Shown: in pieces, positions 1 to 64,000 of the stretch
Layout of the letters: every line of letters starts with the position of its first letter
Position numbering within the stretch: the first letter of the stretch is position 1
Source of the DNA: Arctopsyche grandis
Taxonomy: Eukaryota > Arthropoda > Insecta > Trichoptera > Hydropsychidae
DNA length: 64,000 nucleotides
Direction: 5' to 3'
Assembly: GCF_051622035.1 (NCBI RefSeq)
Contig: NC_135355.1
Location: forward strand, 33,585,986-33,649,985
Notes under the pieces: model-generated
Database searches by the model: none
Told to the model about the DNA's origin: nothing
Seen by the model: the letters and a program-made list of their open reading frames with translations, nothing else
Program-made: the position numbers and the translations under genes

Positions 1-3000
1 ACTTAGGTTAGCTTGGGTTAGTTGAATATCTAGCATTGTTGAATTCTTCGATTCCGGTGATGGTTGGGTTAGGTTGGGTTAGGTGAGGTTGGGTAAGAAC
101 GTTAGTTATCTAGCATTGTTGAATTCTTCGATTCCGGTGATGGTTGGGTAAGGTTGGGTTAGGTGAGGTTGGGTTAAACGTTTGGTATATATCTTGCATT
201 GTCGAAATCTTTAATTCCGGTGATGGTTAGGTTGGGTTGGGTTAGGTTGTCACGTTGGTTGTATAAGAAGCATTTTTGAATTCTTCGATTCCGGTGATGC
301 TTGAGTTAGGTTGGGTTAGGTGAGGTTGGTTGCAAATCTAGCATTGTTGAATTCTTTGATTCCGGTGATGGTTAGGTTGGGATGGGTTAGGTTGGCTCAT
401 TGGTTGTATATATAGCATTGTTGAAATCTGTGATTCCGGTGATACTAAGGTTGGGGGGGGGCATAGTTGTTTATCTAGCATTGTTGAATTCTTCGATTCC
501 GGTGATGGTTGGGTTTAGTTGGGTTAGGTGAGGTTGGTTGCAAATCTAGCATTGTTGAATTCTTTGATTCCGGTAATGGTTAGGTTGGGATGGGTTAGGT
601 TGGCACGTTGGTTGTGTATCTAGCATTGTTGAAATCTTTGATTCCGGTGATACTTAGGTTAGCTTGGGTTAGTTGAATATCTAGCATTGTTGAATTCTTC
701 GATTCCGGTGATGGTTGGGTTAGGTTGGGTTAGGTGAGGTTGGGTAAGAACGTTAGTTATCTAGCATTGTTGAATTCTTCGATTCCGGTGATGGTTGGGT
801 TAGGTTGGGTTAGGTGAGGTTGGGTTAAACGTTTGGTATATATCTTGCATTGTCGAAATCTTTAATTCCGGTGATGGTTAGGTTGGGTTGGGTTAGGTTG
901 TCACGTTGGTTGTATATGTAGCATCGTTGAATTTTTCGATTCTGGTGATGGTTGGGTTAGGTTGGGTTAGGTGAGGTTGGGTTAAACGTTAGGTATATAT
1001 TTTGCATTGTCGAATTCTTTGATTCCGGTGATGGTTAGGTTGGGTTGGGTTAGGTTGTCACTTTGGTTGTATATCTAGCATTGTTGAAATCTTTGATTCC
1101 GGTGATACTAAGGTTGGGTAAGGTTAGTTGTATATCAAGCATTGTTGAATTCTTCGATACCGGTGATGGTTGGGTTAGGTTGGGCTAGGTGAAGTGTGTT
1201 GTAAATCTAGCATTGTTGAATTCTTTGATTCCGGTGATGGTAAGGTAAGGTTAGGTTGGGTGAGGTTGGTTGAAAAGTTTGGTGTATATCTTGCATTATC
1301 GAATTTTTTGATTACGGTGATGGTTTGGTTGGGTTGGGTTAGGTTGGCACGATGGTTGTTTATCTAGCATTGTTGAATTCTGTGATTCCGTTGATACTAC
1401 AGATGGGTTGGGTTAGTTGTAAATCTAACATTATTGAATTCTTCGATTCCGGTGATGGTTGGGAAAGTTTGTTTAGGTGAGGTTGGGTAAGCACGTTATG
1501 TATCTAGCATTGTTGAATTCTTCGATTCCGGTGATGGTTGGGTTAGGTTGGGTTAGGTGAGGTTGGGTTAAACGTTTGGTATATTTCTTGCATTGCCGAA
1601 TTCTTTAATTTCGGTGATGGTTAGGTTAAGTTGGTTTAGGTTGGCACGTTGGTTGTATATGAAGCATTTTTAATTCTTCGATTACGGTGATGGTTGAGTT
1701 AGGTTGGGTTAGGTGAGGTTGGTTGTAAATCTAGCATTGTTGAATACTTCGATTCCCGTGATGGTTGGGTTAGGTCTGGTTAGGTGAGGTTGGGTTTGCA
1801 CGTTAGTTATCTAGCATTGTTCAATTTTTTGATTCCGGTTATGCCTGGCTTAGGTTGGGCTAGGTGAGGTTGTTTAAACGTTTCGTGTATATCTTGCATT
1901 GTCGAATTCTTTGATTTCCGTGATGGTTTTAGGTTGGGTTGGGTTAAGTTGTATATCTAGCATTGTTGAATTTTTCGATTCCGGTGATTGTTGAGTTAGG
2001 TTGGGTTAAGTGAGGTTGGGTTAAACGTTTCGTGTATTTCTTGCATTGTCGAATTCTTTAATTTCGGTGATGGTTAGGTTGGGTTGGGTTAGGTTGGCAC
2101 GTTGGTTGTATAAGAAGCATTTTTGAATTCTTCGATTCCGGTGATGCTTGAGTTAGGTTGGGTTAGGTGAGGTTGGTTGCAAATCTAGCATTGTTGAATT
2201 CTTTGATTCCGGTAATGGATAGGTTGGGATGGGTTAGGTTGGTTCATTGGTTGTATATATAGCATTGTTGAAATCTGTGATTCCGGTGATACTTAGGTTG
2301 GGGGGGGGGGCATAGTTGTTTATCTAGCATTGTTGAATTCTTCGATTCCGGTGATGGTTGGATTAGGTTGGGTTAGGTGAGGTTGGGTTAAACGTTTGGT
2401 ATATTTCTTGCATTGCCGAATTCTTTAATTTCGGTGATGGTTAGGTTAAGTTGGTTTAGGTTGGCACGTTGGTTGTATATGAAGCATTTTTAATTCTTCG
2501 ATTACGGTGATGGTTGAGTTAGGTTGGGTTAGGTGAGGTTGGTTGTAAATCTAGCATTGTTGAATACTTCGATTCCCGTGATGGTTGGGTTAGGTCTGGT
2601 TAGGTGAGGTTGGGTTTGCACGTTAGTTATCTAGCATTGTTCAATTTTTTGATTCCGGTTATGCCTGGCTTAGGTTGGGCTAGGTGAGGTTGTTTAAACG
2701 TTTCGTGTATATCTTGCATTGTCGAATTCTTTGATTTCCGTGATGGTTTTAGGTTGGGTTGGGTTAAGTTGTATATCTAGCATTGTTGAATTCTTCGATT
2801 CCGGTGATTGTTGAGTTAGGTTGGGTTAAGTGAGGTTGGGTTAAACGTTTCGTGTATTTCTTGCATTGTCGAATTCTTTAATTTCGGTGATGGTTAGGTT
2901 GGGTTGGGTTAGGTTGGCACGTTGGTTGTATAAGAAGCATTTTTGAATTCTTCGATTCCGGTGATGCTTGAGTTAGGTTGGGTTAGGTGAGGTTGGTTGC

Positions 3001-5613
3001 AAATCTAGCATTGTTGAATTCTTTGATTCCGGTAATGGTTAGGTTGGGATGGGTTAGGTTGGTTCATTGGTTGTATATATAGCATTGTTGAAATCTGTGA
3101 TTCCGGTGATACTTAGGTTGGGGGGGGGGGGCATAGTTGTTTATCTAGCATTGTTGAATTCTTCGATTCCGGTGATGGTTGGATTAGGTTGGGTTAGGTG
3201 AGGTTGGGTTAAACGTTTGGTATATTTCTTGCATTGCCGAATTCTTTAATTTCGGTGATGGTTAGGTTAAGTTGGTTTAGGTTGGCACGTTGGTTGTATA
3301 TGAAGCATTTTTAATTCTTCGATTACGGTGATGGTTGAGTTAGGTTGGGTTAGGTGAGGTTGGTTGTAAATCTAGCATTGTTGAATACTTCGATTCCCGT
3401 GATGGTTGGGTTAGGTCTGGTTAGGTGAGGTTGGGTTTGCACGTTAGTTATCTAGCATTGTTCAATTTTTTGATTCCGGTTATGCCTGGCTTAGGTTGGG
3501 CTAGGTGAGGTTGTTTAAACGTTTCGTGTATATCTTGCATTGTCGAATTCTTTGATTTCCGTGATGGTAAGGTTGGGTTGGGTTAAGTTGGCACGTTGGT
3601 TGTATATCTAGCATTGTTAAATTCTTCGATCCCGGTGATGGTTCGGTTAGGTTGCCACGTTGGTTTTAAATCTAGCATTGTTGAATTCTTTGATTCCGGT
3701 GATACTTTGGTTGGGTTGGGTTATTTGTATATCTAGCATTGTTGAATTCTTCAATTCCGGTGATGGTTGGGTTAGGTTGGGTTAGGTGAGGCTGGGTTAG
3801 GTTGGGTTAGGTGAGGTTGGGTTAAACGTTTGGTGTATATCTTGCATTGTCGAATTCTTTGATTCCGGTGATGGTTAGGTTGGCTATTTTGTTGTATCTA
3901 GCATTGTTGAATTCTTCGAATCCGGTTATGGTTGTGTTAGGTTGGGTTTGGTGAGGTTGTTTTAACGTTTGGTGTTTATCGTACATTGTTGAATTCTTTG
4001 ATTCCGGTGATGGTTGGGTTAGGTTGAGTTAGGTGATGTTGGGGTAAACGTTTAGTTAGGTTAATCTTGTATCGTCGAATTCTTTGATTCCGATGATGCT
4101 TAGGTTGGGTTGGGTTAGCTGTTTATCTTGCATTGTTGAATTCTTCGATTCTGGTGATGGTTGGGTTAGGTTGGGTTCGGTGAGGTTGGGTTAGGTTGGG
4201 TTAGGTGAGGTTGGGTTAAACGTTTGGTGTATATCTTGCATTTTTGAATTCTTTGATTCCGGTGATACTTATGATGGGTTGGGTTAGTTGTAAATCTAGC
4301 ATCGTTGAATTCTTCGATTCCGGTTATGGTTCGGTTAGGTTGGGTTAGGTGAGGTTGGGTTAGCACGTTAGTTATCTAGCATTGTTGAATTCTTTGATTC
4401 CGGTGATGGTTAAGTTAAGTTGGTTAGGTTGGCACTTTGGTTGTATATCTAGAATTGTTGAATTCTTTGATTCCGGTGATTGTTGGGTTTGGTTGGTTAA
4501 GGTGAGGTTGTGTTAAACGTTTGGTGTATATCTTGCATTGTCGAATTCTTTGATTCTGGTGACGATTAGGTTGGGTTGGGTTAGGTTGGCTTGTAGGTTG
4601 TATCTCTAACATTGTTGAATTCTTCGATTCCAGTGATGTTTGAGTTAGGTTGGGTTAAGTGATGTTGGGTTTAACGTTTGGTGTATATCTTGCATTGTCG
4701 AATTCTTTAATTCTGGTGATGGTTAGGTTGGGTTGGGTTAGGTTGGCACGTTGGTTGTATATGTAGGATTGTTGAATTCTCGGATTCCGGTGATGGTTGA
4801 GTTAGGTTGGGTTAGGTTAGGTTGGGTTAATTGTGTGGTTTCGAATTCTTTGATTCCGGTGATGGTTAGGTTGGGTTGGGTTAGGTTGGCACTTTGTTGT
4901 ATATGTAGCATTGTTGAATCCTTTGATTCCGGTGATGGTTGAGTTTGGTTGGTTAGGTGATGTTGGGTTAAACGTTTGGTGTATATCTTGCATTGTCGAA
5001 TTCTTTGATTCCGGTGATGGTTAAGTTCGGTTGGGTTAGGTTGGCTTGTTGGTTGTTTATGTAGCATTGTTGAATTCTTCGATTCCGGTGATGGTTGAGT
5101 TAGGTTGGGTTAGGTGAGGTTGGGTTAAACGTTTGGTGTATATCTTGCATTGTCGAATTCTTTGATTCCGGTGATGGTTAGGTTGGGTTGGGTTAGGTTG
5201 GAATGTTGGTTGTATATGTAGCATTGTTGAATTCTTCGATTCTGTTGATGGTTGGGTTAGGTTGGGCAAGGTGAGGTTTTTTATACGTTGGGTGTATGTA
5301 TATCTTGCATTGTCGAATTCTTTGATTCCAGTGATGGTAAGGTTGGGTTGGGTTTAGTTGGCACGTTGTCTGTTTATCTAGCAATGTTGAATTCTTCGAT
5401 TCCGGTGATGGTTGGGTTTGATTGGGTTAGGTGAGGTTGGGTTAAACGTTTGGTATATTTTTTGCATTGTCGAATTCTTTGATTCCGGTGATGGTTAGGT
5501 TGGGTTGGGTAAGGTTAGCACGTTGGCTGTATATGTAGCATTGTTGAATTCTTCGATTCCGGTGATGGTTAGGTTGGGTTGGGTTAGGTTGGCACGTTGG
5601 TTATATATGTAGC
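1..5613. repeat. TTAGG/TTGGG-rich satellite array with higher-order units
   Basis: Diverged tandem repeat with a monomer of roughly 75-90 bp. Each monomer pairs a unique part (anchor GATTCCGGTGATGGTTGGGT, preceded by CTAGCATTGTTGAATTC) with a G-rich part built from TTAGGT, TGAGGT and TTGGGT. Higher-order structure is visible: 1-268 is almost identical to 651-918, and a unit of about 820 bp starting near 1578 recurs near 2398 and near 3219. Runs of 7-11 G at about 455, 2294 and 3120 mark equivalent positions. The opposite strand is open over short stretches and would give Pro/Thr/Asn/Gln-rich peptides, which I treat as artefacts. The TTAGG-like content recalls the insect telomere repeat, but the units are not pure TTAGG; a subtelomeric or satellite role is inference. 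Confidence 0.9.
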
Positions 5614-7107
5614 CAGTGGCGGACTGGGACTGAAATCAGTGCATGCCAGGAGTCAAAGGGGGCCCCACCCAGGGTTAAAATAATTTTTCCTTCTCCCCCC
5701 ATATAACAAAATTTTCTGCTTTCTATCACGCTAAAAATCAAGGGAAATTTTTTTTTTTTTCAAAATTGGGAATAAACAAATTTAGGTACAAGAAAAATGG
5801 CAAAAGCAAAATAGATCCATAAATTATATTGTATATTTCGTTTTAACCCTTGTCCTAGGTAAATATAATGCATCATAAAAGAATGCGGCATAAAAGCGGC
5901 TTTTACTTTCGGTAGAAAACAATCAGGGATGTCATTTCAGCTTTTTCTTTGGGGGGCAGGGCAGGCAAAGATTGGTCACATTGAATTTTTTTTCAAAAAA
6001 TCTTTTTTATATCGGAATAAAAATGGAAAATATTCTTTACCTTATTGAGTTATAAAATATGAAAAAAATAAGTTTATTTTTGAAAAAGTAATTATAAAAA
6101 AATATTATGTAAAAAGAGAAAAAAGCGCCGCAGGCGAAAATTTTTTTCCACAAATCTTTACATAGTCAACATTAATCGACCATCAAACTGATTCTCCAAA
6201 AAACTATCAATTAACTTAATTTCTACCGACTGTCTTGTCACTTTATCTATGTACATATGTACGTAATAACATTAGATAAAGTTTTGTTTTGTTATTTTTT
6301 CAAAGCACATAGCAGCGATTATTTTATTAGTTACCCAAAAGTAACGTACATAAGAAATACACGTAGCTTTCATAGATCCATAGTATCTCTTTAATCATTT
6401 AATTCATAATATTTTCTAAATTCACACTATTCCTTAATTTAGGCGAGGAATTACGTCCCTGAAAAAAATGCATAATATTTTCAATTAATGTTAATCGAAA
6501 ATCGGGATTTTGGGGAGGGGGCCCCTATCCTATATTTCTATTTACATGGATGTGTCTAGATTAGGAAAAGATTTTATATTCGGAAACTGTTTAAAATTGT
6601 GTATTTAAATCTTACTATATCATCGAAGTATAATCAAATGTTATTTTGAAAGTATGAAGTAAATTTAAATCGCTGGTTGATGATGAATCATCCTATCAAA
6701 ATTGTTTTAAGCAATTCAGTTTATATTATTCACGAAAATTTGTTTATTCCCATTTTTATTTCAGTAGTTAGTTGTTACATAGGTATTGGTATATACATAA
6801 TCTTGAGGTTGGAATAGGCCCGGCAAAAGGTCCCACGCAAATGTTGAAACTTACATTTCAAGCCTAATAAAAAAAGTTAACCGATCCTGCTGTTAAAGCA
6901 GGTATTAGTTATTTGTGTATATCGTAAGAAATTTGTTTTGTTGAAATACCCAAACTTTAGGTCCTAAAGTTGCAATATCCTATACATTTTTACACACGTG
7001 AAATAGTTAAAAAGTTATTTAATTTTACTGAGGGCCCATATTTTCTAACAGATAGTGGGGCCCACATGCCATCGGGCATGTTCGCTTGTATGGCCAGTCC
7101 GCCACTG
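5614..7107. mobile_element. Non-autonomous hAT element (1,494 bp) with 8-bp TSD
   Basis: The element starts CAGTGGCGGACTGGGA and ends with the inverted partner TGGCCAGTCCGCCACTG. It is flanked by a perfect 8-bp direct repeat TATGTAGC (5606-5613 and 7108-7115) cut from the satellite monomer. CAGTGG-type termini and an 8-bp target duplication are the hallmarks of hAT. No transposase reading frame is visible inside; the interior is AT-rich with one G/C-rich patch. Because both ends and the target duplication are intact, insertion into the satellite is well supported. Confidence 0.9.
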
Positions 7108-7271
7108 TATGTAGCATTGTTGAATTCTTCGATTCCGGTGATGTTTGAGTTAGGTTGGGTTAGGTTAGGTTGGGTTTAACTTTTGGTGTATATCTTGCAT
7201 TGTCGAATTCTTTAATTCTGGTGATGGTTAGGTTGGGTTGGTTTAGGTTGGCACGTTGGTTGTATATGTAG
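7108..7271. repeat. Satellite array, continued
   Basis: About two monomers of the same satellite resume immediately after the hAT element, with the same GATTCCGGTGATG anchor and the TTAGGTTGGGTT G-rich part. It stops abruptly at the CAGTGGCGGCTCGT terminus of the next hAT element. Confidence 0.9.
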
Positions 7272-8430
7272 CAGTGGCGGCTCGTCCTAATGGGCTGCCG
7301 GGCTGCAGACCCTCCTATAAAATTCTAAGATATATATTTAATAATACATTTAATATTTTATTTATTAATGATATTTTTTTTATTACTTGGATGGACTTAA
7401 CTATTGGGGCTTTCGACAGAGTAAATATTACTTCCAATATCACCCATATCCAAAAGGGTGATATTGTAAGTAATGTTGATCGTTTCGAAGACCCCACTAA
7501 CTTTTTGGTGACAGATGAATTAAAATGTTGCTGTACTGGCTATAAAGTTTTACAGCGCCGCCCTGAACGCCACGCAACCCGGAGTCTCGGAACGAGAAAG
7601 AGAAAGAGCTATTTGCAACTGCATATAGCTCTTTCTCTTTCACTCACTCTGCCGTTTTGGGCTGGATAGTCGGCAGCCTTCGCCTGTTAAACGACATTCA
7701 TCTGTCAGTTTGTGTAAAATTTCGCGCGCTTGATCTTACATTTGATTAGTTGAATCGCACGATCACAGCTTTATTCGTTTTCGTTACTCTTTATTGGTTG
7801 TGTACGAGCCCTCATCAAATCTTCGGTGAGTCGTTTTCATTTCGATAACAGCAAACTTTTTTCAAATCTGTTTAATTTTTTCTCGTAATTTTAATTTAAA
7901 TATATTAAGATTTTTTTTCTTTTAAAAATGGAAGGAAAAAAAATTCAGTAAAATATTTACAAAATTTGCACTTTTCGCGACTAGAACTTACCGAAAAAGT
8001 CGCTATAAAAGCATTAGACTGCCTTACGCCCAATTTAATTATTTCACAGCCTGCTACTAGTAGATCCTTTAGTTACTCGCGAAAATTTAATCCAGACAAA
8101 AAATACAATTGGTTAACGGGATGTACAGAAAAAAACGCGTTATTTTGTTATACGTGTCTTTTGTTTGGGGGCGAGTCGCCAGGCGAAGCATCTTGGACGA
8201 AAACAGGAGTTATTGACTTAAAACATTTAAACGATAAAATTAAAAAAACACGAGGGAAGTGTCGAACACGAACATATCAAAATTAAGCTAACGAGCGAGA
8301 TTGAGCTAAAATTAGATCATCGTTGAGGTTTTGAATTACAACGATGTTTTGAATTACGACGAAACGCATGACAACCAGAAAAATATTATAATTACGAGCG
8401 AAAAAAACCTTGTTATTGTTTCTTATAAGT
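7272..8430 (+). mobile_element. hAT element relic with ZMYM1-like transposase N-terminus
   Basis: The left end CAGTGGCGGCTCGTCC abuts satellite DNA, as expected for a hAT terminus. A decayed transposase follows at about 7950-8400. No clear matching right terminus was found, so the downstream limit is approximate. The 5' part includes a small hairpin around 7436-7470 (arms AATATCACCC / GGGTGATATT) and a CTCTTTCTC-rich patch at about 7590-7645. The element appears truncated or rearranged on its right side. Confidence 0.7.
7963..8420 (+). pseudogene. hAT transposase fragment (TTF-type zinc finger region, ZMYM1-like)
   Basis: The frame through 7966-8286 reads a stretch typical of the N-terminal TTF/zinc-finger region of ZMYM1-like hAT transposases. 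Landmarks in order are FSRLELTEKVAIKALD, RKFNPDKKYNWLTGC, KNALFCYTCLLFGG, SWTKTGVIDLKHLNDKI. The C-x(n)-CYTC cysteines of the zinc finger are present. After the lysine run near 8250 the frame shifts; a second frame continues with HEHIKIKLTSEIELKLDH, as expected for the family, then runs into stops. No catalytic RNase-H-like core is seen. It is a broken copy with no expected activity. Confidence 0.75.
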
Positions 8431-8544
8431 CGTCACGATACACTACTGTGTTTCGCCGTCGAATGAAATATTTAACAAAAAAAATGTCGGTGATTTGTCA
8501 AAGGGTTTTTTTTTCTTTCGTCGAAATAAAATTAATAATCACAC

Positions 8545-8690
8545 ATTATCCGATAAATTTTACCTCTGAGATGGATTTAATTATTTGATTTATTTCGATG
8601 AGAGAAACAATTGAAGACATTATCCGATAAAATTTACCTCTGAAATGATTTAATTAATTGATTTATTTCGACGAGAGAAACAATTGAAGA
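8545..8690. repeat. Local tandem duplication, about 72 bp x2
   Basis: Two adjacent copies of the block starting CATTATCCGATAAA and containing GAGAGAAACAATTGAAGAC, with several substitutions and a 1-base length change between them. It lies just downstream of the decayed hAT transposase. No coding potential is seen. Confidence 0.8.
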
Positions 8691-9110
8691 CTAAAAAAAT
8701 TTCGTTTGATAAACCGACAACGTGTCGGGTTGGGACCATCACTCGGTCACCCATACTAACACATGATATATTCTCAGTAACTGCGCATTACGGGGAAGTA
8801 AAAATAATAATTCTTTGATTTTTTTTTCGATCTTAGTGCGTATCTACGTAAGTCAAAACATCTTCGACAAACAAAAGTCGAGGATTACCTGTATGTGATT
8901 GTTGATGATCTAATTTTAGGTCAATCTCGAAAATTTATTTAAATTGGGCATGTTCTGTTTTAATATTCAATATTTTATTTTAAATTTAATATATTGATTA
9001 TAATTTTATTTTGATATTTAAATTTAATTTTAATATAATAATAATATTTTTAATTTTGATATTTGATTTCAATTTTTAAATTTAATTTTTATTTCGATAT
9101 TTTGTACGCT
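8691..9110. other. Non-coding AT-rich stretch
   Basis: No gene is recognised. 8700-8800 contains a short GC-richer patch (CGGGTTGGGACCATCACTCG) whose reverse complement includes ATGGGTGACCG, reminiscent of the 3' part of 5S rRNA, but too short and diverged to call. 8960-9100 is almost pure A/T. Confidence 0.6.
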
Positions 9111-9114
9111 ACTG

Positions 9115-9475
9115 GTTTTATCCTGCTGGTTAAAACGTTGGACCAAAATCGTCGTTGGTTTGGTCCGTACGCAGCATAACATGATTCCTGCTATGCTTGA
9201 GAGTGCAGAGGCGTGGACAGCGTGCACTACGTTTGCAGTATGCATCATGCAGGAGAAAGAAGAGGCAGAACGCGATCGAGAGAAAAGAAGTCGGACTTTG
9301 TAAAATGACGAGAGCCTAGATGGCTATCTTGGCTGCTACCCTTGAGCAATACTTAATTAGTAGCCGGGTGGTAGCTGAAGAGGAGGGGGGTTTTAGTGGG
9401 TAAAAATCCCACCGGAATTAAACACGTCGGTGGTGTCTTCTAGAAGATTTCCCCCCGCCGGAAAAAAAAAAAGGT
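9115..9475 (+). mobile_element. R1-like LINE 3' end relic
   Basis: One frame reads the end of a LINE second ORF (AMLESAEAWTACTTFAVC then QEKEEAERDREKRSRTL and a stop at about 9300). This resembles the Glu/Arg-rich extreme C-terminus of R1-clade reverse transcriptase proteins. A GC-rich 3' UTR follows (CCGGGTGGTAGCTGAAGAGG, GGTGGGATTTTTACCC-type segment, CTTCTAGAAGATTTCC) and ends in an A-rich tail at about 9464-9472. The 5' part is missing. Clade assignment rests on general resemblance only. Confidence 0.55.
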
Positions 9476-10128
9476 TAAGTTAGAACGTTTGGTGTATATC
9501 TTGCATCGTTAAATACTTTGATTCCGGTGATAGCTAGGTTAGGATGGGTAAGGTAAGGTTACTACTACGGACTTACACCACCTGAAACTCAACAGTATTT
9601 GTTGACGGAACTATTGGGACGTAAAGAAGTGGAGGAGGAAGAAGGGACAGATACAGAGGAAAAAACAATAACCGACCTGTTGAAATAGGTCAGAACGAAT
9701 CACACATAGACAAACTAAAAATTTTAACAGCTTTAGTAAGTCTCCTTGGCGATGCACAATTTTTCATTTTAGAACGAAAAAACTCTACTAGCACGTTAGG
9801 TACATCTTGCATTGCTGAATACTTTGATTCCGGTGATGGTTAGGCTAGGTTGGTATAGGTTAGGTTAGGTTAGCACGTTCGCGGCATATCTTGCATTGTT
9901 GAATACTTTGATTTTGGGTGATGGTTAGGTTAATTTGGGTTAGGTAAGGTTAGGTTAGCACGCTAGATGTATATATTGCATTGTTGAATACTTTGATTCC
10001 GGTGATGGTTAGGTTAGCTCGTTAAAAAAAAAAAGGTAAGCACGCTAGGTCTATATCTAGCATTGTTGAATTCTTTGATTCCGGTGATATTTGGTTAGGT
10101 TGGGTTAGGTTCGGTTAGGTTATTTTGA
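9476..10128. repeat. Satellite islands with an unassigned insert
   Basis: Satellite monomers reappear at about 9476-9568 and 9787-10128 (GATTCCGGTGATGGTTAGG anchors, TTAGGTT runs). The segment between, 9569-9786, is not satellite. It contains a short acidic reading frame (LTPPETQQYLLTELLGRKEV, then Glu/Thr-rich, stop at about 9687) that I do not recognise and consider a retroelement scrap. A decayed hAT copy follows on the right. Confidence 0.7.
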
Positions 10129-10129
10129 C

Positions 10130-11281
10130 AGATTATAATCGTTTACTATTTAGCACCGATGTTCGTTGGTTGTCTAAAAGTGCATGTTTAGATGGGTTTT
10201 ATGCACTCTTTGATTCAGTGTTGGAACTCCTTGGAAGTAAAGACAATGATTTGTGGCTCATTTAATTAATTAAAAAATTGACATAACTTATGGGACCAAT
10301 TTATTAAGTGATTTATTTGCCAAATTAAACGAAACTAAATGGAAACTACAAGTTTATCAATTAAATTTAATCAAAACTAAAAGTGTAATATCTGCGTTGG
10401 TTACAATTTTTTTTCTATACAAACAAAACTTGGGGAGAGGGGACTGCTATCAGTTTCCAAATCTTTCAAAATTGCAAAAACGAGATGGTTGCTTATTTTC
10501 AACACTTAACGCCTCTTCATTCTGATCCCGTGGTTATCCCAGATTGGATGCTGAGCCCTTTTGCAAGTGGACCCATAAATTCAGATGAATACTAATACAG
10601 GAGCAATTTATTGAATTATCCGCAAATGAGGAGCTGAAATCAATGTTTGAACAAGGCTACCACCAGTGGTGTCACCGATGGTTTCCATGGATTTCCGAAA
10701 ACCGGTTTGTTAAAAATCAAAAGCTTTAATTAAGCGGAAACCCATTATTTAATCTAAAAATTCATATGATTTTTGTCAAAAATTATACAAATCTTGAAAA
10801 TTTTATGAACTTTCATGTAATAGTGCCTTGGACGAAAAAAAATGTACATATTTTCAAAATATTTTTTTTGGTTTTTGCAAAAACAATTTTATATCCTGCA
10901 TTATGGGTCACTCACTGTGTTGAAACTGTGGTTTGCTTTCCCATCTTCATATTTAGTAGAACGTCGATTTAATTCAGTTATGAACCTCATCACGAAAAAA
11001 AGAAACCGACTGGAAATTAGTTACCCACAAACATAGAGAAGAACATAAATAATCTCATACATCCCATCAGGTTCGCCCATCTTATTGAAAAAAAGGGGTT
11101 TTTGTATTTAAAAAAAAAAGTAATAATTTCAATAAATACCACTTTATGTACATATACTTAAATATACTACATATATTAAAATGTTTTCTTTTTACGTCAC
11201 AATTACCATTCAATACATCAAAATTTAATTTATAATTTGCTTTAATAGGGGGTCCATGGGCAATTAGCTTGGGAACCACTT
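10130..11281 (+). pseudogene. hAT (ZBED5-like) transposase relic with 3' terminus
   Basis: Scattered frames preserve landmarks of the ZBED5/FAM200-type hAT transposase in the right order: DVRWLSKSACLDGFYALFD (about 10155-10215), DLFAKLNETKWKLQ (about 10305), VVIPDWMLSPF (about 10530), QEQFIELSANEELKSMF (about 10600-10650), and FPSSYLVERRFNSVMN followed by LITKKRNRLEI (about 10940-11020). That last block is the conserved hAT dimerisation tail. Many frameshifts and stops separate them. The terminus at about 11270-11281 (GGGAACCACT) matches the inverted CAGTGGTTCCC end common in these elements. The same 3' tail occurs upstream of receptor gene 3 (35219-35565). Confidence 0.8.
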
Positions 11282-11468
11282 GTCTAAGCAATGCCAAACA
11301 ATTTTGCTAATTATAATTGAACATAATTATATACATAATTTAAAACCTATACGAAAACTAACATTTTAATTGAATGAATAATTAATTAAATTCAAATTTT
11401 TAGTTTAATTTACTTTCCATTAGGAAGGCAAATGAGCTTTTATTCGATCGTTGTACCTATAAAATAAA

Positions 11469-13018
11469 ATGCTTTGCGCTGACGTTTGTTTGACAATTAT
11501 TGTGAACGTTTGTTTCTGGATGTTCGGTCTGCAAACAATCAAATATGATGGCAAAGTTTTAAAATCAATCTCACCAACCATTACCTACAAGCTATTCGTT
11601 CTGACGGTTTTTGCAATATATTGTTTAACAAATCCGTATTATTGCTATACAATGCTGAAGCGTTTAGAATCTTCATTTTTGTTATATCTTTGTTTTGCAC
11701 AACTGTTTGTAGAATTTTTATCAAGTGAAATAACCCTTATTTGTCAGCACAAAAATGCCAAAAATAAAGTTGCATTGTATTCGAATTTCTTACGCGTCGA
11801 TAGAATATTGGATAACGGGAAAACTAATGAGATTTTAATACAAAAAATTTTCGTATCTCTAACGATTTTCGTTTTATTAGACAAGATTTACATAATGTAT
11901 ATTTTCAATGACTTTTATTATAGCTTAGCAACGTTCATCTCACAGTTGATAACACACCTATCAATATTACAATTAACGACAGAAATAATTTTGACCCGCT
12001 CACAACTTCGAAAGATCAATTCAGAATTACAAAAAAGAAACTACGAAGGCATTGTGAATATTTATGAAAATTCATTTACACATGACCGTTCTTTTAATGT
12101 TTTACCCTTAATACGAGCATTTAATATAATCACTGAAAACATTTCGGAAATTGGAAAAAATTTCACATTGGCAGTAAGAAGACGTGATTTAGAAAATATT
12201 TTTGTAATAAATGTACATATTTATGAATGATTATTTTCAGTGTATCTTCTTGTGCCTCAATACTTTAATTATGTACGTTGTGGTTGTACGTTATATAGTT
12301 GGATATAAGATATATAAGGTATAAATAAGAAGTTTTTATAAAATATAATTAAGTATATATGTATGTATATTTACATATGTATAAAGTGAATTTGGAAGGA
12401 TTACCGTTTTTTTTGTTGACTAACGGCTAATTAAAGAGAATATAATAAACCTAATAAAGAGAATATAAAAATTGAATTAGAGTAAGTATTATAAAGTATT
12501 ATAATACTTACTCTAATTCAAAATTGCCGTATTAAATTTAAATTTTCTTTTATATTCATAAGTACATACATATGTTCCACATACATATAAATATATGTAC
12601 ATATGTTATACTGTTTTAGGACCACGATGTTATGATATTGGTTTCTATAGACATGCTTCGTCAAATATCGCATGTGTTGTCAGTTGTAATTTTGGGAGAA
12701 ATATTGACGTCTGAAGGAAACGTAATGAAAAAAAAAATTGGAAAATTAATTATATTGAAAGCAACAGGTAAAACGATTTATCAAATACACATGAATATTA
12801 TGTTTATATATAATCATTATTAAATTATAATAAAAAATAATTGTATTGCAGATAAAGAAACACTACATTTGTTGTATGTATTTACTAATCTCACCCAAAA
12901 AAATAAATTCAATTTAAATATAGGTGGTTTATTCACGGCGAATTTTTTCTTTTTTTATTCATTCATCGGAGTCATAGCTTCCTATACTATTATTGTACTT
13001 TGTTTGGATTCTGCTTGA
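11469..13018 (+). CDS. Gustatory-receptor-like chemoreceptor, gene 1
   Basis: Predicted multi-pass membrane receptor of the insect gustatory receptor family, expected in the dendritic membrane of chemosensory neurons; ligand unknown. Four exons: 11469-12173, 12241-12318, 12620-12767, 12852-13018 (phases 0, 0, 1), giving 365 aa. All introns are GT/AG. Hydrophobic segments fall near residues 5-20, 38-62, 70-92, 126-146, 150-176, 236-256, 265-291 and 336-361, compatible with a seven-helix receptor plus a pore-loop-like stretch. The family C-terminal signature TYhhhhhQF appears as SYTIIVLCL (residues 354-362), so T-to-S and QF-to-CL. The frame is open throughout and the length is normal for the family. 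Genes 2 and 3 share its exon plan and most of its sequence. The start is the ATG aligned in all five paralogs. It could be a divergent relative, but the fold and exon plan argue for this family. Confidence 0.85.
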
Positions 13019-13562
13019 TATTTTTAATGAAAAAATAAGTACAATACTTTGTTTTATCAATTGTATGTGTATTGTTATATTTTAATGTTTCTCGATAGTT
13101 ATATTATTGTATTTAAATTTTTTCCACCACATTATTAATTAAATAAGATATTATATTTAAACAAAAAAATATAATTTTATTCCAATTAAAACCTGCAATA
13201 TATACATATACACACAGATAAATAATTAGATTTTGAAAACTAAACATAACTGCTAAACCTTTCTATCCATTAAATTGGAATACATCGACTTAACAGTGGT
13301 CTTCCACCTTCCACATAAATTATCTCATTTTATTTAGCAATGTTTTAAACCATTTTTTTTCATATTAAACAATTAAATATATATAGTAAATTAATTATAT
13401 TTTAAAGGAATTTGAAACATATTACAACGACGATCGAACACATGACCAAATTTTTGCGTTCCCCTCTCGATTAAAACCATTTTCAAGAATTTGTTCATAT
13501 GAGAATACGTATGTTTATGTCTACGTATAATGTGACCAATGATTTCGATTTCGATTCCGAAT

Positions 13563-13565
<3 letters not shown>
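13019..13565. other. 3' flank of receptor gene 1, AT-rich
   Basis: The first about 200 bases after the stop are shared with the flanks of genes 2 and 3 (TTTTTAATGAAAAAATAA, then TTTAATGTTTCTCGATAG), so they belong to the duplicated gene unit and probably hold the 3' UTR. Nothing else is recognised up to the microsatellite. Confidence 0.6.

Positions 13566-13640
<75 letters not shown>
13566..13640. repeat. (TA)n microsatellite, left of RTE element
   Basis: Uninterrupted (TA)n run of about 75 bp directly abutting the 3' end of the RTE retrotransposon. With the (TA)n run on the other side it probably represents the target microsatellite. Confidence 0.95.
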
Positions 13641-13643
<3 letters not shown>

Positions 13644-16600
13644 TCATCATTTACAGCCATTCGCCATCCACTGCTGGATGAAGGCCTCTCCAACACGCTT
13701 CCACTCGTCTCTGTTTTGCGCAACACTCATCCATCTCATTCCGCACATTTTCCTAATTTCGTTCACCCATCTTCCTTGCGGTCTTCCTTTTACTCTTTTG
13801 CCTTCTCTCGGGTACCATTCAAGCACTTCTTTTGTCCACCTTTCGTCCATCCTCCTAGCTACGTGACCCGCCCATTGCCATTTCAATCTCTTCACTCTAT
13901 CCACTATGTCCACTACCCTTGTCATATTTCTCACCCACGTGTTCCGCTTCCTGTCTTTCCTCGTTATGCCAAGCATACAGCGTTCCATACTTCTTTGAGT
14001 GCATTGGATTTTGTTTTGCATCTTGGCGTTCAGTGTCCAAGTTTCACATCCATACGTCATCACTGGCAAAACGCATTGATCAAAGATCCTTTTCTTCAGG
14101 CAGAGTGGCATTTTTGATTTAAAAACAGCATTCATCCGTCCAAATGCACTCCACCCCAATTTCATACGTCTCTTTATCTCTTCATTTTTACTACCAGACA
14201 TGTCAATTATTTGACCTAAATATAAATAATTATTTACTACTTCTACTGGTTTATCATCTAAGGGGATGCTATCAGGCATGCAATAACTATTGAACATTAG
14301 TTTAGTCTTATCTACGTTAATTTTTAATCCTACTTTTCTACTTTCCCTGTCCAGCTGTGTTAGTCTGATAAGTAGGTCAGCTGAATCACGAGCTACTAAA
14401 ACTATATCGTCTGCGAACCGAAGGTGACTCAAAAAGCGACCATTGATGCTTACTCCGGCTGTATCCCAATCCAATTTCCTGAAAACTCCCTCAAGCACCG
14501 CATTGAATAACTTGGGCGAGATTGTATCTCCTTGTCTTACTCCTTTTCCTATGCTAAATCTATCTGTACCTGAAAAAATTTTAACTGAAGCTGTGGCATT
14601 CTTATATATTGTAGCTAACAGTCCCACATAGGGTTCCGGCACTCCCTGTGTTTTTAGAGCGTTAAGTACTGCATTATGACTAACTGTATCGAAGGCTTTC
14701 TCATAATCGACGAAACCTAGGCACAGTGGCCGTTGATATTCGTTGGCGCGCTCGATTAGTTCGCCAACTACTTGGAGGTGGTCCATTGTGCTGAAATTTG
14801 CCCTAAACCCTGCCTGCTCTATAGGTTGGTTCTCGTCGAGGATATTCTTCAGCCTTTCTGTAATAACCTTCGTGAAGAGCTTGTAGACCGCTGAAAGTAG
14901 ACTAATGGGTCGGTAGTTCTTGATATCGCTTTTGTCGCCTTTTTTGTGTATTAAAATGATAGTTGCGTTATTCCATCCTTCTGGTATAGCTTGGTTCTGG
15001 ATGCATTTGCTGAAAAGCCTAGCTAAGATATTAATTAGGGGGGGGCCGCCACATTTTAGTAAGTCGATGGGAATATTATCTTCCCCTGGGGTTTTACCAT
15101 TCTTTGCAGTTTTTAGCGCGGCCTCTACTTCGCTAGGCAATACTGCAGGAACCCTTTGGCCGTGTGTCGATTCCAGAGTGGGGAATTGGCCGTTGTCGTT
15201 CTCGTATAGTTTTGCATAGAACGTGTAAACTCTGTCTATGATTTCTTCTCTATTCCTAATTATTACTCCGCTCTCTGATCTGATTGCGATCATTTGGTTT
15301 TTGCCTAAGAAAAGATCCTGTTTGCACTTTTTCAGGCTACGGTTATTCTTAATGGTATTTTCTATTAGCTTGCTGTTAAAATCCCTGACATCCCTGACTA
15401 TTCTCTTCTTAATTTCCTTATTTACTAGATTGTATTCTTGCTTATTATTATCCCTATCTAAATTCCTTTTATGCTTAATTAGGTTTTTTGTTTCCGCTGA
15501 AATTTTGCTTAATTTAATCTGTTTCCTGAAACCACCTAATTTCTTACCTGTTGAGGTTAGAACCGAACTAATTACAGTGTTCAATTCCTCGATGTCTGCT
15601 TCTGGGTTTAATTTCCCGTATCGATTTCCAAGTTCGAGTTCGAATTCCTTTTTCCTAGACCTTAGTTGAGCGAAATCTGGAGAGTTACTGCATCCTTTTA
15701 TTAATTTCCTACGTTCGCAATTTATATTAATGGCCATCTTGGCACGGACTAATCTGTGATCGCTGCCTATATCTACTTTACTTAAAACACTAACGTCTTT
15801 AACGGAGTGCAGGGCATTTGTTAGGATGAAATCGATCTCGTTTCTGTCTCCTTTAGGACTCTCCCAAGTCCACTTATTGTTGGTGTTTTTCCTGAAAAAT
15901 GAATTAGTGATGAAGAGCCTGTTGTGTTCTGCGAATTCTATGAGGCGATCGCCTCTGTCGTTTCTTTGGCCGGTACCAAAATTGCCTACTGCTCTTTCTG
16001 TGTTTGCCTTTTGTCCTATTTTTGCGTTAAAGTCGCCCATGATTATTTTAAAGTGGTGGCGGCTATTATCGTATGCGCCCTGTAGTTTTTCGTAGAAGTC
16101 TTCTATTTCCTCGTCTGGGTGGCTAGATGTGGGGGCGTACACTTGGAAGATTTGACAAGTGTACCTGCTCGAGATTCTTAATACTACATAGCATATACGT
16201 TCCGATATGTCGTTTATTTCTATAATATTTCTTTCTATTCTCTTATTGATAAGAAACCCTACTCCTCCTATTCTACCATTTGGTAGCCCTCTCCAGTAGA
16301 GACAGTTACCACTTTTTAGGATTATTTGGTTTTCCTGTTTTCGTCTTACTTCGCTAAGTCCTACTAAATCCCATTTGATACTTTCTAGTTCATTCTCTAA
16401 TGCAAGCACACTTCCTTCACTCGATAACGTTCTTACATTGTACGTGGCTAAATACAGGTTTCTATTAGCTAAGCTATCATCCATCGTCACTCTTACCTTG
16501 TTGGAGGTTTGGATATTATTTTTCTCGCATTTATCCAAGATGTGTTGAGAAAAAGGCGGTACTTGAGAGAGATTTCCATTCAAGGAGTGAGTTCTTACCG

Positions 16601-17309
16601 CCATAAACTCTTCTCTGTGGTCAGCTTTGACATATAGTCATCCTAGGTATCACTTGGATCACTTATGAGTTATTACATGCCATTTAACAGGGTTACTTTG
16701 TAAGTGAAAGTAGTTAGTTATGATAATAATAGATTAGCAATTGTTATACTACTTTTTTACAGATCTTTATCGTGAGACGCCTCTTTGGAGACAACGGATT
16801 TATATATGTGAGTGCGGTTTGCAATTTAATATTTTAATAATAACTTTAGTAAAGTATATAAAATTACACGAATTACTTTAATATAATTTAAATATGAAAA
16901 AGAACTGATAGACAGTTGGGAAACACCGTTTCTGTTTGCTATTATTCTATTAAGTAAAGTTCGTTAAAGATTTTTGGCTGGAAGCAATTATGTGGAAGAT
17001 TTATTGCTTCTGTGGGACCGACTTGGCTGGCGAAGGACCCTTTTTTTGTATTCAGGTAGGGAGATGTATCTCGTTTGACACCGATTTGACACAAAAATTA
17101 GCACAAAATTTTTCGAAATAACTGATATAAAACCGCTTTTTACGACCGATTTGCTGTTTATTTTTACACTTAAATTATACTAGGATGCAATTAGTAAAAT
17201 AAGTGATTAGATGGTTAAGTTAAATTTCGTGCAATAGCCGGGTTTAAGCGAGTAATAGCGGGAGGAACGCAGAAGCACGTCCTCCTCACATGACACGAAA
17301 GACCGAACT

Positions 17310-17311
<2 letters not shown>
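13641..17311 (-). mobile_element. Full-length RTE-clade LINE (about 3.67 kb)
   Basis: A complete-looking non-LTR retrotransposon on the minus strand, bounded on both sides by (TA)n runs. The 5' end (plus coordinate about 17311) starts GGAGTTCGGTCTTTCGTGTC and is followed by a 5' UTR of about 700 bp. One long intact ORF fills the rest. The 3' end is TGATGATGATGA at 13641-13650; the stop codon is itself the first TGA of this tail, so there is essentially no 3' UTR. A single endonuclease-RT ORF and a short microsatellite-like tail are typical of RTE. Truncated relatives lie at 45.1-46.1, 50.75-51.3 and 63.9-64.0 kb. Target duplication cannot be seen in (TA)n. Confidence 0.9.
13647..16604 (-). 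CDS. RTE-type ORF: APE endonuclease + reverse transcriptase
   Basis: 985-aa uninterrupted protein. An apurinic-like endonuclease spans about residues 50-290: ATYNVRTL at 53, [29 protein letters not shown] and GSDHRLV supply the Asn, Glu, Asp and His of the EEP active site. Reverse transcriptase follows at about 460-760: [38 protein letters not shown] with the first catalytic Asp, [17 protein letters not shown], and FADD at 730-733 with the catalytic Asp pair. The C-terminus carries the family tail [38 protein letters not shown]. The frame is intact and all catalytic residues are visible, so recent activity is plausible. I chose the first ATG; a second at residue 41 (MDDSLANR) is just upstream of the endonuclease domain and is an alternative. 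Confidence 0.95.
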
Positions 17312-17541
<230 letters not shown>

Positions 17542-17569
17542 TTTATACATACATTCAGTTCAATCTTAA

Positions 17570-17785
17570 ATATCTATTCTGCGCGCGCACATTAATACGG
17601 GAAGAAGAGCCTGTTCCTCTTGTTCCTGTTGTATCCTGCTCGCGCAAATTAAGTGAGTATGTACCGTTTACCATGCACCCTTTTTTATCTTTCGACTTAA
17701 GATCTTTCGATTTTCGATCTTTGCCTTCCGATATTTGCGTTTTCGGGCGTTTCACATTCGGGCCCGTGACGGAGACCGGTATAAT
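17570..17785. mobile_element. Half of a fold-back element (single arm)
   Basis: Matches the right arm of the complete fold-back element at 33683-34122: GCGCGCGCACATTAATACGG, AGTATGTACCGTTTACCATG, TCTTTCGACTTAAGATCTTT, GGGCCCGTGACGGAGACCGG. The other arm is absent; (TA)n lies on that side. It sits about 240 bp upstream of receptor gene 2. Confidence 0.8.
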
Positions 17786-18021
17786 ATACATAATTTGAGA
17801 CCTATACAAAAACTAATATTTTTGTAAATTGAAGTTATGGACATACATATGTATGTACATATGTACATTCATTACAAAAACAAAGGAATATTTTTTTATT
17901 ACAAAATTAAAAGAAGTTTCAATTTAATGAATAATTAAATAAATTGATATCGTTAGATTAATTGACTTTTCATTAGGAAGGCAAATAAGCTCTTAATCGA
18001 TCATTGTACCTATAAAAGAAA

Positions 18022-19497
18022 ATGCATTGCGCTGACGTTTTGTTGACAATTATTGTGAACGTTTGTTTCTGGATGTTCGGTCTGCAGACAATCAAATATG
18101 ATGGCAAAGTTCTAAAATCAATCTCACCAACCATTACCTACAAGCTTTTCGTTCTGACGATTTTTGCAATATATTGTTCAAAAAATTTGTATTATTACTC
18201 CACGATGATGAAGCATGTAGAATCTTCATTTTTCGTATATCTCTGTATTGCACAAGTGTTTGTGGAATTTTTATCAAGTGAAATAATCCTTATTTGTCAC
18301 TTTAAAAATGCCAAAAGTAAAGTTGCATTATATTTAAATTTCTTACGCGTCAATAGAATATTGGATAGCGGGAAAATTAATGAGATTTTGATACAAAAAT
18401 TTTTTGTATCTTTTATGATTTTAGTTTTATTAGAGAAGATTTACCTAATGTATATTTTCAATGACTATTATTATAGCTTGGCAACATTCATCTCACAGTT
18501 GATAACACAACTATCAATATTACAACTAACGACAGAAATAGTTTTAACTCGCTCACAACTTCAAAACATCAATTCCGAATTGCAAAATAGAAACTACGAA
18601 GGCACTGTGAATATTTGTGAAAATTCATTTTCATGTTACCGTCCTATTGGTGTTTTACCCTTAATACGAGCATTTAATATAATCACTGAAAACATTGCGG
18701 AAATTGGAAAAAATTTCACATTGACAGTAAGAATATTTGTAAAATATGTCTGTAATAAATGTACATATTTATGCATAATTATTTTCAGTGTATCTTCTTG
18801 TGCCTCAATACTTTAATGATGTATGTCGTGGTAATACGTTTTATAGTTGGATATAAATTATATGAGGTATAAATTAGAATTTTTTATAAAATATACCTAA
18901 GTATACATACATATGTATAAAGTTAGTTCTGGAAGGAATTAATGCCTTTTTTTGTTGAGTAACTGTAAACTAAAGAGAATATAATATACCAAAGCATTAT
19001 AATACTTACTCGAATTCAAAATTGCCTTATTAAGTTTTAATTTAATTTAAAGTACATACATATGTATGTATGTATGTTATTCTGTTTTAGGAACATGATG
19101 CTGTGATATTGGTGTCTATCGACATGCTTCGTCAAATATCGCATGTGTTGTCAGTTGTAATTTTGGGAGAAATATTGACGTCTGATGGAAACGTAATGAA
19201 AAAAAATATTGGAAAATTAATTATATTGAAATCGACAGGTAAAACGATTCAACAAATGTACATTCATATTATGTTTGTATATTATATAATCATTATTTAT
19301 TTAGTAATAATAAAAATTATTTTATTTCAGATAAAGAAACACTACACTTGTTGCATGTCTTTAAAAATCTCACCCAAAAAAATAATTTCAATTTAAATAT
19401 AGGATGTCTGTTCACCGCGAATTTTTCATTTTTTTATTCATTCATCGGAGTCATAGCTTCTTATACCATCATTGTTCTTTTTTTGGATTCTGCTTGA
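18022..19497 (+). CDS. Gustatory-receptor-like chemoreceptor, gene 2
   Basis: Same family and exon plan as gene 1. Exons 18022-18726, 18789-18866, 19091-19238 and 19331-19497 have the same lengths (705, 78, 148, 167 nt) and phases, giving 365 aa without stops. It is close to genes 1 and 3 (FGLQTIKYDGKVLKSISPTI and FNIITEN shared). It differs by YRPIGVLPLI in the intracellular loop and by VLFLDSA at the C-terminus, where the family QF is replaced by FL. Predicted seven-helix membrane receptor; ligand unknown. The upstream DNA is a fold-back relic instead of the hAT tail found at genes 1 and 3. The conserved CCTATAAAAG lies just before the ATG. Confidence 0.85.
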
Positions 19498-19742
19498 TAT
19501 TTTTAATGAAAAAATAATTATAATACTTTATTTTATGAATTGTATGTGTGCTGTTATATTTTAATGTTTATCGATAGTTATAATATTTAAATTTTACCAT
19601 CACATTATTTATTAAATATGATATTGTATTTAAACAAAAAATACAATTTTATTCCATTTAAAACCTGCAATACATTCATACATATGTACACAGAGAAATA
19701 ATTAGATTTCAGTGCAATACTGACAATTTTTATATATAATAC

Positions 19743-20154
19743 TGTTACATACGCCGCCGAGTAAATGCAATCGAATTAGGCCGAGTAGCATCCCAGAGAC
19801 TGTGTGACCGTTATAATTGGTTTCAAGGATTATCTCCAGACTAAGTGCAAGTAGGCTAAACAATGGCCACCGAATTAGTGTAGTAACGGCACCCGGTCCC
19901 TTCTCAGAAGTAACAGCGATAGCGTGGGACTGAGTGTCGTGGGAATACATATCCGGGTACATGCCTAAACAATAGGGAAGTAACCGGACGTCGAAGATGC
20001 CCTGAGCGACCTGAACTTTATAAGGAGGTACTTAGACCATATCAAGACTTTCTGGACGGAGCACTGGCATTGCGTGTATCTCCTTAATCATCAATAAATG
20101 CTGTGAAACGACTTTGGCCTTTTACTTGGATCCTCCACCCACCTCTACGCAACA
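19743..20154 (+). mobile_element. Solo LTR (412 bp), copy 1
   Basis: Begins TGTTACATACGCCGCCG and ends CTACGCAACA. It contains a promoter-like CTTTATAAGG at about 20017 and the polyadenylation motif AATAAA at 20092-20099. Two relatives in the window (41169-41582, 57133-57495) share the termini TGT...CTACGCAACA, the TATAA box and the CAATAAATGCTGTGAA segment. No internal retroelement region flanks it, so it is a solo LTR. Flanking tetranucleotides are ATAC and ATAG, so the target duplication is imperfect or lost. Its position between receptor gene 2 and the Kelch arm has no obvious consequence. Confidence 0.8.
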
Positions 20155-20184
20155 ATAGTTTTTGTATAGTGTATTTCGTGAGGT

Positions 20185-20300
20185 ATCAGGACATATACCC
20201 CCTAGACACATACCCCCCGGACGCATACCTCCGGTCAAAACCCCCCTGGAGATTAACCCACGTGCAAAAAAACCCCTGAAAAATAACCCCCGCCATGGAT
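20185..20300. repeat. Short C-run repeat cluster
   Basis: At least six short units of the form (A)nCCCCC(N)GGA spaced 15-20 bases (ATACCCCCTAGACACATACC, then CGGACGCATACC and so on). The units are irregular. No gene is seen. The following stretch to 20940 is AT-rich with no recognisable feature. Confidence 0.6.
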
Positions 20301-20949
20301 ACAAATATTTTATAAAAATTGACAGTATCTATAATAAAAAGTGAGTATCAATACTAATTAATCTTAGTCAGAAAATACAATTAGAATAATTCTTCAAAAC
20401 CACCGACAAGTTCATCTATCGGAACAAATGCGAGAGCTGGTATCATTCGTAATTTCAGTGCAAAATCGGATTATTCCTGGTGATGTTGTTGCATTCTCCC
20501 ATTCTCTATGATTATTCTATAGATTAATTTATTTATACAATCTTAGCTAATAAGGTAATTTAAATACATACTATTATTTTAATTTAATATATACTCCAAA
20601 ATTATCAATTTTTTTTTTAGATTTGAACAATGATGAAACACAAATAAAAGAAATATCAATTTAATTTAAAAGAATTTTTGGATATAGATCAAATACTAGT
20701 TGAGGATGAAATTAAAATGCGATATATTTTTTAAATCAAGAACTTTGTACTTCTCAAAATAGTTATTGGAATTTACTTCGTGAAGAAAAATATCCATGTT
20801 CTACTTACCTACGCGAAGCAATATTTTCTACCATGAATGCAATCAAAACCAAACATCGCTTCCGTTTAACAGATGACCATTTGGCAGCATGTTAACGAAT
20901 AGATGTAAGTATATTTGAACCACAATATTATTATTTATCTTCAATTTGT

Positions 20950-21060
20950 ATCTAGGAAGGCCTAACAGGTAACCCCAGTGCGCCTTCCTGGCCAGAAATA
21001 TTTCACATTTGATACAAATATCAATAGTATTATACAAAATACATAATACATATCAATGTA
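20950..21060 (-). mobile_element. SINE 3'-part fragment
   Basis: Reverse-complement match to the 3' part of the long SINE copy at 47830-48310: AGGAAGGCCTAACAGGTAAC, GCGCCTTCCTGGCCAGAAAT, TTTGATACAAATATCAATAG. The tRNA-like head is missing. Confidence 0.7.
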
Positions 21061-21361
21061 TTATGTACTTTGCAATGTCAGGTTTCCAGCACGTCCTCTG
21101 ATATGTCGTAAATATTGCAACGTAGAGATTAGGTGAGTGGCGCTCGTGGACCGATGGTTTACTAGCGCAGATCACCTGATCTCTCGTTCCCGCCAAAATG
21201 GTCTCCACAAATGAATCAGCCGTATGCAACGGCCAAAGAGATCGTCTGGCTCATCGACCAATGATTGTTGAGAAAATATATTTTCAGTGACGTTTCAGTG
21301 AAATAATAACCAGTTACATTTTCGGGGTTGGTTTTATTCATTTAAGATAAGATTGTTAGGG

Positions 21362-21982
21362 TTGGTATTAGGCGTGGTAGACATCATCATTTAATGGTTG
21401 TACCTGCTGCTCGCACAGTTCTTTTTCGAATGGCTCCTATTCCAAGAGCTATTCGACTTCTCAATGAAATCGTTGCTGCTGTCCCTGAATGTGATATTTT
21501 CCACCTTAGGGAGCGTAGATTGTCGGATATTATCTTAACATATTTATCTGGTAACCTGCGCTCATCATTACTTTCTTAATTTGAATGTGATGAATGAGTA
21601 GAATCTTAATCTACTCTCTTCCATTTGGGCCTCGCTGTGATTTTATTTTTTATTCATATTTTGTTTTATTTTTTCTTTCTCCTTAGTACATTTTTATATA
21701 CTATTTTAATTTTGCTCAGTGTAAACAAAGAATGGGATTTATGGATTTTATTTTTAATTTTTACACTTTTGTTATTTTTTTTATTCTCTCTGAATGATGT
21801 ATTATTTTCCTTTTGTTACTTTTATTTTATTATTTTATTTTACCATGTTTTCTGCTTTTGCTTTTTTCCTTTATTTACAGTTTACTTGTTTTTATATCTT
21901 TTTCAAATGTAGGCCATTGTGGCGCATTAGGTTCTTCCTGTAATGCCACAATGGTCCAAAACTATTAAATAAATAAATAAAT
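21362..21982 (+). mobile_element. Jockey/CR1-type LINE 3' end
   Basis: The frame at 21362-21579 reads the extreme C-terminus of a LINE ORF2 (RHHHLMVVPAARTVLF, APIPRAIRLLNEI, ECDIFHL) and a stop at 21579. A T-rich 3' UTR and a terminal (AAATA)n tail at about 21963-21982 follow, preceded by the near-palindrome CATTGTGGC...GCCACAATGG. The 5' part is truncated. Related flanking segments (TATTCATTTAAGAT and TGTTAGGGTT) occur on both sides at about 21335 and 22018. Confidence 0.75.
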
Positions 21983-23523
21983 TATTTAAGGGTTAGGATA
22001 GGTTAGATTAAGGGTTGGCCCTATTCATTTAAGATTGGGTTGTTAGGGTTAAATTTATAGACTTAAACGTTGTAAATTCATTGTTTGATACATTTTCACT
22101 GCTTGAATTGGTGAAAATATATTTCCACTTGAAATATGCTTTCACTGAAACATTTCCACAAATATCGTGCTCGTGCGCTTCTCGCCACGCAAATGTTATT
22201 TATCTATATTATATTTACAACGAATCTGAAACTGAAATGGGCTGCCAACAAAAAATTGGGAGACGCTGCTCTAAAGTAAAAGAACTTCTTTCGGTAGAGA
22301 TAAAATTATAAAAATAAAGTTTAGTGGTTTAATTGCCTTAAATCTTGCAAGATGGCTCGATTTGTTTCGGCATGAAAACTTTTTTCTCAATTTATTAAAT
22401 CATTTCAAGGATTGTTACGTTGCATTTTACACATGTTTAATAAACAAATAAAAAGAGTGAGCGCCGATAATCTGGCCAAGTATTGAATTTAGTATAATAT
22501 TATACATATGTACATAGAGTTGAAATCATTATCAACCATTCTGCTTCTATTTTCAATTATTGTCAGTTGTTTTTTTGTGCGGTTTTTCCATTATCATTGA
22601 AATTATCTTGAACAAAATACATTTTTGCGGTTATTAATCAAATCTTATTAATCGCTAACTTTAAATTTTTGTTAATTCTGTATTATTTTTCAGTGCAAAA
22701 GATGCATGGCGAATTTGAGTAGATTGTCGAATTCCATTATCGATGATCTTATTGTTAGTTCCAAAATGTGTGTAATCTCCGAGAAGACGATGGTTTTAAT
22801 ATTGGATGAGTGGTTGATTATTTGCATGCAGTTTTTCATTATTATTGTAAAGATAATATTGTAAAAACATATTTTTCCGTGATGTAATGCCACATCCGTG
22901 TAAATAATCTAGCGCTAACCTTTTAACTCTAAGTTCGTTTCAAAAAACTTTGAATGAATATCGCATTTACAATTTAATCATTTTAAATTGGATAAATTAA
23001 AATCCCAATACCAATCCAGACACAATATTTTTGTTCTGATTATTAATTTTAGCCATCACTTAATTATAACAAAATATAATTATTAGAAAATAAACCATTT
23101 TACAATATTCACATATCACAGATAAGAGAAAAAAAAATTAAACATTAAAAATAAAAAAGAGATAACAATAATATAGTACCAATGATAGTGGTCAAATAAT
23201 AATATTAATAATAATAATAACATTAATAACCTATATTATAGTTATAATAATAAACTAATAATAATAATTACATTCAAATTATGCAAACTAGTATACGTAA
23301 ATAATTAATATATACATGTATACGTTTCAATGCAACAGCAGGGTTGAGATATTCTTATCTATCGTAGTAAAACCGCAGAATGACAGTGATCCGAATCATT
23401 CGCTGCCATTCTTTCCAATTGGTAAGTCTAACTTTATAATGCTCAGCACTTGTTTTCTACCGTATTTATGATGTCTAATTTGCATTTTTTTCAGGAGAAA
23501 TCTAAAAGAAAATCAGAAACAAG

Positions 23524-24579
23524 ATGTTTGTAGTGAAGGCGAATTCCAATTTTGCTGCAAAACGGGTGGAGTATTTGTATGAGGCAATGCAACAACATAA
23601 GAAATGCGATACCTCTTTTTTTGTTCGAGATCAAGTGTACCTTAGTTCATATCCAAAATTATTTAAAATCCAAATTGTTCTATTAGTTTAATTATAATTT
23701 TTCGTAATTGCAGATTCTACGCGCACTTGATCGTGTTAACGGCGTGCAGCGAATTCTTTGAGACAAACGAAAGTCAAGTGGAGGGGATCTTTTCAGATTT
23801 CGACTACGAAGTCATCGAAGCAATCCTGAAGTATTGTTACACAGGAGAAATAAGTACGAGTTCATAAATATCAAAAATAATCAATTTCAAATACGAGATT
23901 TCAATCAATCAAATGCAATCATTAAAATATAATTTTAGACATAGGAGAAAAACACCGCAAAAAATTAATGGAGCTAGCCAACCGACTGGAAGTGAAAATT
24001 CCACCACAAATTAAAACAGTCAATAAATCTAATTGTCTGAAAGTTTTGAAATCAACGACAGATTCCGAATTATTAAAAAAGGCAATGGATTTGACTCTGG
24101 AAAATTTTGAGACGGTGAGTGTTGATTATATGAAAAAAAATATGTCACTTAAATATTTTTCAATCCCACTTCTGTTTCAGCTGCACAAAACTCAAGATTT
24201 TCTCAATCTGCTGGCCTCTGATGTGATCGAAATTTTGAAATCGAATTATTTGAACGTGCCTTCCGAAGAAGACGTATTCAATGCTGTGAAATTGTGGGTA
24301 AATCATGACGATGCAAACCGTAAAAATGACTTGGCACAGCTGTTGAGATCTGTGAGGTTATCCTTACTCTCCATGGAGGTATTTGAAATTAAATGTTTGC
24401 AGTTACAGTTTAGTGATAAAAATCATTCGAATAATGTGTTATATTTTCAGTTTGTCGTCGATGAAGTAATGACGTTCTGTCATTGGTGTGCAGAGTGTAT
24501 GACCACTATTAGACAAGGAATTAAAGACAAGAATGACAAAAACTTCAACCACAGAGAGAGCCCTCGTAGAGTAAAATAA
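23524..24579 (+). CDS. BTB-BACK protein, Kelch-like but lacking the propeller
   Basis: Five exons (23524-23636, 23714-23853, 23939-24114, 24181-24378, 24451-24579), GT/AG, 251 aa. A BTB domain lies at about residues 1-90 (EYLYEAMQQHKKCDTSFFV, LTACSEFFETNESQ, FDYEVIEAILKYCYTGEI). BACK follows at about 95-235 (HRKKLMELANRLEVKI, DFLNLLASDVIEILKSN, EEDVFNAVKLWVNHD, LAQLLRSVRLSLL). Kelch-like proteins of this type act as Cullin-3 substrate adaptors; BTB binds Cullin-3 and the propeller binds substrate. Here the frame stops (TAA 24577-24579) where the paralog at 29.6-32.0 kb continues into Kelch repeats: the DNA jumps from the CACTGGTTGG codons straight to 3' flank. A donor GT|GTACCT for exon 1 is inferred because it keeps the 113-nt exon length of the paralog. 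The gene may be expressed as a dominant BTB-BACK or may be decaying. Confidence 0.7.
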
Positions 24580-24825
24580 TAGCACTGGTTGGAAAATAAA
24601 TGAAGCATAAAATAATCATTAAATGTATTTAAAGTATACTTTTTATAATATTTAAATTTTTAATGTGTCTGCCTTGTATCTAAATGTTTGAATAAAATAC
24701 ATATACAACTTCTCAAAATGTATTTTATTTTTCTTGTGAATATTTAATGTTTTCTTATCGTTTATTTGTTAGCCATGAAGCTACTTTTTACATAAAAAAT
24801 AATATTATCCAAGTGAACTGGTTAA

Positions 24826-25344
24826 GAGGGCTGTACACCTGAAACCTTAATTTTGTTACCGTTCCTTTCTTCGATATATATATTGAGTGTATGTATATAT
24901 TGAGTGAATGCGACAATATATATCAATATATATATTGAGTGAATGCGACAGTTGCACTTCGACCATATAAAACGTATTTTAAATTGACAAAATCGAGGTT
25001 TCATATTCTACTATTTTCTCCTCCAAAACTGGACCAATTTTAAAAAAATTTCATCATCGGTATGAGAAAAATACTTTCTGTGCATCTATCGGCGTATTTT
25101 TTTTTAAATCGACCGTTAAATAAGCACGCTGGACTCGTTTCGTGGGTGTAAAAAAGAGGCGATTTTATAGATGTGTGGCGGCTCCTAGCTCATATAAAAA
25201 TAATAAATCAAAAAAATAAAACGATAGATGCACCCCAATGGTGGATATCCATAGCATTTTAAAAAATAATTTCTCTAGTGCCATAATTGAGGAAGAGAGA
25301 AGTATAGTACGTTTGTATGGACAAGGCGCTGCTGTCCAGCCCTC
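24826..25344. mobile_element. TTAA-flanked MITE (519 bp)
   Basis: Terminal inverted repeats GAGGGCTGTACA... / ...GTCCAGCCCTC are flanked by TTAA on both sides (24822-24825 and 25345-25348). TTAA duplication suggests piggyBac-type mobilisation, though a TTA/TWA Harbinger-type site cannot be excluded. There is no ORF of note. It is absent from the other inverted arm, so it inserted after the duplication. Confidence 0.75.
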
Positions 25345-25349
25345 TTAAT

Positions 25350-26890
25350 AAGTGAGTGTCCAAAGTCAAAAACATACATACATATATTTCATATCTTTAA
25401 ATCATAATTATACAAAAATGAATTCAGGAATTTTTATATTTCATTTCTTATATAATAGTTTTTTCTTGTAAAATAAAACGATTTCAATAATAAAAAATAA
25501 AGAAAAACACATACTCAATAAATTGTAAGTCAACAAAAATTATATTACATTTATATTTTTGAAGATTTTAGCACATTTAAAATTGCACACAAAAATTAAG
25601 CCAGTGGCTCCAAAATATATTTTCACACGTTTCGTCGATTAAATAATACTTTTCATCGAATTCTTAATTTTTGTTATTTTCCATTATTCATTAACTGATG
25701 GTTACTGAACTCTTTTAAAGAATGGCTCTCAAACTTGTCATGATTATAATTTTTATTTAATGATGAAATTCTATTCCAAATAAATAGCGTAAATTTAGAT
25801 ATTAAGTATCTTATAGGTTTTTGCGATTATTATTTTTACGATGGTTTCTCAAACATTTTTACATTATTCTTCTTATATGTTTTACGTTATATCAAGATTA
25901 CTATCGGGATTTTATTGAATCTTCAAGTTTTCTAGTGTTGTTAACATTTTTGAGAAATTATCGATATTTCAATCTTAGTGGCTCTGAAACTTTTATTTTA
26001 TTATTATGTTTTTATTCTAAAATTCGTTTCCAAATAATGTAACGTCGTAAATATAAATTATTTTATACATCAATGACTTTCTGATAAATATATATTTTTG
26101 TGTTTTCAATGATTTTAAGCTGGTTTTTCACACTTTTATTTAGTTTAATAATATTTTTATGGGACCAAATTCTATTGGACCTATTTTTAGTTTATTCATC
26201 TATGTTTTCAGTAATTGTCAACATTTTCAAGAAACATTTCTCAATTATTTATATCTCTTTTTATTTTTATATTTTCTTTATTACTTAATTAATAAAAAAT
26301 ATTTCATTAATATTATGAATTCTGCAATTGACTTCATATAAGTGCTTCTGAAATGTATTGGTGAATGTCTTTAACTACATTTTTTCACATACAAATTTTT
26401 ATGCATTTTTAAAAATGCCACTCTTTTTACACACGGTAGTGAATTGGTTTTATACGGCTGAGCGGGTCATGAAATTTCGCAACACTGAAACGTTGCACAT
26501 GAAAATTCACACACACTTTAAGCACACGTGGACACGCATTAGACAATTATTATATACGACTAGTGTTGTGCCCGTTGATTTCAACAGGTGATTCCAGAAA
26601 GGGATTGATCCGCGAATTAAAATGAAGTTATATATTATATATAAATATAGTCTAAGGTAATACGCGCATTAATAGGCGGTACGCGCGTGTAATTATGCGC
26701 CGTTCAACAGTTCGAAATGATGAAAAAGTTAAAATTATTTTTAAAATGTTTGTTAATCGACAAAAAAAGTGTTTTTGTATTAATATTCTATTTGATAATT
26801 GCTCAAGTTAAATAATTGTGGTAACTTCACAATACACAAGAAGTTGATTAAATAAAGTATTATATAATATGTAGTTATTTTAACACTAAG
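25350..26890. other. AT-rich spacer
   Basis: No gene is recognised. Up to about 26060 it is the inner part of the left inverted arm (TCTCAAACTTGTCATG, GGGATTTTATTGAATC). Beyond that it is unique, very AT-rich spacer up to the 3' end of receptor gene 4. Open stretches rich in Phe/Leu/Ile are compositional. Confidence 0.7.
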
Positions 26891-26894
26891 GATA

Positions 26895-28340
26895 TCAAAC
26901 AGAATCCATACAAAGTACAATTATAGTATAAGAAGTTATGATCCCGATGAATGAATAAAAAAATGAAAACTTTACGGTGAACAAACTTCCAATATTTAAT
27001 TCGAAATTATTTTTTTGTATGAGATTTTTAAATACATACAATAGATGCAGCGTTTGATTATCTACAACAAAATTGTATTTTTAATAATTTCAGATAATAA
27101 ATATGATATAAACATAAAAATGTTGAATCACTTTACCCGTTGACTTTAATATAATTAATTTTCCAATATTTTTTTTCATCAAGTTTCCTTCAAATGTTAA
27201 TGTTTCTCCCAAAATTGCAGTTAAAAACACATTGAACATTTGTTGAAGCATATACAATGATATCATTATCCCTATAGTATATTCCTAAAACATAAAATAC
27301 ATAAGTATGTAAGTATATATAGCGAAATGATCAATATACAGTGTAAATTTAAATTCTGAATTGGATGGCAAGTATTTTAAAGGATGAAACGCAAAAAATT
27401 CCCACAGAATTATTTTTTTATAATAAATCTGCTTTATAATAAGTCCTTACCATAAATATACGATTTCCACGTAAATGACGCATAACCACAATATATATCA
27501 TTAAAGTATTGAAACACATTGAGATACACTGGAAAATGTTTGCACTTTAAATATAGCAATACGAATTTGTTATATTATATATAAGTAAATTTTGATAAAG
27601 TATTTATTAAAATCTTATTTCCTTACTGGCAATGTGAAATTCTTTCCAATTTTTACGACATTTTCGCTGAGTATATTATATGTATGTATTAAGGGCAATA
27701 AATCAATGGAAATATGATGTGAATATGAACTATCCATTACAAATTTTGCGTCATCGTCAGTGTTTCGTTTTTGCAAATTCGAATTAATCTCTTGTAGTTG
27801 GGAACGAGTTAAAATTATTTCCATTGTTAATTGCAACATTGATAAATTAGTTATAAATTGTGAGATTAATACTGTTGAGCGATAATAATAGTCAGAGAAA
27901 ATATACATTTCCAATGACTTCTCCAAAATAATAAAAAACATATATAACATGAAAAAAATTTGTATACAATTTTCATGTATTTTCCTTTTATTTGTGTTAT
28001 ACAACATTTTATTGACTCGAGAAAAATTTGTATATAACGCAATCTTATTTTTTGCATTTTTATGGTGGCAAATAAGGATTATTTCACTTGTTAAAAACTC
28101 CACAAACATCTGTGCAATAGAAAGATATACGAGAATTGTAAATTTCGATTTCGTTAGAAGTGTATATACATAATAAAAATTGTATAACCAATATATTGTA
28201 AAAATTATCATAACGAAAAGCCTGTAAATCACGGCCGGAGAGATGATTTTTAAAAGATTTTCATCATATTTGATTGTTTGAAAACCAAATATCCAGAAAC
28301 AAAAACTCACAACATTCAATACAACTTGCGAGTAACTCAT
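26895..28340 (-). CDS. Gustatory-receptor-like chemoreceptor, gene 4
   Basis: Second-subfamily member on the minus strand. Exons 27627-28340, 27451-27528, 27137-27284 and 26895-27061 (phases 0, 0, 1), GT/AG, 368 aa with no stops. Shared landmarks are FGFQTIKYDENLLKIISPA, MFVEFLTSEIILIC, LSMLQLTMEIILTRSQLQ, LPLIHTYNIL and the C-terminus SYTIIVLCM where the family expects TYhhhhhQF. Start choice: codons in frame upstream are open, but the residue that is ATG in gene 5 at 38632 is AGG here. The first usable ATG is 28338-28340, which aligns with the start of the other four genes. It lies alone, inverted, in the loop of the Kelch inverted duplication. It is closest to gene 5, with similarity continuing 5' into the flank. 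Predicted seven-helix receptor, ligand unknown. Confidence 0.85.
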
Positions 28341-28780
28341 GATATTTAATAATGATCGATTTAAAAGCTCACACCTATTCAAATTGGAAAATCAACATAA
28401 TGGAAACTGTCAACTGGTTTCATTAATATTAAATAGCAATTAAAATTTATCAGCTTTCAGTAAAAAAACAAAAGCGTTTTATTTTCAATAAAGAAATAAT
28501 GAAAATGTCATTTTATTTTTGTGCGGACAAAAAATTGCAATTAATATAGAATTTTTAGCTTTTGGATAGCTTTTGGATAGCTTTTAAATTACATACAATT
28601 TTGATATTATTAATACATTGTATGCTGGAAACAGAGATTACAGTCATTAGGATATTCTTGCTTGACAGCGGGAGACAATGATCTCCGTTTGTGTTTATGT
28701 TCTCGGACTTGTGATTTCCGTGGACAGGGGTAGGTAAGTATCCTTTTATACAGCAAATATTTAAACTGAGAAAAAAATTT
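28341..28780 (-). promoter_or_regulatory. 5' flank of gene 4, conserved with gene 5
   Basis: The reverse complement of about 28400-28740 matches 38310-38600 upstream of gene 5: CACAAACGGAGATCAT, GACTGTAATCTC, TTTCCAGCATACAATGT, TTTAAAAGCTATCCAAAAGC, TGAAAGCTGATTATTTTTAA-like. It probably contains the promoter. No TATA box or factor site can be fixed by eye. Confidence 0.5.
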
Positions 28781-31700
28781 AATTTAATGTGAATTTATGA
28801 AGTTATATTTTTTGGAAACGAATTTTAGAATAAAAACATATTATCAAAATAGGCACTCACATTAACATATTGATTATTTCTCCTGAAAGTTGGAAATACT
28901 AGAAAATTTCACGATTCAATAAAAACCCGTTAAAAACCACGATACAACAGAATAAAAATCTAAAAGTATTTGAGAAACTTTCTTAAAAATCATTTGAGAA
29001 CCTTCGAGATGTAGAAAATGGCAAAAACATGCATGTATGTAGATTACGAATTCACGCTGTTTCTTTGAAATTTATCTTCATTTTTAAATAAAAATTATAA
29101 TTAGGAAAAGTTTGAGAGCCTCTGATTAAAATCATTCAATAACTATCACTTAATGAATAATGGAAAATAACGGAAAAGTTGAGAATTCGATTAAAAATAT
29201 TATTTAATCGACGAAATGTGAAAAATATTTGACAGCCACTGTTCGATTTTTATGTGCTAAAATTTAAAGAAATATACAAAATTTATTATTTATTATCGAA
29301 AAATATTGATACAGTCAATTTCGAATAATTTTACGAATTTAAAATCGTATTATTTAAACAAGAAAAATTTCTGGATTTAATTGAATTGAATTCATTTTTA
29401 TATAAAATATATTTACATATTTATATGTTTTAACTTTGGCCACTCTTTTATTTATCATCTCATTTAGATAATATTATTTATTTATGTAAACAAACATTCA
29501 ATATTGACGGAAAAATGAAAAAGTTGTCGCAAATTATGTATGTATTTATTCAAACATTTGGATACATTAAAATTTTAAATATTACAAAAAGTATACTTTA
29601 AATACATTTGATGATATATTTCGTTTTACATTTATTTTTAAATAATACATAAAAAGCTGCAGTCGATCAAATAATCGAATCATATGGAATGACATGTGCA
29701 ACCGCAACATTTCTCGTTTGCTAAGTCTTGTTGAAGCTTTCCAAGATTTGTTCGTCTCGTCATATTCCCAAACATCACTTAATGCAACGTTTCCATCGTG
29801 TCCACCTGAATATCAAAACAATAAATTAATTCTACATTTAAGTCCTATAAATTCAAATTAAGTTGTAAAAAAACTCACCCAAGCTAAGTACTTTATTTCG
29901 GAAACAGCAGAGACTGATTCCTTCTGCAGGTTTCGGTAGTTTGGTGAATGCTGTCCACACATTTGCATTCGGATCGAAATGCTCCACACTGTCTAAAGAC
30001 ATATCAGTCTTTTCGAAATATCTACCAGCGACGTAAAGTTTTCCTTTGAATGCGACGCTCTAAAAAAATGAAATCAAAATTAAGTTTATTTTGGAGAGTT
30101 GTATATTATTTGCGATAGTTGTTATTTGATGTTCACCGAATGATAATGTCTTCCCTGAATCATCTGAGCGCGGTAAGTCCAAGAATTGGTCTTCACTGAA
30201 TACATCTGCACTTTATTCGTAGATGTAAGTTTTTCATTTTCAAATGTACACCCGCCTGTTATGTATATTTCATCGCCGATGACAGAAGCACTATGAGAAT
30301 CAACACCCACCAACAATGGAGCGATGATCTCCCAATACCCAGTCTCGCTGCTCCACCTAATCGAAATTAATAATCGTCAACTTCTCTCTCAATCGATTTG
30401 ATGAAGTGATTTCAATTTAATCACCTTTCCACTGAAGATAAACGTGTTCCTGCTCCATTTTCGATATACGTTACTACAAAACCACCAATCGCGTAGACAT
30501 CCGTAGACGAATCGCGACGAAGTTTCACTGCTGAGAAATCATTACGAGCTTGATTTAAAGGCTTCAATGGCTGTTTCTGACCGCTTTTCAAATCGATGTA
30601 TTCCACCTGAAAACAAATAAATTGGTTATATTCCGATTTCTCTAAGCAGGTACTTCGCAACACCGGAAAACGTTACTGAAGCCACTGTTTCATTTGAAGA
30701 ATTCTTTCCGCCGATGATAACGATCCAATCTCCAACGAGGACAGACGGAAATCGTTTTTTATCAATTCCAATGTTTTTAGATAGAGTCCAACTTTTCTCT
30801 AGTCCGTCAAATATATCGATGGTGCTTGCCATCTGAAAACAAGTTATGCAATAAAATAATTGCTTTACAATCCAATCAAAATATTATACTTCCGATATGA
30901 AGCTCACTTCTAAATTATACCCCCCAACCAGTGCCATTTTTTGTATTTTTCTACGAGAGGTCTCTCTTTGGACGAAAGATCTATTATTCTTGTCTTTAAT
31001 TGCTTGTCTAATAGTGGTCATACACTCTGCACACGAATGACAGAATTACTTCATCGACGACAAACTGAAAATATAACACATTATTCGAATGATTTTTATC
31101 TCTGAAGTGTAACATTCATTTAGTTTCAAATACCTCCATGGAGAGTAAGGATAACCTCACAGATCTCAACAGCTGTGCCAAATAATTTTTACGGTTTGCA
31201 TCGTCATGATTTACCCACAATTTCACAGCATTGAATACGTCTTCTTCGGAAGGCACGATCAAATAATTCGATTTCAAAATTTCGATCACATCAGAGGCCA
31301 GCAGATTGAGAAAATCTTGAGTTTTGTGCGGCTGAAACAGAAGTGGAATTGAAAAATATTCAAGTGACATATTTTTTTATATAATCAACACTCACCGTCT
31401 CGAAATTTTCCAGAGTCAAATACATTGCCTTTTTTAATAATTCGGAATCTCCCGTTGATTTCAAAACTTTCAGACAATTAGATTTATTGACTGTTTTAAT
31501 TTGTGGTGGAATTTTCACTTCCAGTCGGTTGGCTAGCTCCATTAATTTTTTGCGGTGTTTTTCTCCTATGTCTAAAATTATATTTAAATGATTGCATTTG
31601 ATAGATTGAAATCTCGTATTTGAAATTGATTACTTTCGATGTTTATCAACTCTAACTTATTTCTCCAGTGTTAACAATACTTCAGGATTGCTTCGATGAC

Positions 31701-33445
31701 TTCGAAGTCAAAATCCGAAAATATGTCCTCCGCTTCACCTTCGTTTGTCCCAAAGAATTCGCTGCAAGCCGTTAACACGATCAAGTGCGCGTAGAATCTG
31801 CAATTATGAAAAATTATAATTTAACTGACAGAACAATTTGGATAAAAAATAATTTTGGATTCGAATTAAGATACTTTCGGTCTCGAACATTAAATCCGGT
31901 GTCGTAACTCTTATCTCGTATCATGGCATCATACAAATATGTCACACGTTTTGCAGCATAATTGGACTTTGGCTTCATTACGAACATCTTGTTTCTGATT
32001 TTCTCTTAGATTTCTCCTGAAAAACAATGTTAAAAATTAGATAATATAACTATAAGTACTAAGCATAATAAAGTTTGACTTACCAATTGGAAAGAATAGC
32101 AGTGCTCCAATGATTTGGAGCACTGTCATTCTGTGGTTTTATCACGATAGATAAGAATATCTTAACCCTGCTTTTGCCTTGAAACGTATACATGTTATTA
32201 TTATTAATAGCATTATTTTACCACTATCATTCGTACTATATTATTCTTATCTCTTTTTTATTACATATTACATACCTCCTTTGCATTTCACATTTCTCAT
32301 TTTGGTCATCAATATACGTTAATGTATCTTCTGCCATTACGTTGGAGATAAAATATCGTATACAATGCGTATCAAATATCCACAATTTTGGTTACGGTGA
32401 CGTCTTGCAAGCTACCATAATCTGTCTTCAACCTTTTCGCCATGAAATGGCCATATCAGATTTTAATTGTTTAAACGCCTATAATTCACTCTATATTTTA
32501 TAAAATTTGCTCTATAGGTTCTCGTTATCTCTAATATATAAATATTTATAGTTTTAACTCTCATATGTATATATAAATTTCAAATTTGGCGTGTAGCTTC
32601 TTGTAAGATAATACACGATATATATTGATTTTTGGCCAAATATGTCATTATTTTTAATGTTCAATTTTTTTCTTTTTTCTCTTACCTACATACATACATA
32701 TACATATATGAAAATTGTAAAATGGTATATTTTCTAATAATTATATTTTGTTATCATTTATAATCAATAAAACTCTAAATTTTCCAAAAAAAGTAACGTT
32801 TAGTTATTTTGTTTATTTTATATTATTAACCAATTTTATAATAAACGTAACCTTTAAATAACCAAAAATATTTACGAGTGTTGGTTAAAATGAACAATCT
32901 GAGCAAAGATGTTGTATCTGGATTGGTATTGGGATTTTGATTTCTGAAATTTCAAATGTTTGAATTATTAATGCGATATTCACATATTTTGCAAGAATAA
33001 AAACAGTTTTTTGAGTTTTTTAAAACGAATTTAGGGTTAAAGGGCTAGATTGTTTTCACGGATGTGACATTATATCACAGAAAAACATGTTTTTACAATA
33101 TTTTGTTTACAATAATAATTAAAAACCACATGGAAATTACCACTCATCCGATATTAATATAATCGTCTTCTCACAGATAAAACACATTTTGAAATTAAAA
33201 CTAAGATCATCGATAATCGAATTCGGCAAACTACTCTAATCCACCATGCATATTTTGCACTCAAAAAGAATAAAATTTAAAGAAAAGAATTAATAAGAAT
33301 TGATTAATAACCGAAAAATGTATTTTCTTCAAGATAATTTCAACGATAGTGGAAAACCCGCACAAAAAACAACTGATTATTAAAAATAAAAGAATGATTG
33401 TTGCTACTGGTTTTAACTCTTATCTATAATATTATATTATACTAT
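28780..33445. repeat. Right arm of the large inverted duplication
   Basis: Inverted counterpart of 22490-26060, longer because it keeps the Kelch exons (about 29640-30924) and lacks the MITE. Divergence is substantial, with many substitutions and indels in non-coding parts, so the duplication is old and not a recent assembly artefact. Confidence 0.85.
29582..31987 (-). pseudogene. BTB-BACK-Kelch (KLHL-type) gene with two frameshifts
   Basis: Ten exons in minus order: 31987-31875, 31797-31657, 31571-31396, 31331-31134, 31064-30890, 30832-30677, 30606-30425, 30356-30137, 30059-29879, 29805-29582. BTB and BACK are followed by Kelch blades with the typical GG and Y...W pattern (DWIVIIGGKNSS, DVYAIGGF, DEIYITGGC, GKLYVAGRYF, KVLSLGGHDGNV, VWEYDETNKSW). 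The summed exon length is 1,766 nt. Two lesions explain the broken frame: exon 2 is 141 nt versus 140 in the left copy, a 1-base insertion giving TGT TAA at about 31671; exon 5 is 175 nt where 180 is expected, a 5-base deletion after GATGAAGTAA near 31048. Without them the length is 1,770 nt (590 codons), normal for the family. All splice sites are still GT/AG, so inactivation is recent or the lesions are assembly errors. Confidence 0.8.
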
Positions 33446-33680
33446 AGGCATTGCTTCAATGCTAACTCATTTTATTTTCGTTTATAAACACGAAAATTCA
33501 AACGCGAGATTTTAAATCGATCCATGGTTTTTAAATAATGTGTTTTATCAGTCACTGAATTGTATATCATCACATTGTGATGTATGTATTTTCAAAATTT
33601 TAGGATGACCGGAAGTGGTACCTCCTCTTTTAGGTCTTCTCTTAAATTTTTGGATTCAATTGTCTCATAAGCCTCTTAAA
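31990..33680. other. Spacer upstream of the Kelch copy
   Basis: A non-coding 5' exon piece is likely at 31988-32018 (acceptor TTTTTCAG before GAGAAATCTAAGAG). The rest is AT-rich and largely matches the region 22490-23500 in inverted orientation. Nothing else is recognised. Confidence 0.6.
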
Positions 33681-33682
33681 TT

Positions 33683-34122
33683 ATTGGGATGAATCGTAAA
33701 AGTTATGATAAGTTGCCGGTCTCCGTGACGGGCTCGAATGTGAAACGCCCGAAAACGCAAATATCGGAAGGCAAAGATCGAAAATCGAAAGATCAAAAAA
33801 AGGGTGCATGGTAAACGGTACATACTCACATACATACTCACTTAATTTGCGCAAGCAGGATACAACAGGAACAAGAGGAACAGACTTTTCCTCCCGTATT
33901 AATGTGTGCGCGCAGAATACGGGAGGAAAAGCCTGTTCCTCTTGTTCCTGTTGTATCCTGCTCGCGCAAATTAAGTGAGTATGTACCGTTTACCATGCAC
34001 CCTTTTTTTTGATCTTTCGACTTAAGATCTTTGCCTTCCGATATTTGCGTTTTCGGGCGTTTCAAATTCGGGCCCGTCACGGAGACCGGCAACTTATCAT
34101 AACTTTTACGATTCATCCCAAT
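33683..34122. mobile_element. Complete fold-back element (440-bp near-palindrome)
   Basis: Two arms of about 210 bp in inverted orientation. The left starts ATTGGGATGAATCGTAAAAG; the right ends with its complement CTTTTACGATTCATCCCAAT. Inner arm landmarks are GCCGGTCTCCGTGACGGG, AAACGCCCGAAAACGCAAAT, GGTGCATGGTAAACGGTAC and CCTCTTGTTCCTGTTG. The arms meet around a short spacer (AATGTGTGCGCGCAG) near 33902. No coding content. Single-arm or mosaic relatives lie at 17570-17785 and 42230-42600. Confidence 0.85.
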
Positions 34123-34680
34123 CCGTTGAGAACTAGTATAATATTCTTTAAATATGTGTAGTGCTAAATTTAATCTCAAAATTTAAAATCCCCAAATTCT
34201 GCGATCAAAACTATTGTCTAAATCAAGAGTAAATTTCGTTTTTAAATTTTTTTGTTCATTAGTAACAACAATTTCATTTGTTTCTGAATTGGTGAAAAAT
34301 TTTGGGTCATAAAAAAAATACTATATTGTCTGCTTTTATTTAACAGAAAATTTATTAAAATGTATAAAAAGAATCATTTCCATAGACTTTAATCATTTTT
34401 AAATAAACTTTATTGTATTCATCTACCATAATACTAATAGATGGTTAATCAAGCATTATTATGATAATACAAAATAATGAAAAAAAAAAAAAAAGTTCAC
34501 AATGGCGGAGGCCATTACGATATAGATATGGATACGGAGGCATTTACTTATTTTTTAAATTTTTAAATGCTTTTTATTATTACGAAATTATGTTCACAAT
34601 ACATCTTATACCTATTTTAATAGCTACTGATCTATTGATCATTTTCTATTTTACAATGTAATTTAATTTGGTTAGTAATC
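34123..34680. other. AT-rich spacer
   Basis: Nothing recognised except a short piece (ATGGCGGAGG...GGAGGCATTTACTTA at 34502-34550) related to the repeat at 40652-40780. Confidence 0.6.
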
Positions 34681-35086
34681 ATAGTATTATATTATTCTAA
34701 TGTTAATCTACAGAATAATAGGAAAAAGAGCTCAAAACCCTATTTACAATCCTTATAAATGTTCATAATACATCTAATACATAATATTAATTAAAGAGTC
34801 TCTAAAGTCGATGACCTAAAGCAGATTGTGTTTAGGTAATCTGTGTTTATACCTGAAGGGTATAGACATTTTGTTGTGATCACCGAGACTCTTCACAAGT
34901 GTGTTAGTATGGTTATTAGTGATTCTGTCATAGAATCTACTGGTTAGTTTGTTAGTAATGTCTGTAAGAAACGGAATATTATATATGGCGTGCAGTTTTT
35001 TCAAGTTAGTATATATGGGTGTATTATAAATTATTTTTAGGGATTTATTTTGTATTACTTGGAGCTTGGAAAGATTAGTATTCGAG
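34680..35086 (-). mobile_element. Jockey/CR1-type LINE 3' end (minus strand)
   Basis: The minus-strand frame from about 35086 to the stop at 34816 reads LSKLQVIQNKSLKIIYNTP, KKLHAIYNIPFLTDI, KLTSRFYDRITNNHTN. This is the usual post-RT tail of jockey/CR1 ORF2 proteins. About 130 bp of AT-rich 3' UTR follows. The 5' part is missing, ending at a junction with another repeat at about 35087. Confidence 0.7.
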
Positions 35087-35217
35087 GCGTATCATTTACT
35101 TGTATTGATGACCAAAATGAGCAATATGGCAAAGTATGAAAACGATCGGATGAGAGGTAAACTTTTTCCTGAATTGTAATCGTCAGTGAAACGTAAAGGA
35201 GGTATGTAATAATAATA
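35087..35217. repeat. Dispersed repeat (also at 40652-40780)
   Basis: Shares CATTTACTTGTATTGATGAC, AATGAGCAATATGGCAAAGT, GAAAACGATCGGATGAGA and GTGAAACGTAAAGGAGGTAT with 40652-40780 at high identity. Class unknown; no termini recognised. Confidence 0.75.
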
Positions 35218-35218
35218 A

Positions 35219-35565
35219 AAAAAAGAAACCGACTGGAAATTAGTTACTCACAAATATAGAGAAAAATGATAAATAATCTCATATCATCCCATCAGGTTCA
35301 CCCATCTCATTGAAAAAAAGGGGTTTTTGTATTTTAAAACAAAAGTTATATTTTCAATAAATACAACTTTATGTACATATACTTAAATATACTGCATATA
35401 TTAAAATGTTTTATTTTTACGTCACATTTACCATTCAATACATCAAAATTTAATTTATAATTTTTCAATTAAGCAGTTATGTAGAGTTATTTCACTGAGG
35501 GGTTTTTCATGGTCAGGTTTTTGCTTTATGAGGGGGTCCATGGGCAATTAGTTTGGAAACCACTG
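35219..35565 (+). mobile_element. hAT (ZBED5-like) 3' tail upstream of gene 3
   Basis: Reads AAAAGAAACCGACTGGAAAT then TTAGTTACTCACAAATATAG, the same KKRNRLEI coding tail and 3' UTR as in 10998-11281. It ends with GGAAACCACTG at 35565, a hAT-type terminus. Both copies end about 190-260 bp upstream of a receptor gene, so the transposon tail was probably carried along when the receptor unit duplicated. Confidence 0.75.
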
Positions 35566-35825
35566 GTCTAAACAATGTCAAACAATTCTGCTAATTATAA
35601 TTGAACATAATTATATACATAATTTGAGTACATAATATTTTTATAAATTGAAGTTATGGACATACATACGTCCATTACAAAAACAAATGAATATTTTTTT
35701 TGTTCCAAAATAAAAACAAGTTTCAATTTAATGAATAATTAATTAAATTGAAATTGTTAGTATAATTGATCTTTCATTAGTAAGGCAAATGATTTTTTAA
35801 TCGATCATTGTACCTATAATAGAAA

Positions 35826-37260
35826 ATGCATTGCGCTGACGTTTTGTTGACAATTATTGTGAACGTTTGTTTCTTTATGTTCGGTCTGCAGACAATCAAA
35901 TATGATGGCAAAGTGTTAAAATCAATCTCACCAACTATTACCTACAAGCTTTTCGTTCTGACGATTTTTGCAATATTTTGTTTAACAAATCTGTATTATT
36001 CCTGTACGATGCTAATGCGTTTAGAATCTTCATTTTTCTTATATCTTCCTTTTGCACAGGTGTTTGTGGAATTTTTATCAAGTGAAATAACCCTTATTTG
36101 TCAGCACAAAAATGCCAAAAATAAAGTTGCATTGTATTCGAATTTCTTACGCGTCAATAGAATATTGGATAGCGGGAAAATTTATGAGATTTTAATACAA
36201 AAAATTTTCATATCTCAAACGATTTTAGTTTTATTAGAGAAGATTTACCTAATATATATTATCAATGACTATTATTATGGCTTCGCAACATTCATCTCAC
36301 AGTTCATAACGCATCTATCAATATTACAACTAACAACAGAAATAATTTTGACCCGCTCACAACTTCAAAAGATCAATTCAGAATTGCAAAAAAGAAACTA
36401 CGAAGGCATTGTGAATATTTATGAAAATTCATTTACACATTACCGTTCTTTTAATGTTTTACCCTTAATACGAGCATTTAATATAATCACTGAAAACATT
36501 GCGGAAATTGGAAAAAATTTCACATTGACAGTAAGAAGATGTGATTTGAAAAATATGTTTGTGATAAATGTACATATTTATGAATAATTATTTTCAGTGT
36601 ATCTTCTTGTGCCTCAATACTTTAATTATGTATGTTGTGGTTATACGTTTTATAGTTGGACATAAATTATATGAGGTATAAATTAGAAATTTTTATGAAA
36701 TATACTTAAGTACATATATAAAAATGTTTTTTATTGTGTAACTGCAAATTAAAGAGAATTCCAAAGTATTATAATACTCACTCAAATTCAGAATTGCCTT
36801 ATTGAGTTTTAATTTTTGTGTATATTCATAAGTACATATGTATATGTATGTATGTTATGCTGTTCCAGAACCATGCTGCTGTGATACTGATTTCTTTAGA
36901 CATGATTCGTCACATATTGCATGTGTTGTTAGTTGTAATTTTGGGAGAAATATTGACGTCCGAAGGAAACGTCATGAAAAAAAATATTGGAAAATTAATT
37001 ATATTGAAATCAACAGGTAAAACGATTTAACAAATGTACATAAATATTATATTTATATATAATCATTATTAAATTATAATAAAAATAATTTTATTGCAGA
37101 TAAAGAAACACTACACTTGTTGTATGTCTTTAAAAACCTCACCCAAAAAAATAACTTCAATTTAAATATAGGAGGTTTATTCACAGCGAATTTCTTCTTT
37201 TTTTATTCATTCATCGGAGTCATAGCTTCTTATACAATCATTGTACTTTGTTTGGAATAA
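35826..37260 (+). CDS. Gustatory-receptor-like chemoreceptor, gene 3
   Basis: Exons 35826-36530, 36598-36675, 36869-37016, 37100-37260; 363 aa, no stops. Same plan and phases as genes 1 and 2. N-terminus MHCADVLLTIIVNVCFFMFG, intracellular loop FTHYRSFNVLPLIRAFN as in gene 1, C-terminus ASYTIIVLCLE then TAA. The last exon is 6 nt shorter than in its paralogs because about 170 bp of foreign sequence begins inside the Asp codon (37257-37427), replacing the final Asp-Ser-Ala with Glu. The exon 3 acceptor is TTCCAG rather than TTTTAG. Predicted membrane chemoreceptor, ligand unknown. The loss of two or three C-terminal residues need not abolish function. Confidence 0.85.
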
Positions 37261-37427
37261 TATCGTAGTCATTAAATGTATTTACTTTTTTTGATATTCT
37301 CATGTGTTTGTAGTTTCAAGATTATTTTTGAAGTGTGAGCATGGTAGTTATGAAGCTCCTCTAGAAAGATTTATTTTGTCCCGAGTTGTGTTGTTATTTG
37401 TTTCTTAATTTATTTTTCTCCTTCTAT
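37257..37427. other. Insertion at the stop codon of gene 3
   Basis: Genes 1 and 2 read TTTGGATTCTGCTTGATATT here. Gene 3 reads TTTGGAATAATATCG, then unrelated AT-rich DNA, and resumes with CTATGCTTGATATTTTTAAT at about 37424. The origin of the insert is unknown and no inverted termini are seen. Confidence 0.75.
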
Positions 37428-37429
37428 GC

Positions 37430-38300
37430 TTGATATTTTTAATGAAAAAATAATTATAATACTTTATTTTATAAATGGTATGTGTGTTGTTATATTTTAA
37501 TGTTTCTCGATATTTATAATATTTAAATTTTACCATCACATTATTAATTAAATATGATATTATAATTAAACAAAAATACAATTTTATTCATTTTAAAACC
37601 TGAAATACATATGTGTATAAAAATAATGCTTTTTTTATTTCTGCGTTATGAAAATTCAGATTTCTATTTAGAGTCTCCAAATTTATGGTATGGTATATAT
37701 TAAATAGAATTAAAACTTTGTTTGCCGGCCAATCGAAATTGCCTATTGCTGTGTAGCGGGCAAATCAGAGAAATTTTCAAAAAGACTAGTCAAATTATGG
37801 AAAATATCAAAAAAATTATGAAAACTTTTATGTACATTATGTTTGTAAATTGAACAAAACTTTTAAACCTATTGACTGACTCAAATAAAATTAAAATGGA
37901 AATTCTAATGATTGTTTAGAGCCTTCTGATTAATCGATTAGCATTTTAAAAAGGGGGCTACAAAACCATTTAGAACAAAATCTAAAAATATTCCCAAAAA
38001 ATCTAGAAATTTGAATATTTTCTAGCTTGAACGTTTTTTGTATAAAAAAAATGCTTGTTACCCTTGTCAAAAAATTATTATATTTAAAATTTTGCAATCA
38101 TTTATAACACAAAGATGATGGATACATATGTTTTTTACATTTTTTTTTTCACTTCAAAAATTTTTGTATAAAAAAAAACTGGTTACCCTCGTCAAAAATT
38201 TAGTTTGTTTTAAATTTTGCAATAATTTATAGCATTAAGAGGATGGAAATATTTATATATTTTTTCTCAGTTTAAATATTTGCTGTATAAAATGTTAGTT
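37430..38300. other. Spacer between genes 3 and 5
   Basis: The first about 180 bp matches the 3' flanks of genes 1 and 2. From about 37600 it is AT-rich with a loose internal duplication (TTTTTGTATAAAAAAAATGC at about 38034 versus TTTTTGTATAAAAAAAAACT at about 38161). No gene. Confidence 0.6.
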
Positions 38301-38309
38301 ACCTACCTA

Positions 38310-38667
38310 AGTCGGAGAGTATAAACACAAACGGAGATCATAGTCTCCTCCTCTCAAGCAACAAGACCCTAAAGACTGTAATCTCCGTTTCCAGCATACA
38401 ATGTGTTAATAATATTAAAATTGTATGTAATTTAAAAGCTATCCAAAAGCTAAGAATTCTATAGTAATTGCAATTTTGTGTCCACACAAAAACAAAATAA
38501 CATTTTCATTACTTCTTTATTGAAAATTAAACCGTTTTTTGTTTTTTTACTGAAAGCTGATTATTTTTAATTGCTATTTTATATTAATGAAGCTAGTTGA
38601 CAGTCCATTATATTGATTTTCCAATTTGAAAATGTGTGAGCTTTTAAATCGATCATTATTAAAGAAC
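38310..38667 (+). promoter_or_regulatory. 5' flank of gene 5, conserved with gene 4
   Basis: Counterpart of 28400-28740 in inverted orientation. It contains AACACAAACGGAGATCAT, AGACTGTAATCTCCGTTTCC and TTTAAAAGCTATCCAAAAGC. GGAGAT and ATCTCC form a spaced inverted pair about 50 bp apart. A regulatory role is inference. Confidence 0.45.
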
Positions 38668-40119
38668 ATGAGTTACACACAAGTTGTATTGAATGTTGTG
38701 AGTTTTTGCTTCTGGATATTTGGATTTCAAACAATCAAATATGATGAAAATATTTTCAAAATCATCTCTCCGGCCGTGATTTACAGACTTTTCGTTATGA
38801 TCATTTTTACAATACATTGGCTATACAATTTCAATACATCTCTAACGAAATCAAAATTTACAATTCTCGCATATCTTTCTATTGCACAGATGTTTGTGGA
38901 ATTTTTAACAAGTGCAATAATTCTTATTTGCCAGCATAAAAATGCAAAAAATAAAATTGCGTTATATACGAATTTTTCTCGCGTCGATAAAATGTTGAAT
39001 AGCTCATATAAAAGGAAAATACATAAAAATTTCATACATAATTTTTTCATATCATACATGTTTTTAATTATTTTGGAGAAGTCATACGAAATGTATATTT
39101 TCTCTGACTATTATTATCGCTCAGCAGTATTGATCTCACAATTTATAACTAATTTATCAATGTTGCAATTAACAATTGAAATAATTTTAATTCGTTCCCA
39201 ACTACAAGACATTAATTCGAATTTGCAAAAACGAAACACTGACGATGACACTAAATTTGTAATGGATAGTTCATATTCACATCACATTTCCATTGATTTA
39301 TTGCCCTTAATACATACATATAATATACTCACCGAAAACGTCGTAAAAATTGGAAAGAATTTCACATTGACAGTAAGAAAATAAGATTTTAATAAATACT
39401 TTATCAAAATTTGTATTACATACTTATATAATATAACAAATTCGTAGATATTTAAAGTGCAAACATTTTCCAGTGTATCTCAATGTGCTTCAATACTTTA
39501 ATGATATATATTGTGGTTATGCGTCATTTAGCTGGAAATAATACATTTAAGGTAAGGATTTATTATAAAGCAGATTTATTATAAAAAAATAATTCTGTGG
39601 GAATTTTCTGCTTTTTATCATATAAAATAGTTCCCATCCAATTCAAAATTACCTTTAAAATATATTTCACACTGTATATTGATAATTTTGCTATACATAC
39701 ATACTTATGTATTTTGTATTGTTTTAGGAATATACTATTATGATAATGATATCATTGTATATACTTCAACAAATGTTTAATGTGTTCTTAACTGCAATTT
39801 TGGGAGAAACATTAACATTTGAAGGAAACTTGATGAAAAAAAATATTGGAAAATTAATTATATTAAAGTCAACGGGTAAAGTGATTCAACATTTTTATAT
39901 TTATATATTATATTTATTATCTGAAATTATTAAAAATACAATTTTATTGTAGATGATCAAACGCTGCACCTATTGTATGTATTTAAAAATCTCATACAAA
40001 AAAATAATTTCGAATTAAATATAGGAAGTTTATTCACCATAAAGTTTTCATTTTTTTTTTCATTCATCGGGATCATAACTTCTTATACTATAATTGTACT
40101 TTGTATGGATTCTACTTGA
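38668..40119 (+). CDS. Gustatory-receptor-like chemoreceptor, gene 5
   Basis: Exons 38668-39372, 39474-39551, 39728-39875, 39953-40119; 365 aa, no stops. Very close to gene 4 (FGFQTIKYDEN, KSKFTILAYLSIAQMFVEF, LPLIHTYNILTENVVKIG, C-terminus SYTIIVLCMDST). An in-frame ATG at 38632 would add 12 residues. I prefer 38668 because it gives exactly the 705-nt first exon of genes 1-3 and aligns with the only ATG usable in gene 4. Predicted seven-helix chemoreceptor, ligand unknown. It is in the same orientation as gene 3 and about 1.4 kb downstream of it. Confidence 0.85.
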
Positions 40120-40650
40120 TATGTTTAATGGTAAAATAACCACATATCAATATGTTGTGTATTGTGAAATTAACACAATTATTAATTGCTTTGAAATTTT
40201 ATATAAATTTTATAACCACAGCAATCATCAAATAGAATATTATTACAAAAATACTTTTCTTTTAGATTAAAAAGCATTTTGAAAGATCATTTTAACTTTA
40301 CCGATGCTGTTTTGTAAACGTATCAAGCATCTATTGCAATTAATTTCTACCATTACCGGTTAACCGAATTTACCACTAAATAAAATATAGCATTTATTAG
40401 ATATCTAACTGTATGTGGATTGTTTTTAGGGAGTGACTGAAACACAGGCACCCCCAAGCGTTTAATAAAAAGTTCTTTAAAAACATACCTCTTCTATAAT
40501 TTGTATATAAAATTATTATTTTGAATAAAAACACCAATATTTTTTTTTACTACCGCCATCTATGTATAAAATTAATGACTACCAACTGTCACCGAGATTA
40601 AAAATTTTCAGACTTGAAAAGGTTCTTAAACGATATTTTATGCCTATCTT
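40120..40650. other. AT-rich spacer
   Basis: No feature recognised; a short piece near 40550-40640 (GCCATCTATGTATAAAATTA) is of unknown nature. Confidence 0.6.
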
Positions 40651-40651
40651 A

Positions 40652-40780
40652 ATGGCGGAGGATCCATTTACTTATATTGATGACCAAAATGAGCAATATG
40701 GCAAAGTATGAAAACGATCGGATAAGATGCAAACTTTTTCCTGAATTGTAATTGTAAGTGAAACGTAAAGGAGGTATGTA
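40652..40780. repeat. Dispersed repeat, second copy
   Basis: Matches 35087-35217 (ATTGATGACCAAAATGAGCA, GGCAAAGTATGAAAACGATC, GTGAAACGTAAAGGAGGTAT). This copy is preceded by ATGGCGGAGGATCC, as in the fragment at 34502. Confidence 0.75.
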
Positions 40781-41077
40781 AAAAAACTAAAAATTTGTAC
40801 AAGCTTTTTTCTTTCGGAATTTAGAAAAGGCGTTGAATTTAAATAAAAATTTGTAAATTTAATTTTGTATTTTTCTTATTATGTTCTTCAACATGTAACT
40901 TTTATAAAATTTAGCAGAAAGAAAACTAAGGTTTTTTTGGAAATTAAAAAATCAAAACAATAAAATTTACCGAAAATATAGCATTTTTTATATTTGGCAT
41001 GACTCATTTTTGTTCGAAAAGTACCAGAACAATATTCTATATTTGGAAGCGAATGAAATATTCATACGCTAAGCTAA

Positions 41078-41744
41078 GGGCGAAATCACACTGCGGTGAA
41101 TGTGGGACGTGGGTTTTTTTTATATAGATTTGACGAACGACCCCTTGGACCGAATTTTAGTATAGTATTGTTGCGTAGGGGTGGGTGGAGGATCCAAGTA
41201 AATGGCCAAAGTCGTGTCACAGCATTTATTGGTGATTAAGGAAATACACACACCGCCAGTGCTCCGTGCAGAATCTCTTGATATCGCCTTAGTACCGCCT
41301 TATAACGGATAGGTCACTCGAGGCATCTTCCACGCCCGGTTTGTTTACCTATTGTTATGGTCACGTACTCGGATATGTATTCCCACGACATTCAGTCCCA
41401 CGATACCACGGTGTCGGTCACTTCTGAGAAGGGACCAATAACGGCCAACTCGGTGGCCATTGTTTAGCCTACATGCACTTTTTAATATTTGAAACCAATT
41501 ATAACGGTCGCACAGTGTCAGGGATGCGCCTCGGCCTAATCCGATTGCATTTAACCGGCGGCTCTTTTTAGTATATGCTACAGTATTTACATTTCTCTGT
41601 AAATACTACCATACAATTTCAACGACGAACGGTTGAATGTATCGTTTTCAAAGAACTATACCACGTACGCGACATTTTTTCTATATGTTTTAAACTATCT
41701 AAAAATAACCCACGTCCCACATTCACCGCTGTGTGATTTCGCCC
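41078..41744. mobile_element. PIF/Harbinger-like MITE, split by a solo LTR
   Basis: Termini GGGCGAAATCACACTGCGGT and its complement ACCGCTGTGTGATTTCGCCC extend to inverted repeats of nearly 40 bp (through TGTGGGACGTGGGTT). They are flanked by TAA on both sides (41075-41077, 41745-41747), a TWA duplication typical of PIF/Harbinger. The solo LTR at 41169-41582 interrupts it; without the LTR the MITE is about 250 bp. A related diverged copy is at 51478-51790. Confidence 0.8.
41169..41582 (-). mobile_element. Solo LTR (414 bp), copy 2
   Basis: Reverse orientation. The plus strand starts TGTTGCGTAGGGGTGGGTGG and ends TATATGCTACA. It is flanked by a 4-bp direct repeat GTAT (41165-41168 and 41583-41586), confirming insertion as an LTR. 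It shares the AATAAATGCTGTGA and TTATAAGGCGG segments (minus strand) with the copies at 19743 and 57133. Confidence 0.85.
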
Positions 41745-41999
41745 TAATTTTCATAAATATAATATTTTTTTTATTTAGAGGGAAGCTAACGCCCCCATTA
41801 AATTAACAAATCCTATGTACATATACATATTGAGTCATTTACAAAGTTGTTGCTTAGCAACTACTTTCTAGTCTACCAAACACAAATAAACAAAGAAGCA
41901 TAGTTTTTATGATGACGTCATTTAATCATTAAAATCATAACATCAAACTATAATGATGAATAAATGCTTCTCAAATAATCTTCAGTCCTTGCATATCTT

Positions 42000-42165
42000 T
42001 GTCAAAGTTGGCAAACTCAAACGCAAGAAACAATCGACTTCACAAAGTCACAAATATCCAAGTCTGACCAGCAATATTAAAGATTAGCACGGGATCGAAC
42101 CTGGTAACCTCTCGGTGCTAAACATAAACGCAACCACCAAGCCATACTGATAGCTATGTTATTAT
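42000..42165 (-). mobile_element. tRNA-derived SINE, copy a
   Basis: On the minus strand it reads a tRNA-like head with an A-box-like GGCTTGGTGGTTGCG and a B box GGTTCGATCCC. The family body TGGTCAGACTTGGATATTTG and TCGATTGTTTCTTGCGTTTG follows. Its two promoter boxes are about 35 bp apart, as in RNA polymerase III SINEs. Confidence 0.75.
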
Positions 42166-42229
42166 TATTATTTTAATTTATAAATAATTCATTTATACCA
42201 GGAAGGCCTGACAGGGTTTGACCGTGAAA

Positions 42230-42600
42230 AAGTCGAAAATGTTCGTTTACCATGCATACATATGAATAACGGTTGGTGTATACATATGTATATCAGTGGC
42301 GTGCGGTAAAGTTCTCTCTCCCCCCGTTGTACATCCTCACTTAATTTGCGCGAGAAGGATACAACAGGAACGAGAGGAACAGGCTTTTCCTCCCGTATCC
42401 TGCGCGCGCATTAAACAAGGCTGTATGACAAAAAGAGACATAATTTCACCGCATGCCACTAATATATATTATATGTACATAGTACCGTTTACCATGCACC
42501 CTTTTTTTTGATCTTTCGACTTAGGATCTTTAGTTTTTCGATCTTTGCCTTCCGATATTTGCTTTATCGACCTTTTCACTTTCGGTCCCGTGAGGTAGAC
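42230..42600. mobile_element. Mosaic fold-back relic carrying a hAT MITE
   Basis: Sides match fold-back arms (CGTTTACCATGCATAC on the left; TACCGTTTACCATGCACCC, CTTTCGACTTAGGATCTTT, CTTTGCCTTCCGATATTTGC on the right). The middle, 42294-42461, is a small hAT MITE. Confidence 0.65.
42294..42461. mobile_element. hAT-type MITE (168 bp)
   Basis: Termini CAGTGGCGTGCGGTAAA and TTTCACCGCATGCCACT(A) are inverted repeats of hAT type. The interior carries CCTCACTTAATTTGCGCGAG, GGATACAACAGGAACGAGAG and CTTTTCCTCCCGTATCCTGC, which is the core of the fold-back element, so this MITE appears to contain fold-back arm sequence. Confidence 0.7.
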
Positions 42601-42712
42601 CCCTGACAGGTAGCCCCAATGCGCCTTACTGGCAAGAAACATTGTACATTTGATACAAATATTATTATGTAGTATTATACAAAGTACATAAATACATATC
42701 AATTAATATCCA
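42601..42712 (-). mobile_element. SINE 3'-part fragment
   Basis: Matches the 3' part of the SINE family on the minus strand (CTGACAGGTAGCCCCAATGC, CATTGTACATTTGATACAAA). Confidence 0.7.
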
Positions 42713-42716
42713 GAGA

Positions 42717-42925
42717 CAGGGGTGTCATTTGGGGGGTAGGGCTGGGGTGGGGAGCAACCCCCCCTCCCTAGATTTGAACAGGACTATCCACGTTGTTTAA
42801 TGTATTATTATGAATTTGAATTAAAATACTAAGCTAAAATTATTTACCCCCTAGAAAGTCATTCTTTTTTACTGGTCAAAATTTTTGCCCTCCCCCTGGG
42901 AAGAAGCTGAAAGAAGCTGCCCCTG
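42717..42925. mobile_element. hAT-type MITE (209 bp) with perfect 8-bp TSD
   Basis: Begins CAGGGGTGTCATTTGGGG and ends GAAGCTGCCCCTG, flanked by TCCAGAGA on both sides (42709-42716 and 42926-42933). C/G-rich with runs of C and G near both ends; no ORF. Confidence 0.85.
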
Positions 42926-42933
42926 TCCAGAGA

Positions 42934-43490
42934 CATTTGTGGTCAAATTTGATAACACTGAGCAACAAAAAAAAAATACCAAAGCGGAGACTAGCCAATC
43001 TTTACTAAGTTTGACCCACTGAATTCGAATATGATATTGATTTTTGTTGGTGGGTGATCATTTACGAGATATGAGCGTTTAAAAAAATCCGCGATTTTTA
43101 CAGTTTTTTGGCTTTTGCGGTCTTTAACTCAAAATTTAGGATTATTACACTCAAAGTGAGTATTGGAATCAATAGTCAGATATTTTTCCTATTAATTGTT
43201 ATATTTCATTGCTTTAAAATACTTCTAACTAATTGTCTAGCGAATTTTAAAAGTCAAAAATATATATTTTTTTACGGATTTTTTTCCGTGCTATTTTTCA
43301 TTTATTTGTCAAATTTTTTATTTCACCACGTTTATAAGGATTGGTTTTCTATCTCAATATTTTTTTTTATCTAAACGTACTAACTCAAGCGGTAATTGCA
43401 ATTTAAATACTTTCGTTGTGTATATGGTTGTAGCGCGTAATATTTGGGTGCAAGCGAGATGGCATGTAATCCACCTCACAGAGTACAGCG
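42934..43490. other. Non-coding, repeat-like spacer
   Basis: AT-rich. It contains CACTGAGCAACAAAAAAAAA and ACGAGATATGAGCGTTTAAA, the kind of phrase seen in MITE interiors, but no termini were found. Confidence 0.5.
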
Positions 43491-43494
43491 GTGG

Positions 43495-43909
43495 GACTTA
43501 TAATATAATGGGGATAATTTTGATGAAAGTGAAGATAATGAAGAAGATGAAATGTCTACATGTGAAGAAACGGATTTTTATTCATTAAATACGGAAATGT
43601 TTGAAGAAAATCACTTTTCGATCGATAATAATCTCTACGAAATTTTAGAAAACACCAGAAAAATAATACGAATATTTAAGAAGTATACATTTTTACAAGA
43701 AATCATAATGAAAGAAGAAAATAAAAAATTGAAATTATCATTAGTAAACACGCGGTGGAATTCAATGGCAACTATGATAATACGATTCATTCAAATTTAT
43801 GCTTAGTACATAGTAGTACATTTTCGAATATATTCGAATATTCGAATGGCTCTTGATTTACTATTCGATATCCGAATAGTTGAGGTCGACGAATATTTGG
43901 GATCCCTAG
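43495..43909 (+). pseudogene. hAT (ZBED-type) transposase scrap with 3' terminus
   Basis: The 84-codon frame 43552-43806 reads an acidic leader then RKIIRIFKKYTFLQEIIMKE and LSLVNTRWNSMATMIIRF. The TRWNS motif is the conserved insertion-domain landmark of hAT transposases. Past the stop, TTCGAATATTCGAAT and the end TTTGGGATCCCTAG (43909) resemble the hAT terminus (reverse complement CTAGGGATCCCAAAT). The catalytic core is missing. Confidence 0.7.
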
Positions 43910-44374
43910 TGTACATACATATGTACATATGTATGTAGTTCAGAGACTACATTTTTTTTTAAATTGTTAAATTTTTCACTTATATTCTAACTTATACCCA
44001 CCCGAGCAACGCCAAGCAATTCGGTTTGTCAGTTATATAATCATTACTGTCAAAAGTAGATCAATTTCACATGAAATACCCATGCAAATCTTTGCACCGG
44101 ACTAGAAAATCAGAACGATCTGAAAATCGATGTTTCTCGTTTGTATATAACGAAATTTTATATCACACCGACGCGATAGTAGTATACCTAACGCTAGTGG
44201 AGCAATATACCTGTATTTATATGTCGTATCAACTCACCTGTGTGTTGTACCTGGCGTCGGCAGGTTCCAACGACCATTCAAACCATGACGTAGTATGGTG
44301 TGGAACGCTGTTCGGATCGGTCGTGTCGTATTCACGATACTCATCAGTCATCATCACCTTTGAGATCACTGAAA
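43910..44374. other. 5' flank and probable 5' UTR of the Ly6 gene
   Basis: Starts with a short CATATGTACATATGTATGTA patch. 44230-44374 is GC-richer and includes CACGATACTCATCAGTCATC directly before the first coding ATG, consistent with a 5' UTR. No TATA box stands out. Confidence 0.5.
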
Positions 44375-47300
44375 ATGTATCCAGAACCGAACAAAACCCT
44401 ACTGCTGGCCTTTCTTTTGGCCATCTCCTTCAAATCCGGTGAGTTCTCCCGACCTGGACTTGCCTTTTCGCTCAATTTCTTCCGAATAACTTCGTTCGTC
44501 AACTTCAAACCACTCGGGAACTTCTCACGACGAGGCTGATCGTCGTTTTCATCGTCTATAAATTAGATTGTTGGTAATTTGCGAGTTTTACGTTGGATGT
44601 TTTCGTTTTTGGCTCGCGCTGTTTGTGTGGAAATAATGGGCGTGGAGCGTCTCTACGTTGCACCCACTTTGTCACTGCTCGTTAGCACATTGTGTTTACA
44701 TTTTTTTCTGAGTGTGAATATCCTGTATTTTTGCTTTATTCCTTGTAATATTAAATTAATTCGATTATCCCATATTTAATTCAAAACTATTTCGTTGTTT
44801 TTTTTTTTTAATATCAGGGGTTCTTAACCTCTTTATTATAGCGTCATAGTAGAAATGTTACAACAACGAATCAAAAAGTCTCCTTCTTTCTATCGTTTAT
44901 TTTTTTTAAATTATCATATTTTTGTAATTTAAATTTTTTAGAATTTATTTCTTGTTAAAAATAAGGCTTGAAGATTTGAAATGTTTGTTTTGTTAGCACA
45001 CTTTCTTTTGTCTTTAAATAAACTTACTTTTCATATAAAAACGTTGCATTATTAAATATATTACTTTGTATGTGAAACTTAGACTTTGAACGCCAAAATT
45101 CTGCACAAAATTCAATGCACTCAAATAAGTATGGAACGCTGTATGTTCGGCATAATGAGAATATACATGAAACGGAATTCGTAGGTGAGAAGTATGATAA
45201 GGGTAGTGGATATAGTGGAGAGAGTGAAGAGATTGAAATAGCAATGCCCCACATGAATTTCTCCCAGAATAAAATGTATTTTGTATATTGTTAATGACTC
45301 GTCAATAGTTTCTGCAAGTGTTTTTTTATCCCGCTCATCGCGCTGTGGGCAGAATAGGTTCGTAATTCAATTCGGTACAGCCGCTTATCTGCCGTGGTCC
45401 CGTGGTCGCCAGCTTCAGCTTACCTGCTACTCTGGTACTGTGTGTGGAGTGTAGACCGTCATTCGAGGCAAATAAAAAAGATCCGTAGTTCCGTGTAAAG
45501 AAGCGCGCATCTAATTGGCTTTCTAATAGTCTCTTTGGGGCAGAATAAGCCAGCCCCGGTTGTATATATATTCTCTATAAATTTCTAAAAATAGGACACC
45601 GTCAACGTTTTTCGACATTTCAACTAAATTTTCAAGGTATGCTTAAATTGACAATCACAATATCTCAATTATTTCATTTTTATTATTAAATATGTTTTGT
45701 TAATCACATTTTTGTTTTTTAGAACACATAATGAACCAAGTCAATAATTTAAAAGACAGTTTACATGCATAAAATATATAGTTCAGTTTTTTGGAAAAAA
45801 ATATGTAGGGGGGGCGGATTTAGTCTTCTCGTGCCCCACCTATTTTTAAAGTCACGAGCCACCCCTGGTTAGAAGTATGGATGAAAGATGGACAAAATAA
45901 GTGCTAGAATGGTAGCCGAGAGAATGTAAAAAGGTGAAAATAAGGCTGCAAGGAAGATGGGTAGACGAAATTAGGAAAATGTGTGGGATGAGATGGACGA
46001 GAGTTGCGCAAAAAGGAGACGAATAGGAGTTGGAGAGGTCTTCATCCAGCAGTGATTAGTGAGTGGCTGCAGATGATGATATAAAAAATATGTGTCATTG
46101 ACGTAAAATACGCCACAGGGAATTTTTTTTAATTTTAACAACTGTTTAGAATGACTGATGTAGTAGAATACATTAAATGTTTACCAAATTTTATCGACAA
46201 TCTTTGCCAAACAGTTTATAAATATATATATTATTTTTAATATAAAAGTTACAAGTGCAAATTTTTGCCAACCTTATCTTCACTACGTACATATATAATC
46301 AATTCTAATTATTTTATTTAATACAAATTGATTATACGTACGTATATATATTAATAAATCCAACTAGTATCATACGTACATAGGTTTTGCTTCAAACAAC
46401 TTGCTTCTGTCGAAATTACTGATGAAATTCAATTACCAGAAACAATAATGCCTAATTGTGAATTTGATTCATGTAAATGATACACGCAATTTATTTCGAA
46501 TACACAGTAATAATTTAGTAGAAATAGTTATTGCATGTTTCATATGAGGAAACACTGCATTAAAATAAAATATTGTATATGATTCATTCATCAAACATTT
46601 AAAATATGAATTATAGCTCTAATTTTTCCGATCATTGTACTGAGAAACTAACTATAGAATTATGTGATTTGAAATGATATTAAGCTCAATTCTACACAAT
46701 CAATACCAATGTGACCTTTTGACTTGACAGTATCATAACATGATTATTCTTATTCTACCTTCCATATTTTCAATGTTGTTTTTGTTTACATTCAAAATAA
46801 AACATCCTGAAGAATTGAAACTAAATTACCAACATAATTTTATATTTGACTCTCATAGAGGTTATCGTCTAAGTTTTAACACATAGTACAACGAACTATC
46901 GTATACATATATGTATACTATATGCTCTAGTTTATCAGTGGTTTCCAGACGACTTGTCGCATTACTGCACAGTATCGGAGAGCCAGTTAGTTTCACATCC
47001 ATGGTTCCATTTTGTAGACGAAACATTCATCGAACAATGCATCAGTAATATGTTCACACTTCAAAATATACGAATAATATATGTATGTACTCCAATCTAA
47101 GAATTATATTCGAAGAATTTTCAGCATTCTATGCCGCAGGTAGCTCTTTTATTGTAAGCACCATTGACAACTCCTTAATTTCAGGTGAAGAGCACTTGAA
47201 CGCCCTTCAGAATACTCTACATTCAAAGCTCACTTGAAAATGTTACGCAAAAGGCAATGAAATGGGAAAAAATTAAAAATAGCTTCCTCGCATACCTCAT

Positions 47301-50300
47301 GTTTCAGTGAAAATGTTTTATGTACATACATATATTTTTATTTTATCTATGTATTATACGTAGTAACAATAGATGATGTTTTGTGATCATGCGAAAATTC
47401 GAACTCGAGATTTTGACTGATTCGAACTCAGAATCGATCACTGATAACGTCTTCATGATCTAGAAAATTGGATAAATTAAGAAACGATCGATCTGGAATC
47501 ATAAATCCCAGGTCAAGCCAGCAACAATGGATCAGGGCTCGAACCCGTGACCCCTCAGTTATTAACATTATACGCTAACCACTGAGCTATGTTGCTGGTA
47601 TTGAATAATTTAATTTAAATTATTCAACGCTAACCGTTATCCTTTTTTAAATCCGCGTCATGTCTACTCCGGAAGAGCTTTTCTTTATCGAATTTCGTCA
47701 AATAATCTACCAAAGTCCTCTCAATTGCAGTATTGATCTTTTCCTTTTGAAACAGTCTTCTTTGTTTCATACATACGCCAATCAGCTTAATTAAAACATC
47801 TCAATTAAAAGGATTAACAAATCAATACCAGCAGAATAGACTAGCGGTTAGCATATAATGCTTTGAACAGAGTGGTCACGGGCTCAAATCCCACTGATTT
47901 CTGCTGGCCAGACTTTGGATTTGTGACTATGGGTCGATCGTTTCCTATCAGAGTTTGCCCATTTATCTGATTTTCATTGAAACGGTTCCAAAAAATTGGC
48001 AGCCTTATCCATTTTCTCGCAAACTTTTCAGCAAGCTCAAATTTCGCAGGATTGTATAAAATGCTGCAAATTTACAAATTTGACCATAAATAGCTGGATG
48101 TTAATTGATATGTATTTACTGAATTGTTTAAAATGCCGAAAATTTATAAATTTGACCGTAGATGTCTCTGTGGATATTAATTGATATGTATTTATGTACT
48201 TTGTATAATACTAATAGTATTTGTATCAAATGTACAATGTTTCTGGCCAAGAAGGTGCACTGAGGTTACCTGTTAGGCCTTTCTGATATAAATTAAAAAG
48301 ATAAAATAAAAATAAAATACCAGGGAATCTCAGTATCTGCGCGTCTAATTTTTATCTACAGAATTTTTGCGAAATTTCTTCACTCTTTACCTAATATTAT
48401 CATAACAATTCGTCTTTAATATAATCACTTGGAATTTGTAGCTAAATAATATTATTGTAGTAATTTATTTATTTTGTTTGGAAAATTGACAGTTTATTAA
48501 ATTACATAAATTGATAATAAAAACATAATTATTTAAAAAAAAACCATTAAGAATTTTCGCATACAGGTAAAAAAAAAGAAAAACTTAAGCAATTAAAATA
48601 AAAAACAAAAATAACAATAGAGTAAGATAACACTGTTCGACACGAAAAATGTTTCAGAGACGAGATATGACTTTTCTTATAGATCTATGCCTTTAATTAA
48701 CCCTTTTAAACGAAAACAAAAAATAGTGTGGCCAGAACACTATCCTAATAAACATGTTTCAATAGAAAATACTCAATATAATATAATATTAACAGTGGGA
48801 AAAAATCCCAAGTGAAAATACGTAATTTTGACTTTTGATTTGAACTGGACGACTACTTAAAGGGATTTGAAAGCTGAAAAGTACTACAAATGAAAGATAA
48901 AATACCCGACTGTAGATTCCAATATTCATTTTGAACAGGAAATTAACAGATTTTGAGAAATCGACCGAACAACACCAAGATATATGTAGAAAAATCGCGC
49001 GATTTAAAAAACACATATATCTCAGAATATCAAGCCAATCAACATTTTTTATTACCAGATTCGTGTTCACTGGGCATTGATCTATAATAAAAGTCATATC
49101 TCGTCTATGAAACATTTTTAAAGTCGTCATTTGTCGAACGGTGTAATTAGAGAAAACAAAAAAAAAAATAGAAATAACAATATAATAAAAATATCAAAAT
49201 AATAAGAATAATAAAACGATAACAGTATTATAAAAATAATAAAATAATAAATAATAAAAATAATATTATGTATAATAAAAACAAAAAAAAAATACAATAA
49301 AATAAAGTAATGTTATATTCGTACGATTGTACTCTCGCTCACTATTATTCAATAGCAATGTTGACTTAATTTATAATTTCAAAATCAAACTGGCCTATTA
49401 CTATTAGAAGATCAATTACTGATGTTTCTCTTTTTTATCTAATCAATATATATATGTACATAAAATATAAATATATTATTTTACACAGCACTCTCAATAA
49501 ACTGCTATCAGTGTTCGGGGACAGATCCAAAAAATCCATTTTTATGTAATGAATTTTTGGAAACGGACGATGAGGATTTAGTGCCGCTTAGTTGCCACGA
49601 CGTCTATGGTGCCAATTACTGTGTTAAGCACACGGGGAGATTCGAAGGTGAGCGTCCATCCAAGGCCTCCGATAGCCTGCCGGGATCTAACAACACTAAC
49701 TTTGGGAGACGGTGAACTGTAACGAGAGCTCGAACCATTAACACATTACTAATACCTGTTGTATCTTTCTTATTCATGCTGCTTTGTGGATTGACTGATA
49801 TTAGCTATGAGTATACAATGCTATCAGTGCGACTCCACACAATCTATCGACTGCGCTGATCTGTTGATAAACGAAGACGAGAACGATTTTCAACCGCAGG
49901 AGTGTGAAAGCGTCTTTGAGGCTCAATATTGCATAAAGAGTACAGCGCTGGAAGGTGGGTTTGCATGCGGAAACATTGTATTCAAGATTGAAGACAGATC
50001 AGTATCTACTTTTCATAGTGAAATAAAAAAAAATGTCATTTTTAATATCCAATTTTATTGTGCATGCTTAGCAAGAGTATATATATATAATATAAAATGA
50101 TTAATCAGACGAGCTATATTCTAATATTGAAAAATAATGGGATAGTACATAAGAATAGAGTAGAAATTTTCATTTTTCATTATACACTAACATCTAATTT
50201 TCATTTATTTCATTTTTTCTAAAATTCTGTTTTTTATCTATATATTTATTGCACAACGGAACTTCATTATATGATCCTTAAAAACATGACTTTCCTAAAA

Positions 50301-52523
50301 TATTATTTTGTTGCAATTTTTATAAAATTTATTCCGACTTTTCATCATTTGATTCCTTCATAAGGATAGTGAAATTCCGTTGTACCGGTTTATTTTAATT
50401 TAAAATACTTAACCTATCTGACATTTACATCATAAAGAAATACATATAATAATCGGTAAACAGATTATTTCGCACATTGCGATCCCGCACACGATATCTG
50501 GAATATCTGGCACTCGAGTTCTCGTTATGTTAGTTTGCGTGGGTAACTTAAGATGGATGGAATTTTCGGGTGCCAGATGTTTCGTGATCGAGATTATAGA
50601 CGCGTGCGAAATCGTTTTGTGCGGAATAATCACCGAACCATAATAATGTGAGTGGTCCTCACTTTTGCCGATTTTTTTTATTTTGACTCTCCAATCTCTT
50701 AATGAAATTCACATGGGCAATAATTTAATCTTTTAAGAATGTAGATTCATCATCATCATTTACAGACATTCCTCATCCACTGGCGGATGAAAACCTCTCC
50801 AACACGCTTCCATTCGTATCTGGTTTGAGCAACTTTCATCCATCTCATCCCACACATTTTGCTAATTTCATCCACTCATTTCCCCTGTAGCCGTCCTTGC
50901 ACCCTTTTACATTCTCTCGAGTACCATTCGAGCACTTCTTTCATTCAATCTCTTTACTATTTCCACTATAAAACCAACAACATATGCCAGTGGTTAACAT
51001 ATAATGCTATCATGGGTTCGATCCCCAGCCCGCTGTTGCTGGCCAGACCTTGGATATATGTGACTCCAGGTCAATCGTTTCCTATCAGAGTTTGCGCCAA
51101 TTTTCTGATTTCATTAATCTTCTCTGTAGCCTACCTTGCACCGCTTTACATTCTCTCAGATACCATTTGAGCACTTCTTTCGTCCGTCTTTTAGCTACGT
51201 AACCCGCCCATTTCAATCTCTTTAGTCTCACCATTACTTCAACCTCCTTTGTCATACTTCTCACCCACATATTCCGTTTTCTATCTCTAAGAATATAGTA
51301 AAAATAAGCAGAATAAAAATTAAAAGATTACTTTTCAACCAATTACTGTAACAATTTGTTTTTAAAACATTTTATACTTATTCTACATTCTTAAAAGAAA
51401 CAAATTGGACTATGAAATGAATTCAATTTAATAAAAAATTTCTCTAAAAGATGTTTTCCAATGAGTGTGAGACTTAAGGCAAAAACACACTGAGTGGTAT
51501 GGCACGTCAGTCCTTCTTTTTTGCTTTAGCTTCTCGCTGTGACTTGCACATGCAAAATTCATATGTTTTGGAGGTTAACCGACAAGTTTCTCCTACATTT
51601 CTTCAAATATGGGATTTACCGTTATCGATTACTGTCAAACAAGGATAAAATATCACCGAAAACACTCTAGGGGGCGATTTTTTGGGACCGTGTACCATGT
51701 ATATGGACTAGGGGTGCTGCATTTTTTTCGCACGTTTAAAAGTATCCAAATAAAAACACATCCCACGTCCCACTTAGTGTTTTTTCGCCCTTATTCTCAC
51801 TTTAAAATTAAAAAAAAACTCAACAGCTAAGAGGTGACCACTTTCATGTATGTTATTGTACATCAGATAAGCCTTAAAGGTATTATAACATCGGTGTAAT
51901 TCACAAAATGCTACAAATCTCACAAGTAGTATTACCAAAAATTACTGGAGACTAGAAAATTGTACAAACTCGTATATTTATTTATATTTTTTAAACACAA
52001 AACATTAAACAAATAATATCACTTTAAACCAAACAATGAAAAAGATTTATGCATATGAATTACGCCGAAGATATACATACATACTACACATTAAATAACC
52101 TTATTTGAACATAGCAGCATCTGAAAAATATTAACACTAAAGCATTTCTCTCTCTATATATATTATACTATTATAAAATTAATCAAGAAAGTTTCAAAAT
52201 GTATCAAGCACTTTTAACACTAAACGCTAACTTTCCTTATAAATGCATTACGAAAAGGCCCCCAATATCTAAATTAAAACATCAATACACAAGTCTTACG
52301 AATGATTTCAGGTGGAATCGGCACACGGAGATACTGTTCAGCTCTAGATCTCGGCAACTATTGCAACTACGTCAAACAGAAAGGCGACTCGCTGGAGTAC
52401 AGATCTTGCATATTCACGTGCAACACCGACGGATGCAATTCATCACCCTCTCTCACATCATCCAAATTTTATTCAATGGTTGTATTGCTAAGTGTGATGT
52501 ACGTCGTACGATTACTATCGTAA
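44375..52523 (+). CDS. Ly6/uPAR (three-finger) GPI-anchored protein
   Basis: Exon 1 44375-44438 gives MYPEPNKTLLLAFLLAISFK, a signal peptide. Exon 2 has two versions: 2a 49489-49647 or 2b 49805-49954. Exon 3 is 52312-52523 (TAA 52521-52523). All junctions are phase 1 and GT/AG. Form 2a is 144 aa, form 2b 141 aa. Each mature form has ten cysteines in the Ly6 pattern: CYQC, C, C, YC from exon 2; YC, YC, SCIFTC and the terminal DGCN from exon 3. The C-terminus after CNSSPSLTSS is hydrophobic (MVVLLSVMYVVRLL), as expected for GPI attachment. Ly6 proteins of insects act at the cell surface, in septate junction assembly or channel and receptor modulation; the specific role here is unknown. The 5-kb first intron holds RTE, hAT, SINE and Harbinger relics. 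AATAAA at 52787-52792 is a candidate poly(A) signal. Confidence 0.85.
45066..46081 (+). mobile_element. RTE LINE 3' fragment interrupted by hAT DNA
   Basis: 45066-45245 and 45870-46081 match the end of the RTE ORF (GTATGGAACGCTGTATG, GAGAGTGAAGAGATTGAAAT; then GTATGGATGAAAGATGGACA, AATTAGGAAAATGTGTGGGA). It ends at the ATGATGAT tail. The frame is broken. It lies in the Ly6 first intron. Confidence 0.85.
45246..45869. mobile_element. hAT-like insertion in the RTE fragment
   Basis: The right end, read on the minus strand, is CAGGGGTGGCTCGTGAC followed by TTTAAAAATAGGTGGGGCAC, a hAT-type terminus. The left end is unclear (about 45246), so it may be truncated. The interior has a GC-richer block at 45330-45550 and no coding frame. 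Confidence 0.65.
46085..47470. other. Intronic AT-rich DNA (Ly6 intron 1)
   Basis: No recognisable feature. Confidence 0.6.
47475..47600 (-). mobile_element. tRNA-derived SINE, copy b
   Basis: Minus strand: CCAGCAACATAGCTCAGTGG, TTAGCGTATAATG, then B box GGTTCGAGCCC, then GTTGCTGGCTTGACCTGGG. The clearest tRNA-like head in the window. Confidence 0.8.
47830..48310 (+). mobile_element. Longest SINE copy (about 480 bp)
   Basis: Head with A-box-like GACTAGCGGTTAGCATATAA and B-box-like GGGCTCAAATCCC. Body GACTTTGGATTTGTGACTAT, GTCGATCGTTTCCTATCAGA. The long 3' part ends GTTACCTGTTAGGCCTTTCT and an A-rich tail. It contains a loose internal repeat (TTTACAAATTTGACCATAAA at about 48067 and TTTATAAATTTGACCGTAGA at about 48142). 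Confidence 0.75.
48631..49143. mobile_element. Harbinger-like MITE (513 bp)
   Basis: Inverted ends start CACTGTTCGACA and CACCGTTCGACA and stay similar for about 60 bp (AATGTTTCAGAGACGAGATA versus AATGTTTCATAGACGAGATA). TAA flanks both sides (48628-48630, 49144-49146). Intron 1 of the Ly6 gene. 49150-49300 beyond it is A-rich with simple repeats. Confidence 0.75.
49489..49647 (+). other. Ly6 alternative exon 2a
   Basis: Acceptor TTACACAG, donor G|GTGAGC, phase 1 to 1, 159 nt. Encodes INCYQCSGTDPKNPFLC, then an acidic loop ETDDEDL, then SCHDVYGANYCVKHT. Five cysteines of the three-finger fold. Confidence 0.85.
49805..49954 (+). other. Ly6 alternative exon 2b
   Basis: Acceptor TGATATTAG, donor G|GTGGGT, phase 1 to 1, 150 nt, only 157 bp downstream of 2a. 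Encodes IQCYQCDSTQSIDC, acidic NEDENDF, ECESVFEAQYCIKS. The same five cysteines in the same order as 2a, but about half of the remaining residues differ. Splicing both exons in series would keep the frame but give two half-domains, an improbable fold. Confidence 0.8.
50454..50639. mobile_element. MITE family M, copy A (186 bp)
   Basis: Ends CGGTAAACAGATTATTTCGC and GCGGAATAATCACCGAACC are imperfect inverted repeats flanked by ATAATAAT on both sides (50446-50453, 50640-50647). Shares CTGGCACTCGAGTTCTCGTT with copies B and C in the coronin introns. Lies in the last Ly6 intron. Confidence 0.8.
50748..51290 (-). mobile_element. RTE LINE 3' fragments with a SINE inside
   Basis: 50748-50970 and about 51118-51290 both match the RTE 3' end on the minus strand (ATCATCATCATTTACAGACA, CACTTCTTTCGTCCG, ACGTAACCCGCCCATTTCAA). 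They overlap in RTE coordinates, so two fragments or a local duplication. The SINE at 50972-51115 separates them. Confidence 0.75.
50972..51115 (+). mobile_element. tRNA-derived SINE, copy c
   Basis: Head AACATATGCCAGTGGTTAAC with B box GGTTCGATCCC at about 51014, then GCTGGCCAGACCTTGGATAT and GTCAATCGTTTCCTATCAGA. Confidence 0.8.
51478..51790. mobile_element. Harbinger-like MITE, relative of the 41.1-kb element
   Basis: Ends GGCAAAAACACACTGAGTGG and, inverted, GGGCGAAAAAACACTAAGTG; internal GGACCGTGTACCATG and CATCCCACGTCCCAC recall the 41078-41744 element. The target site is less clear than there. Confidence 0.65.
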
Positions 52524-55500
52524 ATGTGCGCGAATCGTCGAATTGTACCAAATTTTTAGTGTTCAAAATAGATATAGAGTAAAACAGTATGGAAAACAAT
52601 ATGCCGAACAATAATATGATCCAAGTCAATACTAAAAAAAGGCATAGGTATTCTATTAGCGTACATTGTAAATATATATTTCGTTTTTGGATATGTAGAT
52701 CTGCGTTGATACTCACATATATTAGATACAATAGCGTTTAAAAATAATGGCAATATATTATTAACAAACACCAGTTTTGAATTAAAAATAAATCGAAAGC
52801 TTACAAATCCCTTGTACAATGTTACGGGGCGTTTCGTTGCAAATATGTATGCAAATATGCATGTGTTTGATTCGATTCCCCTCGGCGGGAGAATTGTTCT
52901 TGAATGTTGACAACGGCCCCGTTCGCACACGTCGAATCGGATCACGCCGACCCTGATATCCAAATATCAATACTTTACACCAATTAAATTGTATTTAACT
53001 GTACATATTGTTTTAAAAAATATATGACTTATTTTTTGAATCATCATGTAAATAATACTGATCAATTTCATGTATATATAAAAAAAAATTGTGCTAATTT
53101 ATGTGGATTGTACTGATTACATTAAATTTTAATTAAGCATTTTTTTTTCGTATTAAAGAATTTCTATTTGAATTGAATTTTTTATTGAATTCTGTTGCTT
53201 TCGTCTGTTCTTCGTTCCACTCTATACAAATGAAATAAAAACAGCGTTCACTATAAAACACGACGAATATGTATATGAAAGCTATATTTAACATCTAGTT
53301 TATGTTTAACTTTTAAAATGCATCACATAGAAAAATCTTACATATATTTAGAATAACAATATTATTCAATTACATTTTATTATGCATTTCTATCATACCG
53401 TAGAAATTTTTGTATGCGTATATGAATTTGACGAAAATTTAAAAGATATGTGAAATTTTAATGTTGATATCAAACACAAATTTATTTGTAAAATTATATC
53501 ATTCCGTATTGTAAACGCCTCAACATTTATAATAAAAAATCTAATTTGGCAATAAAGCAATTTCAATATCAAAGATATAATTAATTTGCAGCTTAAGGTA
53601 ACTTGATTGATTTTTTTTTTTTAATATTATATAATAGCAAATTTGGTCACATAAAAAAATGTTAAAATTGAAATTGTGCAGTTTGTTTGTGTCATCGAAT
53701 GCATTAAATTGTCTGTAAACTTAATTCAATATCTCACGATAAAAGCACGATTTCCTAAACCTACGTCTTACAATATAAAAAAAATATTTAAAGAGAACAA
53801 TAAATGCTTACAATCACAATACATATAAAACAACAAGATTTAACACAAAAAAACAATGGTATCTGTGTGTGCATAGTAAAAAGTACAAAACAAAATCACA
53901 ATAAAAAATATTAAAACAATTGGTTAACACTTAGAATCATAAATCAATAGTTTTGGTATTACAGAGGACTCGTACATAACGTGCATGGTTGTCAAAAATT
54001 ATGTAAAAAACAAAAAAAAAAAACGAAAAATGTTTAAAAAATTAAACTCACACAATACATATAATTTCAATATGTAATAATTTAATGCTAATATAAAAAT
54101 TAAATAAGCGCTTTAGAAAAAAATTCCAAAATAAAGTATGTATGTATGTAAATAGATCATACATACGGAAAAAAATAGATCACTGGAATAAAAATGACTG
54201 TTTTTAAATACATTTCAAAAAAATATCATTAAAAATTAAAACTACTAAAATCATATTCAATATTTGAATGTAAATTAAGTTAATTATAAAGAATTGTACT
54301 TAAAACATTTTTGCATAAGAATATCTGAAACTTTCCTTCACTTCTTTTATGTATAATATATTTTCATATAATAAGTTTCATATTTGAAAAAAAGGAATGT
54401 GATAAAATTTCATTTGTTTTTTTTTCAGTATAAAAATATAAATACTAACATTTACGATCTAAAATTCGAAAACAATTGAATTTTCATACAATTCAGATTT
54501 AAATTGATATAATATAATATTATTCTCAAACATTAAACAAATTAAACTCGTACAAATGTAGGCAGTTGTAAGTCCAGAATATTTCTTCTTATTTTGTACA
54601 TTTAAAACATTGATTTTTTATCGTTGTGAATTAATAAATCATAATTATGAATTTGATCACGCTTCATACTATAGAAGATAATATATAGTATAAATCTCAA
54701 ACGTTTACAAATACACTTACATACTTAAAAAAATACATCATGCGAAAAAATTGGGCATTGATCACATTTAATTATCAAGGCATGTTTAGCTCATAACGCG
54801 AAAGCGATTCGTTTCAAAAATAGCTGCTAATTTGCAAACATCTACACCTGGCATTTGGCAATCACATTAATTAAAAAATTTTATATTTCAAGAAATATAA
54901 ACAATATTAAAAAAATATATGCACTGAAAATATTCGAATGATAAAATTTTCAATAAGATAAAAATTATATAATAAATTTATCATGAAGTCTAAAATCGAT
55001 TTTGGAATTTTGTGATACGACATACTTCAAAAAAAAATAATATCACACTAAAAATAATGTCTATTCATACTATCCAGCAGTTCACGGCTACAGCACGGTA
55101 CAGCAGCTCATGTAAACGACAGTTAACATTCATAATACACAGCACGTTCATACAAATGCAAGGTAAAATCGCAATATTGTATCGTTGAGTCAAAATTGTC
55201 ACAATATGACAATAGTGCACTCGCTACTATGACGTCGAAGAAAACCGGCTTTGCTTGATAAGTTATTTGATAATAGATCTTCTTGGCTACTGCTGTTCTA
55301 ATGTGTCTACATATGAATATGGAATGTATCAAAGAATACTTTTCGTACTGCTGGTTGCATGCAGTTGCCGGTAAGTGCTGTGCTGGTATGAATAGACTTT
55401 TTAAGTCGAGCGCTACTATGTAGTGCAGTCAAACAGAGTAAAAAAAAAATCAATTTGGAATGTAAAATCCATCGCAAGATATATTTGTGACTCAAAAAAG

Positions 55501-55542
55501 CAAAATCTTTTATTAATATTTAAATGCGTGTGAATGTTTGAA
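52524..55542. other. Convergent intergenic region (Ly6 3' / coronin 3')
   Basis: The 3' UTRs of both genes must lie here. A candidate Ly6 poly(A) signal is AATAAA at 52787. For coronin (minus), AATAAA at 55509-55514 lies about 29 nt past the stop. 53000-55000 is very AT-rich with no other feature. Confidence 0.6.
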
Positions 55543-63032
<7,490 letters not shown>

Positions 63033-63885
63033 GTCGAAGTCAAATATAATACTCTAGTAAAGTTTCCAAAATTACTTTTCTATCTAAGATGCATGCATTT
63101 ACGTGTTTTGCATATGAAAAAATTGCAACAAACGATAACTAATAGCCGCTGAGCACTTTCCCTTTCTACACAAAAAAAACATATACATATATAAAACAAT
63201 AAGATAAAAAAATTAAATAAAAATGACAAAATATATATAATATATAATATATAATAGCCACACACAAATTCTTCAAGCATCACAAATGCAACAACGATTA
63301 CTGCATATTCTGCAACTTTTCTTCAAACACCATATTACAGATTGATTCGCCGAAAACTGAAAGTGTCGATCACTTCGCGAGTTTTGATATTAAAAAAACA
63401 AAAAGAAAGTTGGCATTTAAAAGCACTAATAATAATACAGCAGACGTGTGTATTCCACCGTGAGAAACTTGTGAATGAGCGGTCGCTCATATGGTTATGC
63501 ATATTCTATGCAGAATGAAAAAAAAAAAAAAAACAATTATTCACCTCCCTTCCTTTCCGACTCGAAAAAAATTAATTAATCATTCTAACATTTAGTAATG
63601 GTGTAAACTTTCAATAAAGTATGATAATCATGTCGGGGTGTCGTCAAATATGTGGCGAATGCGTGACGGACACAACCCGCTCCAAAAGAGGCGAGTCCAT
63701 TGAAAATAAGTGTAATTAAAATACACATTGCCTCAGAACCCAAAGGTGACATGTTCGTAATTATATATGATTGCAATAAAATTATATAGACTGAAAGACA
63801 AAATATTTCTTTATTAAAACACAATAGAACAGAAAAAAATGTTTTTTTACTGATTCGGAACCATCGAGCAAGAATATGGTTATTC
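63033..63885 (-). promoter_or_regulatory. Coronin 5' flank
   Basis: Upstream of the MTNTQ exon. The 5' UTR and promoter should lie here, but no TATA box or initiator could be fixed. 63520-63534 is poly(A). Further 5' exons cannot be excluded. Confidence 0.35.
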
Positions 63886-63889
63886 AATA

Positions 63890-64000
63890 TACAACCATTC
63901 AGCCGTCCACTGCTGGTTGAAGACCTCTTCAACACGCTTGCATTCGTCTCTGGTTTTGGGTGCCTCTCGTCCATATCATCCCACACATATTTTTATAATT
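63890..64000 (-). mobile_element. RTE LINE 3' fragment, cut by the window edge
   Basis: Minus-strand match to the RTE 3' end: CCATTCAGCCGTCCACTGCT, TCTTCAACACGCTTGCATTC, CGTCTCTGGTTTTGGGTGCC. It continues beyond the window. Confidence 0.8.

Follow-up and report, generated by a model that had tools for sequence, protein, structure and literature searches.

The window, the whole 64,000-nt stretch of DNA that was analysed, contains on its forward strand a Ly6/QVR gene with a three-exon build, with coding sequence from position 44375 in exon 1 to position 52523 in exon 3. The second exon of this gene is present twice, as the homologous exons 2a and 2b. The coding features, and the intron that separates the two copies, are as follows:

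44375..44438, + strand: coding portion of exon 1, with the start codon and a predicted signal peptide (Kyte-Doolittle hydrophobic stretch up to 3.3); ends in phase 1
49489..49647, + strand: exon 2a, 159 nt; cysteines 1-5, covering finger 1 and the first half of finger 2 by the LU scheme; phase 1/1
49648..49804, + strand: intron between 2a and 2b, 157 nt; contains CTAAT, resembling a branch site, at −53 relative to the 2b acceptor
49805..49954, + strand: exon 2b, 150 nt; homologue of 2a; cysteines 1-5; phase 1/1
52312..52523, + strand: coding portion of exon 3, through to the stop; cysteines 6-10 with Cys-Asn, then a hydrophobic tail that could be a GPI signal

Every junction of the gene is GT-AG and in phase 1. 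The lengths of 2a and 2b are both divisible by 3, and each exon has just one open frame of three on the forward strand. Intron 1 spans 5 kb. All three donors are GT sites of the U2 type and, according to an approximate splice-site matrix, rank within the top 0.03%, 0.23% and 0.34% of the 3,544 GT sites in the window. The pyrimidine content of the acceptors is modest, at 0.50-0.56. A preliminary description of the locus had set the donor after 44438, 2a at 49489-49647, a gap of 157 nt, 2b at 49805-49954 and the acceptor before 52312, and these boundaries proved exact. Its assignment of equal phases (1/1) and of cysteines 1-5 to each copy was confirmed from the sequence, and the loop sequences that it quoted are present in 2a and 2b.

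The two predicted isoforms, 1-2a-3 and 1-2b-3, comprise 144 and 141 residues, respectively, each with 10 cysteines. Searched against the Pfam QVR profile (PF17064; curated cut-off 27.3 bits), they scored 34.9 and 45.3 bits, which supports the earlier view of the locus as a Ly6 gene with two half-domain exons and with exons 1 and 3 in common. The cysteine spacings are nearly equal, being 2,10,15,8,16,8,14,3,4 in the 2a isoform and 2,7,16,8,15,8,14,3,4 in the 2b isoform; the spacing of 8 between Cys4 and Cys5 is the same in both exons. In both isoforms, the tenth cysteine is followed by Asn. The intron before exon 3 separates Cys5 from Cys6; the domain-splitting intron of LU genes is placed at the tip of loop 2 in PMC6600238. 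By these sequence tests, the predicted product is a QVR-family Ly6 protein.

The ends of the predicted proteins are also of the expected kind. At the N-terminus, an A-x-S motif, read by eye and completed by the first residues of either exon 2, would suit signal peptidase. The C-terminal tail past the last Cys-Asn is hydrophobic, with a 9-residue hydropathy of up to 2.7, and may be a GPI signal. At pH 7.4, the mature domain has a computed charge of −5.6 in the 2a form (A) and −9.7 in the 2b form (B). A search of solved structures returned chance matches only (best E 0.1), and no relatives were found in viral contigs.

To establish the relationship between the two copies, their peptides and coding sequences were compared. 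Over 50 aligned residues, exons 2a and 2b are identical at 21 (pairwise E 6e-13, or ~3e-9 against the 64-kb window). Identity peaks in the first strand (7/9) and is lowest in finger 1 (2/8) and in the stretch between Cys3 and Cys4 (5/15); the scaffold has been kept and the loops have changed. A recent duplication or an assembly doubling is ruled out: 66 of the 147 aligned coding bases differ, 32 of them at third positions, and the 466-bp stretch corresponds to a single genome match. Over 49 codons, pN was 0.38 and pS 0.70, with a dS of ~2, such that synonymous sites are saturated. Neither exon contains a stop or a frameshift or has lost a cysteine. Together with the excess of pS over pN, these intact frames and cysteines indicate purifying selection on 2a and 2b. 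The simplest reading of the sequences is that exon 2 alone was duplicated in tandem long ago and that both copies have been under selection since.

The same data bear on the possibility that one exon is dominant and the other a decaying or seldom-used relic. In its favour, 2a scores lower than 2b with the QVR profile and is the more changed copy: among the other exon-2 peptides of the genome (n=11), the related genes are nearer to 2b. Very recent disuse, moreover, would leave no trace in the sequence. Against it stand the intact frames and cysteines, the pN below pS, and the outcome of a neutral-decay simulation, with substitutions only and 2a as the starting sequence, in which none of 20,000 runs retained an open frame and five cysteines at the observed divergence of 45%. 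The retained fraction was 0.0008 at 30% divergence, 0.009 at 20% and 0.10 at 10%. We therefore consider a relic improbable and favour the reading in which both exons remain in use.

To determine whether the doubling extends beyond exon 2, we scanned the window in six frames for the cysteine pattern. The scan yielded four matches, all within 2a, 2b and exon 3, and neither a second Ly6 gene nor a hidden second exon 3 was found in the 64-kb window among the matches listed. The best other matches in the window, among those listed, had E values of 0.59 for 2a, 1.4 for 2b, 1.0 for exon 3 and 0.19 for exon 1. A two-domain ancestor, since lost, may have existed but left no trace.

Other features of the window lie apart from this gene. 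A large tandem array of 60-85-bp units rich in GGTTAGGTT occupies positions 26-5613 and recurs at 9789-10122; the strong skew in GC over the first 6 kb of the window coincides with it. Five ORFs that are similar by eye occur on both strands (11469-12230, 18022-18816, 27615-28382 on the − strand, 35826-36587 and 38626-39384). Four of the five were scanned against Pfam, and the sole match was that of 27615-28382 to 7tm_7 (chemosensory receptor) at 25.8 bits, below the cut-off of 26.6; the five are perhaps a local chemoreceptor cluster. An ORF of 985 aa at 13647-16604 on the − strand encodes an endonuclease and a reverse transcriptase domain of the LINE type, and an ORF with a BACK domain, of the BTB-kelch type, lies at 23968-24579.

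We also searched the genome (476 Mb, 189 contigs), which its receptor-like ORFs and QVR genes mark as probably that of an insect, with the QVR profile. The search gave 17 matches, which included 2b and missed 2a, so genome-wide Ly6 counts obtained in this way are lower bounds. Among the 13 exon-2 peptides of the genome, 2a and 2b are reciprocal best matches at 42.4 bits; the second-best match scored 26.9 bits for 2a and 35.0 bits for 2b. The two exons cluster in both trees, with a FastTree support of 0.944 and a weak IQ-TREE support of 65/61.

The exon structure of the related genes was then surveyed by tblastn in 160 kb of sequence surrounding 15 of those 17 profile matches, using 13 exon-2 and 7 exon-3 peptides as queries and a cut-off of 0.05, which a twin exon as similar as 2a is to 2b would have cleared. 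All 10 related genes had a single exon 2 and a single exon 3. This count excludes the window's own 2b and a match on contig C4 (L023) whose matched stretch is interrupted by in-frame stops. Also excluded are two exon-3-like matches, L005 and L006 (C13:13.627 Mb and C178, respectively), which have equal score and identity, lie one on a large contig and the other on a small one, and are perhaps a haplotype duplicate. Read by eye, the exon-2 donor is in phase 1, as it is here, in five related genes (L008, L010, L015, L016 and L021); in two of the 10 (L024 and L026), and likewise in L007 and L009, exon 2 extends beyond Cys6, so the domain is split differently. Clusters of Ly6/QVR genes occur elsewhere in the genome, with at least four genes at C7:26.94-26.98 Mb (L024-L028) and at least three at C13:13.44-13.49 Mb (L030-L035).

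Exons 2a and 2b have the features by which mutually exclusive exons are recognized in the literature, namely similar length, equal phase, compatible splice sites and homologous peptides. Such features give no certainty: of 65 internal exons that WebScipio predicted from them, only 26 were annotated at publication (PMC3228551). We consider it likely, from the sequence features described above, that 2a and 2b are used alternatively, essentially one per transcript. Alternative use was also the reading of the preliminary description, and the homology, phases and intact copies support it as the best one. Accepting it, what looks like a single insect gene for a small cell-surface protein probably yields two protein versions with different binding surfaces.

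Alternatively, both exons could be joined constitutively. The in-frame product, 1-2a-2b-3, would be 194 residues long, with 15 cysteines and one and a half domains; the donors of both exons are good, and the translation contains two QVR stretches that total 51.2 bits. This cysteine number is odd. In addition, the standard LU disulfide pairing is 1-5, 2-3, 4-6, 7-8 and 9-10 (PMC6600238), by which two complete disulfides come from each exon 2 together with Cys4, and a lone Cys6 from exon 3. Inclusion of both exons would thus orphan one Cys4. The copies also substitute for one another exactly, and neighbouring homologous exons are seldom both constitutive: of 16,180 exons on the D. melanogaster X chromosome without a mutually exclusive annotation, only 90 look mutually exclusive, in 6 of 1,705 genes (PMC3228551). 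Constitutive joining is accordingly a poor candidate. The earlier judgement that joint use is unlikely gains from the odd cysteine count and the orphaned Cys4 and is weakened in that the joined form and the double-skipped form (1-3, with 5 cysteines) are both in frame.

Also quite unlikely is a choice made by transcription rather than splicing, in which 2b (or 2a) would be expressed from another promoter and joined to a separate first exon. Intron 1 is roomy enough for an extra first exon, and of the 94 exons predicted by WebScipio, 29 were alternative first or last exons and 21 alternative-promoter exons (PMC3228551). Against this, the signal peptide predicted in exon 1 is suited to 2a and 2b alike, and tblastn with exon 1 gave no other copy in the window among the matches listed (next E 0.19), signal peptides being too variable for this to exclude one.

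We therefore return to alternative splicing of 2a and 2b and to what could enforce it. Enforcement by reading frame is ruled out, as both lengths are divisible by 3 and the joined and skipped products stay in frame. Steric enforcement is likewise ruled out, since the 157-nt gap, with ~104 nt between the 2a donor and the branch-like A, looks adequate for splicing. Incompatibility between U12 and U2 sites, which would involve the minor spliceosome, is ruled out by the U2 type of the donors. As none of these three can enforce the choice, regulation must make it. Competing RNA structure in the introns gave no convincing signal: the five pairings examined were equalled by 2, 60, 17, 39 and 60 of 60 shuffles, respectively, and the lone low value (2/60) belongs to a pairing in AT-rich, low-complexity sequence.

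Two short motifs lie just downstream of 2b:

49962..49967, + strand: UGCAUG, possible Rbfox site, at intron position 8 after 2b
50061..50066, + strand: UGCAUG, possible Rbfox site, at intron position 107 after 2b

On the + strand, TGCATG occurs 15 times in the 64-kb window and three times between exons 1 and 3, including these two. Their presence within 112 nt 3' of 2b compares with an expectation of 0.03 per 120 nt (P for two or more, ~4e-4), a value that becomes roughly 0.01 once corrected for the 7 types of motif and 3 regions inspected, this being a post hoc lead. The 157-nt gap is also denser than the gene average in ACTAAY (2), YGCY (3) and TCTT/CTCTCT (2) sites, to which we gave no weight.

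Drosophila Rbfox1 is reported to bind (U)GCAUG, with an effect that depends on whether the site lies upstream or downstream of the exon (PMC8742874). In unc-32 of C. elegans, RBFOX proteins and a UGCAUG in the intron past the second exon govern which of two mutually exclusive exons is used, and neural selection of the first exon depends on that motif (PMC3585155). The position of the motifs after 2b matches that of the unc-32 switch; the unc-32 motif favours the upstream exon, and the direction may differ here. These parallels suggest that the choice between 2a and 2b could be set by an Rbfox-type splicing regulator acting on the two UGCAUG motifs, a proposal made because frame, crowding and minor-spliceosome incompatibility cannot enforce it. 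The full model, in which Rbfox-controlled, tissue-specific, mutually exclusive splicing would give a pair of membrane-anchored modulators that differ in fingers 1-2 and in their partners, is put forward tentatively, as a possibility more doubtful than alternative use itself. If it were true, the receptors, channels or junction proteins targeted by a neural or muscle form, for example, might differ from those of an epithelial form.

Overall, we propose that the symmetric, phase 1/1 second exon of a three-exon Ly6/QVR gene was duplicated in tandem long ago, and that both copies were retained by selection and now serve as alternatives, with normally one per transcript. The sequence demonstrates the exons, their frames and splice-site sequences, the homology of 2a with 2b and selection after their divergence; exclusive splicing, GPI anchoring and a difference in partners are inferred from it. 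The products would share the signal peptide, the second half of the domain and the membrane-anchor signal, and would differ in finger 1 as well as in the first half of finger 2. Because these fingers differ, the partners are probably different, or the same partner is bound differently.

Insect Ly6 proteins have been described at septate junctions (PMC3058042) and as modulators of Shaker channels and acetylcholine receptors (PMC6600238 and PMC12337328). By analogy, a change in fingers 1-2 could alter the choice of partner. The suggestion in the preliminary description that the products are GPI-anchored ligands or chaperones is one guess among these roles. Ly6 diversity in insects, with 45 in Drosophila, is usually ascribed to whole-gene duplication (PMC6600238). 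If our reading is correct, the locus represents a second route to diversity, in which a single gene swaps an exon for half of the three-finger fold, and it would supply a natural pair of proteins with an identical anchor half, useful for asking which fingers determine binding. No insect Ly6 gene of such an exon build was found in the literature searched, the scope of which took in few subscription papers, and a published case may exist.

The gene is ordinary in its family and unusual in its exon build. As in the archetypal LU/Ly6 gene (CD59, LYNX1 and insect Ly6), there are three exons, phase-1 introns, a signal peptide in exon 1, a domain split over exons 2 and 3, 10 cysteines and a hydrophobic C-terminal tail (PMC6600238). 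Unlike that archetype, exon 2 alone is doubled here; each of the 10 related genes examined has one copy. The scores of both isoforms, above the curated cut-off of PF17064, place them with the Quiver/Sleepless proteins at the level of the family only. Two-exon mutually exclusive clusters, some of which swap part of an extracellular domain, are found in the FGFR genes and in egl-15 and unc-32; these have adjacent homologous exons of equal phase, as here, and the worm genes have UGCAUG in the flanking introns (PMC3585155). By contrast, the part exchanged here would be half of a small, disulfide-rich three-finger domain. Among Ly6 genes, human LY6G5C is named in a list of annotated three-exon mutually exclusive clusters (PMC6071210), and the likeness to it is one of listing alone.
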